Assembly: GCF_030286555.1 (NCBI RefSeq)
Contig: NZ_JASVWF010000011.1
Location: 1-64,000, forward strand
Direction: 5' to 3'
Origin: Actinomycetospora termitidis
GTDB taxonomy: Bacteria > Actinomycetota > Actinomycetes > Mycobacteriales > Pseudonocardiaceae
Length of the DNA stretch: 64,000 bases
Positions 1 through 64,000 of this stretch are shown piece after piece. The notes under the pieces are model-generated. The model did no database searches. It had not been told where the DNA came from and saw nothing but the letters and a program-made list of their open reading frames with translations. The translations under genes and the position numbers were made by a program. The stretch's first letter is position 1, and each line of letters starts with the position of its first letter.

Positions 1-125
1 CTCAGACTCGGCACGCCCCACGGGGAGAAGAAAGACCAGCGCGAAGCGCCGCCGCGACAGCGGCGCCCGAAAAGGGCCCGAAGGGCCCCCGGGCCGCCCG
101 GCCCTGAGGAGCCCCCAGCAGGACG
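1..125. repeat. Partial copy of dispersed intergenic repeat (right-hand part)
   Basis: The first bases match the right-hand arm of the repeat found again near 1743, 3652, 8236 and 13841 (CTCAGACTCG, GCCCCACGGGGAGAAG), followed by the shared GC-rich tail GGCCGCCCGGCCCTGAGGAG. The left-hand part lies outside the window, so the gene this copy serves is probably also outside, on the minus strand. Confidence 0.7.
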
Positions 126-368
126 CGGGCCGCCCGCGCCCGCCGGCGTCCCCCACCCCCGGTGGGGCGGGCGGGTGGGAAGAGCACCCGCCGGCCAAGC
201 TCGCCCGCCGGCCCCGAGGCACGCCCGCGGCCCGCGCCGGCCACCTGCCCACCGGCGGGCGGGTGCTCGAGGTGCACCGGTCGGCGCGGGCCGCGGGCGC
301 CGACCGCGAAGCGGGCGGGTGGGCGTGGGTCAGCTGCGCACCGGGGCGCCTACCCTGACCGACGGCGA
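126..368. other. Non-coding GC-rich spacer
   Basis: About 240 bases between the partial repeat and the hairpin downstream of the DUF4192 gene. I see no reading frame here with convincing start, ribosome binding site or composition. Confidence 0.4.
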
Positions 369-413
369 GGGCCCGCCACCCGGAGTGTGTCGAGCACTCC
401 GGGCGGCGGGCCC
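369..413 (-). terminator. Long hairpin downstream of the DUF4192 gene
   Basis: A near-perfect 19-base stem (GGGCCCGCC-x-CCGGAGTG pairing with CACTCCGG-x-GGCGGGCCC) encloses a 7-base loop 14 bases after the stop codon of the minus-strand gene ending at 427. On the plus strand it is followed by TTGTTCT. On the minus strand there is no T tract, so termination there would rest on hairpin strength, as is common in GC-rich actinomycetes. Confidence 0.6.
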
Positions 414-426
414 TTGTTCTGTCGGG

Positions 427-1482
427 TCAGAAGTCGACCGTGGCGGCGGTCTCGGTGGCGGCGTTGACCGCGAACGTTCGCAGGATTTCCGGGTCCATGC
501 CGTGCTCGATCGCCTGGGTGAGCAGCAGGCTCAGGGTGTGCTCGGGGTCGGCGGACCGGGCCCGGTGCAGCGCGGCCGACATCACCGGCCCGCCGCCGGT
601 GCACATGGCGGCGAAGGCGGCCAGGGTGGCGGGCTCGGCGACCTCGGGGGCCGGGGCGGCGCGGGTGAGCAGCTGCCACAACGTCACGGCGTGCCCCGGG
701 TCCACCGTGTCGTCGCAGCCGACCACGAAGCCCAGGGCGACGTCGCGCACGCGCGGGTCGATCAGGGACGCGACCATGGCCATCAGGTCCGGCTCGGCGA
801 CCGGCTCGCCCCGCCCGGTCCGCGCGCAGGCGGCGCGCAGCGCGTCGAGGTCCTCCCGCGCGGCGCGGTTGGCGCCGTGCCCGGCGCGGCGGGCCACCGA
901 CGCCGCGAGGGCGTCGTCCAACACCTGGCGGCGTGCCGGGCCCGTGGCGGCCGCGTCCGGGTCGATCGCGGCGGTGGCGTCGTCGCGGTCGAGGTACATG
1001 CGCCGCCCGCTGATCGCGCGGTGGGCGGCGACCTCGGTGCCGGTCGGGTCGGGCAGCGTCCCGGCGCAGCACCCCGCGTAGCACGCCCACGCGGCGCCCG
1101 GGCGGATCGCGGGCGCCCACATCGGCTCGATGACCTCGGTGCCGGTGGCGCGGATGGTGCTGGTCAGCCGGTCGATCATCCACGTGTGCGGCAGGTCGAT
1201 GCCCTCGAGGTGGCCGCCGACGACCGCGATGTGCACCGCGTCCGGGCGCCGGGCGCCGATCTGGCCGTGCGCGTAGCGCAGCAACTCCCACTCCCCCTCC
1301 CGGTCGACGGGCAGGTCGAAGCGGATGGTCACGTCGACGCGGCGGCGACCGGTCTCGCCCTTGAGACAGATCACCACCAGCGACTCGGCGGGAGTGAACC
1401 CGAACAGCGCGGGCAGTGAGGCCAGCAGCGTCTCCGGCCGGTTGATCCGGACGACGGTCTGCGGGGCGGCTTCCTGGGTCAT
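427..1482 (-). CDS. DUF4192 domain-containing protein
   Basis: A 351-residue soluble protein. The N-terminus (INRPETLLASLPALFGFTPA, then ESLVVI) has the typical opening of DUF4192, a family restricted to actinobacteria whose function is unknown. The remainder is an alanine-rich mixed fold without signal peptide or membrane segment, and the length is usual for the family. The ATG at 1482 is preceded by GACGGAG at proper spacing. That Shine-Dalgarno lies in one arm of an inverted repeat, and a copy of the dispersed intergenic repeat starts about 60 bases further upstream. A strong hairpin follows the stop codon. It appears to be a single-gene transcription unit. Confidence 0.85.
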   Translation of the reverse strand: MTQEAAPQTVVRINRPETLLASLPALFGFTPAESLVVICLKGETGRRRVDVTIRFDLPVDREGEWELLRYAHGQIGARRPDAVHIAVVGGHLEGIDLPHTWMIDRLTSTIRATGTEVIEPMWAPAIRPGAAWACYAGCCAGTLPDPTGTEVAAHRAISGRRMYLDRDDATAAIDPDAAATGPARRQVLDDALAASVARRAGHGANRAAREDLDALRAACARTGRGEPVAEPDLMAMVASLIDPRVRDVALGFVVGCDDTVDPGHAVTLWQLLTRAAPAPEVAEPATLAAFAAMCTGGGPVMSAALHRARSADPEHTLSLLLTQAIEHGMDPEILRTFAVNAATETAATVDF

Positions 1483-1488
1483 GGTTGT

Positions 1489-1516
1489 TCTCCGTCTCGT
1501 GCGAGAGGTGAGACGG
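1489..1516 (-). promoter_or_regulatory. Leader hairpin overlapping the Shine-Dalgarno of the DUF4192 gene
   Basis: On the minus strand CCGTCTC (1510-1516) can pair with GAGACGG (1492-1498), and the latter contains most of the GACGGAG ribosome binding site. Formation of the stem would hide the site. A similar arrangement occurs before the genes starting at 3393 and 13588, which argues against coincidence. Confidence 0.45.
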
Positions 1517-1544
1517 GGCTCCGGAGCGGGCGGCGCACCTGGCT

Positions 1545-1850
1545 GGTCCGGCGCCCATTTCCTTCACCCCGTGGGGCGAGGAGTCGAAGCGAGAAACCGG
1601 GCGGGGGTGACCGCAGGTCACCGGCGGGGGTTCCGGCTCGCCCGGACGACGTGACCCCGACGTCCAGCCCGAGGAACGAGGGCTCGGGGTCACTCGTCCG
1701 GGCTGGGCCGGGTTCATCGCCGGCGCAGCCCCCGCCCGGGTTCTCAGACTCGGACGCCCCACGGGGAGAAGGAATCAACAAGGACGCGCCGCGCAGCGGC
1801 GTCCGAGAAGACGCCGAAGGCGGCCCCGGCCGCCCGGCCCTGAGGAGCCC
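1545..1850. repeat. Dispersed intergenic repeat, copy A
   Basis: This stretch has the conserved blocks of the family: a left arm with CATTTCCTTCACCCCGTGGG and GGAGTCG, a GGCGGGGGTTCCGGCTCGCC block, a GAGGGCTCGGGGTCACTC hairpin block with GGGTTCATCG, a right arm CTCAGACTCGGACGCCCCAC with GGGGAGAAGGAA, then CGCGCCGCGCAGCGGCGTCC and GGCCGCCCGGCCCTGAGG. The two arms are inverted relative to each other (GCCCCGTGGGGC core). On the minus strand a frame starting at 1717 reads MNPAQPGRVTPSPRSSG but here lacks the stop seen in copies B and D. Confidence 0.8.
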
Positions 1851-1936
1851 TGAGCACCCGGCGCCTGCCCGCACCCGCTGGTGCCGGCGTCCCGTCTCGC
1901 GCCGCTGACCCGTCCGGGGGTCAGGGCCGGTGGGGG

Positions 1937-2278
1937 TCAGGGCCGGTGGGGGTCGGTGGCCCGGGCGAAGAGCTGGTCGACGTAGGCGACTGCCCACGGC
2001 GCCGCCCCGCCCAGGGTCGCGGTCGCTGCAGTGCCGGTCACTGCTGTGCCGGTCACTGCTGGGCCGGTCACTGCTGGGCCGGTCACTGCGGGTTCGGCGG
2101 CGGGCAGCACCGCGAGTGCACGGGCAGCGAGCGTGTCGCGGCCGGCGAGCCGGACCAGGTCGCCGCGGGCGTGGGGGTCGCCGTCGAGCGCGGCGGCGAA
2201 GAGCTCGGTGACCACGTCGCGCGGCGGGCTCGCCGCAGTGATCCGGTTCGCCCGGCTGGGTGGGGTGTCGGGGTTCAT
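1937..2278 (-). CDS. Hypothetical protein with tandem VTG repeats
   Basis: A 113-residue protein starting MNPDTPPSR. It follows the sigma-factor gene after 62 bases on the same strand, so the two are probably co-transcribed. The first 60 residues look like a helical domain (DVVTELFAAALDGDPHARGD). The middle has four tandem VTG(P/T)A units encoded by 15-base repeats at about 2032-2095, and the end (WAVAYVDQLFARATDP) is helical. I recognise no family. Its place behind a sigma factor makes an anti-sigma or accessory role imaginable, but there is no zinc motif or membrane segment to support it. Confidence 0.65.
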   Translation of the reverse strand: MNPDTPPSRANRITAASPPRDVVTELFAAALDGDPHARGDLVRLAGRDTLAARALAVLPAAEPAVTGPAVTGPAVTGTAVTGTAATATLGGAAPWAVAYVDQLFARATDPHRP

Positions 2279-2340
2279 GTCTCCCCCGGCGTCCGAGAGG
2301 CCGCTGCGGATCCGGGGTCGGGGGTGATCCTCGACCGGAT

Positions 2341-3393
2341 TCACCCGGTCGGCCCCCGGCGGACCCGCGTCGAGACGGCGGCGGGGCCGTGGCCCTGCAG
2401 GCGTCGCAGGTTGGCCCGGGCGCGTTCCCAGCGTTCCCGCATGCTGTCCGGGCTGACCCCGGCGCGAGCGGCGGCGGCGCTGACCGACAGGCCCTCGAGG
2501 TCGATGGCGGTCACGGCCTCGCGCTGCCCGACGGTGAGCTGGGCCAGCGCCGCCTCGAACGAGGCGGCGGCGTCGTCGCGTTGCCCGGCGGTGAGCTGGG
2601 CCAGCGCTTCGTCGAGCTGGGGCGGCTGCGGAGGCGGGCTCGGCTCGGCGGGGACGGCGGGGGTACCGGGTCGACCTGTCGTGTCCGGGGCTCCGCCACG
2701 CCGGGTCTGGGGTCGGGGCCGGCCGTGGGCGAGAGCGGCGCGCAACGCGGCCCGGGCGCGGGCCGCGCGGGACTTCACCGTGCTCGGGGACAGCCTCAGG
2801 CGCGCGGCAACGTCGTCGACGCTGAGGTCGAGCACGGTGGTCAGCCACAGCACCTCGCGGTGCTCGGCGGTCAGCCACGACCAGGCGTGCGGCAGACCCG
2901 CCCGCGCCACCGCGACCGCCTCGGCCGAGGTGTCGGCGGCCGCCCCGGGACCGAGATCGGTGAGGTCGGTGAGGGTGTCTGGCGCGGTGGTGGCGCTGCG
3001 GCGTTCGTGGCGGGCGACGTCGAGCGCGCGGTGGCGGGCGATGCGGGAGAGCCACCCGCTGACGCTGCCTTCCTCACGGAAGGTGTCGGCCTTGGCCAGA
3101 ACGGTCGCCCAGGTGTCCTGGACCACGGCATCGGCGTCGATGCCGGGCACGGTGCGGGCCACGAGGGCGAGCAGGCGGCGGTGGTGGCGGGTGACCAGCT
3201 CGCTCAGCGCGGTGCGGTCACCGGTGAGGTAGCGGGTCAACAGCGCCCGGTCATGCCGGTCGGCGGTGCTCTCCTCGTCGTCCCCGCTGGCCCGGGCGCT
3301 GGCATCAGTGCTGGTTCCGGTGTAGATCCCGGTGCTGGTCCCGGTGTCGGTCCGGTCGTCGGCTCCGTGGCTGGGCGCGGGGTGGTGCGGCAT
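2341..3393 (-). CDS. ECF-like RNA polymerase sigma factor with an extra region-4-like domain
   Basis: A 350-residue protein. After a low-complexity Thr/Ser/Asp-rich N-terminus of about 45 residues it has a sigma region 2 (LLTRYLTGDRTALSELV to VSGWLSRIARHRALDVARH) and a region 4 helix-turn-helix (LTAEHREVLWLTTVLDLSVD, LSPSTVKSRAARARAAL). After a Pro-rich linker comes a second region-4-like segment (QLTVGQREAVTAIDLEGLSV, GVSPDSMRERWERARANLRR). Ordinary ECF factors have one region 4 and about 180-200 residues, so this protein is unusually long. The linker also repeats ALAQLT-x-GQR. The ATG at 3393 has a GACGGAG Shine-Dalgarno that can be sequestered by an upstream arm. Confidence 0.8.
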   Translation of the reverse strand: MPHHPAPSHGADDRTDTGTSTGIYTGTSTDASARASGDDEESTADRHDRALLTRYLTGDRTALSELVTRHHRRLLALVARTVPGIDADAVVQDTWATVLAKADTFREEGSVSGWLSRIARHRALDVARHERRSATTAPDTLTDLTDLGPGAAADTSAEAVAVARAGLPHAWSWLTAEHREVLWLTTVLDLSVDDVAARLRLSPSTVKSRAARARAALRAALAHGRPRPQTRRGGAPDTTGRPGTPAVPAEPSPPPQPPQLDEALAQLTAGQRDDAAASFEAALAQLTVGQREAVTAIDLEGLSVSAAAARAGVSPDSMRERWERARANLRRLQGHGPAAVSTRVRRGPTG

Positions 3394-3399
3394 CGCGGG

Positions 3400-3423
3400 A
3401 CTCCGTCTCGCCGGGCGGGACGG
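3400..3423 (-). promoter_or_regulatory. Leader hairpin overlapping the Shine-Dalgarno of the sigma-factor gene
   Basis: On the minus strand CCGTCCC (3417-3423) faces GAGACGG (3403-3409), pairing at six of seven positions or seven with a G-U pair. The right-hand arm is part of the ribosome binding site GACGGAG. The layout matches that before the DUF4192 gene. Confidence 0.4.
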
Positions 3424-3454
3424 GGCGCAGGAGCGAGCTCGGTCCGGTTGGTGG

Positions 3455-3762
3455 TCCGGCGGCCATGTCCTTCGCCCCGTGGGGCGAGGAGTCGGAGCAG
3501 AGGGCGGCCGGGGTCGGTGGCCGCAGGCCACGGGCGGGGGTTCCGGCTCTCGCCGCGCGAGGTGGCCCCGGGTTCAGCCCGAGGGACGAGGGCTCGGGGT
3601 CACTCGGGCGGGCCGGGCCGGGTTCATCGGCCGCTCGCCGACCCCAGAGCCCTCAGACTCGGACGCCCCACGGGGAGAAGGAATCCAAGAAGAACGCGCC
3701 GCGCAGCGGCGTCCGAGAAGACGCCGAAGGCGGCCCCGGCCGGCCGGCCCTGAGGCGCCCCC
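3455..3762. repeat. Dispersed intergenic repeat, copy B
   Basis: Same block order as copy A: inverted arms at about 3464-3495 and 3652-3682 around a GGGCGGGGGTTCCGGCTC block and the GAGGGCTCGGGGTCACTC hairpin block. A complete minus-strand mini reading frame at 3627-3574 encodes MNPARPARVTPSPRPSG followed by a stop. The repeat lies between the sigma-factor gene and the end of the upstream four-gene block. Confidence 0.8.
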
Positions 3763-3775
3763 GCCAGCCGCGGCC

Positions 3776-4534
3776 TCACCGCTCGAGCTCGCCGCGCTCC
3801 CGCCCCGCCTGGCCTGCGAGCGGTGGGTGATCGAGGTCCTCGACGCGGTGGACGAGGACGGGCAGCCCGGCCCGTTGCGCGGCGGCGATCCCGGCGGCGG
3901 TCTCCCGGTCCTCGCCGACGACGCCGGGGCCCGGTTCGCCCGGCAGCGGGAACGCCACGATCACGTCGACGACATGCTCGCCGGCAGGGTCCGCGGGGCG
4001 CTCGCCCGCGTCGACGCCTGGGCTGGAGGGGTCGCTGAGGTGCTCGACCTCGAGGTGCAGGCGGGTGGCGGTGAGCTCGGCCCAGGCGTCGACCCCGACC
4101 AGGCGGCCGGTGTCGGGGTCGACGCGGGCGGCGTGGGCGATGCGGGCGAGGCGGTGCCCGCGCACGACGACGGCGATAGCGTCGCGGACCTCCACCGCCC
4201 GTTCCCGCGGCCACACCGCGGACCCGATGACCAGCACCCGCAGCACCGCGCCCGCCCCCGCCGCCGCCCCCGCCGACGCCGACGCCGCTGAGCGGTCGTC
4301 GGGCGTGTCGGGTGCGATGTCGGGGGTGACGTCGCGGTCGTGGGTGGGGTGCCGGGGTTCGCCGAGGGGCCCGAGCTCGGCGGCGCAGGTCTCGTCGACC
4401 CAGCGGGGTCCGTGGCCGGGGACCTCGGCGAGGCCCTGCCAGTCGCCGCGATCGATGACACGGCCGCAGTGGGTGCACCGCGACCAATGCAGCGCGACCA
4501 TCCACCCGGTCAACCGGCCCGCCGGGCGGGTCAT
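3776..4534 (-). CDS. Hypothetical protein with possible SLOG (DUF2493-like) domain
   Basis: A 252-residue protein, last gene of the WhiB block, starting 17 bases after the stop of the preceding gene. A short Cys-containing N-terminal stretch (CTHCGRVIDRGD, then a third Cys near residue 50) is followed by a low-complexity Asp/Ala linker. The second half begins LRVLVIGSAVWPRERAVEVR and ends in EDRETAAGIAAAQRAGLPVL. The RVLVIGS opening and the late alpha/beta pattern resemble SLOG-type nucleotide-binding proteins annotated DUF2493, but the second half of that motif is not clear. An in-frame ATG 12 residues downstream (MVALHWSRC) is an alternative start. Confidence 0.55.
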   Translation of the reverse strand: MTRPAGRLTGWMVALHWSRCTHCGRVIDRGDWQGLAEVPGHGPRWVDETCAAELGPLGEPRHPTHDRDVTPDIAPDTPDDRSAASASAGAAAGAGAVLRVLVIGSAVWPRERAVEVRDAIAVVVRGHRLARIAHAARVDPDTGRLVGVDAWAELTATRLHLEVEHLSDPSSPGVDAGERPADPAGEHVVDVIVAFPLPGEPGPGVVGEDRETAAGIAAAQRAGLPVLVHRVEDLDHPPLAGQAGRERGELER

Positions 4535-4551
4535 CGAACGGGCCGCGTCGT

Positions 4552-4911
4552 TCACGACGTACCCGACGTCCCCGAGGTCCCCGAGGTCCCGGCCCTCGCC
4601 GGCTCCGGTGCGGGGTGCGCGGCCGTCGCGCGGCGGGCGTGGGCGGCGGCGTCGCTGGTGATGGCCTCCAGGGCCAGCGCCCGGTCCCGCTGCCGACGCA
4701 GCAACACCACCTGGTCCGGCTCGTCGACCCCGGTGAGCTGCTGCTCGAGGCGTGCGACCAGGCCCGCGGCGAACCGGTCGAGGGCTTCGACCAGGCTCAG
4801 CCAGCCCGGCTGCCCGGCCACCCCGCCCGGCCGCGCGCGGGGTCGGCGGCCGGCGGTGGGTTCGGCGGCGCCTCGTGGGGCGGGGATGCTGACCTCGGGG
4901 TAGGTCGCCAT
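4552..4911 (-). CDS. Hypothetical protein with C-terminal GTS repeats
   Basis: A 119-residue protein starting MATYPEVSIPAPRG. The start at 4911 has an excellent Shine-Dalgarno (GGAAGGAG, 9 bases). An alternative ATG at 4950 overlaps the stop of the upstream gene as ATGA and would add 13 residues, so translational coupling may favour it. The centre (WLSLVEALDRFAAGLVARLE, VVLLRRQRDRALALEAI) is amphipathic and probably coiled coil. The protein ends in four tandem GTS units encoded by 9-base repeats. No family is recognised. Confidence 0.65.
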   Translation of the reverse strand: MATYPEVSIPAPRGAAEPTAGRRPRARPGGVAGQPGWLSLVEALDRFAAGLVARLEQQLTGVDEPDQVVLLRRQRDRALALEAITSDAAAHARRATAAHPAPEPARAGTSGTSGTSGTS

Positions 4912-4946
4912 CGCCGTGGTCTCCTTCCCGCCGTCGGGTCGGGTGG

Positions 4947-5084
4947 TCATCGCTGTCGGTATCGGGCGCGGCCCTGCCAGGCCTGGCGGGCGTCGTGACG
5001 GCCACGAGAGAACTCCGCCACCCGCCGCCCGATCGGGACACCCGCGAGCAGCCCGAGGACGAGCCCGACGATCAGCATGCTCAT
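4947..5084 (-). CDS. Small single-pass membrane protein
   Basis: A 45-residue protein, MSMLIVGLVLGLLAGVPIGR followed by a basic tail (RRVAEFSRGRHDARQAWQGR). One N-terminal hydrophobic segment with positive residues after it predicts an inner-membrane anchor with a cytoplasmic tail. Its ATG overlaps the stop of the WhiB-type gene (ATGA at 5081-5084), and its own stop overlaps a possible start of the next gene, so it is firmly part of this block. Function unknown. Confidence 0.65.
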   Translation of the reverse strand: MSMLIVGLVLGLLAGVPIGRRVAEFSRGRHDARQAWQGRARYRQR

Positions 5085-6298
5085 CGGGGCCCCCTGATGC
5101 TGGTCACCCGCGACGGGATTCCCTGCTGGTGACACGCCACCCAGTGCGCGACATCCTGCGAGCGCAGCCCGAACCGGCGCGCGGTCTGCCCGCGGGTCGC
5201 CCGCCCCGACTCGACCAGCGCCACCGCGGCCACGCGAAGCTCCGCCTCGATGGTCGGGGTGTCGCGTTCACCGGTGGCCAGCGCGAGCACCCGGCCGGGG
5301 TCGACGTCGACCTCCGCCGGGTCGCCGGCGGTACGGCGCTGCGCGGTGAGGACCGCGGCGATGGTGGCCGCGAGCTCGCCCGACGGCGGGTCCGGGGGAC
5401 CAGCGGATGCGACCGGATCGGGGGGACGGGCGGAAGGGGCCGGGGCTGGGGCCGCGAGGTCGTCGGCCGCCTCCTCACCCGGCCCGGCCACCGCGGCGCT
5501 CCCGACGGCGGGCCGCCCGGGGCGCAGCGCGGTGACCGTGGCCGTCACGGCCGCAACCTCGTCGCGTCGACGGGCCGGGCTGGCAGCTCGCGGCGACGGG
5601 ACCAGATGGTCGGGGTTCGCAGCTGCGGCCGTGGTACTCACGGCCCGCCGCCCGGCCTTCGCGGTAGTCGTGCTCGCGCTGCTGGTCGCGCCGGTGGCTG
5701 GGGTGCGGCGGGCGCGGTCGGGGAAGGTGGAGCGGGGTCCCTGGCGCATCACCCGCGCCGGCCGGGGCTCGGTGGGCAGTCGCGCCGCCATCCCGTCGAC
5801 GGCCGCCCGCCCGCGGGGCACCGGCGTCGACTCCCGCCGCGACGCCCCGCTGCCTCGCTCGCGGCTCTGCTCGAGGGTCACCAGCTCCGACTCCGGCACC
5901 GACTCCGGCTCTGGTGCGGGGGCGAGGGTGGGGGCGAGGGTCTGGCGTTGCTTGCGGGTGCCGACGCCGCCCCAGACCCCGAAGCGTTCGTCGTGGGCGA
6001 TCGCGTCGGTGAGGCACTGCTCGCGGACGGGGCAGCGGCGGCAGACCTGCTTGGCCTCGGCCGGTGAGCCGCCCTTCTCGGGGAAGAACGCTTCGGGGTC
6101 GGCCTGGGCGCACAGCGCGTCGCGGTGCCAGGCGGGGGTCTCGCCGGCGGCGACGGCGAGCGCGGCGTAGAGCTCGCCGGGCACGAGGACCTCGCGGGCG
6201 TCGGCGGCGCCGCCGGCGGCGGTGACCTTGGGGCTGCTGGTGGCGTCGTCGAGGCTGGTGGTGTCGTCGAGGCTGCTCGGGGCGGGCTGGGTGCTCAT
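5081..6298 (-). CDS. WhiB-family [4Fe-4S] regulator with long C-terminal extension
   Basis: A 405-residue protein. Residues about 55-115 form a WhiB domain: Cys63, Cys86, Cys89 and Cys95 in C-x22-C-x2-C-x5-C spacing, then the GVWGG turn and a basic RKQR segment. WhiB proteins are usually about 80-130 residues and act with sigma factors in actinobacteria. Here about 290 residues follow, mostly Pro/Ala/Arg-rich and disordered, ending in a compact segment (TIEAELRVAAVALVESGRAT, GQTARRFGLRSQDVAHWV) that reads like a helix-turn-helix. It heads a block of four overlapping minus-strand genes. The start at 6298 is taken as the first ATG before the domain. Confidence 0.85.
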   Translation of the reverse strand: MSTQPAPSSLDDTTSLDDATSSPKVTAAGGAADAREVLVPGELYAALAVAAGETPAWHRDALCAQADPEAFFPEKGGSPAEAKQVCRRCPVREQCLTDAIAHDERFGVWGGVGTRKQRQTLAPTLAPAPEPESVPESELVTLEQSRERGSGASRRESTPVPRGRAAVDGMAARLPTEPRPARVMRQGPRSTFPDRARRTPATGATSSASTTTAKAGRRAVSTTAAAANPDHLVPSPRAASPARRRDEVAAVTATVTALRPGRPAVGSAAVAGPGEEAADDLAAPAPAPSARPPDPVASAGPPDPPSGELAATIAAVLTAQRRTAGDPAEVDVDPGRVLALATGERDTPTIEAELRVAAVALVESGRATRGQTARRFGLRSQDVAHWVACHQQGIPSRVTSIRGPR

Positions 6299-6324
6299 CG
6301 GGGTCTCCTGATCGGGTCGGCTGC

Positions 6325-6828
6325 TCAGGGGTGGGCGTGTGCGGGGGTGGTGGCCCGGCGGTGGGGGTCGCGCAGCTCGGCCAGGCGGCGCTGCCAGGGG
6401 CCGCCGACGGCGCGGTCGAGCTCGGCGAGGACGGCGGCGGGGTCGCGGCCGGCGGTGATCTGCGCGGCGGCGAACTCGAGGTTGGTGATGACGTCGTCGG
6501 CGAGCAGCAGGGCGCGGCCGGCGTGGTCGGCTCCGCTGTCGTACTCGCCGAGGTCGGGGTCGATGACGATACGGTCGCCGTCGTATTCGCCGGTGGGGGC
6601 GACGACGATCTCGAAGACCGCGGTCGGGTCGAGGTCACGCAGCCGGTTCGCGAGCTGGTCGGCGATGACGAGGTCCTGGTGGTGTCCGTAGACCTCACCA
6701 ATTCGCAGCGCCGTATCGGTTTCGCCGAATCGACGCCGGAACCCCTGCTCACGCAATTCGTCGGACAGGACGGGCTGGGCGTGGGCGCCGAATCGGTGGA
6801 ACACGATGGACACGGGTACGGCGGACAT
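6325..6828 (-). CDS. Hypothetical protein
   Basis: A 167-residue soluble acidic protein, MSAVPVSIVFHRFGAHAQPV. The composition is normal for a globular protein (GEVYGHHQDLVIADQLANRL, FEIVVAPTGEYDGDRIVIDP), with no signal peptide, membrane segment or metal motif. The ATG at 6828 has GGGGAGAG upstream. It lies 26 bases before the WhiB-type gene on the same strand and may belong to the same transcript. I recognise no family. Confidence 0.65.
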   Translation of the reverse strand: MSAVPVSIVFHRFGAHAQPVLSDELREQGFRRRFGETDTALRIGEVYGHHQDLVIADQLANRLRDLDPTAVFEIVVAPTGEYDGDRIVIDPDLGEYDSGADHAGRALLLADDVITNLEFAAAQITAGRDPAAVLAELDRAVGGPWQRRLAELRDPHRRATTPAHAHP

Positions 6829-6903
6829 AGCTCTCCCCTTCGAGGAATGGCAGAAATCGCGCAGTGGCGGGCGACGCGGCCGGGGCGGCGTGCGTGGTGG
6901 CGC

Positions 6904-7839
6904 TCAGGCGGCGACGGGGTGGCCGGTGTTCTCCGCTGAGCGGGCGGCCTGGGCTGCCTGGGTGGCGGCGGTGATGCGGGCGGAGAGCCCCGCCGCGCCG
7001 AGGCGGTCGAGCAGGTCGCGGGCGTCTTCGCCGTCGCGCTCGGAGAACATGACCACGGCGCCGGGGAGGGTCTCGGCGAGCTTCGCCGCGCAGGCCCGTC
7101 CGGGGCCGTCAGCGTCGCCGATCACCACGACCTGGTCGTGCCCGCCCAGGACGGTGGCCAGGCGCTCGCAGGGCGGGGCGCCGGCGCCGCCGGCCCAGGT
7201 GGTGGCGTACCACCCGGCGCGGTTGAGGGCGTCGACCGAGGACTCGGACTCGACCACGAGCACGGTCTCACCCGCCCCGACCGCCATCGCCAGGTCGTTC
7301 TCACGGTAGAGCGGCAGGTCAGCGATCCGGGTGCCGAGCAGCCCGGGCACCCACTCGCCCTGCGGGTTGACCGCGTGCCACTCCACGGCCTTCTCTCCGG
7401 TGACGGGGTGGCGCAGCCGCTCGAGGCAGAACCGGGGCCCGTAGGAGTGGAACGCCTCGTGGCGCAACCCCCGGGCCCGCGGGTGCGCGGTCACCTTCGG
7501 CGCCGGGAACCCCACCTGCAGCCGCCGGGTCCGGATCCAGGCCTGCGCGGACAGGCGCGGCGGGCGGGTCAGGTGGTCCAGGGTCATCCCCAGGCCGTGG
7601 CAGACCTCCTTGGTGGTGCAGCCGGCGTGGCAGTGCACCCACACCCCGCCGTCATCGCGTACCCCGACGCCGAGGCTGGGCGCGTGGGCGCCGGTGCGGG
7701 CATGCGCCGGGCACTGCCACTTCCCCGACGGACCCTCCGGCAACGCCGAACCCAGCGCGATGAGCAGCTTCGCCACCCACCGCACAGCCTCATTCCCGGC
7801 GCCGTTCGGAGCCGCTGAATCGGTGCTCGCTCCGGTCAT
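6904..7839 (-). CDS. DNA primase-like protein: CHC2-type zinc finger plus Toprim domain
   Basis: A 311-residue protein. Residues about 35-85 carry a zinc-binding module (WQCPAHARTGAHAPSLGV, then VWVHCHAGCTTKEV) like the CHC2 finger of bacterial, plasmid and phage primases. A Toprim domain follows: the glutamate strand ETVLVVESESSVDALNRAGW, then QVVVIGDADGPGRACAAKL with the DxD motif. The helicase-like C-terminal part of DnaG is absent, as in many plasmid or phage primase-like proteins. The ATG at 7839 has GAGGAGG eight bases upstream. An earlier ATG would extend a poorly conserved leader. It probably serves replication or conjugative transfer of the element. Confidence 0.8.
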   Translation of the reverse strand: MTGASTDSAAPNGAGNEAVRWVAKLLIALGSALPEGPSGKWQCPAHARTGAHAPSLGVGVRDDGGVWVHCHAGCTTKEVCHGLGMTLDHLTRPPRLSAQAWIRTRRLQVGFPAPKVTAHPRARGLRHEAFHSYGPRFCLERLRHPVTGEKAVEWHAVNPQGEWVPGLLGTRIADLPLYRENDLAMAVGAGETVLVVESESSVDALNRAGWYATTWAGGAGAPPCERLATVLGGHDQVVVIGDADGPGRACAAKLAETLPGAVVMFSERDGEDARDLLDRLGAAGLSARITAATQAAQAARSAENTGHPVAA

Positions 7840-8040
7840 GACACACACCTCCTCGGTGATGGTTCCCATTCTATTCATCAAGATCTGCTGTCGCCACAAT
7901 TCCGGGAAGTCGATCAGCACATTTCGATAACGTCGTGGCGGGTCGCATGCACCGTTTCGCGGTCGGCAACCTATGCGTGACTTCTGCTGTCGACCCGCAC
8001 GCGGCTGGACCCGGAATGTGAAGTGGCGTTCCGGTGTCGT
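7840..8040 (-). promoter_or_regulatory. Long, AT-richer leader upstream of the primase-like gene
   Basis: This 200-base stretch between the gene and repeat copy C is noticeably richer in A and T than its surroundings and holds TCTGCTGTCG twice about 100 bases apart (7885 and 7983). On the minus strand TAGAAT near 7870 could be a -10 box, but I see no well-spaced -35. It is the only one of the four repeat-preceded genes where the repeat stands about 200 rather than about 75 bases from the start codon. Confidence 0.3.
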
Positions 8041-8345
8041 GGTGGTCCGGCGACCATTTCTTTTGCCCTGGGGGCGTGAGTCGAAGAGAGGGCCCCTGCC
8101 CGGTCCGCGGTAGCGGACGGGCGGGGGTTCCGGGTGGCCCGGACGGGGTGGTCCCGTGGGCAGCCGACGCCAGGAGGCTGGGACCACCCGGGCGGTGTCG
8201 CCCGGGTTCATCGCCCGCTGGCCGGGCCCGGGGTCCTCAGACTCGGACGGCCCCAGGGAAGAAGGAATCAGAGAGGACGCGCCGCGCAGCGGCGTCCGCG
8301 CCGGCCCGGCAGGGCCCCCGGCCGCCCGGCCGTGAGGCGCTCCCG
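8041..8345. repeat. Dispersed intergenic repeat, copy C (most diverged)
   Basis: The blocks GGTGGTCCGGCGACCATTTC, GGGCGGGGGTTCCGG, CCCGGGTTCATCGCC, CCTCAGACTCGGACGGCCCC, GACGCGCCGCGCAGCGGCGT and CCGGCCGCCCGGCCGTGAGG occur in the family order, but the inverted arms are damaged (CCCTGGGGGC, CCCCAGGGAAG) and the central hairpin block is different. It lies directly upstream (minus strand) of the primase-like gene's leader. Confidence 0.75.
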
Positions 8346-8383
8346 CCGGATCGGGTGGCACCTCACGGGCCGGGCCACCGGCC

Positions 8384-11300
8384 TCAGGCGGCCCGCTGCG
8401 CCTCCTCCCCGCCGGCCGGCTCGTCCCCGGCCCCGGCGGTCTCGGCCCCGGCGGTATCGGCGGCGGTCTCGGCGGCGGCGTGTGCGGCGGCGGCTTCGGT
8501 GTCGCGGGCCAGCTCGGTCATGGCCTGGGCGAGCTCGTCGGCGCGGCGGCGCTTGTCGGTGAGCTCGTCGGCGCGGGTGAACGGGGCGCCGAGCTGGTCG
8601 CGGGCCAGCGCGAGCTCCCGGCGGGTCGTCTCCAACGCCGCCGCGGCGCGGGCGCGGCGGGTGTCCAGGGCGGCGTGGCGGTGCTCGAGGGTGGCGAGCG
8701 TGCCGCCGGCGCGGGCGTCGAGTTCGTCGGCGCGGGCCCGGACGGGGTCGCCGGGGGCGGCGGTGAACTGCAGGTGGTGCTCGGCGACGAGCTGCCCGGC
8801 GCGCAGCTCGCGGGCGATGCTGTGGGTCAGCGTGAGCCCGCCGAGCACGGCGCACTCCCCCCACCCGGTGCGCCGCCGCGCCGGGTCGTCGAGCGCTGCG
8901 GCGAGCAGGGCTGCGAGGTCGGTGGCGAACTCGCTGCGCTCGCGGTAGTCGCGGTCGCCGATGCTGGCGGTGAAGCCCTGCCCGCGGGTGGGGCGGCGGG
9001 CGGCGATCGCGGTGTCGAGGCCGGCGAGGTCGGTCTCGCCGCGGTCGATGGCGGTCTCGGCGGTGGTGATGGTGTGTTCGAGGCGGGCCTGGTTGCGCCA
9101 GTGGGCGCGCTCGAGGCGGTCCAGGGTGGCGACCTCGGCGTCGAGGCGGGCCTTCTCGATGATCCGTGGGTCGCCGGAGGCCAGGGCCTTGACCTCGTCG
9201 AAGGACAGGGTGGCCTCGCCGACGTCGGCGATCTCGCGGACGTCGAGCCGGCCGCGCATGACCTGGCCGATGAAGCGGGCCTTGCGGGCGACGGTCTGCC
9301 AGGAGTAGCCGTCGAACGAGCCTTCGGTGACGTAGCGGTAGATCGTCACCTCGGGATACGGGTTGCCCTGGCGCAGGATGCGCCCGTCGCGCTGGTGCAG
9401 GTCGGCGGGGCGCCAGGGGCAGTCGAGGTGGTGCAGGGCGACCGCGCGGGCCTGGACGTTGGTGCCCACGCCCATCTTCTCGGTCGACCCGATCAGCACC
9501 GCGACCTCACCGGAGCGCGCCGCCGCGAACAGCGCGCCCTTGGCGGTGTCGGTGGTGGCGTCGTGGATGAACCGGACTCCGCGTCGGGGCAGCCCCCGGG
9601 CGGCGAGCTGCTCGCGCAGCTCGTCGTAGACGTTCCAGCCGGGGCCGGGGGTGCCGAGGTCGCAGAACACGATCTGCAGCGCGCCGGGGGTGGGGTGGGT
9701 GGTGCCGTCAGGGCGGGTGAACCGGTCGTCGCGGTGCGCGGCCCAGACCGCGGCGATGTTCTCCGCGGCACGCTCCACGGTCGCGGGCCCGGTCTGGGGG
9801 CGGTCGAGCAGGCGCAGGTCCAGGGCGGCGGCGCGGCCCTCCGAGCAGATCCGCAGCATGTTGTCGACGTGCGGCTCGACCTGCTTGTTGCGGATCGCCT
9901 CGGCGCGGGCGCCGAGAGTGCCGACGAACTCGCGCAGCTCGGGCGAGGCCTCGATGAGCACGGTGTGCGCCGCGCGCGCCCCGTCCTCGGGGCGCTCGGT
10001 GAGCTGCGGGACGGGCAGCTGCAGGTCCTCGCCGGTCTTGATGTCGGCCGAGACGTGCCACAGCCGCAGCAGCTCGGGGACGCCTGTGAACCGGGCGAAC
10101 CGGTCGGTGAGCCGGAACCCGGCCGCGTCCGGGGTCATCTCCACGGTGGTGACGACCTCGCCGAAGGTCGCGGCCCACTGGTCGAACTCCTCCACCCCGG
10201 CGGCTTCGAGCAGGTCGGGGCGGGTGTAGCGCTGCATCACGTAGGTCTCGGTGATGCTGTTCGCGATCGGGGTCGCGGTGGCCAGGGTGACCACCCGGGC
10301 GCCCGCACGGGAGCGCAGGTAGCCCAGCTTCATGTCCAGGTCCTGCGCGCGCGCCGAGCCCTCGATCGCGGCCCCGGTGATGTTGGAGGGGGTGCGCAGG
10401 TTCTTGTAGAGGTGGGCCTCGTCGATGCACAGGTAGTCGATGCCGGTCTGCTCGAACGACACCCCGTCGTCGCGGACCGAGTCGAGCTTGCCCTTGATCC
10501 GCTCGGTCGCCGCGAGCAGCATCCGCTGCACCCGCTTCACGCTCAGGCTCGCCGCGCCGGCGCCCTTCGCCCGCTCCAGCCACCGGGTGATCCGGTCGGT
10601 CTCCTCGCCCAGGTAGCGCTCCTGGGCCTCCCGGGACATGGGGAGCCGCTCGAACGCCGACCGGGTCATGATCACCGCGTCCCAGTCGCCGGTCGCGACC
10701 CGGGCGACGAACGCGCGGCGCCGGTCGCGGGTCAGGTCGTCGTGGGTGGCGACCAGCAGCCGCGCAGCGGGGTAGAGGGCGGTGAACTCCCGGGCCCACT
10801 GCTCGAGCATGTTGTTCGGGACCACGATCGCGGGCTTTCTGACCAGCCCGAGGCGGCGCAGCTCCATCGCGCCCATCGCCATCTCCGCGGTCTTGCCCGC
10901 CCCGACCTCGTGGAACAGCCCCACCGCGGGCTCGGCGATCATCCGGGCGACCGCGGCGTACTGGTGCGGGCGCGGGGTGAACCCCTGCGCCAGCCCCGGC
11001 AGCGACAGGGTGTCCGGGCCGGCGGCGTCGTAGGAGCGCAGCACCACCGCGTTGAACGCCTGGTTGTAGACCCGGCACAGCTCGCCGGCCCGGGCCGGGT
11101 CCTCCCACACCCACTCCGCGAACCGCTCGCCCAGCTGCTTGGCCTTGTCCTGGGCGGCGAGGGTCTCGGTCAGGTTGAGCACCTGGCGCTTGACCCCGTC
11201 GCGGCCCTCGACGGTGTCGGTGACCCGCACCGGGCGCTGCTCGCACGCCGCGGCGACCAGCTCGGCGGCCGGGCGCCGGGTGGTGCCCCAGGTCTGGGTC

Positions 11301-13588
11301 GCCGCGACCCCGTAGCGGGCGCCGCGGACCTCCCACACCGCCCCGCCGGGGTGCTCGACGCGCGCCGAGGGGTCGTCGAGGACCTCCCGCATGAACGCCT
11401 CGATGTGCCGGGCGTCGATCCACGCCGCCCCCAGGTGCGCGGTGATCTCCCCCGGCCCCAGATCGGTCGGGACCACCGCGCGCAGCGCCGCCACGTTCGG
11501 CGCCAGCGCCGGGTCCTGCGCGGCCGCGTCCTGGGCGGCGGCCAGCTTCACCCGCACGTCGCCGGACAGGTACTCCGCCGCCGGCACCAGCCTCCCCCGC
11601 TGCGGGTCGTGGAACACGAGGCAGCCGAGCCGGGCCCGGGCGTCGGCCTCGCCGGTCCCGAGCAGCCCCGCGATCACGGCCAGGTCGACCCGGGCGTGCG
11701 CGTCGAGGCAGATCGCCAGCGCATCGCCCGGGGAGTCCGCCGAACGGCGCGGGGCACGCGGCGCGATCACCCGCCCGCGGAAGATGTCCGCCCGCACCAC
11801 CGGCCGCGCGCCGTGCTGCTCGTCGGGCCCGGTGGTGGGGTCGGGGTGTTCGAGGGCGTAGACGGCGGGGGCGTACGGGTCGGTCCGGAACCCGCCCTGG
11901 CGTGGCGTGGTGCGCGCGGTACGCGGCTCCCCAGTGGCGGGATCGACGCGACCGGTGCGGCGCACCGTGGCGCGGGTGATCGGCCCGAACCGGGCCAGGT
12001 AGCCGTCGTGGCGGGCGCCGAGCTCGGCGCGCAGCTCCCGCATCCGCGGGGTCTCCACGCGCTCGCGGGCCTCCAGGTCGAGCAGCGCGACCACGGTGTC
12101 GCGCAGCCCCAGCAGCGCCGCCAGCTCCCGGGCCTGCGAGCGCGGCACCTCGTGGCGCACCGGACGGCCCGCCTCGATGCGGGTGAACCCACCGTCGGGA
12201 TCGACGGCCAGCAGCCCCTCCCGCGCGTCGAGTGCCACCGGCCGCGCCGGGCCCGCCACCACTGAGACCCCACCACCGACCTCACCCCCGGCCCGTGCGG
12301 GCCGGGTCGCGGGCGCGGTGGGGATGAGGGTGAGTCCGGCGGTCCGGGCGTCGGCGACGATCCCGGCCAGGGCGTCGTGCAGCTGCTCGCCGAGCTCGCC
12401 GGGGCGCGGGTCTACCCGCAGGCTCCGCGCGCTGTAGGCGCCGTGGCGCACGGCGAACGTCCCCAGGACCCGGCCGGGGTGCTCGGCCCAGTACCGATTG
12501 ACCCGCACCTTCGGGTCGTCGTGCCCGGGCACCGGCATCGTCGCCTCGAACCCCGCACCCCCGGCCCCGCGCTCGGCCTCACGCTCGGCCTCGGTCCTCG
12601 GGTCGTCGTGGTCGTGGCGGCGCAGGACGAGCAGGTCGGTCACCGCGGCGGTGCCGGCGGCGCGCTCGTGCGCCCCGGACGGGAGCCGGACCGCGCCGAG
12701 CAGGTCGCCCAGCGCGGCGATCTCTCGGCGCGCGGCCGGGTCGCGGGCATCAAGGGTGAACCGGGAGGTCAGCACCACCACCAGCCCGCCGGGCCTGGTC
12801 AGGCACAGACTTTTGATCACAAAGTGGTTGTGGATCACGCGGTTCGCCCGGTTGTACCGCCGGTCGTGCAGGGCGACCTTGCCGAACGGCACGTTGCCCA
12901 CCACCAGGTCCACCGGCGCCCCGCCGGGCAGCGCCGCGACCGTGGTGTCGGCGAAAGACTCGCAGCGCACCGTCGCCTCGGGGTGCAGCGCCGCGGCGAT
13001 CCGCGCGGTGGTCGGCTCCTGCTCGACCGCGATCACCTGCGCTCCGGGCGGGGCGTGGTGCAGGAAGTTCCCCGACCCGCAGCCCGGTTCGAGGACCGTG
13101 CCGCCGGTGAACCCGAGTGCGGCCACGGTCTCCCAGACCGCCGCGACGATGCCGAGGTCGGTGTAGTGGGCGTTGAGCGTCGAGGTCGCCGCGGCGGCCA
13201 TCCCGGCCGGGCCGACCAGCTCGCGGAGCGCGTCGCGCTCCACGGCGAAGCGGGGGTCGGTGCCGTCGAACACCGCCGGCACCGCGCCCCACCCCGACCA
13301 GCGGGCCAGCACCCGGCGCGCCGCGTCGTCCGGGGTCTGACCGGAGGCCTCCAGCTCCGCCAGCGTCGCCAGGGCGGCCAGGTTCGCCGCCACCCGCGCC
13401 CGTGCCCCCGACGGCGCCAGATCAGCCTGCCCGGCCGGATGCCACCGCGACCGGGGCGTCCCCACGCACCTGGCCCGCAGAGCACGCGGACCACGCGCCT
13501 CGGCCCCGACGGCCGTCGTGGCGCCGACGGTGCTGACAGTGCTGGTAGTGCTGGTGGGGTTGTTGTTGGTGGCGGGGTGCTGGGTCAC
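8384..13588 (-). CDS. Giant helicase / N6-adenine DNA methylase (COG4646-like)
   Basis: A 1734-residue protein. An N-terminal methylase domain has the SAM motif LEPGCGSGNFL near residue 165 and NVPFG (NPPF/Y-type) near 232. The central and C-terminal parts form a superfamily 2 helicase: Walker A HEVGAGKTAEMAMGAM near 895, CIDEAHLYKN near 1054, LATATPIANS, and RDGRILRQGNPYPEV near 1405. A coiled-coil tail follows. Similar proteins on plasmids and phages, including the DarB type, are linked to DNA modification and protection against host restriction. The GTG at 13588 has GGAAGGA eight bases upstream and is preceded by the leader hairpin and repeat copy D. Its role here is inferred from family knowledge. 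Confidence 0.85.
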   Translation of the reverse strand: MTQHPATNNNPTSTTSTVSTVGATTAVGAEARGPRALRARCVGTPRSRWHPAGQADLAPSGARARVAANLAALATLAELEASGQTPDDAARRVLARWSGWGAVPAVFDGTDPRFAVERDALRELVGPAGMAAAATSTLNAHYTDLGIVAAVWETVAALGFTGGTVLEPGCGSGNFLHHAPPGAQVIAVEQEPTTARIAAALHPEATVRCESFADTTVAALPGGAPVDLVVGNVPFGKVALHDRRYNRANRVIHNHFVIKSLCLTRPGGLVVVLTSRFTLDARDPAARREIAALGDLLGAVRLPSGAHERAAGTAAVTDLLVLRRHDHDDPRTEAEREAERGAGGAGFEATMPVPGHDDPKVRVNRYWAEHPGRVLGTFAVRHGAYSARSLRVDPRPGELGEQLHDALAGIVADARTAGLTLIPTAPATRPARAGGEVGGGVSVVAGPARPVALDAREGLLAVDPDGGFTRIEAGRPVRHEVPRSQARELAALLGLRDTVVALLDLEARERVETPRMRELRAELGARHDGYLARFGPITRATVRRTGRVDPATGEPRTARTTPRQGGFRTDPYAPAVYALEHPDPTTGPDEQHGARPVVRADIFRGRVIAPRAPRRSADSPGDALAICLDAHARVDLAVIAGLLGTGEADARARLGCLVFHDPQRGRLVPAAEYLSGDVRVKLAAAQDAAAQDPALAPNVAALRAVVPTDLGPGEITAHLGAAWIDARHIEAFMREVLDDPSARVEHPGGAVWEVRGARYGVAATQTWGTTRRPAAELVAAACEQRPVRVTDTVEGRDGVKRQVLNLTETLAAQDKAKQLGERFAEWVWEDPARAGELCRVYNQAFNAVVLRSYDAAGPDTLSLPGLAQGFTPRPHQYAAVARMIAEPAVGLFHEVGAGKTAEMAMGAMELRRLGLVRKPAIVVPNNMLEQWAREFTALYPAARLLVATHDDLTRDRRRAFVARVATGDWDAVIMTRSAFERLPMSREAQERYLGEETDRITRWLERAKGAGAASLSVKRVQRMLLAATERIKGKLDSVRDDGVSFEQTGIDYLCIDEAHLYKNLRTPSNITGAAIEGSARAQDLDMKLGYLRSRAGARVVTLATATPIANSITETYVMQRYTRPDLLEAAGVEEFDQWAATFGEVVTTVEMTPDAAGFRLTDRFARFTGVPELLRLWHVSADIKTGEDLQLPVPQLTERPEDGARAAHTVLIEASPELREFVGTLGARAEAIRNKQVEPHVDNMLRICSEGRAAALDLRLLDRPQTGPATVERAAENIAAVWAAHRDDRFTRPDGTTHPTPGALQIVFCDLGTPGPGWNVYDELREQLAARGLPRRGVRFIHDATTDTAKGALFAAARSGEVAVLIGSTEKMGVGTNVQARAVALHHLDCPWRPADLHQRDGRILRQGNPYPEVTIYRYVTEGSFDGYSWQTVARKARFIGQVMRGRLDVREIADVGEATLSFDEVKALASGDPRIIEKARLDAEVATLDRLERAHWRNQARLEHTITTAETAIDRGETDLAGLDTAIAARRPTRGQGFTASIGDRDYRERSEFATDLAALLAAALDDPARRRTGWGECAVLGGLTLTHSIARELRAGQLVAEHHLQFTAAPGDPVRARADELDARAGGTLATLEHRHAALDTRRARAAAALETTRRELALARDQLGAPFTRADELTDKRRRADELAQAMTELARDTEAAAAHAAAETAADTAGAETAGAGDEPAGGEEAQRAA

Positions 13589-13596
13589 CGGAGGGT

Positions 13597-13623
13597 CCTT
13601 CCGACTCACGCGAGACGAGGCGG
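13597..13623 (-). promoter_or_regulatory. Leader inverted repeat overlapping the Shine-Dalgarno of the helicase-methylase gene
   Basis: On the minus strand CCGCCTC (13617-13623) faces GAGTCGG (13601-13607) with one mismatch. GAGTCGGAAGGA supplies the ribosome binding site. Position and layout match the elements before the genes at 1482 and 3393. Confidence 0.35.
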
Positions 13624-13644
13624 AGGACCGGCACCGGACCGTCA

Positions 13645-13946
13645 GGGGCGGCGACCATTTCCTTCGCCCCGTGGGGCGCGGGTCGCGCAGAGTCGTCGAC
13701 CCCGGGTGGCCGCAGGCCACGCCCGGGGGTTCCGGCTCGCCCGAACCACCGTGGCCCCGGTATCAGCCCGAGGGACGAGGGCTCGGGGTCACTGGGTCGG
13801 CGCGGGCCGGGTCCATCGGGCGCTCGCCCGGGGCCGGCGGCTCAGACTCGGACGCCCCACGGGAGAAGGAACTACCGAGAGGACAGCGCGAAGCGCTTCG
13901 CTCGGCGCCGCAGGCGCCCCCGGCCGCCCGGCCGTGAGGAGCCCCT
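13645..13946. repeat. Dispersed intergenic repeat, copy D
   Basis: This copy has a left arm (CATTTCCTTCGCCCCGTGGG), the GGGGGTTCCGGCTCGCCCG block, the AGGGCTCGGGGTCACTGGG hairpin block, a right arm (CTCAGACTCGGACGCCCCAC, GGGAGAAGGAA) and the CCCCGGCCGCCCGGCCGTGA tail. A minus-strand mini reading frame at 13816-13763 encodes MDPARADPVTPSPRPSG and stops, the same length as in copy B. It lies upstream of the helicase-methylase gene. Confidence 0.8.
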
Positions 13947-14053
13947 CCCCGCCGCCAGCTGAGCGCGCCCGACGGCGTGCCCGGCCCGGGCCGCCCCGCG
14001 CCCCGGGCGGGAGCCCTCCTCCTGTCCGTTCGAACGTGTGTTTGACTATCGGG

Positions 14054-14479
14054 GTGGGTGTGGCGCGTGGAGGACCGCAGGATCAGGAGCGGCCGCCCGG
14101 TGCGCTCCCGAGGGGTTACGCGCGCTCGGAGAGCACCGCCCCTCAGCCCGTCCATGTCGACCTGCGACGCCTCCACCCCAGTGACGACGATGTCGAACCC
14201 ACCGACACCGCCGACGGGGACGCTGACCGGTTCGTCGGGGTCCACGGTCGGCCGCCTGTGGCCGAGCATCAGCTCGGGCGACTGGACTTCTCCCGCGAGG
14301 TGATCGGCCGGCTGCACCACTGGGACCGCGACCTCGAGGGCGCCTGGTACGGGGTCGTGGACTACGTGGTGCCTCGCGTCGGGGACATCCGCGCCGGGAA
14401 ACCGGTGACCTGCGGGCTGGTGCCCGCGGCCGCGCTGCGCCCGCGGGTCCCCCACGTCGAGGACAAGCTGCGGTTCTGA
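14054..14479 (+). CDS. Hypothetical protein
   Basis: A plus-strand frame of up to 141 residues with strongly GC-rich third positions, especially from about 14200 to the stop: FVGVHGRPPVAEHQLGRLDF, REVIGRLHHWDRDLEGAWYG, VVDYVVPRVGDIRAGKPVTC. GTG codons at 14054 and 14060 are possible starts, but neither has a clear Shine-Dalgarno, and the true start may be further downstream. The composition supports coding in this frame, and I recognise no family. It lies between the repeat-bearing minus-strand block and the plus-strand operon. Confidence 0.45.
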   Translation: MGVARGGPQDQERPPGALPRGYARSESTAPQPVHVDLRRLHPSDDDVEPTDTADGDADRFVGVHGRPPVAEHQLGRLDFSREVIGRLHHWDRDLEGAWYGVVDYVVPRVGDIRAGKPVTCGLVPAAALRPRVPHVEDKLRF

Positions 14480-14560
14480 TCCCGGTGTCGACGCGACGGT
14501 GTGCGGGGGCTGCGTGAGCGGGTGGAACGCGAGCTCGGCGACGACGAGCCCGAGCTGTAG
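14480..14560 (+). pseudogene. Coding-like segment directly after a stop codon
   Basis: In the same frame as the preceding gene, after its TGA, the sequence continues with coding-like composition and reads DGVRGLRERVERELGDDEPE before a TAG at 14558. It could be the old C-terminus of a gene interrupted by the stop, or the tail of a deleted gene. It is too short to assign. Confidence 0.25.
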
Positions 14561-14678
14561 GCACGCCCCGCCGGGATCGTCTCGCGAGGAATTTTGCGGA
14601 TCTCGGGATCCGTTCGCGGGGTCGCGCGGGTCTCTTGTGTGAAGGCACCTGCGAGGGCGCCCTCAGGAAGGGGACCCG

Positions 14679-16040
14679 ATGAGCACGGCCCACGACAGCG
14701 CCACCCCCACCCGCGGCGCCACCAACGGACACGCCGTCGCCGCGGAGCGACCGCGGTGGAACCCGTACGACACTCCTCCCGAGCCGGCCGCGGGTCCCGC
14801 CGGTTCGCGCTCTGCCGCCTCGGTGAGCGCGGAGCCGGAGGCCGAAGCGACTCAGCACGTCGCGCCCGAGCCGGCGGCGACCCCGCTCACGCCACAGCCG
14901 GCGGCACCGTCGCCGCGGGCCGGTGACGCCACGTCGCCGGGTTCGGGGCCAGGGCCGGGCGAGGCGGCGCTGGAGCCGGGCCAGGGGCCGGGGGACCGGC
15001 CGTTGGACGCGGAGCTGTCCTCGGCGCAGCTGCTGCGCCCCGTCCGGGACGTTCCGCGCAGCGGGTGGCGTGCGGCGCTGTATGCGCTGACCGGTGGCCT
15101 GATCAATCCGGGGGCCTCGGAGGCCGACCAGGTGCGGGCGATGCTGGTCGACCGGGTCAACCAGCGCCTCTCGGGCTGTTACCGGGTCGCGGCGGTCAGT
15201 GTGAAGGGCGGGGTCGGGAAGACCTCGACCACCGCGCTGCTGGGGTCGGCGTTCGCCTCGCTGCGCGGGGATCGGGTGATCGCGCTGGACGCGAACCCTG
15301 ATCGCGGCAACCTCGCCGAGAAGGTCCCCTCCGAGACCACCGCCACGGTGCGCCACCTGCTCGCCGACGCCGCGCAGATCCGCACCGTCTCCGACATCCG
15401 CGCCTACACCTCACAGTCCCGGGCACGCCTGGAGGTCCTGGCGAGCGAGTCCGACCCGGCGACCTCGGAGGCGTTCTCCGCCGCGGACTATCACGCCGCG
15501 ATCGACCTCCTCTCGACCCACTACAACATCATCTTGACCGACTGCGGGACCGGGCTGCTGCACTCGGCGCTGCAGGCCGCGGTCGAGGTCGCCGACAGCC
15601 TGCTGATCATCACGTCGGCCTCGATCGACGGGGCCCGCTCGGCGAAGGCCACCATGGAGTGGCTCGAGGCCCACGGCCACCGCGAGCTGGTCGCCCGCTC
15701 GGTCACGGTGATCACCGGGGTCGGTGCCCGCAACGCCGCGGTCGACCTGGACACCGTGGAGCGGTTCTTCGCCTCCCACACCCGCGCGGTGGTGCGGGTG
15801 CCGTTCGACCCGCACCTGGCCGACGGCGCCGAGATCGACCTCGAAGCCCTCGCCCCGCGCACCCGGGATGCGGTGCTCGAGCTCGGTGCGCTGGTCGCCG
15901 ACGACTTCGCCCGTCCCGGGCGCCGTGACCACCACCGCCGACGCACCCCCGCTCTGCTGCCCGGCACCACTCACCTGCCCGGCACCGGCGCCCGCCCCTC
16001 CGGCATCTCCGCGGGCGTCGACCCTTCCGAGCGGCGATGA
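14679..16040 (+). CDS. MinD/ParA-like ATPase (secretion-associated, EspI-like)
   Basis: A 453-residue protein. The first 130 residues are Pro/Ala-rich and disordered. GWRAALYALTGGLINPGASE near 130 matches the segment that precedes the ATPase core in EspI-type MinD-like proteins of type VII secretion loci. The core has a deviant Walker A SVKGGVGKTSTT near residue 175, ALDANPDRGN near 203, and a Walker B-like IILTDCGTGL near 287. Such ATPases bind ATP and act in membrane positioning or secretion. The gene opens an operon of tightly overlapping plus-strand genes. GGAAGGGG precedes the ATG. No type VII secretion core genes are visible here, so the partner machinery is unknown. A plasmid-partition role is less likely given parA at 60964. 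Confidence 0.75.
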   Translation: MSTAHDSATPTRGATNGHAVAAERPRWNPYDTPPEPAAGPAGSRSAASVSAEPEAEATQHVAPEPAATPLTPQPAAPSPRAGDATSPGSGPGPGEAALEPGQGPGDRPLDAELSSAQLLRPVRDVPRSGWRAALYALTGGLINPGASEADQVRAMLVDRVNQRLSGCYRVAAVSVKGGVGKTSTTALLGSAFASLRGDRVIALDANPDRGNLAEKVPSETTATVRHLLADAAQIRTVSDIRAYTSQSRARLEVLASESDPATSEAFSAADYHAAIDLLSTHYNIILTDCGTGLLHSALQAAVEVADSLLIITSASIDGARSAKATMEWLEAHGHRELVARSVTVITGVGARNAAVDLDTVERFFASHTRAVVRVPFDPHLADGAEIDLEALAPRTRDAVLELGALVADDFARPGRRDHHRRRTPALLPGTTHLPGTGARPSGISAGVDPSERR

Positions 16041-16306
16041 ATCCCACCTACCCGGCCGCGCACCTGACCACCGGCGACCGGGGCGCCGACGAGGTGCGTT
16101 CGCCGGGGTGCTCGTGGCACTGGGAGGTCTACGCCCGGGTCTTGGCCGGGCTGCGCGCCGCCCGGGGTGAGCCCGGACCGTGCGACCCCGCCACCCTCGC
16201 AGCCGCGGAGGCGGTCATGAGCGAGCTCGCCCCGATCACCGACGCCCTGGCCCGCGTCCCCGCGCCACGCACCACCATCTCGGCCTGCCCGGCGGGCCCC
16301 CGATGA
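16037..16306 (+). CDS. Small hypothetical protein
   Basis: An 89-residue protein, MNPTYPAAHLTTGDRGADEV. Its ATG overlaps the stop of the ATPase gene (ATGA), and its stop overlaps the kinase start in the same way, which strongly supports it as a real, translationally coupled gene. It is soluble with one Cys-Trp-His patch (CSWHWEVYARVL). No family recognised. Confidence 0.7.
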   Translation: MNPTYPAAHLTTGDRGADEVRSPGCSWHWEVYARVLAGLRAARGEPGPCDPATLAAAEAVMSELAPITDALARVPAPRTTISACPAGPR

Positions 16307-17595
16307 CCGGCCCCGACACCTCCCCGGACGTCGCGGCTGCTGCTGCGGCCGGCGCGCCCGGACCGCTCCCGGAGCTGGACGCGGGCAGCGACGCGCAGGC
16401 CGAAACCACGGGGCTCCGGGCGGGGTCGGAGGACCTGACGGGGCGCCGGCTGGGGCGCTACCGGGTGGAGCGGGTGCTGCGGTGCGGGTCGATGAGCACG
16501 CTGTACCGGGCGGTCGACGTGCGCCTGGACCGGCTGGTCGCGCTCAAGGTCATCTCGCCGTTGCTGGCCGCCGACGAGGAGTTCCGCGGCCGGTTCGTCG
16601 ACGAGGCCCGCAACATCGCCGCGATCGACCACCCGAACGTCGTGCCGCTGTGGGACCACGACGAGATCGAGGGCCATCTCTACCTCGCGATGCGCTACGT
16701 CGCCGGCCACGACCTCGCCGACACCATCGGCGGGCACCCGCTGCCGATCGCCCGCGCCCTGGCGCTGGGCTGGCAGGTCGCGGCCGGGCTGGACGCCGTG
16801 CATGCCCACGGCCTGGTCCACCTCGACGTCAAGCCCGCCAACATCCTGCTCGCCGCCAGCCCAGCAGCGAGCACGGGAGCCGGCGGACGCGAGCAGGTGT
16901 TCCTGGCCGACTTCGGGCTGACCCGCCGCGGCGCGGCCCCGGCCGCTACTTCCGGTGGCGGGTTCCTCGGCTCGCCGGCGTTCGCCGCCCCCGAGCACCT
17001 GCGCGGCGAACTTGTCTCGGCCGCCACCGACCTCTACGCCCTCGGGTGTGTCCTGCACACCGCGCTGACCGGGCACCCGCCGTATCGCGGCAGCGTCGAC
17101 GAGGTCATCGCCGGTCACCTCGCCGCCACCCCACCGGCCGCGAGCAGCGCCCGCGCCGGAAACCGCCCCGCCCCGGAACCCGGCCTCGCGGTCGGGGCGG
17201 CCGTGGACACGGTGCTCGCCGCGACCATGGCCGCCGACCCCGACCGGCGGCCACCGAACGCGGCCGCCCTGCTGGGCGCGTTGCGCGACGCCGCCCACCG
17301 CGACGCCCGCAGCACCCCACCCGCACCCACCGCGCCGCCACGCCACCGCACACCTTCGACTCCCGCTCCGACTCCCGCTCCGGTGCCGGTGCCGGTGCCG
17401 GTGCCGAGCTCGGAGGCGCGGTCGGTGCATGCACAGGCGGTGTCGCGGCGGACCGCGGCGCCGGTCGCGCCGGCGGGTGATGCGTTCACCGCTCGTCGCC
17501 CGGCGGCGCGGCCCCGCAACCTCGAGGCCCGGATCGCGGTCGCGGTCGCGGTGCTCGCGGTGCTGCTCGCGGTCGGGCTGGTGGTCCTGCTGTGA
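16303..17595 (+). CDS. Membrane-anchored Hanks-type serine/threonine protein kinase
   Basis: A 430-residue protein. The kinase domain spans about residues 47-320: VALKVI with the ATP-binding lysine near 80, the catalytic loop HLDVKPAN near 173, ADFGLTR near 203 and AAPEHL near 229. The glycine-rich loop is degenerate (RCGSMSTLYRA, where family members usually have GxGxxG), so activity may be weak or atypical. A Pro-rich juxtamembrane linker leads to a single C-terminal transmembrane helix (IAVAVAVLAVLLAVGLVVLL) with almost nothing after it, so there is no extracellular sensor domain. It probably phosphorylates partners encoded in the same operon. The start overlaps the preceding stop (ATGA). 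Confidence 0.85.
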   Translation: MTGPDTSPDVAAAAAAGAPGPLPELDAGSDAQAETTGLRAGSEDLTGRRLGRYRVERVLRCGSMSTLYRAVDVRLDRLVALKVISPLLAADEEFRGRFVDEARNIAAIDHPNVVPLWDHDEIEGHLYLAMRYVAGHDLADTIGGHPLPIARALALGWQVAAGLDAVHAHGLVHLDVKPANILLAASPAASTGAGGREQVFLADFGLTRRGAAPAATSGGGFLGSPAFAAPEHLRGELVSAATDLYALGCVLHTALTGHPPYRGSVDEVIAGHLAATPPAASSARAGNRPAPEPGLAVGAAVDTVLAATMAADPDRRPPNAAALLGALRDAAHRDARSTPPAPTAPPRHRTPSTPAPTPAPVPVPVPVPSSEARSVHAQAVSRRTAAPVAPAGDAFTARRPAARPRNLEARIAVAVAVLAVLLAVGLVVLL

Positions 17596-17608
17596 CCGGG
17601 GAGGACGT

Positions 17609-18205
17609 GTGAGCTGGGAGCACGAGTTGCTCACCCACGACGACAGCGCGACTCCACATGCGGGGACGTTGGCGGTGGAGATGCTGCCCGGCGCGGTGGA
17701 CCCCGAGCTCGACCCGCGGCTGCTGCCGGGCCCGGCGCTGTGGGTCCCGCGGGTCGCGCTCGCCGAGTGGGCCAGCGACCCCGGCGACCCCCCGGCGTGG
17801 CGGGGGTTCCGACTGGTCACCGACCCCACCCACTGGGAGCTCGTCGGTCCGACCGACCCGGGGGTGGCGATCGCGGTCACCGGCTCGGCCACCGCGACCC
17901 TGGTCCGCCCGACCAAGGGCGGCCGCGGCGGGGAGACCGCGGTCCGCGGGATCGCGATGACACTGCCCGCCCGCCGGGTCGACCGGGTCGGGTTCCGCGC
18001 CTGGGAGCAGGCGGTCGCCGCGGGGTCGGTGCTGCTGGTGACCAGCGCCGCGATCTGGGACCTCACCCCGCCCACCGATCACCGGGAGGCCCTCACGGCG
18101 GGCTGGTGGGCCGCGCACACCCCGGTGCTATCGGTCCCGGAACGCCCGCTGCCGCGCCCCGCGCTGCGCCGTAGGCGTCGTGACCGGTCCCGGCGGGCCG
18201 GGTGA
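17609..18205 (+). CDS. Hypothetical protein
   Basis: A 198-residue soluble protein beginning at GTG 17609 with GGGGAGG six bases upstream. It is rich in Trp and Pro (SWEHELLTHDDSATPHAGTL, TPPTDHREALTAGWWAAHTP) and ends in an Arg-rich tail (RRRRRDRSRRAG). There are no membrane segments. It is coupled to the next gene by a GTGA overlap. I recognise no family; its place between kinase and exported protein suggests a cytoplasmic partner. Confidence 0.7.
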   Translation: MSWEHELLTHDDSATPHAGTLAVEMLPGAVDPELDPRLLPGPALWVPRVALAEWASDPGDPPAWRGFRLVTDPTHWELVGPTDPGVAIAVTGSATATLVRPTKGGRGGETAVRGIAMTLPARRVDRVGFRAWEQAVAAGSVLLVTSAAIWDLTPPTDHREALTAGWWAAHTPVLSVPERPLPRPALRRRRRDRSRRAG

Positions 18206-19701
18206 GCGCCGGCCGCCGCGGCCCCGCCCGCGCCCTGCCGCGCCCCGCCCTGCCGCGTCGAGCTCGGCTCGCTCTCGCTGTGGTGGCCGCGCTGCTGGTC
18301 GCGGTCGGTGTCCCCGTCGCCGGTCTCGCCGTCCTCGCCCACGCCACCAGCCCCACCCCGACCCTCGAGGTGCACCTCGCCGCAGGTAGCGACGACTCCG
18401 GCGAGGCCAAGGACAAGGACGACTCCGGCGGCTCCGGAGACTCGAGCTCCGGGGACTCGGGGAGCTCGAAGGACGACTCGTCGTCGAAGTCGAAGGACGA
18501 CAAGTCCCAGGACGACAAGAGCGGCGACCAGAAGGACTCAGGTGACGGGTCCGGAGCCGGGAAGGACTCGGGCAAGGAGTCCGGGAAGGACTCGGGGGCC
18601 GGGGGCCAGGGCGGAGACGCAGAGTTTCCGGGGCGGGACAAGGCCGGGAGGGCGAGCGCGGACGAGTACACCGACATGTCGCAGGTGGCCTCGAACCAGC
18701 AGGTCGGGCAGGGCGGCCAGTTCTCCGGCGGCTCCTACTCGTTCTCCTGCCCGCTCTCAGATCACCACAACTCCGACAACTTCATCATCGCCCCGGGCAA
18801 GCGCAACGGCGCCCAGCACACCCACGACTACGCGGGCAACAACTCCACCAACGCCGCCTCGGGCACCGACCAGTCCACCCTCGAGGAGTCCTCGACGACC
18901 TGCACCAACGGCGACAAGTCCCCGATCTTCTGGCCGGTGATGCGCGACCTGGCCGGGGTCGGCCCGGACGTCGGGCAGGACGGCGGCTCCCTGGACGGCA
19001 ACGTCGGCTCGTTCATCGAGCCGACCGCGGTGGACTACACCTTCCACGGCCACGGCACCCGCCCGGTCTCGCCGATGCCGCTGAACATGACCCTGGTGAC
19101 CGGCTCGGCCAAGGCCGCCTCCACCGGCAAGGGCTCGAACGCCAAGTTCGCGTGCGCGAGCAGCCCGGACCGGGTCTCGGACAAGTACCTCGCCTGCCCC
19201 GCCGGGGACCAGATGCAGCGGGTCTATGACTTCCCGTCCTGCTGGAACGGCAAGGACCTCGACTCCGAGACCCACACCGAGCACCTCACCTACCCCGACC
19301 AGAGCGGCGAGTGCCCGACCGACAAGACCCCGGTGCCGGCGCTGCGGATCACCGTGGGCTACCAGGACCTGCCCGGCCGCTCGTATGCGATCGACTCCTT
19401 CCCCGAGCAGCAGCACAACCCGGTCACCGACCACGCCCTGCTGGAGTACCTGTCCTCGGAGGCTCGTGCCCAGGCCGGCGCGAACTGCATCAACGCCGCC
19501 CAGGCCTGCACCCAAGGCTCCGATCAGGACACCTCCCGCGCCGGGCGGCTCGGGTTCTCCGACCAGGTCCCGCAGGCGAAGAACTACGACTCGGCGATGG
19601 CCGACATGGGCTCCTGGGGCCAGACCCCCAGCTCCAGCTCCAGCAGCGCCGCCCCCGCTGCGCCGGCCGGGATGGCGGGGATGGCGGGGATGGGGCACTG
19701 A
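18202..19701 (+). CDS. Exported or membrane-anchored DUF1996 protein
   Basis: A 499-residue protein starting at GTG. A basic N-terminus and hydrophobic helix (LALAVVAALLVAVGVPVAGL) direct it to the membrane. A strongly charged Ser/Asp/Lys-rich spacer follows (about residues 60-140, many DSG and KDD repeats). The DUF1996 domain starts near 165 with FSCPLSDHHNSDNFIIAPGK, HTHDYAGNNS, a TTC-x-NGDKSPIFWPVM stretch, HGHGTRP and several paired Cys. DUF1996 proteins are secreted by fungi and actinobacteria and their role is unknown. The conserved His motifs would suit metal or substrate binding. The C-terminus has Met-rich GMAGMAGMGH. Overlaps join it to both neighbours. Confidence 0.85.
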   Translation: MSAGRRGPARALPRPALPRRARLALAVVAALLVAVGVPVAGLAVLAHATSPTPTLEVHLAAGSDDSGEAKDKDDSGGSGDSSSGDSGSSKDDSSSKSKDDKSQDDKSGDQKDSGDGSGAGKDSGKESGKDSGAGGQGGDAEFPGRDKAGRASADEYTDMSQVASNQQVGQGGQFSGGSYSFSCPLSDHHNSDNFIIAPGKRNGAQHTHDYAGNNSTNAASGTDQSTLEESSTTCTNGDKSPIFWPVMRDLAGVGPDVGQDGGSLDGNVGSFIEPTAVDYTFHGHGTRPVSPMPLNMTLVTGSAKAASTGKGSNAKFACASSPDRVSDKYLACPAGDQMQRVYDFPSCWNGKDLDSETHTEHLTYPDQSGECPTDKTPVPALRITVGYQDLPGRSYAIDSFPEQQHNPVTDHALLEYLSSEARAQAGANCINAAQACTQGSDQDTSRAGRLGFSDQVPQAKNYDSAMADMGSWGQTPSSSSSSAAPAAPAGMAGMAGMGH

Positions 19702-22166
19702 TGGCCCTGTTGCCCGCACGGGGACAGCGGCTGGTGCTGGGGCTGGTGGACCCGCGGGCGATCACCCCGCGGGTGGGGGCGCACCTGGTGCTCGCGGCGC
19801 TGCCGCTGCTTGCGATCACCGCGCACGTCGCCGGGGTGTCCCCGATGCACCTCACCGCGGGGCTGCTGATCGTTCCGGCCACGATCTTGCTGGCGTGCCT
19901 GGCAGTGTTCGCCCCGACCCCGGAGGACCGGCTCATCACCGTCGGGCTGCGTTGGGGGATCGCTGCGACCGCGGTGTACGACCTGGTCCGCCTCGACACC
20001 GTCGCGCTGCTGGGGTGGTGGGCCGATTTCATCCCCACCATGGGCACCTGGCTGCTCGACCTCGACCCCTCGCAGCTCGTCCTCGGCGGGGTCGCCGGCT
20101 ACGTGTGGCGCTACGCCGGTGACGGCGGCGGACTCGGCGTGGTGTTCGTGGTGCTCACCGCCGCGACCGGGCTGCGCCATCTCGGGCGGCGCCTGGTCGT
20201 CACCGCAGCGGTGCTGTTCGCGGTCGTCCCGACCTGGGGTGGGCTGATCGCCACCGTCGCCCTGACCGGGCGCGGGCAGCAGATGCTCTTCCCGCTGACC
20301 CCCACCACGATCTCGCTGTCGCTGCTCGGGCACGTCGTGTTCGGGCTCGTGCTCGGGTTCGGGATCGCGCGCTGCCCGGTCGACCTCGAGGCGCACTGGA
20401 CCCGGCCCCGCCTGATCGACCTCCCCGCCCTCGACCCCGCTGCCGTCGTGCCCCTGCCCGTCCATGCCACCGCGCAACGCGTCGCACCCGACCGCTCCCC
20501 CGCCCCGGCCGCGCTCACCGCCGCGGCCCGCCCCCAGCTCGCGGCCGCTCTGACACCGGCCGCCGTCGTGCCGCCCCCGGCACCGGCCGAGCTCACCATC
20601 GAGCTCGTCCCCATCGCGACAACCTCGCCGACCGGCCCGGCCGCACCGCCCGGCCCGAGCCTGGCGCCTAGCTCGTCGTCGTCGTCGGTGTCGACCGGCG
20701 GGTTCGGGGCCTGCTACCCGCGGGCCGCCGAGCACCCCTGCGACGTGGGCCCGACATCCGCATCTGCACTGTCGTCGCCACCGTCGGTGAGGTCTACCGA
20801 GGACCTCGCTCCACCGGTCCCCGCCGTCTCTATGCCAGCGCCGGCTGGGTCCTCGACGCTGGTCCCCCTCGCCGCACGCCCCGAGCCCGCGTCGCGGGGG
20901 CTGCGCCGGGAGTGGGTGCTGGCCGCGGTCGGGGTCGCGCTGGTGCTTCCCCTCACGGCGACCTGGCTGTCGGGGGCGACCCCGCGGGGAGCCAAGGCGG
21001 TCCTGTCCTTTGCCGGGGTGGCCGGGGTGGGTGCGTTGGCGCTCGCGGTGGTGACGATGTCGCGGTCACGGCGGCTGACCCGCACCGTGGGGTGGCCAGG
21101 GCTGCTGGGCTGGCACCGGCTGCTGGGTTACGGCGCGCTGGCCGCGGTCGCGATCCATGTCGGGGTCGTGGTCGCCTACAGCCCGAAGGGCCTCGCGCTG
21201 CTCAACCCGATCGGCGCCTCCGCCCCGATCGCCTCCGGCCTCGCCGCCGCCGCGGCACTGCTGGCCGCCGCGGTGATGTTCACCCGGCCCCTGGCCCGCC
21301 TGCTGCCTCACCGGACCCGGCGCGGGCTGCACGTGTCAGCCGCCGCATCAGTCGCGATCGCGGCCGGGCTGCACATCGTCTGGATGCACGTCCCCGACAC
21401 CGCCGCCGGACTCGCGTGGACCCTGGTCCTGGCCCTCGCGATCGCGGCGGTGCTCATCGCGCGGTGGTGGTGGCGCCCCGGGCGGGCGGTCCCGATGCTG
21501 ATCCACACCAGCCGCCGCGAACCCGGCGGGCTGGTCACGCTGCGCCTGGTCCCCGCCGCCGGCACCGACCACGGACTGCGGTTCGCTCCCGGCCAGTTCG
21601 TGTGGCTGCGCCGCACCCGCTGGCCCCGCCCCGCCGGGGAGCACCCGTTCACCCTGGCCTCCTCCGCCCACGAACACCGCTACCTCGAGCTCACCATCAG
21701 CCCTGCCGGCCGGTTCACCCGCCGGCTCACCGCACTCACACCCGGGGCCACGGTCTACCTCGACGGCCCGCACGGCGCGTTCACCCCCGACACCACGATC
21801 GCCGGGGACCGCGCCGCCGGTGGGCTGGTCCTCATCGCCGGCGGATCCGGGATCGCCCCGATGCTGGCGATCCTGCGGACCCTCGCCGACGATCGCGACC
21901 AGCGCCGCCACCGCCTCGTCGTCTCCGCCCCCGGGAGGCCCTACGCCGGGGAGCTCGACGCTCTCGCCGCGCTGCTGGACCTCGAGGTGACCTGGCTCGA
22001 CGGCCGCTGGATCGACCCCGCACTGCTGCGCGAGGTCCTGCCCGAGAGCGGACTCGACCAGTACGGATTCTTCGTCTGCGGACCCGACGCCGTCATCACC
22101 GGCACCCTGGCCGCCCTCGACCGGCTCGACGTCCCCGCCGCCGCGATCGCCACCGAACGCTACTAA
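19701..22166 (+). CDS. Fused multi-pass membrane protein and ferric-reductase-type flavocytochrome
   Basis: An 821-residue protein. Residues 1-240 hold about six transmembrane helices of unknown family. A Pro/Ala/Ser-rich linker follows to about 390. The second membrane module is a ferric-reductase-like heme b domain with paired His in LLGWHRLLGYGALAAVAIHV and LHVSAAASVAIAAGLHIVWM. The reductase part has the FAD motif HPFTLASSA near 648, the NAD(P)H motif LIAGGSGIAPML near 714 and FFVCGPDAV near the end. Electrons would pass from cytoplasmic NAD(P)H through FAD and heme to an acceptor outside. Its start overlaps the DUF1996 stop, so the two products may work together, for example in reducing a metal or disulfide substrate (inference). 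Confidence 0.8.
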   Translation: MALLPARGQRLVLGLVDPRAITPRVGAHLVLAALPLLAITAHVAGVSPMHLTAGLLIVPATILLACLAVFAPTPEDRLITVGLRWGIAATAVYDLVRLDTVALLGWWADFIPTMGTWLLDLDPSQLVLGGVAGYVWRYAGDGGGLGVVFVVLTAATGLRHLGRRLVVTAAVLFAVVPTWGGLIATVALTGRGQQMLFPLTPTTISLSLLGHVVFGLVLGFGIARCPVDLEAHWTRPRLIDLPALDPAAVVPLPVHATAQRVAPDRSPAPAALTAAARPQLAAALTPAAVVPPPAPAELTIELVPIATTSPTGPAAPPGPSLAPSSSSSSVSTGGFGACYPRAAEHPCDVGPTSASALSSPPSVRSTEDLAPPVPAVSMPAPAGSSTLVPLAARPEPASRGLRREWVLAAVGVALVLPLTATWLSGATPRGAKAVLSFAGVAGVGALALAVVTMSRSRRLTRTVGWPGLLGWHRLLGYGALAAVAIHVGVVVAYSPKGLALLNPIGASAPIASGLAAAAALLAAAVMFTRPLARLLPHRTRRGLHVSAAASVAIAAGLHIVWMHVPDTAAGLAWTLVLALAIAAVLIARWWWRPGRAVPMLIHTSRREPGGLVTLRLVPAAGTDHGLRFAPGQFVWLRRTRWPRPAGEHPFTLASSAHEHRYLELTISPAGRFTRRLTALTPGATVYLDGPHGAFTPDTTIAGDRAAGGLVLIAGGSGIAPMLAILRTLADDRDQRRHRLVVSAPGRPYAGELDALAALLDLEVTWLDGRWIDPALLREVLPESGLDQYGFFVCGPDAVITGTLAALDRLDVPAAAIATERY

Positions 22167-22204
22167 AGCAGCACCGACCAGCACCGACCAGCAGGAGGCA
22201 GCGC

Positions 22205-23077
22205 GTGAGCGAGCACCGGCCCGCTCGGGACCCGAGCCCGGCTGACCCGCCCACCGACCCCGGTACCGGCACCGGCTCCGGGTACGGGGCGGTTCCGCCG
22301 GGCTGGGCTCCTGCGGGACCGGGGCAGGCGCCGTGGTGGCGCCACGCGCCGCCGTGGCTGCTGGTCGCGGTCGGCACGCTGCTGGTGGTCGCGGTGGTGC
22401 TGCTCGTACGTCTGCTCGCCCACCGCGACGACACGACCGCCTCGCCCGCGCCCACCGCGCCTGCCGCGGTGCCGCCGGGACCGTCGGTACCGGCGCTGCC
22501 GGACCCGACGTTCGCGTTCACCCGCGGCGGCTACCGGTACTCGATCGGCGTCGGACCCTTCACCCCCGCAGTCTCCGCGCGCGGCGCCGCGACCCGCTCC
22601 GCGCCACCCGGGCGGCATTACCTCACCGCACCGGTCGTGATCCGCAACGACGCCCAGGACCGGGGCGCCCCGTCTCCGCTGAACTCCAACGGCGCCGCCC
22701 CGGACATCTGGGTCGGCCTCGGCGGGGTGGTGTCCCTGCCGCCGGTGCACGAGAGCCTCGGCAGCTTCATCGCCCCCTCGGACTGCATCAACGACCCCCG
22801 CCGGCCCACCGGCAACGGCAACCCACCGCCCGCTTACCGCGGCCTCGACCCCGGGACCTGCATCGTGCGGGCCAGCGTCGTCCCCGCCCGCACCGTCAGC
22901 TCCCTCGAGGACGACAACGAGCTCCCGCCCGGCGGGATCATCGAGGGCGTCGTCACCACCATCGACCTCCCCGACGACGTCGCGACCGCCCCCGCCGGCC
23001 CGGTCAGCGCGTGGCTCGCCAACGACGGCGGCGTCGGCCCCGCCGGGCGCTACGCCATCTTCGACCGGATCAACTGA
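22205..23077 (+). CDS. Single-pass membrane protein with extracytoplasmic beta-rich domain
   Basis: A 290-residue protein from GTG 22205 with AGGAGG seven bases upstream. A Pro/Gly-rich cytoplasmic leader precedes one transmembrane helix (LLVAVGTLLVVAVVLLVRLL) at about residues 55-75, then an outside domain (FTRGGYRYSIGVGPFTPAVS, YLTAPVVIRNDAQDRG). The pattern of a stated surface value, a conserved RND and a late PPGGIIEGVV is reminiscent of DUF4352-type immunoglobulin-like domains, but the match is loose. Two Cys may form a disulfide. It follows the flavocytochrome gene by 38 bases, in the same operon. Confidence 0.65.
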   Translation: MSEHRPARDPSPADPPTDPGTGTGSGYGAVPPGWAPAGPGQAPWWRHAPPWLLVAVGTLLVVAVVLLVRLLAHRDDTTASPAPTAPAAVPPGPSVPALPDPTFAFTRGGYRYSIGVGPFTPAVSARGAATRSAPPGRHYLTAPVVIRNDAQDRGAPSPLNSNGAAPDIWVGLGGVVSLPPVHESLGSFIAPSDCINDPRRPTGNGNPPPAYRGLDPGTCIVRASVVPARTVSSLEDDNELPPGGIIEGVVTTIDLPDDVATAPAGPVSAWLANDGGVGPAGRYAIFDRIN

Positions 23078-23108
23078 CCGCACCGAGACAGCAACCAGGG
23101 AGGTCGCC

Positions 23109-23351
23109 GTGGGCGCGGTGGGCGTCGTGTGGTGGTGGGCCGCCGGGATCGTGGCCGTCCTCGTGCTCACCGGCGCGGTCACCGACTGGCGGGCACGGCG
23201 GCGCCGACGCCACCTCGGCCTCGCCCGCCCCACCCCGGCCGGGGACCCGCCGCCGTCCGGGCACGCCGAACACGCTCTCGATTCCTCCCCGGCGCTGCGC
23301 GAGGAGGCCCACCGGCCCCGCCAGTTCCCCGGACCGACCGGCGGGCCGTGA
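23109..23351 (+). CDS. Small membrane protein
   Basis: An 80-residue protein from GTG 23109 with GGGAGG upstream. An N-terminal transmembrane helix (VVWWWAAGIVAVLVLTGAV) is followed by a very basic stretch (RARRRRRHLGLARP) and a Pro-rich polar tail, predicting a cytoplasmic tail. It is part of the same plus-strand operon. Function unknown. Confidence 0.6.
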   Translation: MGAVGVVWWWAAGIVAVLVLTGAVTDWRARRRRRHLGLARPTPAGDPPPSGHAEHALDSSPALREEAHRPRQFPGPTGGP

Positions 23352-23431
23352 CCGCCGTGACCGCTGTGCCCACCCCGCCCAGCACCCCAGCGCGCGACAC
23401 GATCAACGCGCCCGAGCAGAAGGATCACCAC

Positions 23432-23917
23432 ATGGACAGCACGAGAACTGCGCCTGCCCCCGTCCTGAGCAGGTCGGGGACGCTAGTTGTTGCCGCTGCG
23501 GTCGTCCTTGCTCTCGCCGGCGCCGCGGGCTGCGCAGGTCCCCCCGCCCCGTCCAACGCCCTGACTTCCCCCGCAGCCCCAGCACCGCCAGGAGCATCGA
23601 CACCGGCCGGGACCTCGGCGCAGGCGGCGGAGATTCCCTCGCCGTCGCAGGCCCCGCAGCTCTCCCCCGAGCAACGCGACGACGCGTTCACCCAGGCACT
23701 CGCGAGCAAGAATCTGCAGGTCGGCGACGAACAGACCCGCACCCAGGTGGCGTCGTCGGTCTGCCAATCCCTCGACTCCGGGGTCACGGTGCCCGGGCTG
23801 GCCGAAGCGCTGCGCGACGCTCTGGGTGGCCCGACCCCGGAGAACACCGGGTTCATCATCGGCGCCGCCACCGCCATCTACTGCCCCGCCAACCTCCCCA
23901 AGCTCAAGACCAACTAG
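23432..23917 (+). CDS. DUF732-like exported lipoprotein
   Basis: A 161-residue protein. The N-terminal signal (SGTLVVAAAVVLALAGAAGC) ends in a lipobox-like AAGC, although the usual Leu at -3 is Ala. After a Pro/Ala spacer, a domain of about 75 residues (DDAFTQALASKNLQVGDEQT, ASSVCQSLDSG, AATAIYCPA) has the two Cys and the C-terminal YCP of DUF732, a family of small exported mycobacterial and actinobacterial proteins of unknown role. AAGGA precedes the ATG at 23432. It is the last gene of the operon before the IS110 element. Confidence 0.7.
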   Translation: MDSTRTAPAPVLSRSGTLVVAAAVVLALAGAAGCAGPPAPSNALTSPAAPAPPGASTPAGTSAQAAEIPSPSQAPQLSPEQRDDAFTQALASKNLQVGDEQTRTQVASSVCQSLDSGVTVPGLAEALRDALGGPTPENTGFIIGAATAIYCPANLPKLKTN

Positions 23918-23939
23918 ACCGCCATCGACCAGCGATTGC

Positions 23940-25690
23940 GGCGTACGCCCCTCGTGCCCTGAGTTCCTAAGGGGAGTCAAGCTGCGGGGCGGGTCGTAGA
24001 GTGCGTTTTCGACGGGCCGGTCGATGGAGCGCTGTGCGACTCCTTGCTTCGCCGGCCCGTCCCTGTCGTGGTCCGGGCGCGGGCTTGGGTGGCTTCGGTG
24101 TTGATCCTGCTGGCCAGCGCCCGGCCCTCGGGGTCGCTGATCTCGCGGCCGTCGAGGTCGTGGAGGCGGTAGTGCTTGCCGCTGCGCCAGCATGCGGCGA
24201 TGCGGGTCACCAGGACCGCGGCCAGGGTGCAGAGCGCGCTGTTGTGGTGTTTGCCGCGGTCGCGTAGCCGCTGGTAGCGGGCGGCCAGACCGGGGTCGGT
24301 CTTGCGGGCGTGGTCAGCGGCGATGAACAACGACCAGCGCAGGACGTGATCACCGGCCTTGGTGGGTCCCTGGTGGGTCTCGGAGGTGCCGGACTGGCTG
24401 ATCCTGGGGACCAGGCCGGTGTAGGCGCGGACCGCGGCCAGATCACGGAAGCGGCTGGGGTCGCCGAGGCGGCCCAGGATCGCGGCGGCCAGGACCGGGC
24501 CGAGTCCGGGGACCGAGGCGAGGATGCCGGTGGGATCAGCGTGCTGGTAGGCCACGGCGATCCGGTCGTCGACGTGGTCGATCTCGTCGTCGAGTCCGCG
24601 CAGCAGGCGGGTCTCGGCGGCGATGTCCTCGGCGAGTTCGGCGAAGTCGATGGCGCCCTCCGGCCAGAGCGACAGAGTCGCCCGGGCGGCGGCGAGCAGG
24701 GCATCGGCCTTGTCCTCGCGCCAGGCCCCGCGGCTGGTGCGGATCAGCAGCCGAGTCAGTCGGGCCCGCCCCAGCCTGAGCAGGGCGTGCGGATCGCTGT
24801 AGCGCTCGAGCACGCTGCAGGCCGCTTTGCCCGGGTCGGTGCCCAGAGCCGCGGTCCAGGCGGGTCCGAGTAGCTCGAGCAGCGCGTCGAGACGCTGCAG
24901 CGAGGCGGTGCGTCGCGCGACCAGGCCGGCGCGGCGCCCGACCGCGCGGCGCAACGCCTCAGCCGGTCCCAGTCCGGGGGTCGCGACCAACCCGCCGGGG
25001 TGCAGCAGCGGTATCCGAGCCAGCAGTTCGCAGTCGAGCCGATCGGTTTTGGCGTGCTTGTTGTAGTACTTCCGCAAGTCCGCGGACTGCTCCGGGGGGA
25101 CCAGTCGCACCTGCGCGCCCCGGTGACGTAGCCAGGCCGCCAGCGCCACCCACGCATTGCGGGTCGGTTCCATCACGACCACGACCGGCGCGTCACCGTG
25201 ATCGGCGCGGACCGCCTCGACCGCCCTCCAGACCGCCTCGAGCTCTTCGCTGCCGGTCTGGAAGCGGCGGTTGGTCCACAGCAGCGCGCCGGTCTCATCG
25301 GCCAGCGCCGCGCGGTGGTCCTCCCGGCATGCCACGTCGATACCCAGCCGGAGCTCGCGCACGGGCTCCCCTTCCTGGTCGTCTCCTCGGGTTCCCGTGA
25401 CACCGCGACCGCAGCAGGCTTCGACCCGGACATCTGAGGAGGAGTCCGTTGCGCGGCTCCGCGTTCCCAACAAGGCCCTGGCCTGACGCGGCCGCGGCAC
25501 GGGCGTCTCGACGATCAGTACAGAGGACTGTCGATCCAGTCGGGGCCAGCCGTAGACACCCGCACCGCGAACCTCACCCCAGACCTCCTGGAGCTGCCAC
25601 CGACGCTAGATGTCGTGGCCCGACCGTATCGGCCGTCTGGGTTCGGCCGAACCGGGCCGGGCCACAGCGCGGCGCGGCGCGGCGCGGCGC
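23940..25690 (-). mobile_element. IS110-type insertion sequence (ends approximate)
   Basis: The transposase gene plus its flanks. IS110 elements have no long terminal inverted repeats and make no simple duplication, so the ends cannot be fixed by eye. On the left the neighbouring lipoprotein gene stops at 23917. On the right about 330 non-coding bases precede the next gene. Comparison with an empty site would settle the ends. Confidence 0.5.
23977..25362 (-). CDS. IS110-family transposase
   Basis: A 461-residue protein. The N-terminal DEDD RuvC-like domain is recognisable (LRLGIDVACREDHRAALAD with the first Asp, VVVVMEPTRNAW with the Glu, KTDRLDCELLAR with Asp residues). The C-terminal half is the transposase IS116/IS110/IS902 domain (ASVPGLGPVLAAAILGRLGD, FRDLAAVRAYTGLVPRIS, TKAGDHVLRWSLFIAADHA) that carries the catalytic Ser. 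The GTG at 25362 is chosen because GGAAGGGGAG precedes it and the family motif begins at once. IS110 enzymes use a structured bridge RNA made from the element's non-coding end. The length is slightly above typical because of a Thr/Ser-rich tail, and the gene looks intact. Confidence 0.92.
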   Translation of the reverse strand: MRELRLGIDVACREDHRAALADETGALLWTNRRFQTGSEELEAVWRAVEAVRADHGDAPVVVVMEPTRNAWVALAAWLRHRGAQVRLVPPEQSADLRKYYNKHAKTDRLDCELLARIPLLHPGGLVATPGLGPAEALRRAVGRRAGLVARRTASLQRLDALLELLGPAWTAALGTDPGKAACSVLERYSDPHALLRLGRARLTRLLIRTSRGAWREDKADALLAAARATLSLWPEGAIDFAELAEDIAAETRLLRGLDDEIDHVDDRIAVAYQHADPTGILASVPGLGPVLAAAILGRLGDPSRFRDLAAVRAYTGLVPRISQSGTSETHQGPTKAGDHVLRWSLFIAADHARKTDPGLAARYQRLRDRGKHHNSALCTLAAVLVTRIAACWRSGKHYRLHDLDGREISDPEGRALASRINTEATQARARTTTGTGRRSKESHSAPSTGPSKTHSTTRPAA

Positions 25691-25692
25691 GG
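25363..25692 (-). other. Non-coding region upstream of the IS110 transposase, candidate bridge-RNA end
   Basis: No convincing gene. In IS110-group elements the non-coding RNA that pairs with donor and target is made from the region upstream of the transposase, so this is where it would lie. Near the far end (about 25669-25690) is a GCGGC/GCGCG microrepeat directly before the next gene's stop codon. Confidence 0.35.
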
Positions 25693-26064
25693 TCAATGGT
25701 GTTCGGGGGCGGTGTGCGGGTCCAGGACGTAGGTGGTGCTGGCGGCGATCCGGGCTGAGCGCTGGGGGTCTGAGGCTTCGAGGAGGGCGGGGTCGAGCCC
25801 GATCGAGCGTATGATGTGGCGCTGCTCGGGCGGCGGGCTGGCGTGGAACGCCGCCCGCAGCCGGTCCTCGAACTCCCGGACCGCGCGAACCTCGGCCAGG
25901 ATGCGCCGGGCCCGGGGGTCGTGGGCGAGCCGGGCGCGGATCGCCCGGTCTTCGTGCAGCTCGAGCGCGCCGTCGTAGAAGTCCGCCAGCCGGACCCGGT
26001 CGCGCAGCTCAGGGTCCCCGGCGTCCGGCATGTCGGGGTCGTCGGCGGGTGGCTGCTGGTGCAC
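25693..26064 (-). CDS. Hypothetical protein resembling an anti-sigma zinc-finger domain without its cysteines
   Basis: A 123-residue protein from GTG 26064 with GAGGGAGG upstream. The central helix pair (RVRLADFYDGALELHEDRAI, ARLAHDPRARRILAEVR) follows the spacing of the cytoplasmic ZAS anti-sigma domain (LADYLDGELs...LxxHLxxCPxC), but the His and Cys ligands are replaced. The C-terminal half (HIIRSIGLDPALLEASDPQR) is not recognised. It is divergent from the secreted protease gene. An anti-sigma-like role is only a suggestion from the pattern. Confidence 0.55.
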   Translation of the reverse strand: MHQQPPADDPDMPDAGDPELRDRVRLADFYDGALELHEDRAIRARLAHDPRARRILAEVRAVREFEDRLRAAFHASPPPEQRHIIRSIGLDPALLEASDPQRSARIAASTTYVLDPHTAPEHH

Positions 26065-26199
26065 GGCGGCGCCTCCCTCGGGCGGGTGTGCGGGTTCGAC
26101 CCGTCGAGATGGAGACTCCCCGTCACCCACCACCGGTTCCACCGAGTGACCCACACCACAGACGGGATCCTGGGGTGGGCCGGTTCGGGTCTCTTGTAT

Positions 26200-27114
26200 G
26201 TGCAGCGCTTCCCGCGATCCGCCTTCCTGCTGGTCGTCGTCGCGCTCACGATCGCCGCTCCCGCCGCCCCTGGCACCGCTCTCGTCGCCGCGCAGCGGTC
26301 GCTCGGCGACGCGACCATCCTCGCCTCGGCCCCGGGTCACGGCCGGGTGGTCGCGGTGGCTGATGCCCGGGTGGTTCTCGACCCGACTACAGGTCCGGTC
26401 CGCGGCGCCCCGGCTCCCGCGGCCGACCCTTCCGGGGACCGCTACAACGCGGGGCTGGCGGGGTCGGCGGTCGGGCAGTTGTTCGGGACCGAGGACGGTC
26501 AGGACGGGGCGTGCACCGCCACCGTCGTCGCCTCGCAGTCCGGGTCAGTGCTCGCCACCGCGGGGCACTGCGTGTTCCTCGACGGGCAGTGGGCCCAGGA
26601 CATCGAGTTCATCCCCGGCCGCGACGGGCGCCGCGCCCCCTACGGCCGCTGGAAGGTCGACTCGGTCGCGGTCGACCAGCGCTGGGCCAAGGGCCAGGAC
26701 TGGTCGCACGACGTGGCGTTCCTGCGCCTGGCCCCGCAGGACGGGAAGACCATCGCCGCGGTGACCGGGGCGCAGGGCATCTCGTTTTCCCTGCCCGCCG
26801 ACCAGCCGCCGGTGACTCTGCTCGGCTACCCGGGCGAGGAGCCGTTCGACGGGACCACCCTGCGGCGCTGCTCGGCGCCGGCGGCGGCGACCGACGACCC
26901 GGCTGGCGCGAGATCGTGGGGTATGGCCTGCGAGATGACCGCCGGGTTCTCCGGCGGCCCCGTGCTCACCGACTTCGACCCGGCCGCCGGCGCCGGCTAC
27001 GTCATCGGGGTCGGCAGCCACTACCGGCTCTCGTCAAACGACCGGTGGAGTGCCCGGCTCGACGACGACGCCCTCGCCCTCTACCGCTCCATGGACTCCG
27101 CGGGGCCCGCGTGA
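26200..27114 (+). CDS. Exported trypsin-like serine protease
   Basis: A 304-residue protein. A signal peptide (FPRSAFLLVVVALTIAAPAA) begins just after the GTG at 26200. That start lacks a good Shine-Dalgarno, so an earlier in-frame GTG or TTG is possible. The catalytic triad of family S1 is complete: ATAGHCVF (His), WSHDVAFLRL (Asp) and GFSGGPVL (Ser), with paired Cys near His and Ser. There is no membrane anchor or PDZ domain, so it should be released into the medium or periplasm-like zone. Substrate unknown. The nearest gene is divergent. Confidence 0.85.
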   Translation: MQRFPRSAFLLVVVALTIAAPAAPGTALVAAQRSLGDATILASAPGHGRVVAVADARVVLDPTTGPVRGAPAPAADPSGDRYNAGLAGSAVGQLFGTEDGQDGACTATVVASQSGSVLATAGHCVFLDGQWAQDIEFIPGRDGRRAPYGRWKVDSVAVDQRWAKGQDWSHDVAFLRLAPQDGKTIAAVTGAQGISFSLPADQPPVTLLGYPGEEPFDGTTLRRCSAPAAATDDPAGARSWGMACEMTAGFSGGPVLTDFDPAAGAGYVIGVGSHYRLSSNDRWSARLDDDALALYRSMDSAGPA

Positions 27115-27270
27115 CTCGGGGACGGGTCCCCCGCCTCAGCCCGCGAGGGGCGCGGTCCGCCGCCGCTTCTTGACAGCGGTCCCGCCCCGGCCTGATACCC
27201 CGTTGCCCGCGACCGGTACCACGCGCCGCCGACTCGGAGCCGGGCTGGCTGCGCTCGGCCGCGGGTGGGC

Positions 27271-28017
27271 TCAGCTGATCCAGGTGCGGTGGATCGCGGC
27301 CGGGGCCTCGGGGTTGATCCGGCGGCGGACCAGGTGGCGCAGCACCAGCAGCGGCCGGTCCACGGGGTCGGTCTGGGACCAGTGGTCGGCGACCCCGGCG
27401 ACGAAGTCCGACTCGCCCACCTGCCAGACCTGCCCGGCGAGCTCGTCGAGTTCGACCTCGTCGATCGACTCGGTCGCCACGTTGACCGCGAGGACGACCG
27501 CGGCCCGGTCGCCGTGGGCGGCGAGTTCCTCGAGGATCTGCTCGGCGCCGATCTCGTGGCTCAGGTCCAGACGGTCGAACTGCCCGGCGGCCAGCTCCCG
27601 GCCCGCGGCGTGCAGGGCGTCGACGACGATCCCGTTCAGCTCTTCACGCAGCCGGCCCGGGGCCCGCTCGAGCCGGTCGGTGGCCGGGTCGTAGCGGCGC
27701 ACCGAGCCCGGCGCCAGGACCGGGAGCGGATCGGCCAGACGCAGCCGGTAGAGCGGGCACCGCCCGGACTGCGCCTGACCGTCACCGACCCCCACCGCGT
27801 CGCGGCCGGCGCGGACCTGCGCGGACCAGTAGTGGTCGTGGTCGACCTCGTCGCCGCAGAACACGCACGTCCCGTCGGGGTGCTCGCCGCCGTCGGGGCG
27901 CCCGCAGTAACCGGTGTCACCGAAGCGGCCGCCCTCGAACACCACGATCGCGAGACGCCCGCACGTGCACAGCTCCCCCGCCTGCGCGGGCCGCTGCGCC
28001 GACTCGGTGCTCACCAT
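27271..28017 (-). CDS. Hypothetical Cys-rich protein
   Basis: A 248-residue protein. GGGGAGGA stands seven bases before the ATG at 28017. The N-terminus has a probable zinc site: CTCGRLAIVV, then CGRPDGGEH, CVFCGDEVDHDHYW. The rest is a helical, acidic domain (LREELNGIVVDALHAAGREL, LNVATESIDEVELDEL-like). It ends shortly after a region of VADHWSQTD and a basic tail. No family recognised. It stands 211 bases after a larger unknown gene on the same strand and may be co-transcribed with it. Confidence 0.65.
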   Translation of the reverse strand: MVSTESAQRPAQAGELCTCGRLAIVVFEGGRFGDTGYCGRPDGGEHPDGTCVFCGDEVDHDHYWSAQVRAGRDAVGVGDGQAQSGRCPLYRLRLADPLPVLAPGSVRRYDPATDRLERAPGRLREELNGIVVDALHAAGRELAAGQFDRLDLSHEIGAEQILEELAAHGDRAAVVLAVNVATESIDEVELDELAGQVWQVGESDFVAGVADHWSQTDPVDRPLLVLRHLVRRRINPEAPAAIHRTWIS

Positions 28018-28228
28018 CGCGATCCTCCCCGACTCATCCACCACGACCCGACCGACCCGACCGACCCGGCCGGTCGGACTTTGCGGTGCCGCCTCCTGGC
28101 CTGTCGGCGGCGAGGGTCGCACGGGCCACCGACAACCTCACCGGTGTAGCGCCCGCGGGCGCCTGGCCCGGGCTCAGCCCGGGCTAAGCCTGACTCGACT
28201 CGGCCCGACTCAGCCCGGCCGGGGGAGG

Positions 28229-30205
28229 TCAGGACGGGGTGTCGCGTCCAGAGCGAGGTCGGCGGCGGCGACCTTGCAGCGGGATCGGGTCGGCCAGGCC
28301 CTGCGCGCGGGCATCCTCGGATGGGCCGCCAGCGATGGGGTTGGCGGCGGTGGGGTTGGCGGCGGTGGGGTTGGCGGCGGCGGTGGGGTGCGGCAGCGGC
28401 GGCGGGGCGGGGAAGAGCTCGGTGGTGAGTTCGAGCCCGAGGGCCAGGAGCTCGCCGGCGAGGTCGAGCTGGTGGGTCTCGACGCCGAGCAGGTCGGCGT
28501 GCTCGGCGAGGGTGTCGAAGGACTCGGCGACATGCTCGGGGGCGCGGTGCGCGCGCCGTTCCCAGTCCTGGGTGGCGATCGCGGTCCGGTAGGCCAGCAC
28601 CGCGGGCCAGCACCGGTCGATCAGCCACGCGCGCTGTGACTCGCCCACCGACGAGGCGTGCTCGTGGCCACGGCGGGCGAACTCGGTGAACAGAGCGGGC
28701 TCGGCGGTGGACGCGGCGTGGGTCAGCGCGGCGAGCGCCAGCCCGGGGCCGCGGTCGGTCAGCCACGCCGGCCGCCCCGCCGTTGGCGGGAGCCAGCACC
28801 ACACCATCGCCGGGTTGTCCCACTCCGTGCCCATCAGGACGAACCTGCGCCCACACGCGCGGGCGGCGCGCCCCCGCAGCCCTGGGCGGGCGAGCAGCCC
28901 CACCAGCGCGGCCACCGCCCCCCACATCGCCGGCGCCGCGAGGTCGACACCACGGGCCTGGTCGACCTCGGCGACCAGCGCGGGCAGGAACACCGGATCG
29001 ACGTCGCCGTCGAACACGCACGCCGGGCACACCAGCGCACCCTCGGCGTCGATCGCGAGCAGCGCCTCGCTCTGATACTGGTCCCCGCACAGATCGCACG
29101 ACACGTCGGTGATCGCGTCGGCGAGCGCGGCGGCCCGCGCCTCGCCGAGCTGGTCGCCGACCCGGGCCACCACCGCGACCGGGTCCACGTCCCCGGGTAG
29201 GTGCGGGTGCTCGCCCACCGGGCCGCCACGCTCTTCGCCGAACGGGTCGAGCTCGCTGGTCATCTCCAGCAGCAGCGGCGCCGCGCACAACAGCTCGAAC
29301 CCCGCCCCGCCGGTCACCGCCCGGACCGCGGGCAGATACCCACCCGCCCCGGCATCGGCCACCTCTCGGGGGTCGTCGCCGGACTCCTCGCCGGGATCGT
29401 CGCCGATGGCTACGTCGGGGTTCACCTCCGGGTCGAGGATCTGCATCTTCACCGGACCCGGGTAGGACAACCACCAGCCGACCTCCGGGTAGCTCTCCGC
29501 CTCCACCGGCCACCCCGCGGCCGTGAACGCCTCGACCAGGGCCCGGTGCAGGCCGCCCGAGGCGGTCGCCGGCGGAGCCTGCCCGGAGGTGAGCAGCGAC
29601 GTCCACCGCCACCACTCCGGATCCGCGACGCTCACCCGGGACCACTGCCCCGGATCGACCACACCCTTCCCCTGGTCGTCCTGCCCGCCGTCCCCGAACC
29701 CGTCGCCACCCCCGAACCCGTCGCCGCTCTGGTCGCTGTCGCGCTGGTCGTCGTCGGACGTGGTCGGTGCGCCCGTTGCCCGCGCGACGGAGCCGTCCCG
29801 CAGGTCAGCGGCTGGGTCGGGATCGGGGCTGGGGTCGGCGGGCAGAGCGGGGTCGTCGGGGACGAACCGGCCGTCGGAGCCGATCAGGAACGCCGCCTGC
29901 ACCCGCAGCAGGAACCCCTCGGGCTGGGTCGCCTCGTAGTGGGCCAGGACCTCGGCGTGGTGTCCCTGCTCGACCAGGGCAACCGCCGCCGGGTCCTCGT
30001 CCAGCCCGCTCTCCAGGGCGAGCTCAGCGCCCGCCGCGTACGCCGTGGCTCGGTCGGGGAAGGCCCACACATCCAGCCGGCCGCCGCCGCTGCGGCCGCG
30101 GTGGACCAGCGTCCACACCCCCGGCATCCGGTCCACCACCGCACGCCCGTCCCGGTCGACCCCCACCGAGGACACCACCCGCCGCACGAACGACTCCCGC
30201 GCCAT
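28229..30205 (-). CDS. Large hypothetical protein with zinc ribbon and PTAAN repeats
   Basis: A 658-residue soluble protein, MARESFVRRVVSSVGVDRDG. The N-terminal 110 residues look globular, then a Gly/Asp-rich low-complexity linker follows. A second domain (WWRWTSLLTSGQAPPATA, AGWPVEAESYPEVGWWLSYP) leads to a zinc-ribbon pair (SCDLCGDQYQ, VCPACVFDG) near residue 385 and a long helical C-terminal domain. The end has three or four tandem PTAAN units encoded by 15-base repeats at about 28330-28385. No family recognised, and no membrane segments. Composition and length argue for a real gene. Confidence 0.7.
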   Translation of the reverse strand: MARESFVRRVVSSVGVDRDGRAVVDRMPGVWTLVHRGRSGGGRLDVWAFPDRATAYAAGAELALESGLDEDPAAVALVEQGHHAEVLAHYEATQPEGFLLRVQAAFLIGSDGRFVPDDPALPADPSPDPDPAADLRDGSVARATGAPTTSDDDQRDSDQSGDGFGGGDGFGDGGQDDQGKGVVDPGQWSRVSVADPEWWRWTSLLTSGQAPPATASGGLHRALVEAFTAAGWPVEAESYPEVGWWLSYPGPVKMQILDPEVNPDVAIGDDPGEESGDDPREVADAGAGGYLPAVRAVTGGAGFELLCAAPLLLEMTSELDPFGEERGGPVGEHPHLPGDVDPVAVVARVGDQLGEARAAALADAITDVSCDLCGDQYQSEALLAIDAEGALVCPACVFDGDVDPVFLPALVAEVDQARGVDLAAPAMWGAVAALVGLLARPGLRGRAARACGRRFVLMGTEWDNPAMVWCWLPPTAGRPAWLTDRGPGLALAALTHAASTAEPALFTEFARRGHEHASSVGESQRAWLIDRCWPAVLAYRTAIATQDWERRAHRAPEHVAESFDTLAEHADLLGVETHQLDLAGELLALGLELTTELFPAPPPLPHPTAAANPTAANPTAANPIAGGPSEDARAQGLADPIPLQGRRRRPRSGRDTPS

Positions 30206-30365
30206 CCCGGCATCTAACCGCGCCCCACGCCGGCGACGGGCCCGCGCGGGCCGCGACCGTGACCCGGGCAGCTCTCGCGATCACCCTGCCCGCGGTGCTG
30301 GGATGACCCCCGACAACGGCCGACCGGGCGCAGGACAGGACGGGACAGGGCAGGGGGAGGGTCTG

Positions 30366-30917
30366 GTGAGTATCTGGCCGTGCCCGACGCTGCCGCCGGG
30401 CACCCTCGGCCTTCCCGGGGCCGGGTTGATGCTGCCGCAGTGGACGCTGGTCGCCCACCTCGCCGACCCCACCCGGGCCGGGTTCTGCCACCTCGCGCCC
30501 GGCCGCAGCTGGGCCGGCGCCGGCCCCGCCGCGCGGGGGGTCGTCCTGGACCTGCACCATGCGGGCTCGCCGTTGCTGCTCGGCGCCGAGCGGCCCGCCG
30601 AGGTCGACGTCGCCGCGCTGCAGGACCTCACCCCCGGTGCCCGGGACCGGGGCGGGGTGCGCTGGATGGTCCCGCTCGGGCTGGTCCCGGACGCGCCGGG
30701 CACCGCGCAGGCCATCGAGGCCGCGCACCGCACCGGGGAGATGTGGGTGATCACCGGTGAGGTCCCGCTGTGGTGGCAGACCCAGCGCGAACAGCCCGAC
30801 CAGATACCCGACCTCGACGTCGGGGTCCTGTTCCCCGAGGGCAGCTGGGCCGCGGTGGTCCCGCTGCTCGCCCAGCCCGACGAACACGGCGTCGGCACCC
30901 GCCCCGCCGACACCTGA
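30366..30917 (+). CDS. Hypothetical protein
   Basis: A 183-residue soluble protein (VSIWPCPTLPPGTLGLPGAG). The GTG at 30366 is chosen because GGGGGAGGG lies five bases before it. An ATG at 30303 would add 21 Gly/Gln-rich residues. The sequence looks globular (WMVPLGLVPDAPGTAQAIEA, GEMWVITGEVPLWWQTQR) and ends acidic. No family, signal or motif recognised. It is divergent from the large gene ending at 30205. Confidence 0.6.
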   Translation: MSIWPCPTLPPGTLGLPGAGLMLPQWTLVAHLADPTRAGFCHLAPGRSWAGAGPAARGVVLDLHHAGSPLLLGAERPAEVDVAALQDLTPGARDRGGVRWMVPLGLVPDAPGTAQAIEAAHRTGEMWVITGEVPLWWQTQREQPDQIPDLDVGVLFPEGSWAAVVPLLAQPDEHGVGTRPADT

Positions 30918-30994
30918 ACCCGCGGTCCCCCGTCACGCAGTCGTGGGAGCGTCGGTCCCGGTGCTGTGCTCCGGGTGCGGTTAGCGTCGAACGC

Positions 30995-31186
30995 GTGATC
31001 GAGTACCCGCAGCCGGTGCCGCGCCCGGCGACGCTGGCCGAGCGGATGCGTGCAGCCGGGATCAACGACGAGCGCGCCCTGGCCGCGATCACCCAGGGCC
31101 GGGTCCGGGTCGGCGAGGACGTCGTCACCGACCCCGAGCACCCGACCCCGTGGCCCACCGGCTGGGTCGTGCTGCCCAGCTCCTGA
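30995..31186 (+). CDS. Small hypothetical protein, S4-like pattern
   Basis: A 63-residue protein from GTG 30995. The core LAERMRAAGINDERALAAIT followed by QGRVRVGEDVVTDPEHP resembles the helix-turn and beta hairpin of an S4-type RNA-binding domain (a glycine-valine hairpin after an Arg-rich helix), but it is short and the match is by eye only. The Shine-Dalgarno is weak. Confidence 0.45.
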   Translation: MIEYPQPVPRPATLAERMRAAGINDERALAAITQGRVRVGEDVVTDPEHPTPWPTGWVVLPSS

Positions 31187-31208
31187 CCCCGGCCGCCACC
31201 GGCGGTGT

Positions 31209-31514
31209 TCAGAGCCGGCGCCGTCGACCCCGTTGCGCGCCGGCGTCGCTGGGCAGCCCGCCGCCGACGGTGGGCGGCGGGATGTCGAGCGCGGAGGCCC
31301 GGTGCGGTTCCCACACGCACTGCGCCGCGCGCACCGCCCGGTCGAAGATGGTGGTCAGCGCGACCTCGCACGCCGGTCCCCCGAGATGCTCGAGCAGGTC
31401 GGCCAGCGCCGCGCGGGTCTGCGGGGTCAACGGCTCCCCGTCGCGCAGCAGCGCCGCCGAGCGGATCACCCGCTCCCCCTCCGCGCGGCGTACCGCGCGC
31501 GCTCTCGCTGACAT
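31209..31514 (-). CDS. Hypothetical protein
   Basis: A 101-residue protein (MSARARAVRRAEGERVIRSA), predicted mostly helical (TRAALADLLEHLGGPACEVA, TTIFDRAVRAAQCVWEPH) with a Gly-rich C-terminus. No strong Shine-Dalgarno at 31514; longer forms starting upstream are possible. It is convergent with the small plus-strand gene before it. No family recognised. Confidence 0.5.
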   Translation of the reverse strand: MSARARAVRRAEGERVIRSAALLRDGEPLTPQTRAALADLLEHLGGPACEVALTTIFDRAVRAAQCVWEPHRASALDIPPPTVGGGLPSDAGAQRGRRRRL

Positions 31515-31586
31515 CGGCCGCACCCGACACAGCCTAGAACTGTTGTTCGAATGACGCGATCGCTCGGGCGGGGCAGGCTCACCACC

Positions 31587-31664
31587 GTGAAGACCTGGCG
31601 GACCTGGCGTCACCTGCGCCATCGCGGCATCAGCTTCCTCGGAGTGCTGCGCGGCTGGTCCTGA
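31587..31664 (+). CDS. Possible very small basic Trp-rich peptide
   Basis: A 25-codon frame from GTG, VKTWRTWRHLRHRGISFLGV plus LRGWS, with GGGGCAGG upstream. It is highly basic with three Trp and would form an amphipathic helix. It sits in an otherwise empty gap. There is no independent support for translation. Confidence 0.2.
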   Translation: MKTWRTWRHLRHRGISFLGVLRGWS

Positions 31665-31748
31665 CCACCCGGCGACCATGTCACCCCGGCCGCGCGGTGC
31701 CCAGCACACGTGCTGTTGTCGACGGTGGACGTCTCCGCCGATGGTTCG

Positions 31749-32627
31749 TCAGGGGGACGGAGTGCGGCGGCGGTGCTTGGAGCGGCGCATCGGCAGCACC
31801 GTGGCCAGGGCGGGGCGGGCAGCGCTGTCATAACCGGGAGTGCGTGCGAGGGCCTGTTGCAGGGCGTGCTCGAGGTGGGCGGCGTCGACGGCGACACGCG
31901 CCCGGAGCTCGGCGATCCCCTCGGCCTGTTCCTCGGGTGGGCAGCACCGGCACAGCAGCCACCCACTGTCGTCGAGATGGGCCACGAACACCGCCAGCGT
32001 GCGCAGCGCGGCGCGTAGCGCCTCCAGCGGTACCCACACCGACCCGGCCGCGGGATCGTCGGCTACCGCGGTCGCCAGCAGCGTGGTCACCTCCGCTGCG
32101 GCCGCCGCGTCGAACCTGGCCACCCCCACCGCTGCACTTCCCCGCGGCGGTCGCCTCGGCGCCTTCTCGGGAGCGGCCTGCGCCGCGTGCGTCCGGGCGG
32201 CGTCGTTGACCACGGCGTAGAGCTGGGCCTGCCCGAGGGCGGCGAGCACCGAGAGCGCCGCGGCGGTGTCCAGGACACCTCCGGACGATCCCGCCGCGCT
32301 CTGCGGGTCCCGGGCGTCGTCCGGCGGCGCGGGCTCGGCCTGACGGCTGCGCCCAAGGACGTCGAGCGGCAGGCCTCGGGCGGCGTCGACGATGAGCCGC
32401 TCGGCGGTCGAGCGGGCCCAGGCGACGTCGACGTGGGAGCGCAGCGCGGTCTGTTCGCTGACCCCGCCCTGCGCGGCGGTCACCCTGACGTGCTCGGCGA
32501 GCAGCGCGTCAAGCTCGCCGAGCGAGACCTCCAGACCGGCGCGCAGCAGCATCCCGTGACAGGTGTTCACCAGCTCCCGGAACTTCCCGCGCCGCCGGCT
32601 CGGCCCCGTCGGACTCGACGCCACCAC
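31749..32627 (-). CDS. Hypothetical protein
   Basis: A 292-residue helical protein. GTG codons at 32627 and 32624 follow GGGAGGGCGG, and translation reads VVASSPTGPSRRRGKFRELV, then LGELDALLAEHVRVTAAQGG, AWARSTAERLIVDAARGLPL. The C-terminal half has WLLCRCCPPEEQAEGIAELR, a Cys cluster that may bind metal, and ends in a basic tail (MRRSKHRRRTPSP). No family recognised. The gene stands alone between two gene-poor gaps. Confidence 0.6.
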   Translation of the reverse strand: MVASSPTGPSRRRGKFRELVNTCHGMLLRAGLEVSLGELDALLAEHVRVTAAQGGVSEQTALRSHVDVAWARSTAERLIVDAARGLPLDVLGRSRQAEPAPPDDARDPQSAAGSSGGVLDTAAALSVLAALGQAQLYAVVNDAARTHAAQAAPEKAPRRPPRGSAAVGVARFDAAAAAEVTTLLATAVADDPAAGSVWVPLEALRAALRTLAVFVAHLDDSGWLLCRCCPPEEQAEGIAELRARVAVDAAHLEHALQQALARTPGYDSAARPALATVLPMRRSKHRRRTPSP

Positions 32628-33101
32628 ATCCGCCCTCCCACCGGCCACGCCAGCCCGTCCAGTCCGAACAGCCAGGCGCACGAGCCTAGCCGTGATCACC
32701 AACGGCTCGGGCGGGCGACCGTAAGCGACGCCCGAAGGCTCGCAGCCAGGGAAATGGAGGGCTGGGGTGAGGGGTCCGACGCCCGGGGGGAGGGCGCCGG
32801 ACCACGCAGTGCAGGTGGGGGGCACCCGACACCACGCCCGACGATCATGCCATCGATCCGCCCCCGGACAACCCGACGCCGCCGCTCTGCACCGCCCCGG
32901 TCCACCACACGCCCGGCCCAGCCGAGGCAGCCCCGCCAGCATGCTGCGCGCCCTCGTCTGCCCTCCCGCCGCGGTGGGGACCGCCGCGGCCGCGGAAGGT
33001 GACCCCGCCCTCGATGAGCAGCCGGGCGGACCGGGCGACCTGCTCAACCTCCTCGCCGCCTGACCCCCGAGGCCGGGAGCTAGTAGCGGACAAGTGAGGG
33101 G
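32628..33101. other. Gene-poor gap
   Basis: About 470 bases without a confident gene. GC-rich third positions switch between plus-strand frames, with one 40-codon frame listed separately. An earlier frame reading DHAIDPPPDNPTPPLC is open upstream of it, as if a small gene had suffered a frameshift. I cannot decide between decay and chance. Confidence 0.3.
32941..33063 (+). CDS. Possible small protein or C-terminal gene fragment
   Basis: A 40-codon frame from ATG, MLRALVCPPAAVGTAAAAEG then LDEQPGGPGDLLNLLAA, with strongly GC-rich third positions. No good Shine-Dalgarno is seen. It could be the end of a frameshifted gene whose upstream part lies in another frame. Confidence 0.2.
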   Translation: MLRALVCPPAAVGTAAAAEGDPALDEQPGGPGDLLNLLAA

Positions 33102-33482
33102 CTAGTAGATGCCCTGGGAGTCGTAGGTCCAGGAGTGCTGCCCGGCGTGCCCGGTGGGGTTGCGACAGTGCGGGTCGCCGGTGGCCACATCCGGGCACGG
33201 TTTCCCGCAGAACATCGCGGTGAGGATGTGCCGGGTGGCGCCGTCGTCGCTCCAGCGCAGCCACACGACTTCCTCGGTGTCGTTGACGATGTGGTCGAAC
33301 GGGAGGTCGGCGTAGTGGTCCCCGCCGTGGTCGAGCTCGAGGGAGCACCATTCCTCGGGTTCGACGAACGGCTTGTGCTCGTAGTCGGTCATCAGCACCA
33401 CCAGCTGGTGCTCGGTGACGCTCAGCGGTGTCTGGGTCGGACACGGCATGGTGGTCGCGCCCGGCTCGGGTGGGCGCGGCAT
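33102..33482 (-). CDS. Hypothetical protein
   Basis: A 126-residue acidic protein starting MPRPPEPGATTMPCP. Its ATG at 33482 overlaps the stop of the upstream gene (ATGA), supporting coupling. It contains five Cys and six His, in part as possible metal ligands (EWCSLELDHGGDHYADLPFD, MFCGKPCPDVATGDPHCRNP). A second ATG at 33449 is possible. No family recognised. It is the last of a minus-strand series downstream of the restriction enzyme. Confidence 0.6.
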   Translation of the reverse strand: MPRPPEPGATTMPCPTQTPLSVTEHQLVVLMTDYEHKPFVEPEEWCSLELDHGGDHYADLPFDHIVNDTEEVVWLRWSDDGATRHILTAMFCGKPCPDVATGDPHCRNPTGHAGQHSWTYDSQGIY

Positions 33483-33700
33483 CAGTGCGCGGCGATCATC
33501 GCGCGGACCGCGGCCCAGTCCGCGAGCCGGATCCACGAGGCGCCGGTTTCGGCGAAGACCGTGCGCCTGGTGGTGTCGGTGAGCGTGACCGCCGGCGGCT
33601 CCCCGCGCACCCGGCGTTCCTTGGCCTTCCAGCGGCCGTCGACGCTGGCCCAGTAGCCGTTGCGGTCGGGCTTGTCCTCGAAGCGCACGCGGGCGGCCAT
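33482..33700 (-). CDS. Small hypothetical protein
   Basis: A 72-residue basic protein, MAARVRFEDKPDRNGYWASV, with a beta-rich pattern (DGRWKAKERRVRGEPPAVTL). The start is uncertain because no clear Shine-Dalgarno precedes 33700. It lies 92 bases downstream of the restriction enzyme and overlaps the next gene. No family recognised. Confidence 0.5.
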   Translation of the reverse strand: MAARVRFEDKPDRNGYWASVDGRWKAKERRVRGEPPAVTLTDTTRRTVFAETGASWIRLADWAAVRAMIAAH

Positions 33701-33792
33701 ACCGAAGATCTGAACACCGATAGCCGCTCGTACGCCATCGCTGCTCGCCGATGGCGAGTCGACTGAGGTCGAACCCACTCGGGTCCTCGACG

Positions 33793-36700
33793 TCACCCCT
33801 GCTTCTCGGGTGCGGGAAGACCGTCGACGATCTCCACGGTTCGCATTGCGACCGTGGTGACCTTCTGGATGAGGGTGATGATGTAGCGAGGGTCGTCGTG
33901 CTCGTCGCACCAGTCGTTGGGGTCGTTGACGATCCCGGAGGCCTTGTCGACCTTGCGCTGGTAGCGGTCGATGATCCACCCGAGGGCGCTGCGGGATCCG
34001 AGCTGATAGCGCTCAGCCTCTTCGGGGATGCCGGTGATCCGTACCTTCGGGTTGTAGATGATCGCGGTATGCTCCCCGCGGGTCGTCCACTTCATCTTGG
34101 AGACCCGCCACGTCTCTCGGTCCTCGGGATCGGCCCCGGGTATGACGGTCACCGTGAGCGGATAGGGCTCGACGTGCTCGTAGTCGATATGCAGTGCCGC
34201 TAGGGCCCTGCCCGCCGCAGCGAGCTGCTGGAAGCGCTCCCTGCTTGCGGGCACAGGAAGGCGGGGCAGCATCTTGCGCAGGTCCGACGCGTAGGTCTGG
34301 CGGTAGTTGGGGTCGTGCAACAGCCCGTAGACGAAGTAGAAGACGTCGTCCTTGGCTACAGGGCCACCGAGCGCCGATTCGTACATGGCGACGATCTCAT
34401 CGCTGATATTGTCTCTTCGCCGGTATCCGTCGATGACCACAGCCCCGTCCGCGTGCAGATCGACGTTCAGAGTGCCGTCGAGCTGCTGCACCTTCTCGTA
34501 GATCCAGCGCGGGAAGTACTGGGCGGTGTCGAGCAAGTGCAGGTTCGGCAGCTGAGCACTCATGAAGGGTGTGAATTCGTAATGCGAGGCCGGCCCTGTT
34601 AGGACAATGCCGATGTTCTCGTGCTGCGGAGTGGGGAAGATCCCGGGCAACTGATAGACCATAGCGTTCAGATCGCGGTGGAAGTAGACGATCTGCGAGG
34701 TGAACGGGCGGTAGGCGCCGACCATGACGGCGGCCTCGTCGAACTCGTAGCGGACGCCTCGGCCGAGGTCCTGCCGGGCGTTGCGATTCCAGCTCATCTG
34801 CGCCGAGTCCGCGTCGATGAACTTATCTACGGCCGCCTTACGGTCTGCGCTCGCGCTGATCTGTGCCCGCGCGAAGCTATCAACCTGCGAGTTGTAGAAG
34901 TCGATGGTTCTCTGCACGTTGGCAGTCAAGGAAGTGCGGGAGAAGTTGTAGCACCAGGCGTCGCGCCCAGTGGCGAGTCCGAGGGAGTACCGGTCAAAAA
35001 TCCGGGGGCTGGCGCTCTTGTCGCCGATCACCGGCCAGGCGAGGAAGTCGTCGCTTCGCTGGTTGATCCAGTCGCCGTGCTCGTTAGGTGTGATGACTCG
35101 GGAGTTCATCGCGACGACGCTGCCCGCTGCCTTGAGCTCGTCGATCTTCTCGACGGCCGTGGTGAAGTCGCCAGCCTGGCTGTAGTGCACCTGAGCAGGC
35201 CCGGACCGGGCAGGGTCGCGGACCAGGAGAACGATAGCGACGGTGGCAATTGACCCGCCGCGGTTGCGGGCGGACGCCTCCCAGACAGGTCGCCCCTCGG
35301 CACCACCGGCACGTCGATTACCGCGCAGGTTGTAGACGTAGATGTCGCTGAACTCGTCGGCAAGACTCAGTCGCATACCGTTGGCGGTGTTGGAGTCCAG
35401 CCACCCGCCATTCGTGACATACGCGATGACGCCGCGCTCTTTGATCCTCAGACTCGCCCACTTGATGGCGCGGATGTAGGAGTCATAAAGAGTGCGTTGG
35501 CTGCGAGCGCTGGAGCGTTCGGCATACGTGGCGCGAATGGCACCATCGAGGCCAGGGTACTTCTGATTCTGATTATTGTCGTTGGCCGATTCCTGCCCGA
35601 CCGACCAGGGTGGGTTGCCGACTATGACTTGGATGTCCAGGCGCTTGAGGCGGTCGAGGCGTTCGTTGTTCTCGGGGAACACGTCGAGGTCGGGGCGGTC
35701 GTCGTCTTCCCATGACTGGAAGGTGTCGGTAAGCACGAGCCCGGGGAAGGGTTCGTAGCTATCTCCTGCGACGGCTTCGTGATAAGTGGTCTCGATGTTG
35801 ACTGCCGCGATGTAGTAGGCGAGCAGCATGATCTCGTTGGCGTGCAGCTCGTGGGCGTACTTGCGGGCCAAGTCATGGCTGTTAATCAGCCCGGACTGAA
35901 TCAGGCGGGTGATGAACGTGCCAGTGCCGGTGAACCCGTCGAGGATGTGGACGCCCTCATCGCTCAGACCGTGCCCGAAGTGGCGCTGCAGTACGTCCTC
36001 GGCGGAGCGGAGGATGAAGTCGACGATGTCAACCGGGGTGTAGACAATGCCGAGGGCAGCGGCCTGCTTGGCGAAGCCGATGGTGAAGAATCGGTCGTAG
36101 AGGTCAGCGATAACCTGCTGCTTGCCCTCCAGCGTGGTCACTTCAGCAGCGCGCGTGCGCACCGAGGCGTAGAAGCCCTCCAGGTGCGCGGTCTCGGCGC
36201 TCAGCCCGGCGTCGCCGAGCTCGGCCAGCATCGTCTCCATGACCTGCGAGACAGGGTTGCTCGAGGCGAACTCGTAGTCAGAGAACAGGGCGTCGAACAC
36301 CGGTTTGGTGATCAGGTGCTGGGCGAGCATGCTGACCGCGTCGTCCCGGCTGATCGAGTCGTTCAGGTTGTCGCGCAGTCCCTGCAGGAACCCCTCGAAG
36401 CCGCGAGCTACCTCGGCGTCGGCCCCCTCGAGCATCGCATCGATCCGAGTGATCAGGGCTGTAGCGATGTCGGCGACGTCGCGGGCCCAGTCCTCCCAGT
36501 AGGTGCGGGTGCCGACCTTGTCGACGATCCGGGCGAAGATCGCTTCCCGCCACTCCGAGAGCGCGAACAGGGCCATCTGTTTGGCGATCTCGCCGCCGGT
36601 CGTGTTCTGCTCGTCAGTCTCGCCTTGGACGGTGTGACCGGTGGTATTCAAGGCGGCGGTCTCGTCGGTAGCGGTGGCGCCGGTCGCGGTCTCGGCCTCG

Positions 36701-38730
36701 GGGCGGATCGGGCCGATGTGGTCACCGAGGAGCTGGTCGTTGCCCTGGCCTTTCTCCGCGCCAGGGGTCGCGCTGTTCAGCGCGATGGAGTTGACCATGG
36801 CGTTGAAGCGGTCGTCGTGGGCGCGCAGGGCGTTGAGGACCTGCCAGACGACGCGGAAGCGGCGGTTGTCGGCGAGGGCCTTCGAGGGTGCGACTCCGGC
36901 GGGGACGGCGACGGGCAGGATGATGTAGCCGTAGTCCTTGCCCGGGGAGCGGCGCATGACCCGTCCGACGGATTGCACGACGTCGACGACGCTCGAGCGC
37001 GGGTGCAGGAACATGACCGCGTCGAGGGCTGGGACGTCGACCCCTTCGGAGAGGCAGCGGGCGTTGCTCAGGATGCGGCACTCGCCGTCGGGGACGGGGG
37101 CCTTGAGCCAGGTCAGCTGCCGGTTGCGGTCCAGGGCGTTGAACGTGCCGTCGACGTGGCGGACCGCGGTGTCAAGCTCGAGGTTGGTGGTGTCGACGGT
37201 GGCGCCGTTGTTCTCGGAGTCGGTGAGCAGCGTGCGGTACGCGTCGACGACCTGCGGGAAGAGGTCCCTGATCTTTTTGGAGTCGGCGATGTTCTGGGCG
37301 AACGCGACCGCGCGACGCATCGGGGGCTCGCCGGGGGCGAAGCCGGTGCCGTCCGGGGAGCGGCCGGCGCGTTTGGCCAGCCCGTTCCAGCACCCGACGA
37401 TCTTGGTGGCGTCATCCAGCCGGAGCTCGCCGGTCTGGCCGGCGAGCTGGGCCTGCAGCGGGGCGGCGACGAGTTCCTCGTCGACGGTCAGCACGAGGAC
37501 CTTGTAGTCGGTGAGCAGCCCGCGCTCGACCGCGGCGCCGAAGGAGAGCCGGTGGAACTCCGGCCCGTACTTGGTCTCGTCGTCCATCGAGGTCAGCTCG
37601 GCGGAGACCTCGTCGGCCTTGGCCTTGATGTTGTCGTCGAAGATTCGCGGGGTGGCGGTCATGTAGAGCCGCCGGGTGGCGTGCAGGTAGTCCGCGTCGT
37701 GCACGCGCACGAAGTTCGATTCGTCGCCGCCGGCGACGGTGACCCCGGTGGTGCGGTGCGCCTCGTCGCAGATGATCAGGTCGAAGGGGTCCACGCCCTG
37801 GGTCTGGGCGCCGGCGACCACGGGCAGCGACTGGTAGGTCGTGAACACCACCGTCAGGCCCTTGGCGCGCTTGCGGTGGCCCATCTGCTCGGCGAGGACC
37901 TCGGGGCGGGTGGTGACCGGGATGGCGACGTCGTGGACGTTGATGTCCTCGGCGGCGCGGGAGACCTTGGTGTCCGAGCAGACCGCGAATGCCCGCAGGT
38001 CCAGGCGGGTCTGGGCGGTCCACTCGCGCAGGGTCTGGGAGAGCAGCGAGATCGACGGCACCGCGAACAGCACCCGCGCGTTGCCGCCCTGTTCGGCGGC
38101 GAGCCGCTCGACGATCTTCAGCGCGGTGAACGTCTTCCCGGTCCCGCACGCCATGATCAGCTTGCCGCGGTCGTGGCCGGTGAACCCGGTGAACACCGCG
38201 TCGATGGCCTGGGCCTGGTGCGGGCGGGGCTCGTGGCGAGTCGCCTCGCGGGGCTCGACGTGCAGCTCACCCGCCGGCCAGGCGATGTCCCAGTCGATCG
38301 GGGAGTCGGCGATCTCGGCGAGCCCGATGCGCTGTACCGGGATCGCCTGGCCTTCGAGGGCGTCCTCGGCGTTCTTTCCCCACCGGTCGGTGGTGGAGAT
38401 GATGATCCGGTTGGTGAACCCGGTCTTGCCCGAGGCGGTGAAGAAGGAGTCGATGTGCTCTTTCGCCAGGGTGGTGGTGGGCTCGTAGAACTTGCACTGG
38501 ATCGCGGTCAGCGCGCCGGTGTCGCGTTCCCGGGCGACCAGGTCGATGCCGGTGTCGGGCTTGCCGCCGCGGCCGGGCCAGTCGATCCAGCGCCATACCT
38601 GGTCGTAGCGCCCGGCCAGCAGTGGGTCGAGCGCGAAGTAGCGGACCATCAGCTGCTCGAACTTCGTGCCCCGCTCGGAGTTCGACGGCTCCGTGCGCAG
38701 CGCCTCGATGACGTCCTGGATCGAACTCAC
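33793..38730 (-). CDS. Single-chain Type ISP-like restriction-modification enzyme
   Basis: A 1645-residue protein. An Mrr-like nuclease (GKPDTGIDLVA with Asp63, AIQCKFY with Gln78 and Lys80) is followed by a superfamily 2 helicase/translocase (MACGTGKTFTALK near 195-205, IICDEAHRTTG near 320, YMTATPRIF, QSVGRVMRRSPGKDYG). After a linker comes an N6-adenine methylase (DGFTGTGTFITRLI near 935, VGNPPWSVGQ near 1040) and a C-terminal target-recognition part. This order is that of Type ISP enzymes such as LlaGI, which cut after translocation. All key motifs seem present, so it is probably active. The GTG at 38730 follows a GGGGGAT-containing stretch; an ATG at 38865 would add 45 residues without homology. 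Base composition drops in the C-terminal half. Confidence 0.9.
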   Translation of the reverse strand: MSSIQDVIEALRTEPSNSERGTKFEQLMVRYFALDPLLAGRYDQVWRWIDWPGRGGKPDTGIDLVARERDTGALTAIQCKFYEPTTTLAKEHIDSFFTASGKTGFTNRIIISTTDRWGKNAEDALEGQAIPVQRIGLAEIADSPIDWDIAWPAGELHVEPREATRHEPRPHQAQAIDAVFTGFTGHDRGKLIMACGTGKTFTALKIVERLAAEQGGNARVLFAVPSISLLSQTLREWTAQTRLDLRAFAVCSDTKVSRAAEDINVHDVAIPVTTRPEVLAEQMGHRKRAKGLTVVFTTYQSLPVVAGAQTQGVDPFDLIICDEAHRTTGVTVAGGDESNFVRVHDADYLHATRRLYMTATPRIFDDNIKAKADEVSAELTSMDDETKYGPEFHRLSFGAAVERGLLTDYKVLVLTVDEELVAAPLQAQLAGQTGELRLDDATKIVGCWNGLAKRAGRSPDGTGFAPGEPPMRRAVAFAQNIADSKKIRDLFPQVVDAYRTLLTDSENNGATVDTTNLELDTAVRHVDGTFNALDRNRQLTWLKAPVPDGECRILSNARCLSEGVDVPALDAVMFLHPRSSVVDVVQSVGRVMRRSPGKDYGYIILPVAVPAGVAPSKALADNRRFRVVWQVLNALRAHDDRFNAMVNSIALNSATPGAEKGQGNDQLLGDHIGPIRPEAETATGATATDETAALNTTGHTVQGETDEQNTTGGEIAKQMALFALSEWREAIFARIVDKVGTRTYWEDWARDVADIATALITRIDAMLEGADAEVARGFEGFLQGLRDNLNDSISRDDAVSMLAQHLITKPVFDALFSDYEFASSNPVSQVMETMLAELGDAGLSAETAHLEGFYASVRTRAAEVTTLEGKQQVIADLYDRFFTIGFAKQAAALGIVYTPVDIVDFILRSAEDVLQRHFGHGLSDEGVHILDGFTGTGTFITRLIQSGLINSHDLARKYAHELHANEIMLLAYYIAAVNIETTYHEAVAGDSYEPFPGLVLTDTFQSWEDDDRPDLDVFPENNERLDRLKRLDIQVIVGNPPWSVGQESANDNNQNQKYPGLDGAIRATYAERSSARSQRTLYDSYIRAIKWASLRIKERGVIAYVTNGGWLDSNTANGMRLSLADEFSDIYVYNLRGNRRAGGAEGRPVWEASARNRGGSIATVAIVLLVRDPARSGPAQVHYSQAGDFTTAVEKIDELKAAGSVVAMNSRVITPNEHGDWINQRSDDFLAWPVIGDKSASPRIFDRYSLGLATGRDAWCYNFSRTSLTANVQRTIDFYNSQVDSFARAQISASADRKAAVDKFIDADSAQMSWNRNARQDLGRGVRYEFDEAAVMVGAYRPFTSQIVYFHRDLNAMVYQLPGIFPTPQHENIGIVLTGPASHYEFTPFMSAQLPNLHLLDTAQYFPRWIYEKVQQLDGTLNVDLHADGAVVIDGYRRRDNISDEIVAMYESALGGPVAKDDVFYFVYGLLHDPNYRQTYASDLRKMLPRLPVPASRERFQQLAAAGRALAALHIDYEHVEPYPLTVTVIPGADPEDRETWRVSKMKWTTRGEHTAIIYNPKVRITGIPEEAERYQLGSRSALGWIIDRYQRKVDKASGIVNDPNDWCDEHDDPRYIITLIQKVTTVAMRTVEIVDGLPAPEKQG

Positions 38731-39063
38731 GGCTGCCCCATCCCCCTCGCGGCCATCCCCGCCGAAGCACGCCTGTCGACGCGCCGCGGCGGCGCGCAGC
38801 CTACGAAACCACTGACCCGCTCGCGCCAGGGACGTAGGCGCCGCAGACTCCCGCGCCGCCATCACGCCCCCGTCACGCCGCCGGGAGAGCAGAGGTCGAA
38901 CGCCGAGCGCTCGAACGGGTTGGGCCGTAGTGAGAGCAACCTTGGGGCCGTGATGGCGGGCGTGCTCGGCAGGTGCGCCGAGCAGTCCGCAGCCTCGCCC
39001 GGTCGCCCGGCTCCGCTGACTCGTCGTCCCCCGCTCGCTGTGGTGGGGACGCGAGGGCGCATC

Positions 39064-39807
39064 TCAGTCGTCCCTGGCCGCGATCATGTGCATGTAGAGG
39101 TCGTGTTCGTGGTGCTCTTCGGTGCCTGGGAGGAAGGGGTTGTCGTCGCCGTCATCGGGTGCGCCCGCGCCGGGAGGCTCGGCGAGCCACCCGGCGCGCA
39201 AGGCCTCGCTCAGGTCGGTCCGGCACACGGAGACGGTGTCGACTGACCATCCGGTGAACGCCGCGATCTCGGAGTCCGGCGTCGTGGCGTTCTCGATCCA
39301 CTCCATGAGGGCGTGGCTCAGCCCGATCGGGATGCCCGCGGTGGTGACGGTCTCGCTCGGCAGCGGGGTGTCCGGGTCGTCGTCGCCGATGAAGTCGCGC
39401 TCGACCCAGGTGCCTAGCGAGAGGCGCTTCCAGGCGGCGTCGTAGCCGCGGGGTCCACCGCTGCCCTCGACGATCAGCTCGCCGGTGCGGGCGTCGTGGA
39501 TCTCCCACACATCGTTGCTGGCGCCCTTCGGTCCGCCGGTGACGATGCGGTCGCCGGCGCGCTCGAGCTCCTCGATGTAGCGCAGGCGGCCTTGTACCTC
39601 CTCGCGCAGCGCCTCGAGCAGGCGCCGCACGTGGACCTGCGCGGCACCGTCGCTCTCCGTCCGCCCGGAACGGTCCCCGGCTTCAGGGCTGGGGTGCGCG
39701 CTGTCGCCGGCTCTGGCGGTGCTGCGGGTGTAGTTGTCCCCGGTCCTGCTCATCTCGGCGCGCACCGCTCGGGTGCGGGCCCGCTTGCGTGAACTCTTGC
39801 TGCTCAT
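39064..39807 (-). CDS. Hypothetical protein
   Basis: A 247-residue protein. The start MSSKSSRKRARTRAVRAEMS has GAGGA upstream, and its basic opening resembles the N-terminus of many actinomycete plasmid proteins. A helical segment (VHVRRLLEALREEVQGRLRY) is followed by a small beta domain (DVWEIHDARTGELIVEGSGG) and an acidic C-terminus. SEIAAFTGWSVDTVSVCRTD looks like a helix-turn-helix. No family recognised. It lies about 330 bases upstream of the restriction enzyme on the same strand and might be regulatory for it. Confidence 0.6.
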   Translation of the reverse strand: MSSKSSRKRARTRAVRAEMSRTGDNYTRSTARAGDSAHPSPEAGDRSGRTESDGAAQVHVRRLLEALREEVQGRLRYIEELERAGDRIVTGGPKGASNDVWEIHDARTGELIVEGSGGPRGYDAAWKRLSLGTWVERDFIGDDDPDTPLPSETVTTAGIPIGLSHALMEWIENATTPDSEIAAFTGWSVDTVSVCRTDLSEALRAGWLAEPPGAGAPDDGDDNPFLPGTEEHHEHDLYMHMIAARDD

Positions 39808-40334
39808 GGTGGTGTCCTCGGCGGGATCCCACGCCTCCCGCGGAAGTTGGGCCGCAAGAGCGCCGCGCTGCGTCGGTGACGGCTTGTCCTCGGTCACGAC
39901 CAGGCGGCGTGGGCGCCGTGTCGTTCGGAGTCGGGCGGGCTGCGGGCCGCCGAGCGGATCGTAGCGGGCGGCAGCGCTCCGCGGGTGCGGTCCAGGGCGA
40001 AGCTCAGGCTCGCGAGCCGTCGCGGTTCTCGCGGTCGCCCGAGGTCAGGAAGGTCAGGGCCCGAACGGGATGGGTGGCGCGGAAGCGGGTGCCTTCCTCG
40101 AGGTAGCCGCGTGTCACTTGCTGAAGACGACTGCACTAATTCGCGGAGTCAGGTGCACTGCCCGGTGTCCTGGCGGCTCCGGGCGGTGATAGAGGAGGAC
40201 CGTCCTGTCCTCGGAGTCGCCCTCAGAATCGCGGTGTTCGCGGGGGCCATGAGCTGCTCAAGCCTTCTTGCGGCCGCTTCTGGACTCGCCACGCACGCAG
40301 CCTCTGGATATTTGCGGTTCGATACTTCATCTGC
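39808..40334. other. Intergenic gap at the edge of the catabolic island
   Basis: About 530 bases with no supported gene. Composition is less GC-rich near 40120-40330, with no frame showing coding bias. This stretch separates the restriction/unknown block from the P450 island and may hold the island's boundary, but I see no repeat or tRNA marking it. Confidence 0.4.
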
Positions 40335-40925
40335 CTACTCGAGCGTTGTTGGCGATCCGATGAAGCGGTCGACGATGGTCGCGATGAGTGTGGCGACCTC
40401 GTCGTTGGGGTGGAGCGGGAGGACGATGTGGCTGATGGCCAGTCGTGTGGCCGTCTCGGCCGCGTGGCGGGCGGTGTCCGGGTCGACGTCGGGGCGCGCG
40501 GTCAGGATTGCTCCGGCGAGTCGTTGGCGGGCGGCGTTGATGACCGGGCCGGCGTCGCTGGTGAGCAGGGGTAGCAGTTCGTCGCGGCCTTCGGCGGTGA
40601 GGACGGCCTTGAGCAGTGGGTCGGCTGCGGCTGTTTCGAGGGTGTAGAGCACGGCCGCGCGCCATTGCCCGATGACGTCGTCGGCTTGGGTGAGGGCGTC
40701 CTCGACACCGGCGAGGAACTGTTCGGTGAGTCGTAGGACGAGGGCCTGGGCGAGTCCGTGCTTGTTGGTGAACGCGTTGTAGAGGGTCTGGCGGCTGACG
40801 CCGACGCGAGCGGCGACGGTCTGCATCTGGAGGCCGTCCCACCCGTGGGCGGCCACTTCCTCGGCGGCAGCGGACAAGGCGGCCTCGATGGTCTGTCGTC
40901 GTCCGCTGTCGTCCGGAGCCCTCAC
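40335..40925 (-). CDS. TetR-family transcriptional regulator
   Basis: A 196-residue protein from GTG 40925. The N-terminal helix-turn-helix is typical (ALSAAAEEVAAHGWDGLQMQ, RVGVSRQTLYNAFTNKHGLA), followed by an all-helical ligand-binding domain. It is divergent from the P450/acyl-CoA dehydrogenase operon starting at about 41089. The shared 160-base region holds a perfect 6-base inverted repeat GTCCAG-AA-CTGGAC, a likely operator. Expected role: ligand-released repressor of the catabolic genes and of itself. Confidence 0.85.
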   Translation of the reverse strand: MRAPDDSGRRQTIEAALSAAAEEVAAHGWDGLQMQTVAARVGVSRQTLYNAFTNKHGLAQALVLRLTEQFLAGVEDALTQADDVIGQWRAAVLYTLETAAADPLLKAVLTAEGRDELLPLLTSDAGPVINAARQRLAGAILTARPDVDPDTARHAAETATRLAISHIVLPLHPNDEVATLIATIVDRFIGSPTTLE

Positions 40926-40947
40926 ATCTGTGGAGTCTACTGATCTC

Positions 40948-41008
40948 GTCCAGAACTGGACACGAGGCGACTGTGCGTCTTGACACGTGGCGGCGCTGCG
41001 CCCATGGT
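40948..41008 (+). promoter_or_regulatory. TetR operator candidate and promoter of the first catabolic operon
   Basis: Inverted repeat GTCCAGAACTGGAC at 40948-40961, then TTGACA at 40980-40985 and, 17 bases on, CATGGT at 41003-41008. The pattern CAGAACTGGACACG, nine bases, TGCGTCTTGAC recurs with the same spacing before the P450 at 44842. Confidence 0.6.
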
Positions 41009-41088
41009 GCGCTTATGGCTGATGTCCACTGGTGGGCCGTCCGAGTTCAGGTCCCTGGCTACCGCACCGCCGAGAGTTGGGTCGCCCG

Positions 41089-42384
41089 GTGAGCTCGGCC
41101 GCTGGGGCAGCCCGAGAAGCCGACGCCGCGTTGGAGCAGGGGTTGCTCGAGGTCCTCCTCAGCGATCACGGTGCGGCCGGGCCCTACGAGGCGTATCGGT
41201 GGCTGCGGGAGCGGGCGCCGCGGTTGCGGACCGGGTCCGGGCTGGTCGTCCTCTCCGGTTACGAGGACTGCGCGGCGGCGTTGCGGGATCGTGCGCTGGG
41301 CAAGGCCGACGAGTCGCTGGGCTTCGCCCTCGCGGCCGTGCCCGAGCAGCTGCAGCGCCGGGCGCTGCGGCGCTTCCGGCGCACCATGCTGTTCCGCAAT
41401 CCCCCCGATCACGGACGTCTGCGCCGCCTCGTGGCGCAGGTATTCACCCCCCGCCACGTCGAGGAGCTCCGCCCGTCGGTCGTCGCGCGCATCGACGAGC
41501 TGCTCGACGGCTGGGCGGGTCGCGACGAGGTCGATGCGGTCGCCGACCTCGCGTTGCCGCTGCCGGTGGGCGTGATCGGCGATCTGCTGGGCGTGCCGGG
41601 ATCGGACCTGGTGGCGACCGCACCGCGGGTGCGCGCTCTGGTGGCACCGCTGGAGCCCAGCGCCGACGTCGATGCCGTCCGCGAGGCCGCCGAGGCCGAG
41701 GACGAGCTGGCGGCCTACTTCGCCGACCTGCTCGAGGTGAAACGACGACGCCCGGATGACGACCTGCTCAGCCGGCTCGCGACCGCTCACGGCGACGACC
41801 GCCTCGACGACGACGAGATGGTCGGTACGGCGATCCTGCTCTTCGCCGCCGGTTTCGAGACGACCACCAACCTGGTGGGCAACGGCTTGGCCGCGCTGCT
41901 CGCGGCACCCGAGCAACGTCACCGCCTCGCCGGAGACCCCGGTCTGGTCGCGACCGCGGTCGATGAGCTGCTGCGATTCGACGCCCCGGTGCAGACCGAC
42001 GGTCGCACCGCTCTCGCCGACACCCGTATCGGCGATCTGGACATCCCCGCCGGGCAGGTGGTGCTGCTCCTGCTCGGCGCCGCCAATCATGACCCTGCGG
42101 TCTTCACTCGACCGTCCGAGCTGGACGTGGGCCGGCGGGAGGCCCCACCGCTCTCGTTCGGGGGCGGCCTCCATTTCTGCCTGGGCGCCTCATTGGCCCG
42201 GCTGGAAGCCGCCGAGTTGTTCCCCCGGCTCCTGTCCCGCTTCCCCCACCTGACTCCCGCAGGGCCGCCGCGATGGCGACGCGCCCTGTCCTTCCGTGGA
42301 CTCGACCAGCTTCCGCTGCGCCCAGGACGCGAAGATCCCGGCCGCGGATCGCTTGACTCGCCCGCGGCGGCGGTGGCGCGGTGA
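41089..42384 (+). CDS. Cytochrome P450
   Basis: A 431-residue soluble bacterial P450. I-helix oxygen motif LLFAAGFETTTN, the ExxR motif in VDELLRF, and the heme loop LSFGGGLHFCLGASLARLEA with the Cys ligand. The start is uncertain: GTG 41089 gives a usual N-terminus, but GTG 41032 is also downstream of the promoter, and neither has a strong Shine-Dalgarno. It needs two electrons, presumably from the 3Fe-4S ferredoxin at 47886, and no ferredoxin reductase is seen in the window. It heads an operon with two acyl-CoA dehydrogenases (GTGA overlap), pointing to hydroxylation in lipid breakdown. Confidence 0.9.
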   Translation: MSSAAGAAREADAALEQGLLEVLLSDHGAAGPYEAYRWLRERAPRLRTGSGLVVLSGYEDCAAALRDRALGKADESLGFALAAVPEQLQRRALRRFRRTMLFRNPPDHGRLRRLVAQVFTPRHVEELRPSVVARIDELLDGWAGRDEVDAVADLALPLPVGVIGDLLGVPGSDLVATAPRVRALVAPLEPSADVDAVREAAEAEDELAAYFADLLEVKRRRPDDDLLSRLATAHGDDRLDDDEMVGTAILLFAAGFETTTNLVGNGLAALLAAPEQRHRLAGDPGLVATAVDELLRFDAPVQTDGRTALADTRIGDLDIPAGQVVLLLLGAANHDPAVFTRPSELDVGRREAPPLSFGGGLHFCLGASLARLEAAELFPRLLSRFPHLTPAGPPRWRRALSFRGLDQLPLRPGREDPGRGSLDSPAAAVAR

Positions 42385-43538
42385 CCGCGACGCTCACCCA
42401 CTCCGTGTGGGACACCGAGGAACGCCGCGAGCTGCGGGCCCTGGTCCGCCGCTTCACCGAGCGGGAGATCGTCCCGTCGCTGCCGGAGTGGGAGGACGCC
42501 GGCGCGATGCCGCGGGAGCTGCACCGGCGGGCCGGGGAGCTGGGCCTGCTGGCGCTCGGCTTCCCGGAGGGCGCAGGCGGGGAGGGCGGGCACCTCGACT
42601 CGGCGATCGCCACCGAGGAGCTGATCCTCGCGGGCGGGTCGAGCGGGGTGGTCGCGGGCCTGTTCACCCACGGCATCGCCGCACCGCACATCGCGCTGCA
42701 CGGCTCGCCGGAGCTGGTCGACCGCTTCGTGCGCCCGACCCTGCGCGGCGAGCTCATCGGCTCGCTCGGCATCACCGAGCCGGGCACCGGTTCGGACGTC
42801 GCCGCCGTCACCACCCGCGCCGTGCGCGACGGCGACGACTACGTGGTGACCGGAGCGAAGACCTTCATCACCTCCGGTACCCGCGCGGACTTCGTGACGA
42901 CGGCGGTGCGCACCGGCGGCCCCGGCCATCGCGGGATCTCGCTGCTGGTCATCGAGACCGCCCGCCCCGGCGTGCACCGCACCGCGCTGCGCAAGATGGG
43001 CTGGCACTGCTCCGACACCGCCACGATCTCGCTCGACGAGGTCCGGGTCCCGGCGTCGAACCTCGTCGGGGCGGAGGGCAGCGGCTTCCGCCAGATCATG
43101 GAGCGGTTCGGGTCCGAGCGGCTCTCGCTCGCGGTCCAGGCGGCCGCCACCGCCCAGCGCTGCGTCGACCTGACGATCGCCTGGGCGCGGCAGCGCGAGA
43201 CGTTCGGGGCGCCGCTGGCGACGCGGCAGGTCGTCCGGCACCGGATCGCTCAGATGGCGCGCCGGGCGACGGTCGCCCGGGTCTACGTGCGTGACGTGTT
43301 CCTGCGCTGGGAGGCCGGCGACGACGTCGTCACCGAGCTCGCGATGGCCAAGAACCAGGCCGTCGAGGCGTGCGACTGGGTGGTCGACCAGGCCGTCCAG
43401 CTCCACGGCGGTGCGGGCTACCTGCACGGGGTCGAGGTCGAGCGGCACTACCGCGACGCCCGCATCCTGGGCATCGGCGGCGGGACGAACGAGATCATGG
43501 ACGAGGTCATCGCGTCGCGACTGGGGCTGGACGGCTGA
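42381..43538 (+). CDS. Acyl-CoA dehydrogenase
   Basis: A 385-residue FAD enzyme with all domains of the family: N-terminal helical part (EERRELRALVRRFTEREIVP), the FAD/substrate strand ITEPGTGSDVAAVTTRA, the beta domain and the C-terminal bundle ending LGIGGGTNEIMDEVIASRLG. The YEGT-type Glu is replaced by Gly, as in FadE and isovaleryl-type members that use a Glu elsewhere. It introduces a 2,3-double bond into an acyl-CoA. The GTG start overlaps the P450 stop and its own stop overlaps the next gene (TGATG). The adjacent pair may form a heteromer, as known for sterol-side-chain FadE pairs (inference). Confidence 0.9.
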   Translation: MTATLTHSVWDTEERRELRALVRRFTEREIVPSLPEWEDAGAMPRELHRRAGELGLLALGFPEGAGGEGGHLDSAIATEELILAGGSSGVVAGLFTHGIAAPHIALHGSPELVDRFVRPTLRGELIGSLGITEPGTGSDVAAVTTRAVRDGDDYVVTGAKTFITSGTRADFVTTAVRTGGPGHRGISLLVIETARPGVHRTALRKMGWHCSDTATISLDEVRVPASNLVGAEGSGFRQIMERFGSERLSLAVQAAATAQRCVDLTIAWARQRETFGAPLATRQVVRHRIAQMARRATVARVYVRDVFLRWEAGDDVVTELAMAKNQAVEACDWVVDQAVQLHGGAGYLHGVEVERHYRDARILGIGGGTNEIMDEVIASRLGLDG

Positions 43539-44680
43539 TGGTCACCTTCACCGAGGAGCACACCGCGTTCCGGAAGTCCGTCCGGGCGTTCGTCGAACGG
43601 GAGATCGACCCGTACGTCGACGCCTGGGAACGCGACGGCCGAATGCCCACCCACGAGCTGTTCGGCAAGCTCGGCGCGCTCGGCTGGCTGGGCCTCGAGT
43701 ACGACGAGGCCTACGGCGGCCAGGGCGCCGACCACCGGTTCGCGGTGGTCCTCGCCGAGGAGATCGGGCGCTGCGACGCGGCCGGGGTCGGCATGGCGAT
43801 CGCGGTGCAGACCGACATGGCGACGCCGTCGCTGCACCGCTTCGGCTCCGAGGACCTCAAGGCGCGCTACCTCGCGCCGGCGATCCGCGGCGAGATGGTC
43901 GCGGCGATCGCGGTGACCGAGCCCGACGCCGGGTCCGACGTCGCCGGCCTGCGCACCCGCGCCACCCGCGACGGGGACGACTGGGTCATCGACGGCGCCA
44001 AGCTCTACATCACCAACGGCGTCCAGGCCGACTGGCTGTGCCTGCTCGCCCGCACCTCCGACGAGGGCGGGGCGCGCGGGATGAGCCAGATCGTGGTGCC
44101 GACCGACACGCCGGGCCTGCGGGTCTCGCGGAAGCTCGACAAGCTCGGCAACCGCTGCTCGGACACCGCCGAGCTCGCCTTCGACGGCGTGCGGGTGCCG
44201 GTGGCGAACACGATCGGCACGATCGGTCGCGGCTTCCAGCAGCAGATGGCCCAGTTCCAGAACGAGCGGATGGTCGCCTGCTACGGACGGGTCGGGGCGT
44301 GCGAGCGCGCCCTGGACCGCACGCGCGACTACCTGAAGCAGCGCCGCGCCTTCGGCGGCACACTGATGGACAACCAGTACCTCGCCTACCAGCTCGCCGA
44401 GCTCTACGCGCGCGTCGACCTGTGCCGGCACTACAACTACGCCTGCGCCGAGGCCTACGAGCGGGGCGAGGACACCTCCCGGTTCGCGACGATCGCCAAG
44501 CTCGCGATCGGGCGGCTCTGCGAGGACGTCGCGCGCACCTGCCTGCAGTACCACGGCGGGATCGGCTACATGGAGGAGACGTGGACCGCCCGCTTCCTCC
44601 GTGACATGCGGATCACCTCCATCGGCGGCGGCGCCGACGAGGTGATGCTGCGCGTCATCGCCACGATGCACGGGATGTAG
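43538..44680 (+). CDS. Acyl-CoA dehydrogenase
   Basis: A 380-residue FAD enzyme, MVTFTEEHTAFRKSVRAFVE. Conserved segments are AVTEPDAGSDVAGLRTRATR, KLYITNGVQADW, KLGNRCSDTAELAFDGVRVP, QYHGGIGYMEE and the end IGGGADEVMLRVIATMHG. It is coupled to the preceding dehydrogenase gene by a TGATG overlap and is the last gene of this operon. The likely job is alpha,beta-oxidation of an acyl-CoA produced downstream of P450 and alcohol dehydrogenase steps. Confidence 0.9.
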   Translation: MVTFTEEHTAFRKSVRAFVEREIDPYVDAWERDGRMPTHELFGKLGALGWLGLEYDEAYGGQGADHRFAVVLAEEIGRCDAAGVGMAIAVQTDMATPSLHRFGSEDLKARYLAPAIRGEMVAAIAVTEPDAGSDVAGLRTRATRDGDDWVIDGAKLYITNGVQADWLCLLARTSDEGGARGMSQIVVPTDTPGLRVSRKLDKLGNRCSDTAELAFDGVRVPVANTIGTIGRGFQQQMAQFQNERMVACYGRVGACERALDRTRDYLKQRRAFGGTLMDNQYLAYQLAELYARVDLCRHYNYACAEAYERGEDTSRFATIAKLAIGRLCEDVARTCLQYHGGIGYMEETWTARFLRDMRITSIGGGADEVMLRVIATMHGM

Positions 44681-44729
44681 GGCGCTCACGGGGCTGCCCG
44701 GCCTCGCACCCGAGCCAGACTCGCGCAAG

Positions 44730-44790
44730 CAGAAATGGACACGCCTAGCATCTGCGTCTTGACGTTGACCCCGTTCACGTCCAGTATTCT
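44730..44790 (+). promoter_or_regulatory. Promoter and operator-like element of the second catabolic operon
   Basis: CAGAAATGGACACG at 44730-44743, nine bases, then TGCGTCTTGAC at 44753-44763, matching the element at 40951-40984 in order and spacing. TTGACG (44759-44764) has CAGTAT (44782-44787) 17 bases on; TATTCT at 44785 is a less well-spaced alternative. Only one half of the palindrome is kept. Confidence 0.55.
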
Positions 44791-44841
44791 TGTTCGACAG
44801 TCGTACTCTCGACCGAGGTTCGCGCGACGAGGGAGTCAGCG

Positions 44842-46143
44842 ATGACCGAACACGTCACCCGCTCAGCCAGCGGCAATCCCGACCGTGCCTACGACGACGT
44901 GGACATCTCCTCCCGAGCGTTCTGGTCGACCTCGGCCGACGTGCGGGAGAAGACGTTCGCGCTGCTGCGCGAGCGGGGCACGGTCACCTGGCACCCGCCG
45001 TTCCAGGAGCAGCTGCTCGAGGACGAGCAGGACTTCGGGTTCTGGGCAGTCACCCGCTACGACGATCTCGTGGAGGTGACCAAGCGGCACCAGGACTTCC
45101 TGTCCGGGCCGGGCATTCTCATGGAGAACCTGCCGGCCGAGTTCGTCGAAGCCGGCCAGTCGATCATCGGGATGGACCCGCCCCGGCACACCAAGCTGCG
45201 TCGCCTGGTGGCGGCCGCCTTCACTCCCAAGCAGATGCGCCGGATCAACGACCGCATCCAGGCCAATGCGGTGAAGGTCGTCGACAACCTGATCGAGGCG
45301 TTGGAGCGCGACGGCGGCCGGACCGATTTCGTCGCCGAGTGCGCCGAGCTCCTGCCGATGCACAACATCAACGACATCATGGGTGTGCCCGACGGGCAGC
45401 GGCAGGAAGCCGCCCACCACATGAAGGTCGGGACCAGCTGGAACGACCCCGAGCTCGTCGGCGAGACCCGCGAAGAGGTCTTCACCGCGCTGTTCCAGGC
45501 GATGGCCTACATGCACACCCTGGCCGCGGAGCTGACCGGCCAGCGGCGGGAACACCCCACCGAGGACCTGATCACAGCCCTCGCGCAGGCCGAGATCGAC
45601 GGGGAGCAGCTCACCGACCACGAGATCGGCGCGTTCTTCGTGCTGCTCACCATCGCCGGCAACGACACCACTCGGCAATCGACCAGCCACGGGTTGCTCG
45701 GGCTGACCGAGTTCCCCGAGCAGCGTTCGTGGTTGTTGGCCGACCTCGAGGGGCGGATGCCCGACGCGGTCGAGGAGATGGTGCGCTGGGCGACGCCGAT
45801 CATGACCTTCCGGCGCACTGCGGCCCGCGACTGCGAGCTGGCCGGCCAGCAGATCACCGCGGGCGACAAGGTGGTCATGTTCTACAGCTCGGCCAACCGG
45901 GACGAGACCCGGATCGAGCGCCCCCACGAGTTCGATCTCTCCCGCCACCCGAACCCGCACATCAGCTTCGGCGGCGGCGGCATCCACCACTGCCTGGGCA
46001 ACCAGCTCGCGCGGTTCCAGCTCAAGGCGCTGTTCACCGAGCTGCTCACCCGCGTGCCCGACCTCGTCGTCGGGGAGCCCGAACTGACCCCGGGCAACTT
46101 CTTCAACGTCGTCAAGCGCCTGCCCTGCTGGCGCCAGGGCTGA
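44842..46143 (+). CDS. Cytochrome P450, CYP125/CYP142/CYP124-like
   Basis: A 433-residue P450. I-helix LTIAGNDTTRQSTSHGL and VRWATPIMTFRRTAARDCEL are close to the pattern of actinobacterial steroid and methyl-branched lipid terminal hydroxylases (CYP125/142/124). The heme loop is ISFGGGGIHHCLGNQLARFQ. ExxR is in VEEMVRW. Family members oxidise a terminal methyl group to alcohol, aldehyde or acid. The ATG at 44842 is the first in the transcript. The downstream SCP2, alcohol dehydrogenase and ferredoxin genes fit such a role. The substrate class is inferred, not shown. Confidence 0.9.
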   Translation: MTEHVTRSASGNPDRAYDDVDISSRAFWSTSADVREKTFALLRERGTVTWHPPFQEQLLEDEQDFGFWAVTRYDDLVEVTKRHQDFLSGPGILMENLPAEFVEAGQSIIGMDPPRHTKLRRLVAAAFTPKQMRRINDRIQANAVKVVDNLIEALERDGGRTDFVAECAELLPMHNINDIMGVPDGQRQEAAHHMKVGTSWNDPELVGETREEVFTALFQAMAYMHTLAAELTGQRREHPTEDLITALAQAEIDGEQLTDHEIGAFFVLLTIAGNDTTRQSTSHGLLGLTEFPEQRSWLLADLEGRMPDAVEEMVRWATPIMTFRRTAARDCELAGQQITAGDKVVMFYSSANRDETRIERPHEFDLSRHPNPHISFGGGGIHHCLGNQLARFQLKALFTELLTRVPDLVVGEPELTPGNFFNVVKRLPCWRQG

Positions 46144-46149
46144 TCGTCT

Positions 46150-46230
46150 CCCGATCCCCCCTTTTCGAGAGAGGGCCACCTCCCTGGAGGGAGGGGATGT
46201 CTCGAGGGGGAGAGGGGAGGAGGCGGTCCC
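46150..46230 (+). promoter_or_regulatory. Nested inverted repeats between P450 and SCP2 genes
   Basis: CCTCCCT-GG-AGGGAGG at 46179-46194 is nested between TCGAGA (46165) and TCTCGA (46200), with C-rich and G-rich runs outside. The whole could fold into one long hairpin, acting as terminator, attenuator or mRNA stabiliser within the operon. Confidence 0.45.
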
Positions 46231-46316
46231 GTGCCCCTCTCCCGTTCGGGCGATGGGACCGCTCTTCCCACCATGCTTTCCGAGTTCCGACGGTTCGACC
46301 GAGGGGTTCTGTCGTT

Positions 46317-46727
46317 ATGGGTGTTTTCGCTGACGAAGCCGAGGTCTACGAGTACCTGGGCGGCATCTTCGAGGTCGCGACGAAGAAGGACGGGTTGGCC
46401 GACAAGCTGGCCGCGTCCGGTGTCGTGCTGCGGGTGTATTACACCGATCCGGAGGCCGTGGTGACCGTGGACATGGAGTCGCGGTCGGTGGAGACCGGGT
46501 CCGCGTCCACGGCGACCCCGACGGTGGAGCTGCACATGACCGCGGACACCGGCAACCGCTTCTGGCTGGGCAAGGTCAACCTGGCGATGGCGATGGCGAA
46601 GGGCACCGTGCGGGCCAAGGGACCGGTCCCGAAGCTGCTCAAGCTCATCCCGACCGCCAAGGAGCTGTTTCCCGAGTATCGCGCGATGGTCGCCGAACGC
46701 GGCCGCCACGACCTTCTCGAAGCCTGA
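46317..46727 (+). CDS. SCP2 sterol-binding domain protein
   Basis: A 136-residue protein (MGVFADEAEVYEYLGGIFEV). The SCP2 fold pattern is clear: VVLRVYYTDPEAVVTVDMES, a hydrophobic tunnel segment, and TVELHMTADTGNRFWLGKVN. In this family the domain binds lipids or acyl-CoA and presents them to enzymes. GAGGGG precedes the ATG. It follows the CYP125-like P450 and precedes the alcohol dehydrogenase, fitting a lipid-handling step. Confidence 0.85.
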   Translation: MGVFADEAEVYEYLGGIFEVATKKDGLADKLAASGVVLRVYYTDPEAVVTVDMESRSVETGSASTATPTVELHMTADTGNRFWLGKVNLAMAMAKGTVRAKGPVPKLLKLIPTAKELFPEYRAMVAERGRHDLLEA

Positions 46728-46751
46728 CACCCAAGACGCAGAGGGGAACCC

Positions 46752-47858
46752 GTGAAGACCAAGGCCGCAGTGCTCTGGGAGCTCGGAGGCAAGTGGGAGG
46801 TCGAAGAGGTCGATCTCGACCCTCCCGGCGCCGGGGAGGTGCTGGTGAAACTCGCCGCCAGCGGCTTGTGCCACTCCGATGAGCACCTCGTCACCGGCGA
46901 CCTGCCGTTCCCGCTGCCGGTCGTCGGCGGCCACGAGGGTGCGGGCACGGTCGTCGAGGTCGGCAGCGGGGTCCTCGACATCGAGCCCGGCGACTCGGTC
47001 GTCCTCACCTTCCTGCCCTCGTGCGGACGGTGCTCCTACTGCGTGCGAGGCAAGACCAACCTCTGCGACCTCGGGGCCGCGCTGATGATGGGACCCCAAC
47101 TCGACGGGACCCACCGATTCCACGCCCGCGGTGAGGACCTGGGCCAGATGTGCCTGCTCGGGACGTTCTCCGAGTACACCGTGGTCCCCACCGCGTCGGT
47201 GGTGAAGGTCGACCAGGGCACCGCCCTGGACAAAGCCGCCGTCGTCGGATGCGGTATCCCCACCGGCTACGGCAGCGCCGTGCGCACCGCGGAGGTTCGG
47301 GCCGGAGACACCGTGGTGGTGCTGGGCGCCGGCGGGATCGGCATGAACGCCGTCCAGGGCGCCCGCATCGCCGGGGCCCGCTACGTCGTCGCGGTCGACC
47401 CGGTGCCCTACAAGCGGGACCGCGCCATGGAGTTCGGCGCCACCCACGTCGCCGAGTCGGCCGACGCCGCCTGGGAGGTCGTCAGCAGACTGACCCGGGG
47501 GCAGCTCGCCGAGGCCTGCATCATCGCCACCGACGTCGCCGAAGGCTCCTACATCGCGCCGGCCCTGGCGCTGGTCGGGAAGGGCGGGCGGGTCGTCGTC
47601 ACCGCCATCGGCCACCCGGAGGAGGAGACCATGACCGGGTCCCTGCTCGAGCTGACCCTCTACGAGAAGCAAATCCGCGGCGCCCTCTACGGGTCGTCCA
47701 ACGCCCAGCACGACGTCCCGCGACTGCTGGAGCTCTACAACACCGGCCTGCTCAAACTCGACGAACTCATCACCCAGGAATACACCCTCGAAGACATCAA
47801 TCAGGGCTACGAGGACATGCGAGAAGGCCGAAACATCCGCGGCCTCATCCGGTACTAA
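46752..47858 (+). CDS. NDMA-type zinc-dependent alcohol dehydrogenase
   Basis: A 368-residue medium-chain dehydrogenase starting at GTG 46752. The N-terminus KTKAAVLWELGGKWEVEEVD is diagnostic of the Rxyl_3153/NDMA-dependent group (TIGR03989). The catalytic zinc site is in GLCHSDEH and GGHEGAGTV, and the structural zinc Cys are in SCGRCSYCVRGKTNLC. The nucleotide fold is VVVLGAGGIGMNAVQGARIA. Members of this group hold NAD tightly and are linked to the redox cofactor mycofactocin for recycling. It should oxidise the alcohol made by the P450. Confidence 0.88.
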   Translation: MKTKAAVLWELGGKWEVEEVDLDPPGAGEVLVKLAASGLCHSDEHLVTGDLPFPLPVVGGHEGAGTVVEVGSGVLDIEPGDSVVLTFLPSCGRCSYCVRGKTNLCDLGAALMMGPQLDGTHRFHARGEDLGQMCLLGTFSEYTVVPTASVVKVDQGTALDKAAVVGCGIPTGYGSAVRTAEVRAGDTVVVLGAGGIGMNAVQGARIAGARYVVAVDPVPYKRDRAMEFGATHVAESADAAWEVVSRLTRGQLAEACIIATDVAEGSYIAPALALVGKGGRVVVTAIGHPEEETMTGSLLELTLYEKQIRGALYGSSNAQHDVPRLLELYNTGLLKLDELITQEYTLEDINQGYEDMREGRNIRGLIRY

Positions 47859-47885
47859 GCCAGGAACCGGCGAGAGAAGGACACG

Positions 47886-48080
47886 ATGCTCGAAGTTCGG
47901 GTCGACTACAACCGCTGCACCGGGCACGGACTCTGCGAGCTGGAGGCCGAGGACGTCTTCGAAGTCGGCAGCGACGGCGTGGTGCACGTCCAGACCGACC
48001 ACCCCGGCGAGGAGCACCGCGAGCAGATCAAGTCGGCCGCGGCGGTGTGTCCCACCGCCGCGCTGACTCTGCTGGGATGA
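47886..48080 (+). CDS. 3Fe-4S ferredoxin
   Basis: A 64-residue protein, MLEVRVDYNRCTGHGLCELE. Three Cys ligands are in CTGHGLC and AAAVCPTAALTLLG, with His replacing the usual second-position Cys, the pattern of 3Fe-4S ferredoxins that feed actinobacterial P450s. It starts 28 bases after the dehydrogenase gene. It is the only ferredoxin seen and probably serves all three P450s in the island. Confidence 0.9.
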   Translation: MLEVRVDYNRCTGHGLCELEAEDVFEVGSDGVVHVQTDHPGEEHREQIKSAAAVCPTAALTLLG

Positions 48081-48697
48081 CCGAACCGCGAACCACGAGC
48101 ACACCTCGACGGAGGCCGGGCATGGCGCGCTCAGCGACCGAGACCGATCCCGACCACGGATCGCCGCCGGCGGCGGGGGCCCGGGAGTTGACCCCGCACA
48201 GCGACCAATGCCTGGGCTGCGGCCCCGGCAACCCGGCCGGGATCGCCATGCGCGTCTTCCGTGAGGACGACGCCGTCTACTGCGACGTCGCCTTCGCCGA
48301 CCGGCACGTCGGCGCACCCGGGCTCGCGCACGGCGGGGCGGTCGCGACCGCCTGCGACGACCTGTTCGGGTTCCTGCTCTACGTGGTCGGCGAGCCGGCC
48401 GTCACCGGCTCCCTGCAGGTCGACTACCACTCCCCCGCCGTCCTCGGCACCACCTACCGCATCCGGGCCCGACTCGAGCGCCGCGACGGCCGACGCCTGC
48501 ACATGCACGCCACCGGCACCGACCCCAGCGACCGGCTCTGCTTCGAGGCCCGCGCCGTGTTCATCGTCGTCCCGCTCGCCCACTTCCAGCGCTACGGCTC
48601 CCCCGAGTCGATCACCCACGTCTTCGCCAACGCCTCGCCCGCACCGGCTGCGGACAGCAACGAACCCGACCCCGTGAAAGGTCAGCCCCCTCCATGA
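48077..48697 (+). CDS. PaaI-type hotdog-fold thioesterase
   Basis: A 206-residue protein. A polar N-terminal tail of about 40 residues precedes the hotdog domain (CLGCGPGNPAGIAMRVFRED, GAPGLAHGGAVATACDDLFG, with the conserved HGG) and VDYHSPAVLGTTYRIRARLE. Such enzymes hydrolyse acyl-CoA thioesters. The ATG at 48077 overlaps the ferredoxin stop (ATGA). A second ATG (MARSATETD) 16 codons later is possible. Confidence 0.85.
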   Translation: MTEPRTTSTPRRRPGMARSATETDPDHGSPPAAGARELTPHSDQCLGCGPGNPAGIAMRVFREDDAVYCDVAFADRHVGAPGLAHGGAVATACDDLFGFLLYVVGEPAVTGSLQVDYHSPAVLGTTYRIRARLERRDGRRLHMHATGTDPSDRLCFEARAVFIVVPLAHFQRYGSPESITHVFANASPAPAADSNEPDPVKGQPPP

Positions 48698-49785
48698 CGA
48701 CGACGGACGCGCACAGCTGGATCGGGGTCGAGGGCTACCCGCACCGCATGGCCGGGCACTGCGGCTCCGGGGCGCTGCGCGACCTGCTCGAGTGGGCCGG
48801 TCTTTCCTGGAGCGGCGAACCACTCAGCGAAGGCACCGTCTTCGGGCTCGGCGGCTCCCTGAGCTTCAGCTACCTGCGGGGACCAGGACTCGGCTCCCCG
48901 TTCTACCTCGTCGGCCGCGGCAGCGGGCTCACCGAGTCCCTGACTGCGCGCCTGGGCATCGCCGGGGCCGCCCAGGACACCGACGACCCCGACGAGGGCC
49001 GCGCCTGGCTGCATCGCGAACTCGACGCCGGCCGACCCCTGCTGTGCTGGGCGGACATGAGCGAGCTGCCCTACCTGCGGGTCCGCATGCAGATGAGCCG
49101 CCACGACATCGTCGTCACCGGCTACGAACCCGACGGCCACCAGGTCCGCGTGATCGACAACGACCGCGCCGAACCGCAGATCATCCCCGCCGCGGCCCTG
49201 GCTGCCGCCCGCAGCTCCACCGGCTTCCCCACCCCGACCCGACACACCTGCTACCCGATGCGCTTCCCCGACTCCCTGCCCGACCAGCGCGTCGCGGCCG
49301 CGAGCGCCTGCGCGCACGCCGCACAGTCCATGACCACCCCCGCCGACGACGACACCGTCACGACCCCCGGCGCGCACGCCGCCGGCCACGGACTCGACGG
49401 CGTCGCCACCTTCCTCGCCGACCTCGAGGCCTGGCCCGACGTCCTCGCCCGCACCGCGGAGACATCCGAGCAGGACCTGCACACCGCCCTGATCACCCTC
49501 GCCGTGTTCATCGAGAAAGCCGGAACCGGCGGCGGCCTGTTCCGCCGCCTCCAAGCACAGTTCCTCGCCGAACTCACCGACCTCGACGAGCGCGCCCGCC
49601 CCGCCGCCACGATCTACGACGAGCTCGCCGGTAGCTGGTCAGCGCTCGCCGCCCGCGCCGGCGACAAGACCGCGCCCGCGACCACCCGCTGGCGCGACGT
49701 CCGAGACCGCGCCCGCCGCCTGCCAGAACTCGAGACCGACGGCGCACATCACCTCCGCGACCTCGCACAGGCCCTCACAGCCTGA
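48694..49785 (+). CDS. BtrH N-terminal / DUF4872-like protein
   Basis: A 363-residue soluble protein, coupled to the thioesterase gene by ATGA. The N-terminus (MAGHCGSGALRDLLEWAGLS, then GTVFGLGGSLSFSYLRGPGL) matches the BtrH N-terminal domain. The C-terminal helical part corresponds to DUF4872. BtrH moves an acyl group from acyl carrier protein to an aminoglycoside, and the conserved Cys in GHCGSG is the likely nucleophile. In a catabolic operon it could transfer or hydrolyse an acyl-thioester, but that is inference. It is an unexpected member of a P450 operon. Confidence 0.8.
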   Translation: MTTTDAHSWIGVEGYPHRMAGHCGSGALRDLLEWAGLSWSGEPLSEGTVFGLGGSLSFSYLRGPGLGSPFYLVGRGSGLTESLTARLGIAGAAQDTDDPDEGRAWLHRELDAGRPLLCWADMSELPYLRVRMQMSRHDIVVTGYEPDGHQVRVIDNDRAEPQIIPAAALAAARSSTGFPTPTRHTCYPMRFPDSLPDQRVAAASACAHAAQSMTTPADDDTVTTPGAHAAGHGLDGVATFLADLEAWPDVLARTAETSEQDLHTALITLAVFIEKAGTGGGLFRRLQAQFLAELTDLDERARPAATIYDELAGSWSALAARAGDKTAPATTRWRDVRDRARRLPELETDGAHHLRDLAQALTA

Positions 49786-50223
49786 GCACTCGCCGACCCA
49801 CGCGGGGCCGGGGAACCGACCAGCCACCGCAGAGCCGAGGTCACCGACCACGTTGGCCGGCCACCGGCCCGCAAACCTAGAGTCGCCTCCCCGGAAGCGG
49901 CGGCCCGAGCCCCGTGGCGGACCAGGCACGGGCAGGCCCCACGAGGACCCCGACGTCGATCGGGCGGCCGCCGGCTGGTTCCCGACTGATCCCGTCGTCG
50001 CCCGAGGCTGGCTCGTCGTGCGGCACGAGTCCGGAGGAGTCGCGCGGCCCGTCCCACTCCACGGACACGGTCCTTCTACATGTCCAGTCTTGACGGCAGC
50101 CCGGCCGCGAAGCATTCTGATGGCAGCCGCCTGCAGATGGCCCCGGGGCACGTCGAGTGCAGCCGCGCCCCCGTTCGACCCCCCCTCAAATTCGTCGTAC
50201 GAGACACCGCAGCAGGAGCCCAC
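49786..50223 (+). promoter_or_regulatory. Intergenic region with promoter of the third catabolic operon
   Basis: No gene is evident in these 440 bases. GGACACG at 50063, TGTCCAG at 50081 and GTCTTGAC at 50087-50094 resemble the elements before 41089 and 44842, though the first half-site is spaced differently. TTGACG (50090-50095) has CATTCT (50113-50118) exactly 17 bases on. The promoter lies downstream of an ATG at 50080, which supports the start at 50224. Confidence 0.55.
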
Positions 50224-51684
50224 ATGACCACGCTCACCCAGCATGCACGGCGCGCCGTTCGCGAACGGATGTCCTCGGCGCTGCTCGCGCCGCTACCGTC
50301 CGCGATCGATCGCCGCCTGCTCGACCGGGTGCGTCAGGCACCGGGCACGCCCCTCGCCGCGCCGCCGCCAGATTCGGGCCTGTCACCCGTTCCCGGCGAT
50401 CAGGGCCTCCCGGGGCTCGGCCGCACGCTGGAGTACATCCGCTTCGGCTCCGCGTTCACCCGCGCGCGATTCGAGCGGTACGGCCCGGTCTCCTGGTCGG
50501 GTTTCCTGGGGGAGCAGGTCGTCCAGGTCGCCGGACCTGAGGCGACGCACACCGTGCTCACCAACGCCGACAAGGCCTTCTCGCAGGAGGGCTGGCGTTT
50601 CCTGATCGACAACTTCTTCCACCGCGGACTGATGCTCCTGGACTTCGACGAGCACCGCTTCCACCGCCGGGTGATGCAGGAAGCGTTCACCGCTGAACGC
50701 CTGAGGGGCTACACCGACGAGACCGTCGCCTGCGTGCGGGAGACGGTGCCGACGTGGCGGCAGGACGCGCCCATTCGGCTCTACCCGGCGCTCAAGAGCC
50801 TCACGCTCGACGTCGCCACCCGGGTGTTCATGAACGAGCGTCCCGGGCACGAGGCCGAGGAAGTCAACAAGGCCTTCGTGGACTGCGTTCGAGCTGCGAG
50901 CAGCATCGTGAAATGGGATGTCCCGGGCACGCGGTGGCACGCGGGCCTGCGCGGTCGCCGCGTCCTCGAACAGTATTTCCGGGCGAACGTCGCTGCCAAA
51001 CGAGCCAGCGGCGGGGCGGACCTGTTCTCGGCGCTGTGCCAGGCCCGGACACCGGACGGTGAGACGTTCTCCGACGACGACGTCGTCAACCACATGATCT
51101 TCCTCATGATGGCCGCCCACGACACGTCCACCATCACGAGCTCCGCCGTCGCCTATCTGCTCGGCGCGAACCCGCAGTGGCAGGAACGGGCGCGCGCCGA
51201 GTCACTCGCCCTCGGAGACACCCCGCCCGACCGCGCAGCCCTGGAATCACTGGACACGCTCAATCGCGTGATCAAGGAATCCCTGCGACTGGTCGCGCCG
51301 GTGCCGGTGGTGATGCGCCGCACCGTGGCCGACACCGCCGTCTGCGGACGCTACATACCGGCCGGGCAACTGATCATGGTGGCCGGAGCGGTCAACCACT
51401 TCGATCCGTCGTGCTGGAGCGAACCCGACACGTTCGACCCCGACCGCTTCGCGGAGCCCCGACGCGAGGACAAGACCCACCGCGACGCGTGGCTGCCCTT
51501 CGGCGGCGGCGTGCACAAGTGCATCGGCATGATCTTCGGGAGCCTCGAGGTGACCGCGATCATGCACGAGATGCTGCGCGCCCACCGGTGGAGCGTCGAC
51601 CCCACATACCGCCCACGCTGGGACAACACCTCCCTCCCGGTCCCCGCCGACGGGCTGCCCCTGCGCCTGCGCCCACTGCACTGA
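50224..51684 (+). CDS. Cytochrome P450 (CYP136/CYP51-like type)
   Basis: A 486-residue P450, longer than the other two and with a eukaryote-like pattern: LPGLGRTLEYIRFGSAFTRA, FERYGPVSWSGFLGEQVV, I-helix MMAAHDTSTITSS, ExxR in IKESLRLVAPVPVV, heme loop PFGGGVHKCIGMIFGSLEV. This is the style of mycobacterial CYP136 and CYP51-related enzymes; the assignment is by pattern only. The ATG at 50224 has GGAG upstream and lies after the predicted promoter. It begins an operon with an acyl-CoA dehydrogenase and a TetR regulator. Confidence 0.85.
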   Translation: MTTLTQHARRAVRERMSSALLAPLPSAIDRRLLDRVRQAPGTPLAAPPPDSGLSPVPGDQGLPGLGRTLEYIRFGSAFTRARFERYGPVSWSGFLGEQVVQVAGPEATHTVLTNADKAFSQEGWRFLIDNFFHRGLMLLDFDEHRFHRRVMQEAFTAERLRGYTDETVACVRETVPTWRQDAPIRLYPALKSLTLDVATRVFMNERPGHEAEEVNKAFVDCVRAASSIVKWDVPGTRWHAGLRGRRVLEQYFRANVAAKRASGGADLFSALCQARTPDGETFSDDDVVNHMIFLMMAAHDTSTITSSAVAYLLGANPQWQERARAESLALGDTPPDRAALESLDTLNRVIKESLRLVAPVPVVMRRTVADTAVCGRYIPAGQLIMVAGAVNHFDPSCWSEPDTFDPDRFAEPRREDKTHRDAWLPFGGGVHKCIGMIFGSLEVTAIMHEMLRAHRWSVDPTYRPRWDNTSLPVPADGLPLRLRPLH

Positions 51685-51725
51685 TCACCCCAATCGCCGC
51701 CGGCAACGACCCCTGGAGCAGCTAC

Positions 51726-52865
51726 GTGACCCGCTCACCGTGGATGGACACCGACCTGGACGACTTCCGCGCCATGGCGCGGACGTTCTGCGAGAAGGAA
51801 CTGGCCCCTCACCAGGAGCGCTGGGCCGCCCAGAAACAGGTCGACCGCGACCTGTGGACCCGCGCCGGCGAAGTCGGCCTGCTCTGCCTCTCGATTCCAG
51901 AGGAGTACGGCGGCGGAGGCGGAACCTTCGCCCACGAGGCGGTCCTTCTCGAGGAGCAGACCGCCGCCGGCGACAGCTGCTGGGGAGTCGCCCTGCACAA
52001 CGCGATCGTCGCGCACTACGTGCTCGCCTACGGCACCGAGAGCCAGAAACGCTCCTGGTTGCCGAAGCTCGCCACCGGCGAATGGGTCGGCGCGATCGCC
52101 ATGACCGAACCCGGCACGGGATCCGACCTGCAGAACATCACCACCCGGGCGCGCCGCGACGGCGAGGACTACGTCGTCTCCGGCTCCAAGACCTTCATCA
52201 CCAACGGAGCTCAGGCCGACTTCGTGCTCGTCGCAGCGAAGACCGACCCTGACGCCGGCGCCCAAGGCGTCTCCCTGGTCGCAGTGGAGACCGCGCGAAC
52301 CGGATTCAGCCGGGGCCGGGTCCTCGAGAAGGTCGGAATGAAGGGCCAGGACACCGCCGAGCTGAACTTCGCCGACGTCCTTGTGCCCGCAGGGAACCTC
52401 CTCGGCGAAGCAGAAGGCCAAGGCTTCGTCCAGCTCATGCAGCAGCTGCCCCAAGAACGTCTCCTCATCGGCATCACCTCGGTGGCGGTCATGGAGAGGG
52501 CTCTCGCGGAGACTCTCGCCTACACCAAGGAGCGGACCGCGTTCGGACGGGCGGTGTTCAACTTCCAGAACACCCGATTCACCCTCGCCGAGGCCGCGAC
52601 CGAGGCCCGCATCTGCCGAGTCTTCCTCGACGACTGCATCCTCAAGCACCTCGACGGACAACTCGACATCCCGACAGTGGCGATGCTCAAGTGGTGGACC
52701 AGCGACCGGGCCATGCACGTCGTCGACCAGTGCGTCCAGTTGTTCGGAGGCTACGGGTACATGGCCGAGTACCCCATCGCCCGCCTGTGGACGGACCAGC
52801 GGGTGCAGCGAATCTACGGCGGCACCAACGAGATCATGAAGGAGATCATCTCGCGCACCCTCTGA
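51726..52865 (+). CDS. Acyl-CoA dehydrogenase
   Basis: A 379-residue FAD enzyme from GTG 51726 with GGAG upstream. Conserved segments: SIPEEYGGGGGTFAHEAVLL, IAMTEPGTGSDLQNITTRAR, KTFITNGAQADF, KVGMKGQDTAELNFADVLVP, QLFGGYGYMAEYPIARLWTD and the end IYGGTNEIMKEIISRTL. It is the third acyl-CoA dehydrogenase in the island and is encoded 41 bases after the third P450 gene. Likely part of the same lipid pathway. Confidence 0.9.
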   Translation: MTRSPWMDTDLDDFRAMARTFCEKELAPHQERWAAQKQVDRDLWTRAGEVGLLCLSIPEEYGGGGGTFAHEAVLLEEQTAAGDSCWGVALHNAIVAHYVLAYGTESQKRSWLPKLATGEWVGAIAMTEPGTGSDLQNITTRARRDGEDYVVSGSKTFITNGAQADFVLVAAKTDPDAGAQGVSLVAVETARTGFSRGRVLEKVGMKGQDTAELNFADVLVPAGNLLGEAEGQGFVQLMQQLPQERLLIGITSVAVMERALAETLAYTKERTAFGRAVFNFQNTRFTLAEAATEARICRVFLDDCILKHLDGQLDIPTVAMLKWWTSDRAMHVVDQCVQLFGGYGYMAEYPIARLWTDQRVQRIYGGTNEIMKEIISRTL

Positions 52866-52884
52866 ACAGGTACGGCCCGCGGTC

Positions 52885-53556
52885 GTGACCCAGCACGGGC
52901 TGCGTCAGGATGGGCGAGTGCATGCCCAGGGAACGGCGGGGACCTACGGAGGGCGCAGCGCCGAGGCGCGCCGGATCGAACGCCGACTGCGCCTGCTGGC
53001 CGCCGCTCGTGAGGTCTGGGGCACGGACGGCTGGGCCGCGGTCACGATGCGCGGCGTGTGCGGACGCGCCGGACTCGTCGACCGGTACTTCTACGAGAAC
53101 TTCTCCGATCGTGACGCTCTCCTGGGCACAGTGTGGGACCAGGAGCGGGACGCACTGATCTCCCAAGTCCGCGCGGCGTTCGTCGTCAACGCCGGCCGCG
53201 ATCTCGTCGGTGCGCTCCGCACCGTCATCGGCGCCGTGGTCGAGCACCTGCGCAGCGACCCGGTGTGCGCGCGCATCGTGCTCGGCGACCACGCCGGTAG
53301 CGCGGTGCTCGAGCCTCGGCGCCGGAAGATGCTGCGCACCGTCGCAGACCTCTTGGTCGACACCGCTGGCCCACATCTGCCGCCCACGACCGACCCGGCC
53401 CGGCTCCGCATGAGTACCTTGCTGGGCGTCGGAGGGTTCGCTGAGATCGTCGCGGCCTGGAACGCCGGCGAACTCGACGTCGACGCCTCGGACATCACAG
53501 AACACGCCACGATGGTCGCCGCGCTGCTCGTCGAGGGCCACCAACCACGAGGGTAG
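52885..53556 (+). CDS. TetR-family transcriptional regulator
   Basis: A 223-residue protein. The helix-turn-helix (REVWGTDGWAAVTMRGVCGR, AGLVDRYFYENFSDRDALLG) is typical of the family. The GTG at 52885 gives about 30 extra N-terminal residues; GTG 52918 is an alternative. It is the last gene of the third catabolic operon. No palindrome can be tied to it with confidence. With the regulator at 40335 it would give the island two ligand inputs. Confidence 0.8.
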   Translation: MTQHGLRQDGRVHAQGTAGTYGGRSAEARRIERRLRLLAAAREVWGTDGWAAVTMRGVCGRAGLVDRYFYENFSDRDALLGTVWDQERDALISQVRAAFVVNAGRDLVGALRTVIGAVVEHLRSDPVCARIVLGDHAGSAVLEPRRRKMLRTVADLLVDTAGPHLPPTTDPARLRMSTLLGVGGFAEIVAAWNAGELDVDASDITEHATMVAALLVEGHQPRG

Positions 53557-53616
53557 GCCGCCGCGCCTGCCCAATGTCGGAAGTTCCGAGCCCGGAGCCC
53601 TACGTAGAGACGCGGG

Positions 53617-53884
53617 TTGTCGCTCTACGAAGCTACGGTTGGGATCGAGGTCCCTCGCGACCGCGACTCGAGCTTCGACCCGGTCATCGTCGGCAAGCGT
53701 CAGCGGCGCCTGGACGGCATCGACGAGATCGTCCTGTCGCTGACCGCTCGGGGCCTGACCACCGGCGGAGTCAGCGCCCACTTCGAGGAGGTCTACGGGG
53801 CCAAGGTCTCCAAGGACACCATCTCCAGGATCACCGACAAGGTCCTCGAAGACCTCGCCGAGTGGGGAGAACCGGCCGCTGGAT
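53617..53884 (+). pseudogene. Remnant of an IS256-family (mutator-type) transposase
   Basis: About 90 codons match an internal piece of IS256-type transposases: EVPRDRDSSFDPVIVGKRQR, RLDGIDEIVLSLTARGLTTG, YGAKVSKDTISRITDKVLED, LAEW. The N-terminal part and the catalytic half are missing. At about 53865 one extra G shifts the frame, after which NRPLD continues the family sequence until 53884. Homology then ends abruptly, 12 bases before the stop codon of the recombinase gene on the other strand. The junction is therefore a likely insertion or deletion point. Confidence 0.8.
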
Positions 53885-53895
53885 GCAGCCAATCG

Positions 53896-55017
53896 CTATG
53901 TCAGCCAGTGGGTGGGGTTGGTGGGGTCGAAGGTGCGGGCGGCGTCGATGTAGGAGTCCATGGAGGCGCGGGAGCGCCAGCGGCCGTGGCGTTGGACGTC
54001 GCGTTCGGGGACGCCGGCGGCGATGGCTTCGGTGGCGAACCCGCGGCGCAGGCTGTGTCCGCCCCACAGCTGCGCGTCGTCGAGGCCGGCGGCGTTGGCG
54101 CGGCGTTTGATGATCTCGGCGATCGAGTTGCGGTGCAGCCCGCCGGCGCGGGGGCGGCGGCCGTAGCGGTCGATCCCGCGCCAGGCGGGGCCTTCGAGGA
54201 TGCCGTGGGAGCCGAGGAGGTCCCGCCAGCGGGTCCAGGCGGCACCGGCGTCGAGCAGCGTCGACTCGTCGCTCCCCTCCCCTACCGTCGCCTCGGGTGA
54301 CGGGGCGGCGATGCCGAGCGTGGTGCCGGCGCCGTGCTGGTCGGTCTTGGAGCGGGCCAGGTGGACCGAGAGGCCCTGCTCGGAGGGGTGCAGGTCGGCC
54401 ATCTGCAGGCGGGCGAGGTCGTCGGTGCGCAGCGCCGCCTTCCACCCGACCAGCAACAGGGCGTGGTCGCGGGCGTCCGCGAGCACCTCCTCCGGCTTCA
54501 GCAGGCGCAGCACCTCGACCAGCGGCTCCCGGCGGGCGGCGGCGCGACGACGGGTCGGGGCGACGCCGGGGTGGCGCCGGATCCCGGTGATGGTGCGGCG
54601 CACGGCTTCGGCCTGGACGGGGTTGTCAACCTGGGCGGTCTGGTGCACCACCGAGATCGCCGCCAGATACCCGGACAACGTCCCTGGTCGCAGGCCCTCC
54701 CGCTCACACACCTGCCCGGCCACCACCGAGCTCGACGGATCGGCCGGGGTGGCCGACCGCCAGATCGGGGCGAGGTCGGCCAGGAACCGGGCCACGGTCA
54801 GCGGATCCGCCGGCAGCGCCCGCTCCCCCGCTGCGGCGCACCAGGTCTCGAAGCGGCGCCACTGCCGCTCGTAGGCCGACCAAGTTTTCTCCGCCCGCGC
54901 CCCGCGCGCGTAGGACTCGGCGCGCGCGGTCAGCTCGTCGCGGAACCCGCGCAACGCAGCGGGCTCACTCCCGGGAACGGCGACGAGGGCTTCCTCATTC
55001 AGCTCCGCGGCGGTCAT
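53896..55017 (-). CDS. Tyrosine recombinase / integrase
   Basis: A 373-residue protein. An N-terminal SAM-like core-binding domain (SYARGARAEKTWSAYERQWR) precedes the catalytic domain with Arg in KAALRTDDLARL near 193, HSLRRGFAT (HxxR) near 320, HGRWRS near 347 and the nucleophile Tyr in ASMDSYIDAA near 356. The active-site set appears complete. The ATG at 55017 opens a sensible domain, though its Shine-Dalgarno is weak. It is divergent from a gene for a paralogous unknown protein, sharing a 150-base intergenic region. No tRNA gene or obvious attachment site is visible at its 3' side. Confidence 0.88.
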   Translation of the reverse strand: MTAAELNEEALVAVPGSEPAALRGFRDELTARAESYARGARAEKTWSAYERQWRRFETWCAAAGERALPADPLTVARFLADLAPIWRSATPADPSSSVVAGQVCEREGLRPGTLSGYLAAISVVHQTAQVDNPVQAEAVRRTITGIRRHPGVAPTRRRAAARREPLVEVLRLLKPEEVLADARDHALLLVGWKAALRTDDLARLQMADLHPSEQGLSVHLARSKTDQHGAGTTLGIAAPSPEATVGEGSDESTLLDAGAAWTRWRDLLGSHGILEGPAWRGIDRYGRRPRAGGLHRNSIAEIIKRRANAAGLDDAQLWGGHSLRRGFATEAIAAGVPERDVQRHGRWRSRASMDSYIDAARTFDPTNPTHWLT

Positions 55018-55167
55018 CGCGCCATGTTCTAACCGGCGGGCGAGCTGGCCCGGGAGGCGCGCCGCGCCAACCGTGCAGACATGCAGATTATGCACTGTAG
55101 GCCTTGAACAGGTCAGCCTAGAAGACGTAAAGCCTGACTAGACATGTAGAGCGGTACCCTCGTTCGC
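55018..55167. promoter_or_regulatory. Divergent promoter region between recombinase and paralog genes
   Basis: Less GC-rich than its surroundings. Three GCCT-containing units recur over 50 bases (AGGCCTTGAAC, CAGCCTAGAAG, AAGCCTGACTAG at about 55104-55142). They could be binding sites for a regulator or recombinase core sites. No clean -10/-35 pair is evident. Confidence 0.35.
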
Positions 55168-56094
55168 GTGGTCGCCGTCTACCCCTACGTCGGGAGCCGA
55201 GAGCGGGACGCGGCGCTGCGTCGGATCGCTGCTAGGCACCTGCGCTGCGAGGATTCTCGCTGGTCAGAGGCCGGGTGCGAGGGCGACGATCCGGCCCGCG
55301 ACGTCCTGGACTACCTGCGTCGCCACCACACCCGGCTGCCCCGCGCGGTGTCCAGCGAGGACACCCGCGACGCCCTGGTGCTCAGTGCCTGGATCTACTG
55401 GGAGGAGCGCCGGCGGGAGCGGGATCTGCTGCGCCGCGCCCGCGGGTACGGGCACTCCCTGGGCGAGCTCGGAGCCTTCCTCGGGCTGAACACCCGCCAG
55501 GGCACCTACGACTACCTCGACCGGCTCGAGGCGCTCGTCGAGGCCCACAGCACCGACCAGGCACGCCAGCAGCGGGTGGCCGACGAGCGCGTGGAGCACC
55601 AGCGCGTTGCCGATGGGGTCGTGCGCGACCCTGATCTGATCGCCGGCCCGCTCGCGACGTCGACGTTGACTCCCCGCGACGACCTCTACCGACGCACCCG
55701 CGGGCGGCGGGCCTCCACCGCGGGCGCCGACCCCGACACGGTGCGGGCACGGCGACGCGACAGCAGGACACTTCCGGCGCGGGAGCGCTGGATCGCTGAG
55801 CACCACAGCGAGCTCGACGTCTTGGTCTCCGAGCTTCTGGGCCAGCTGCAGCGGCTCGGCATCGAGGCGCGCGAGCAGGAGTCCGACGACTTCGAGCTCG
55901 AGGACACCCTCGCGGTGCTGGACCGCCACCGAGACACCGGCGACTACTCCCCCGCCACCTTCGGCGCCATCGGGCTGGTGCTCGGCGAACTCCGCTTCCA
56001 CCCCGCCCTTGGGCCGCTCGCCCGCAACCACGGCGTCCACCGAGCCATCGCCGCCGCCGACCGGCTCCGGGCACGCTTCGGCGCCTTGAGCTGA
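55168..56094 (+). CDS. Unknown protein, paralog 1 of a recombination-module family
   Basis: A 308-residue charged, helical protein from GTG 55168. It is clearly related to the product at 58874: shared EDSRWSEAG, (R)xVLDYL, LVLxAW-x-x-W, a helix-turn-helix-like stretch (GHSLGELGAFLGLNTRQGTY, DYLDRLEA), ARERWIAEHH and a C-terminal NHGVHRAIAAADRLRARF. I know no family for it. It is divergent from the tyrosine recombinase and convergent with tniB. The helix-turn-helix pattern and the context suggest a DNA-binding regulator or accessory recombination factor (inference). Confidence 0.75.
   Translation: MVAVYPYVGSRERDAALRRIAARHLRCEDSRWSEAGCEGDDPARDVLDYLRRHHTRLPRAVSSEDTRDALVLSAWIYWEERRRERDLLRRARGYGHSLGELGAFLGLNTRQGTYDYLDRLEALVEAHSTDQARQQRVADERVEHQRVADGVVRDPDLIAGPLATSTLTPRDDLYRRTRGRRASTAGADPDTVRARRRDSRTLPARERWIAEHHSELDVLVSELLGQLQRLGIEAREQESDDFELEDTLAVLDRHRDTGDYSPATFGAIGLVLGELRFHPALGPLARNHGVHRAIAAADRLRARFGALS
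55248..55271 (+). repeat. 24-base identical block, copy in paralog 1
   Basis: CGAGGATTCTCGCTGGTCAG followed by AGGC is identical to 58951-58974, inside the EDSRWSEAG codons, although the genes otherwise differ in many positions. It begins with CGAG-GATT-CTCG, an inverted repeat. It may be strong protein-level constraint or a DNA site. Confidence 0.6.
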
Positions 56095-56115
56095 CACGCC
56101 TCGACGCTCGGAGGG

Positions 56116-57063
56116 TCACCCCAGGGCGCGCTCGAAGACCCGACGGCGCTCGCTCGGGCCGAGGTACTCGGTCGCAGCCAGCGTCTCGGCGTTGATCGAC
56201 TCGTCCCCACTGCTGATCGCGAGCGCGGCCGCGGAGGACAGAAGCGCGGCGAGCTCGCCGATCGTGCCCTCGGATCGCGCGATCAGGTACTCGGCCATCT
56301 CCGGCTGCGCGATGTCCGAGCGCCGACGCAGCGGGAACGACGCCGCGAAGCTCGCGAGCAGCGAGCGGGTCTCGTCGCTGTCGGCCTCCCAGCGCGGCAG
56401 CACCACCGGCTGGAAACGGTTCTCGAGCTGGTCGTCCGAGCGGATGGCGAGGTAGGCGTCGTGGGTGCCGACCCCCACCAGCGGGACACGCAGGTTGTTG
56501 CCCAGCTGGCGGAGCAGGTTGAGGAACTCGCGGCGACGGGAGGCGTTGCCGGCGAGCATGTTGTGCAGCTCGTCGATGACCAGGACCCGCAACCCGTTGC
56601 CGCCGAGCCACCACATGGCGGTGCGCTCGAGGTCGACCGCCCGCGGCCGGGCCTGACCACCGACCGGGTCGGGAGAGCCGCAGGCGTCCAGCAGTGCCGC
56701 GTAGAACCGCGTGACCGACGGCTCGGAGGGCATCTGCATGACCACCAGCGGGATCGGTGGCGTGAGCCGGTCCTCCGGCATGGCGGCGACGCGGGCGTCC
56801 ACGGTGCGCCGGAACTTCTCGATCAGGATCGACTTGCCGTTGTTGGTCGGGCCGGCGATCAACAGGTTCGGCATGCGCTGTCGCGACGGCCAGTCCCAGA
56901 GTTCGTCGAGGCGGCGCAGGGCGGCGGCGACTCGTGGGTAGCCGATCCAGCGTTCGGCGCGCACACGTCGAAGGCGCTCCTCGTCGGGTCGGCGCGCGTG
57001 GTCTCGAGCTCCTGGGTGCAGGTGGGACAGGTCGAGCTCGTCGGGATCCACCCGAGTCACCAC
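56116..57063 (-). CDS. tniB: TniB-type AAA+ ATPase of a Tn5053/Tn7-like transposon
   Basis: A 315-residue protein. Walker A LLIAGPTNNGKSILIEKFRR near residue 71-78 and Walker B LRVLVIDELHNMLAGN near 165 are those of TniB/TnsC-type regulators that choose target DNA and activate the transposase. GTG 57063 starts within the last codons of tniA (overlap of seven bases), so translation is coupled. Length is near the family norm of about 300. It is convergent with paralog 1. Confidence 0.88.
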   Translation of the reverse strand: MVTRVDPDELDLSHLHPGARDHARRPDEERLRRVRAERWIGYPRVAAALRRLDELWDWPSRQRMPNLLIAGPTNNGKSILIEKFRRTVDARVAAMPEDRLTPPIPLVVMQMPSEPSVTRFYAALLDACGSPDPVGGQARPRAVDLERTAMWWLGGNGLRVLVIDELHNMLAGNASRRREFLNLLRQLGNNLRVPLVGVGTHDAYLAIRSDDQLENRFQPVVLPRWEADSDETRSLLASFAASFPLRRRSDIAQPEMAEYLIARSEGTIGELAALLSSAAALAISSGDESINAETLAATEYLGPSERRRVFERALG

Positions 57064-58733
57064 TCCTCGATGTCGTCGAACGGTGCTGGCGCCGGCTCTT
57101 CGGCTCTGGCGTCCCGGCGAAGGTCGGGCGGTGGCGGTGGGACGGCGATCGGACCGGAAGACGGCGTTGACGCCACGGGGCGGCGCTGACGTTCCCGGCG
57201 GGCGCGTCGGGTCGACTTCGTCGCGGTGTCGCTGACGTGGCGCATTTGCTCGACCGAGGCGAACAGGGCCTGCTCGTCGACCTCGCCGCGTCCTTGCTCC
57301 CGCAGGCTCGCGACGGCGGCCCGGTGTTCCCAGAGGCTGATTGCGGGGTGAGCGAGGTGGCGGTAGCCGACGCTGAGGTAGGCGTTGCTCTGCGGGTCGA
57401 GCACCCAGACCCGGGACAGATCGCGGGGGTCGCGCCGGACAACTACTTGGCCGATCTGTTGTCGGCGGGCGATCAGGGGCTTGAGGGTGTCGCTGAAGTA
57501 GTGCACGTGGTCGATGACGAGGCCGGTGCGGTTAAGTCGCCGGCGGACGACGGGCAGGAAGTCGACCAGGAAGGACCGGGGGTTGGCCACTGTCGTCGGC
57601 GGGTGCGCGGTGGCCTTCTCCTCCCACACCGCCAGCGGCGGGCGTCCGTGACCCTCGTGGACCTGGTGGTGGTAGGCGGCGACGGCGAAGGCCAGCCAAC
57701 GTTGCAGCTCGAGCAGGGTCAGCGCCGCGGTCGCCTCACTGTCGTAGGGCCCGCGGTCGACCGGGTTGGAGAACGTCGTCCCCGGTAGCTCGTGAACCTC
57801 GCTCATCAGCGTGCCGATGAGCCTCTCCACGACTCCGCCGTACTGTGGTTCACCCGGCGGCCGGTAGTCCAGCGCGATGCCGTGTTCCTCGCACCCTCGT
57901 CGTAACGCCTCGGAGTGGAACTCCGCGCCGTTGTCGACGTACAGCTGCGCTGGCTTACCCGCCATCGGCCAGCTGACCTGCGCGCCGAGCGTTTCCAGCC
58001 ATGCCTGCTTGTCCGTCGCGATGTGGGCCAGGCAGAGCCCGACAGAGGTCGCCGACGGCGGATCGAGGGTGACGACCATCCCGACGATCGCCCGGGTGGT
58101 CACGTCGATGCCCACTGTGAGAAATGGCCGGCCGATCGGGGCTCGGTCCTGCTCGTCGACGAGGACCACATCGATGACGGTGTGGTCGATCTGCACCTGC
58201 CCCAGAGGCTCGACCGGAGTCGTCGTGCTGCCTCCCGCTGAGTCGACCTTGCGTGCGGCGTCGGGTCCGCCACGAGAGCCCGCTGCGGCTCGAGGATCCA
58301 GAACCGCGATCCGACGCTCCACGGCACCACGCGACGGTGCGCTCAACCCCCTCACACGGCAGGCCCGCACGATCGAGCGGTGAACAGAGGCGACCGAGGG
58401 TCGTTGCCGCTTCAGATACCGCTTGCGCAAGACGTCCTTGATGACAGCCTCGACGTCGTCGGGTAGGCGGCCCTTGCCCCTCCCCCCAGACGACCGTCGG
58501 GGCAGCAGGTCCGAGACTCGACCGTCGCCGGCGCGCCATCTCAACAGCAGGGAGTAGGTCTGGCGACGGGAGAGATCCAGCGCGAGGGCCGCGCGATCAA
58601 CTGCCTCGTGGCCCGGTGCGTCCAAGTGGGCGAGCTCGCGCACGACCGCGGCGCGCATGCGGGCCAGGGCCCAATCAGCCTCAGAGGCAGCGAGGAGCCC
58701 GCGCTCGGCTCCTGCAAGGTCCTCGCCTGCCAT
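57057..58733 (-). CDS. tniA: TniA-type DDE transposase (Mu/Tn5053 family)
   Basis: A 558-residue protein. An N-terminal helix-turn-helix region (ALALDLSRRQTYSLLLRWRA) is followed by the rve integrase core with catalytic Asp183 (VQIDHTVID), Asp267 (LYVDNGAEF) and Glu303 (GGVVERLIGTL). The D-35-E spacing is exact, so the core looks intact. A Mu-type C-terminal beta barrel and a basic/Pro-rich tail that may contact TniB complete it. The ATG at 58733 has GAGG upstream; a longer form is open but has no homology. No TniQ or resolvase gene of the usual tni set is recognisable nearby. Confidence 0.88.
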   Translation of the reverse strand: MAGEDLAGAERGLLAASEADWALARMRAAVVRELAHLDAPGHEAVDRAALALDLSRRQTYSLLLRWRAGDGRVSDLLPRRSSGGRGKGRLPDDVEAVIKDVLRKRYLKRQRPSVASVHRSIVRACRVRGLSAPSRGAVERRIAVLDPRAAAGSRGGPDAARKVDSAGGSTTTPVEPLGQVQIDHTVIDVVLVDEQDRAPIGRPFLTVGIDVTTRAIVGMVVTLDPPSATSVGLCLAHIATDKQAWLETLGAQVSWPMAGKPAQLYVDNGAEFHSEALRRGCEEHGIALDYRPPGEPQYGGVVERLIGTLMSEVHELPGTTFSNPVDRGPYDSEATAALTLLELQRWLAFAVAAYHHQVHEGHGRPPLAVWEEKATAHPPTTVANPRSFLVDFLPVVRRRLNRTGLVIDHVHYFSDTLKPLIARRQQIGQVVVRRDPRDLSRVWVLDPQSNAYLSVGYRHLAHPAISLWEHRAAVASLREQGRGEVDEQALFASVEQMRHVSDTATKSTRRARRERQRRPVASTPSSGPIAVPPPPPDLRRDARAEEPAPAPFDDIEEW

Positions 58734-58873
58734 CACCGACCTCGCTCTGTGCAGCGCACTTCGGTCAAGATGCTGACCGTGCACATGACTCTGGCCAACA
58801 CCAGTGTTCGCAGCCCTCTGCACCTGGTCAAGAATCCGCAGTTCAGGAGCGCAGTCCACTTCGAGAATTGACA

Positions 58874-59833
58874 GTGGCGACCTTCCCGGCGGTCGGCGAC
58901 GTGGAGCGCGACGACGCCCTCGCTCGGCTCGACCGCCGGCACCGCGAGTACGAGGATTCTCGCTGGTCAGAGGCAGGGGACGAGCCCCGGGAGGTGCTGG
59001 ACTACCTTGTCGAGCACCGCGCCCGGCTGGCCCGCCTGCCTCGCGAGCTTGCCCAGGGCGACGTGTGGGACGAGCTGGTGCTCACCGCGTGGGTGCACTG
59101 GGACGACCGCCGCCGCGAGGCAACAGTGCTGCACCAGGCGATCCGCCGCGGGCTGTCGTTGCGCGAGGTCGGTCGGTTCGTCGGCGTCCACACCGCCCAA
59201 GGCATGCGCGATTACCTCGACAGCCTCGACGCTCGCTTGCGGGAGTACCGCCGCCACACCCGCGACCCCGATCCGACCCGCATCCGCTCCCCCGCCCCGG
59301 GGGGCCGCGAGCTCCTAATCGACGACACGGCAGCCCGCGCCGACCACGAGCCCGATCAAGGCGACGATGCACCGTCGCGACGCAGCCGTAACCCCTACCT
59401 GCGCTACCAGGGCCGCTCGCGGGCGGTCCGCGGCGCCGACGGGCAGTACACCCGCGACCGTCGCGCCGCCGAGCGAGCCCGACCAGCTCGGGAACGCTGG
59501 CTGGCCGATCAGCACGACCAGGTCGTGGTCGTGCTCGTGAACCTGCTCGAGCAGGCCGAACGGCTCGGGCTGGCCGCGGCGTCCGAACCTGATGCGTCGC
59601 CGGTGCTCGGCGACTACCTCTCCTGGATCCGCGACGACCTGTCCGACGGAATCGACGACGCGACCCTGCACACCCTTGGGCTGGCTCTGCGAGCGCTGCG
59701 CAGCGAGCCGACGGTGATCGAGCTGGCACCTCAGCACGGCGTCCATCGGGCGATCGGCGCTGCGGACGGGCTCCGCGCCGACCACGCCTCCTTGAGACCT
59801 GACCGCGTCAGGACGGTGGACGATAGGTCCTAG
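58874..59833 (+). CDS. Unknown protein, paralog 2 of a recombination-module family
   Basis: A 319-residue charged, helical protein from GTG 58874, divergent from tniA with a 140-base gap. It aligns along its whole length with paralog 1: EDSRWSEAG, EVLDYLVEHRARL, LVLTAWVHWDDRRRE, GLSLREVGRFVGVHTAQGMR plus DYLDSL, ARERWLADQH and QHGVHRAIGAADGLRA. The variable middle is a charged linker. No known family recognised. Its pairing with tniA mirrors that of paralog 1 with the tyrosine recombinase. Confidence 0.75.
   Translation: MATFPAVGDVERDDALARLDRRHREYEDSRWSEAGDEPREVLDYLVEHRARLARLPRELAQGDVWDELVLTAWVHWDDRRREATVLHQAIRRGLSLREVGRFVGVHTAQGMRDYLDSLDARLREYRRHTRDPDPTRIRSPAPGGRELLIDDTAARADHEPDQGDDAPSRRSRNPYLRYQGRSRAVRGADGQYTRDRRAAERARPARERWLADQHDQVVVVLVNLLEQAERLGLAAASEPDASPVLGDYLSWIRDDLSDGIDDATLHTLGLALRALRSEPTVIELAPQHGVHRAIGAADGLRADHASLRPDRVRTVDDRS
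58951..58974 (+). repeat. 24-base identical block, copy in paralog 2
   Basis: Exact match to 55248-55271, in the same orientation and the same codons of the paralogous gene. The two copies flank tniB and tniA. Confidence 0.6.
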
Positions 59834-60240
59834 GCCCCGCGGCTGGGATATGCGCTCCCCTACCCCGGCGGGAAGGGGACCTGGCCAGCGAGCGGCTCTT
59901 CCGCGAGGCTTTGAGGGACCCCGCGACCACGCCCGAGAATCCCGGCCACGCAACCTGCGAGCCACAGGTGCTCGGGGCCTCCCTTCTCGTAGGCCGCGCC
60001 CAGCGGCCCGTAACCGCTTCCCTGCTCGGCGCCGCGTGCTCGTTGTCGTCGACCTGAGCGTCCCCCACGAACGGAGAACGTAGTAGCGGGGCGCGCTCCC
60101 CGGGTCTTGCAGGTCCTGGCAACGCCGACTCCCGGGCTCGCAAGAGGGCCACGGGTTGAGCGCCACAACGCTCACGCGCGCGTTTCGCTGAGCGACGTTC
60201 CCGCATCTCAACCCACCCATCCATAGCCCAGGTGGGAGGC
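59834..60240. other. Intergenic gap without a supported gene
   Basis: About 400 bases after paralog 2. Frames are open on both strands because of GC content but none has consistent coding bias or a good start. Short inverted repeats are frequent. It may hold the right end of the tni element. Confidence 0.35.
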
Positions 60241-60960
60241 CACCGGTGGAGTCAGGAAGGACGCTCGATCGCGCCTCTTGTGCGGCTATAGCTGACGACC
60301 CCGGTGCGCTCCCCGGCTACAGCACAGGCGGCACAACACGTTTGCGCCCGTCCATCGCACCTGTTGAGCCACACTATGCGGGCATCGCGGGTACCCCTGC
60401 TGGCCGCGCTTGTGATGGGCATGCGTGCACCACATGCACTCCAACGCGATGACGCAACCGGTGCTGCACGCTGGTGTACCCGGTTACTGCCTTCTTACCT
60501 GCCCGGTGCGGTGACAGGTCCCGTGACAGGTGTGCCGACACGTGTTGCACTCCGCGCCTCGCCTTCTGCCGCGCCACACGCCGCCCCGGGTGGCGGACGC
60601 TCTTTGGCGCATCATGTGTCCCTGGGGCACGACACCGGCTCCACCACCGGTGTCCCGCGCGGTGCCCTCCGTATCGTCCACCTGACAGCCACCTGAGCGA
60701 CCGGTGATGCCTTTGTAGCTCGCAGATGTCGCACGGGTGGCGTGGCGTGTCGCGCCTAGGTGGATGGTCGACGGCATGCCATCCTTCCGCCCTAGAAGCG
60801 CACTGTTGCCGCCAGGTGCGGCCCCGGTGCGCTACAGCGGGGCACCTGGCTGGTCGCCAGGTCCTGAACATCTGGCGCCACGGTGTCCGCCGGGGGGCCT
60901 CAGCCGGTGGGCGAACAGGAGTCGGTGGCGGGCCGACTCAACTCAGAACGAACGGGAGCT
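60240..60960. other. Repeat-rich non-coding region: candidate centromere and/or replication origin
   Basis: About 700 bases without a gene, lying directly upstream of parA and less GC-rich than the rest. Short motifs recur in both orientations: CCGGTGCGCT at 60301 and 60825, TGACAGGT twice at 60511-60532 with the inverse ACCTGACA and CACCTGAG at 60680-60697, and many GGTGC/GCACC and CCACCGGTGT units. Such clustered short repeats next to parA are usual for parS sites or iterons. Which of the two cannot be told by eye, and no replication initiator gene is recognised nearby. Confidence 0.5.
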
Positions 60961-60963
60961 GGG

Positions 60964-61893
60964 GTGCGACGAGTAGTTGCGATCTCCAATGGCAAGGGTG
61001 GGGTCGGGAAGACGAGCTTGACGGCTGGCCTGGCCGGGCTGGTCGCGGCCTCGGGTTACCGGGTTCTCACTGTCGACATGGATCCGCAGGGCAATCTGCG
61101 CCGAGACCTGGGCTATCCGGACGCCGATCAGGGCTTCAATCTGACTTCGGCGATACGCGACGGAGCTCCGCTGGTGCCGCTTCGTGGCGTCCGCGAAGGC
61201 CTTGACTGCGTCCCGGGCGGGGCGACCCTTTCCGACCTGCCCGCGACTTTCATCTCACGCTCGGCCCGCGGGGACGTGATGAGCGGCCTGAGCACGGTAC
61301 TCGGCCAGGTCCGTCCAGAGGGGGAACCGCACGCGGACTACGACCTGGTCTTGATCGACACCCCGCCCGGTGAGCCGATCCTGCAGGACCTGGTCCTGAC
61401 AGCCGCTGACTATCTGGTGATCCCCACCCGCTCGGACGACGCATCGATCGACGGGCTGGTCACCGTCGCGCAGCGCTTCATGCGCGCCCGCGAGAGCAAC
61501 CCCGGCCTGATGCTGCTCGGGGTGCTGCTCTTCGGCGTGGGCGCTCGCAGCACTCGGCTCCGCACCACCGTCCGGGCGGCCCTCGACGACATTCTGGAAG
61601 GAGCAGCGCCGGTGTTCGAATCCAGCATCCGCTATCTCGAGTCAGCCGCCATCGACATCCGCCGTCACAGCCTGCTCCCACACGAGCTCGAAGCGAGCCA
61701 ACTGGCGGAGAAGAGCGAGCGGCTGGCCCGGCTGCGCAATCGCGAGGGCGCCGGCGCAGAGCGCCTGCTGAGCCGGGACGCCTCAGGCCTGGCCGGGGAC
61801 TACAACGCCTTGGCGCGAGAGCTCCTCGAGGCCATCGCCGAACACGAAAACCACCGACTCCTGACCAACCCGGCCGCGGCGGCGGGCGCCTGA
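60964..61893 (+). CDS. parA: ParA-type partition ATPase
   Basis: A 309-residue protein. Deviant Walker A ISNGKGGVGKTSLTAGLAGL immediately after the start, TVDMDPQGNLRRDLGY, Walker B VLIDTPPGEPI and IPTRSDDASIDGLV are all ParA hallmarks. GTG 60964 is chosen because GGGAG precedes it and the Walker strand begins at once; GTG 60883 would add 27 polar residues. No N-terminal helix-turn-helix is present with this start, so autoregulation would fall to the partner gene. It is coupled to that partner by TGATG. The role is segregation of the replicon. Confidence 0.9.
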   Translation: MRRVVAISNGKGGVGKTSLTAGLAGLVAASGYRVLTVDMDPQGNLRRDLGYPDADQGFNLTSAIRDGAPLVPLRGVREGLDCVPGGATLSDLPATFISRSARGDVMSGLSTVLGQVRPEGEPHADYDLVLIDTPPGEPILQDLVLTAADYLVIPTRSDDASIDGLVTVAQRFMRARESNPGLMLLGVLLFGVGARSTRLRTTVRAALDDILEGAAPVFESSIRYLESAAIDIRRHSLLPHELEASQLAEKSERLARLRNREGAGAERLLSRDASGLAGDYNALARELLEAIAEHENHRLLTNPAAAAGA

Positions 61894-62606
61894 TGCCGGC
61901 CAACGATCGCCCGAAGCTGGGCTCAGCTTTCCGGACGCAGGACCGCACACAGGGTCTGGCGGGCCTACTTGCGTCGACGCCAACGACCGATGACCCGGCC
62001 AAGCCGTCTACGCCGGCTGAGCCACCAGAGCGAACCACCCCACGCGACACTGCCCCCGAGCAGGAGCCGCGGACCTCGTCGGCCTCCTCGCCGGGCACGG
62101 AGGCCGCCGACGCCGCTCCTTCTTCGCCCGCCTCGTCCCGTGGGTCGGAGCCACGCCGGGGCCGCCGGGCGGAGCCACGCCGCAGGCGCCGGCCGGGATC
62201 TGCTGGAGAAGCTGGTGCTTCGAGCGCTGGGGCCGAGGACATTCCGCGGGTGGTTCCGGTGGTGCTCGATGCCGGCGTCCTCGAGCAGCTGCGGCTGCAG
62301 TCTCGCCACACCGGGCAGACTCACGGTCTGATCGCGCTGGCGGCGATCGAGAATCACCTCGACGCGCTCTCCACCGAGTGGTCGACCCCTTCGGCGTCCT
62401 TCAGCCGGAGCTCGCTGTTCGGCCGTACCCAGCCCCAGCATCGGCGCACCGAGCCCGGAGTGCAGACTCAGCTGCGCCTCGCTGCAGGCGATGCGGACGT
62501 GCTGGACGAACTCGTCGACCGCTGGTCCGCGCCCTCCCGCTCGGCACTTGTCAACCGGGCACTCAGCTTCGAGTTCTCCGAAGAGCATCATGGCGGAGCG
62601 GGGTGA
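61893..62606 (+). CDS. ParB-like partition partner
   Basis: A 237-residue protein whose ATG overlaps the parA stop. The N-terminal 115 residues are Pro/Ser/Arg-rich and disordered, including a very basic patch (RRGRRAEPRRRRRPG). The C-terminal part has two short structured segments (VVPVVLDAGVLEQLRLQSRH, DVLDELVDRWSAPSRSALVN) of the kind found in ribbon-helix-helix DNA-binding partition proteins. No classical ParB CTPase domain is seen. Assignment rests on position behind parA and this pattern. Confidence 0.65.
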   Translation: MPANDRPKLGSAFRTQDRTQGLAGLLASTPTTDDPAKPSTPAEPPERTTPRDTAPEQEPRTSSASSPGTEAADAAPSSPASSRGSEPRRGRRAEPRRRRRPGSAGEAGASSAGAEDIPRVVPVVLDAGVLEQLRLQSRHTGQTHGLIALAAIENHLDALSTEWSTPSASFSRSSLFGRTQPQHRRTEPGVQTQLRLAAGDADVLDELVDRWSAPSRSALVNRALSFEFSEEHHGGAG

Positions 62607-62835
62607 AGACAGGCAGGTGAGAGACCCGCAGGCGCGTTACTGCGGATCTGCCGCCGACTCGTTCCCGCAGAGCGCCCTTCCGCCCAGCAAGTGATGGAGA
62701 GCGCCTCGGCGCCGATCGATCGGTGTCGAGCTCCGCCGATAATCAGAGGTGCAGCAATTATGTCAGCAGCAACTGGCCAGCGTCGGCCTCGGACTGGCTT
62801 GCGCAGCGGACCACGGGGCGGGCCGGCGCTGCTGT
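62607..62835. other. Intergenic gap with a small hairpin
   Basis: CCGCAG and CTGCGG (62626-62645) can form a stem 20 bases after the parB-like stop codon, a possible terminator without a T tract. The rest holds nothing recognisable. Confidence 0.35.
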
Positions 62836-63501
62836 TCAGGCGCGGGTGGCCGGGACTTTCACCAGGAGCGCGCTGAGCCCGATGGCGATAAGTATCACGA
62901 AGAGCGCCCCGATCACCTGCCCGGGCGTCACCGGCGCGGCGTTCCCAGCAAAGCCGGTTCCCCCCGGGCGGACGGCACTGCTGCCGAAGGCGCAGCCGAG
63001 CAGGGTGACGTCGATGGCGCCGAATCTGCGCACGAGCCACCAGCCGCCGCGCCGGTATTTCAGGTAGAGCCATCCGCCCAGGGCGACCAGGCTCACGCCG
63101 ACGAGCAGCTGAACGTTCCCGCGGTCGACCAGGGAGAGCGACACCGCGACGACCGTGACGAGCCCTGCAGCTACCGCGGCGACACAGCGCTCACCGCCCG
63201 ATGGCTGCCGCAGTGTCGAAAAACGCTGTCTGACTTGGTCGGCGCGCTGGGCTTCGTCCGCCGCCGCGGCATCGCGACGCTCCCCCTCTTCGGCGCGGGC
63301 CCGCCCCGTGCGCTCCTCGGCCGCGTGAAGCTCGTCGCGGAGGGCGGCGTCGCGCTGGAGCCGCAGCGACTCTCGGGCCACGCCGAGCCGTTTGCGCTCA
63401 AGGCGCAGGCGCTCCTCGTCGGTGCGGCGCCGGTGCCGCTCGACGTCCGCGGCCACGCACCACTCGCACCACGGTTGGTGCACGACGTGGCCGCAGCTCA
63501 T
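62836..63501 (-). CDS. Membrane protein with N-terminal zinc ribbon and coiled coil
   Basis: A 221-residue protein. The N-terminus MSCGHVVHQPWCEWCVAADV has Cys and His spaced as a zinc site. A charged coiled coil of about 65 residues follows (RRRTDEERLRLERKRLGVAR), then two hydrophobic hairpin regions (AAVAAGLVTVVAVSLSLV, LLVGVSLVALGGWLYLKY) and a last membrane helix (IGALFVILIAIGLSALLVKV). GGGGAAGGGG precedes the ATG at 63501. It converges with the partition genes. No family recognised. Confidence 0.65.
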   Translation of the reverse strand: MSCGHVVHQPWCEWCVAADVERHRRRTDEERLRLERKRLGVARESLRLQRDAALRDELHAAEERTGRARAEEGERRDAAAADEAQRADQVRQRFSTLRQPSGGERCVAAVAAGLVTVVAVSLSLVDRGNVQLLVGVSLVALGGWLYLKYRRGGWWLVRRFGAIDVTLLGCAFGSSAVRPGGTGFAGNAAPVTPGQVIGALFVILIAIGLSALLVKVPATRA

Positions 63502-63700
63502 GCCGACCCCTTCCCCCTCGTGAGGCAACCTTCCACTGGGCCATCTTGCGGAGCAAGGTCAGATTCGTCGCCGTCTCGCGGCCGACAGCTCGAGCGGGCC
63601 ATCGAGTCCCGCTCGATCTGTCAACGATCTTGTCGGACCCCTTCGGCACGCTGCCGGCGTCGGACGCGTCGCGGGAGGCTTCGGAAGGTGGACGGGGAGC

Positions 63701-64000
63701 ATGGCGGGGTCGCTCGAGGTGCAGGTCCTGGAGGCTCGCGAGTTGGAGGAGGTCCTGGCCCGCAGCGTTGAGGACGGTCTGATGGAGGACTCGGCCTGGC
63801 GTGAGGACGTGCCGACGCCGCAGGAGCCCGGGGTGTACGTGTGGGCCGCCTCGGGCCTCGTGGTGTACGTCGGGAAGGCGGGGAGCCTTGCCGACCGGCT
63901 GGGGTACGAGCAGCGCCTGCGGGATGGCTACGAGCCCGCGGGGGATCGCTGGGAGGTCTCGGTGGTGCACATGCTGCGGGTGTACCGGGCCAAGCCGATG
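63701..64000 (+). CDS. GIY-YIG-like nuclease domain protein, 3' end cut by the window
   Basis: An open frame from ATG 63701 to the last base, 100 codons without a stop. After MAGSLEVQVLEARELEEVLA it reads PGVYVWAASGLVVYVGKAGS then LADRLGYEQRLRDG, matching the GVY...YVG and downstream Arg pattern of the GIY-YIG nuclease core, often found in mobile-element and repair proteins. GGGGAGC precedes the start. The catalytic C-terminal part lies outside, so function is open. Confidence 0.65.
   Translation, partial: MAGSLEVQVLEARELEEVLARSVEDGLMEDSAWREDVPTPQEPGVYVWAASGLVVYVGKAGSLADRLGYEQRLRDGYEPAGDRWEVSVVHMLRVYRAKPM

Follow-up and report, generated by a model that had tools for sequence, protein, structure and literature searches.

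Autoregulated regulators of partition and replication loci are a known kind of plasmid protein. Transposons of the Tn5053/Tn402 type (res-site hunters) carry tniA, tniB, tniQ and tniR/res between terminal repeats that begin with TGTCA, keep their cargo at the far end, occupy sites in plasmid maintenance regions and produce a 5-bp duplication. In the orientation described for such hunters, the IRo end lies nearest the resolvase gene of the target (PMC7765201, available excerpt). In Tn4651, the genes of the tyrosine recombinase TnpS and of TnpT are divergent with the site between them, and the excerpted text describes TnpT as lacking apparent homology to other proteins (PMC7157771).

The window studied here, the whole stretch of 64,000 nucleotides that was analysed, encodes two related proteins, X1 and X2, that a preliminary description had tentatively read as dedicated regulators, or else targeting factors, serving two unrelated recombination systems; that interpretation is partly supported by the results below. 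We consider it fairly probable that X is a helix-turn-helix (HTH) family of plasmid maintenance, of which X2 is the resident member and X1 was brought by a transposon without TniQ.

A tni transposon without tniQ

Judged by its sequence, the 18.8-kb segment 40112-58873 is a transposon of the Tn5053/Tn402 type, with tniA and tniB between terminal repeats that face each other (Table 1). Both ends carry TGTCA inverted repeats of about 25 bp, as in Tn5053/Tn402, and comparison with other actinobacterial tni ends identifies them as Tn5053-type repeats. About 19 of 28 positions are alike between the two ends (judged by eye), and a pattern drawn from them has these ends as its only two matches in the window; five end-like sequences (at least 20/28) were also counted in 293 kb of other stretches. 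Identity of TniA to the 30 top-ranking plasmid TniA proteins among the matches listed, of 3,898 records, is 56-63%. The element shares with Tn5053/Tn402 a far-end cargo and a site in a plasmid maintenance region, but X1 and a tyrosine recombinase stand in the places of tniQ and tniR/res. Absence of TniQ and resolvase had been noticed before and is borne out, as HMMs built for tniQ and res-tniR gave no match (E ≤ 1e-6) either in L032 or between positions 45,001 and 75,000 of the contig. Unlike in Tn5053/Tn402, the 5-bp target duplication was found neither at the window copy (flanks CCGCG/GTGGC) nor at a related copy in genome G135 (flanks ACCTC/GCCAC), and the tniA end faces X2, in contrast to the IRo-first orientation given in the excerpt of PMC7765201. 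The gene order tniA-tniB-X1-recombinase parallels tniA-tniB-tniQ-tniR; of six relatives examined, four encode TniQ and a 'recombinase family protein' after tniB, in a fifth tniQ is paired with a tyrosine integrase, and in the sixth neither is annotated. An Rfam search of 53-64 kb gave nothing at gathering scores.

Table 1. Features of the transposon and the adjoining plasmid locus, in window positions
Feature	Position	Strand	Remarks
Left terminal inverted repeat	40112..40139	+	TGTCACTTGCTGAAGACGACTGCACTAA; identity with G135 contig C34 begins exactly at 40112
Cargo: TetR-type regulators, P450-like and acyl-CoA dehydrogenase-like genes	40335..53556	+	ORFs; labels from translations
Transposase gene fragment	53617..53888	+	ORF; cut near tyrosine recombinase stop codon
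Tyrosine recombinase	53896..55095	-	Pfam Phage_integrase 1.2e-9; place of relatives' tniR resolvase
X1	55168..56094	+	Transposon-borne X protein; occupies tniQ place of relatives
tniB	56116..57063	-	Pfam TniB 2.8e-60; intact
tniA	57057..58739	-	Start likely near 58739; longest ORF to 58859
Right terminal inverted repeat	58846..58873	-	TGTCAATTCTCGAAGTGGACTGCGCTCC (read inward); homology with G135 contig C38 stops here
X2	58874..59833	+	Plasmid's own X protein
Noncoding gap X2-parA	59834..60882	+	1,049 b; like X-parA gaps of other plasmids
parA	60883..61893	+	AAA_31 1.9e-26
parB-like partner	61893..62606	+	By alignment, place and sequence like post-parA proteins of other X plasmids

The block 53900-58877 recurs in G135 at 92% with different flanks. 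There, on contig C38, a 10.6-kb relative carries the same four genes (X1, recombinase, tniB and tniA) with different cargo; its ends, at 6323 and 16917, face each other and agree at 22 of 28 positions. Facing ends enclose X1 in both known copies. Within the genus, the TniA search was positive in 2 of 18 genomes. Between window and G135, dN/dS is 0.09 for tniB, 0.19 for tniA and 0.23 for X1 (92.5% amino-acid identity), all below 0.25, which shows purifying selection on these genes.

The cargo, which looks catabolic, matches contig C34 of G135 at 99.98% over 6,671 b and 98.8% over 7,168 b (window positions 46783-47782 left aside), and the counterpart of position 40112 on that contig falls inside a recombinase copy. 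The window copy of the transposon is a chimera with its junction inside the recombinase gene. The neighbouring transposase fragment is presumably IS256-like. By its distribution, the tyrosine recombinase is a dispersed, gene-sized mobile unit: long copies occur in 5 of 18 genomes of the genus, all 13 other fetched stretches have it without X, and it is present in genomes G042, G075 and G098, which gave no X at E ≤ 0.001. At one locus, the unit is absent in three genomes; a clean empty site was rejected there because the other flank also differs in all three.

Separate descent of X1 and X2

X1 and X2 had been presented as paralogs matching along their whole length. Both ORFs are present where they had been placed, and they do align end to end, with 128 of 317 residues identical (40%, E 2e-43). 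X1 is, as claimed, divergent from the tyrosine recombinase (starts at 55168 on the plus strand and 55095 on the minus strand). X2 likewise stands back to back with tniA, starting at 58874 against 58859 for the longest tniA ORF on the other strand, but a transposon end lies between the two, and the last base of the transposon (58873) abuts the X2 start codon. On the mapped ends, X2 thus lies outside the transposon and X1 inside it, and the back-to-back layout of X2 and tniA results from insertion of the transposon, not from promoter sharing. In the X tree, X2 falls with the X proteins of Pseudonocardia eucalypti (support 94) and P. acaciae (support 90) and is separate from X1, which rules out a tandem duplication of X. 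With X1 carried inside the transposon and X2 resident, the paralogs would thus have been united by transposition and not by duplication or a shared duty.

The HTH-like core attributed to the pair is present, but its SLxEvGxF part varies; QG and D are invariant among 17 members. The structure prediction that had been suggested gave a weak model (pTM 0.40) with no fold match at E ≤ 0.001. The X proteins belong to no assigned family, as expected from the preliminary description, and in having no meaningful-score relative in Pfam, NCBIfam, PHROGs or PDB sequences they differ from the autoregulated regulators of partition and replication loci, which they resemble in their place beside parA and in the palindrome at the start of most members. 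Kinship with TniQ was not detected for X1 or X2, either in Pfam (no TniQ match up to E = 1) or with a TniQ HMM built here.

A plasmid family beside partition genes

X is an undescribed protein family of large actinobacterial plasmids, the members of which probably bind DNA. It was found on large plasmids of Pseudonocardia and nontuberculous mycobacteria, in 16 plasmid records, usually as one gene per plasmid (the window plasmid, a putative circle of 116 kb, has two). Profile searches found X at E ≤ 0.001 in 10 of 397 genomes of the order (7 weak, partial) and in 5 of 396 genomes of the phylum (3 weak, partial), own genome included in both. Phages searched with X2 as query gave no X, and viral contigs gave 42 pattern matches and no relative. 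Fifteen of the 24 sampled loci are in plasmid records drawn from a plasmid collection, and the sample therefore favours plasmids; one X lies on a chromosome-sized contig. The commonest neighbour is not a recombinase but parA, within 5 kb at 18 of the 24 distinct loci (two of the other six are at or near a contig end). This argues against X as a servant of two recombination systems, and the homologs in the neighbour survey lie largely away from recombinases and transposases.

X2 looks like the head of a plasmid-maintenance-type locus in which a noncoding kilobase separates it from parA and a parB-like gene. The X gene of P. eucalypti adjoins its own parA and parB-like gene, and that parA product is 42% identical to the one in the window. 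The parB-like protein of the window has no Pfam match, and the parB-like HMM was built from this protein itself, so that its match there is by construction. The transposon copies of the window and of G135 both lie in par loci; a search of the G135 flank for a resident X remnant gave weak matches (best E 0.044).

Upstream of X, 18 of 24 start sites have a palindrome similar to GTCAGTGAAATACTGAC (at least 13 of 17 matches within 60 nt of the start); it is exact in 11 X genes and reaches 12/17 at two further start sites. With exact arms, it is found a single time, next to X, in each of 11 of the 15 plasmid records; a literature search for the string found no match. It is absent before X1 (9/17), the G135 copy of X1 (10/17), X2 (7/17) and the X gene of genome G082. 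X2 lacks it because the transposon inserted there; no such insertion explains its loss at X1. A spaced dyad before X1 (GTCAG-N17-CTGAC) was dropped, as G135 does not keep it.

Proposed roles of X and of the transposon

We infer that X, a mainly plasmid-borne HTH protein, binds as a dimer to the palindrome at its own promoter, represses its own expression and helps to maintain large low-copy actinobacterial plasmids beside their partition genes; X1 and X2 may both keep the binding specificity of the family. The resident copy would be X2, with parA and the parB-like gene beyond the 1-kb noncoding gap. A Tn5053/Tn402-type transposon without tniQ and tniR would have carried in X1, from another lineage, with the mobile tyrosine recombinase gene, and now ends immediately ahead of the start codon of X2, the place of the palindrome in most of the family.

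It is conceivable, if quite improbable, that this transposon swapped TniQ and a serine resolvase for a captured X1 and tyrosine recombinase, and that X1 guides TniA/TniB. X1 would then direct TniA/TniB to X-bound sites on other plasmids, and the element would therefore home on plasmid maintenance loci via the operator of the resident. Such homing is favoured by the existence of two copies, differing in cargo, in which facing ends enclose X1, recombinase, tniB and tniA, by the putative DNA-binding half of X1 (residues 1-130), which has 0 amino-acid changes against 10 silent ones between the copies, and by the position of both copies in par loci, one of them ending where the palindrome of a resident X is expected. 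The element, known from two copies with both ends mapped in each, exemplifies a res-hunter-type transposon without TniQ and resolvase whose tniA and tniB are under selection, and the X genes reveal an unnamed family of proteins that is accompanied by a sharply conserved palindrome. Autoregulation and targeting are both open to simple binding and transposition assays.

Other explanations

The original proposal for X1 and X2 draws on the adjacency of X1 to the recombinase and tni genes, in a unit under purifying selection and in two copies with different cargo, but appears very improbable given that X2 lies outside the transposon and that tni genes stand beside X at just 2 of 24 loci (the window and one sister contig), both the same element. 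It is unlikely, too, that X helps a tyrosine recombinase in plasmid or cointegrate resolution, as TnpT does beside TnpS in Tn4651. The likeness is one of gene layout, a tyrosine recombinase divergent from an orphan, helper-like protein (PMC7157771, excerpt), and such a recombinase is directly beside X at 5 of 24 loci, divergent at 4 of them; one of these neighbours, in G169, is 39% identical to the window recombinase, which itself sits in the resolvase place of the transposon. Most X genes, by contrast, have no such partner: none of the 11 Mycobacteriaceae loci has a recombinase within 5 kb (4 have one at 5-7 kb), one of the 15 X plasmids (W02) has no Phage_integrase match at E ≤ 1e-5, another has a match solely under the family cut-off, and the window recombinase is found elsewhere without X. 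In G006, a 93-aa ORF is called between X and the tyrosine recombinase.

That these large plasmids use X as their missing replication initiator seems distinctly unlikely. X lies beside par genes on low-copy replicons, a MOB-suite replicon type is given to just 4 of 15 X records, and the listed genes of pMYCCH.02 name no initiator (the gene table is incomplete). The authors of M. avium pS2b, the record of which carries X, report no initiator or oriV by similarity in the part of the paper available (PMC12803027), which leaves at least one X plasmid without a recognised initiator. Against X in this role, the palindrome half-site occurs at most twice in 11 of 12 X-parA gaps (five times in Prauserella), and the overall G+C of these gaps is 0.51-0.69. 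Some 7-mers are more frequent than in shuffles in the M. avium gap (11 against 7) and in that of M. riyadhense (9 against 8). In six plasmids and the window plasmid, the minima of cumulative GC skew are 0.19-0.43 of plasmid length away from X, but maxima fall within 0.10 of X in 4 of the 7; for W05 and for the window plasmid the amplitude lacks significance, and the skew is confounded by gene orientation, so that this result is weak either way. An iteron-type role was rejected on the few half-sites and the lack of a skew minimum at X. Furthermore, the M. riyadhense plasmid has a broken X, a RepA is annotated on the Prauserella plasmid, and the window plasmid has two X genes. A rival candidate for the initiator is an HTH_36-like protein, about 400 aa long, that 7 plasmids encode near X; a distant relative of it is encoded at 64824-66566 of the window plasmid.

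X Is a Mainly Plasmid-Borne Protein Family

X1 and X2, which the preliminary description presented as paralogs, are indeed true open reading frames whose products share 40% identity over their full length. Neither has a meaningful match in Pfam or NCBIfam, and 17 aligned members of their family, X, gave just scattered weak matches against PHROGs and Pfam (e.g., GcrA in 4 of 17, best E 0.0004). The AlphaFold model of X1, computed from four sequences, is all-helical (mean pLDDT 74, pTM 0.40) with a predicted helix-turn-helix-like pair at 98-105/110-148, and comparison of this model with PDB folds gave no match at E ≤ 0.001. What emerges is X, a so far undescribed family of mainly plasmid-borne proteins whose predicted operator is crisp.

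X matches were found in 9 of 200 genomes of Actinomycetospora's taxonomic family (its own genome counted) and in 13 or 16 plasmid records, depending on whether X2 or a mycobacterial X was the query; with X2 as query, phages gave no match. The survey of X loci covered 24 distinct loci from 25 stretches (L035 and L077 come from a single plasmid), 15 of them plasmid records owing to how the loci were found. A parA gene lies within 5 kb of X in 18 of the 24 and 6.4 kb away in L022, a count to be read with the bias that the parA, recombinase and tni models were partly built from the surveyed loci. Of the other loci without parA within 5 kb, L020 and L037 sit at a contig end or close to one; in L033, L035/L077 and L039, the last on a chromosome-sized contig, the stretch contains no parA at all. 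In the commonest mycobacterial layout, whole in some plasmids and in pieces in others, parB-parA stands divergent to X, with a second parA and its parB-like neighbour some 1 kb beyond X. In the Prauserella marina plasmid, X is a tandem fused double copy in one open reading frame, adjoining a tyrosine recombinase and parA.

A Palindrome Upstream of X Genes

The 60 nt upstream were scored for 24 of the 25 X genes (the Pseudonocardia acaciae start lies off its contig). At least 13 of the 17 positions of GTCAGTGAAATACTGAC are found upstream of 18 genes, and all 17 in 11 of these; for none of these 18 did more than 1 of 500 shuffled sequences reach the score. The palindrome ends 2–4 nt before the start in 17 of the 18 (27 nt in P. 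eucalypti), a spacing that would suit a transcript whose first base is at the start codon or close to it. The genes of G169 (contig C5) and G022 score 12. The palindrome is absent from the 60 nt scored upstream of X1 (9), its copy in the sister genome G135 (10), X2 (7) and the G082 gene (9); that of X2 is missing at the point where the transposon ends. Among 15 whole plasmid records, GTCAGT-N5-ACTGAC occurs exactly once in 11, each time just upstream of X, and not in the other four; seven further genomes have a site at X in one, two sites elsewhere in one and none in five. Because the site occurs once per plasmid, at X's own start, the pattern fits autoregulation of X through this predicted operator. 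In the M. riyadhense plasmid, X is in pieces and the palindrome is kept with one spacer base changed.

A Chimeric Transposon Abuts X2

Features of the replicon and of the transposon in the window and in G135
Feature	Coordinates	Sequence	Remarks
Right end, Tn5053-type	last base 58873	TGTCAATTCTCGAAGTGGACTGCGC	right edge of block common to G135
Second end, Tn5053-type	begins 40112	TGTCACTTGCTGAAGACGACTGCAC	start of identity to G135 contig C34, where this end sits within a recombinase copy
Block common to G135	53900-58877		from recombinase stop codon; 92% identical, flanks different
Repeated recombinase unit	53896-55112		gene plus about 90 b upstream
X1	55168-56094
X2	58874-59833		start codon directly after transposon's last base
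Cargo cluster	40112-54942		catabolic-looking; P450-like, acyl-CoA dehydrogenase-like, TetR-type
Type ISP restriction-modification enzyme	33793-38865		1,690 aa; close to left transposon end
Second ParA-type ATPase-domain protein	14679-16040
ParB_N protein	contig C3, 114034-116145		703 aa; same plasmid
HTH_36-like relative	contig C3, 64824-66566		just past window; distant (E 1.4e-12)
G135 contig C38, tniA-side end	6323
G135 contig C38, facing end	16917		22/28 positions alike; past recombinase and other genes

The contig that supplies the window as its bases 1-64,000, C3, is 116,341 b long; since its first 138 bases recur at its end, it most probably represents a circular replicon of some 116.2 kb. 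Beyond the window, several large open reading frames appear, by reading of their translations, to resemble transfer genes.

The transposon measures 18,762 b and is ordered end, cargo, transposase fragment, tyrosine recombinase, X1, tniB, tniA, end; a pattern drawn from both ends has no further match in the window with up to 3 mismatches allowed. Its cargo half is 98.8-99.98% identical to G135 contig C34 and its tni half 92% identical to contig C38. The two halves meet within the recombinase gene at about 54942, which makes the window copy a chimera. Since C34 comes from a different species of the genus, the cargo identity suggests that the cluster was recently transferred. The element on contig C38 is 10.6 kb long and has four genes in common with the window copy and different cargo. 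Shuffling that contig 50 times produced one end-like sequence (at least 20/28), and 293 kb from other stretches contained five, one being the C34 end. A 5-bp flanking repeat is missing from both elements, whose flanks read CCGCG/GTGGC (window) and ACCTC/GCCAC (G135). Between the window and G135, dN/dS is 0.09 for tniB, 0.19 for tniA, and 0.23 for both X1 and the recombinase; the first 130 residues of X1 show 10 silent and no amino-acid changes, and its linker has a dN/dS of 0.37. Judged from these substitutions, the transposon unit has stayed under selection.

Downstream of X2, 1,049 noncoding bases precede parA and a parB-like gene. A tree of 24 X proteins places X2 with those of P. eucalypti (94) and P. 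acaciae (90), on contigs of 1.05 Mb and 9 kb, whereas X1 and its copy in G135 fall outside this group. X2 is the plasmid's own. In G135, the tniA end of the transposon is again at a par locus, some 1.5 kb from a different parA that shares 42% identity with the window parA; there is no second X there and no credible X remnant in the flank. The link of X1 and X2 to two recombination systems, on which the earlier proposal rested, is mostly an accident of one transposition.

"Recombinase family protein" is the usual annotation name of serine recombinases. TniA is 56-63% identical to its best 30 of 3,898 plasmid records, and three of six actinobacterial relatives (Cellulosimicrobium, Streptomyces and Rhodococcus p52) have tniA-tniB-tniQ and a gene so named in a row. 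In the Nocardia relative, two tniQ genes precede such a gene on the opposite strand; in Rhodococcus DN22, tniQ is followed by a tyrosine integrase, and Prescottella has neither tniQ nor a recombinase annotated. The window element has X1 and its tyrosine recombinase in these places, so that a transposon without tniQ carries an X family member. X1 might take TniQ's part in target choice. Tn5053 elements, as described in PMC7765201, use TniA, TniB and TniQ and prefer res sites; with respect to the target gene they are oriented the opposite way from the window transposon.

Alternative Roles for X

A role for X as a TnpT-like helper of the tyrosine recombinase is unlikely. The two genes lie within 200 b of each other, measured between open frames, in 5 of the 24 loci (window, G135, G169, G006 and Prauserella), and four of these pairs are divergent, as such a role might suggest; in G006, a 93-aa open reading frame is called in between. 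However, in the 11 Mycobacteriaceae loci no recombinase lies within 5 kb of X, plasmid W02 gave no match to Phage_integrase at E ≤ 1e-5, and the 13 other stretches examined around copies of the window recombinase showed no X. That recombinase is a gene-sized unit scattered over numerous unrelated sites in the genus: 5 of 18 genomes have matches longer than 400 b (82-98% identical, plus one at 67%), and eight of these matches are in G135. The alignments stop within some 20 b of the stop codon, except on G135 contig C34, where the cargo side is also in common, and many copies share the upstream stretch GTGCACAACCGCCGTATCTGCCC. Among the copies and loci compared in the genus, no attachment site and no clean empty site was found. 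Genes of tni type stand beside X in 2 of the 24 loci.

Quite unlikely, too, is X as the replication initiator of these plasmids. In its favor, pS2b is described in PMC12803027 as lacking a recognised initiator, and a pS2b record carries X; of the 15 X records opened, MOB-suite assigned a replicon type to just 4; and the origins of mycobacteriophage plasmid-prophages adjoin par genes, some being RNA-based (PMC7157519). Yet operator half-sites are few in the X-parA gaps (five in Prauserella), the M. riyadhense X is broken, and GC-skew minima do not fall at X; maxima, however, lie near X in 4 of 7. Moreover, an HTH_36-like protein of ~400 aa, conserved about as well as X, is encoded near X in seven mycobacterial plasmids. 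This protein is a candidate initiator; three of six scanned reach the Pfam cut-off.
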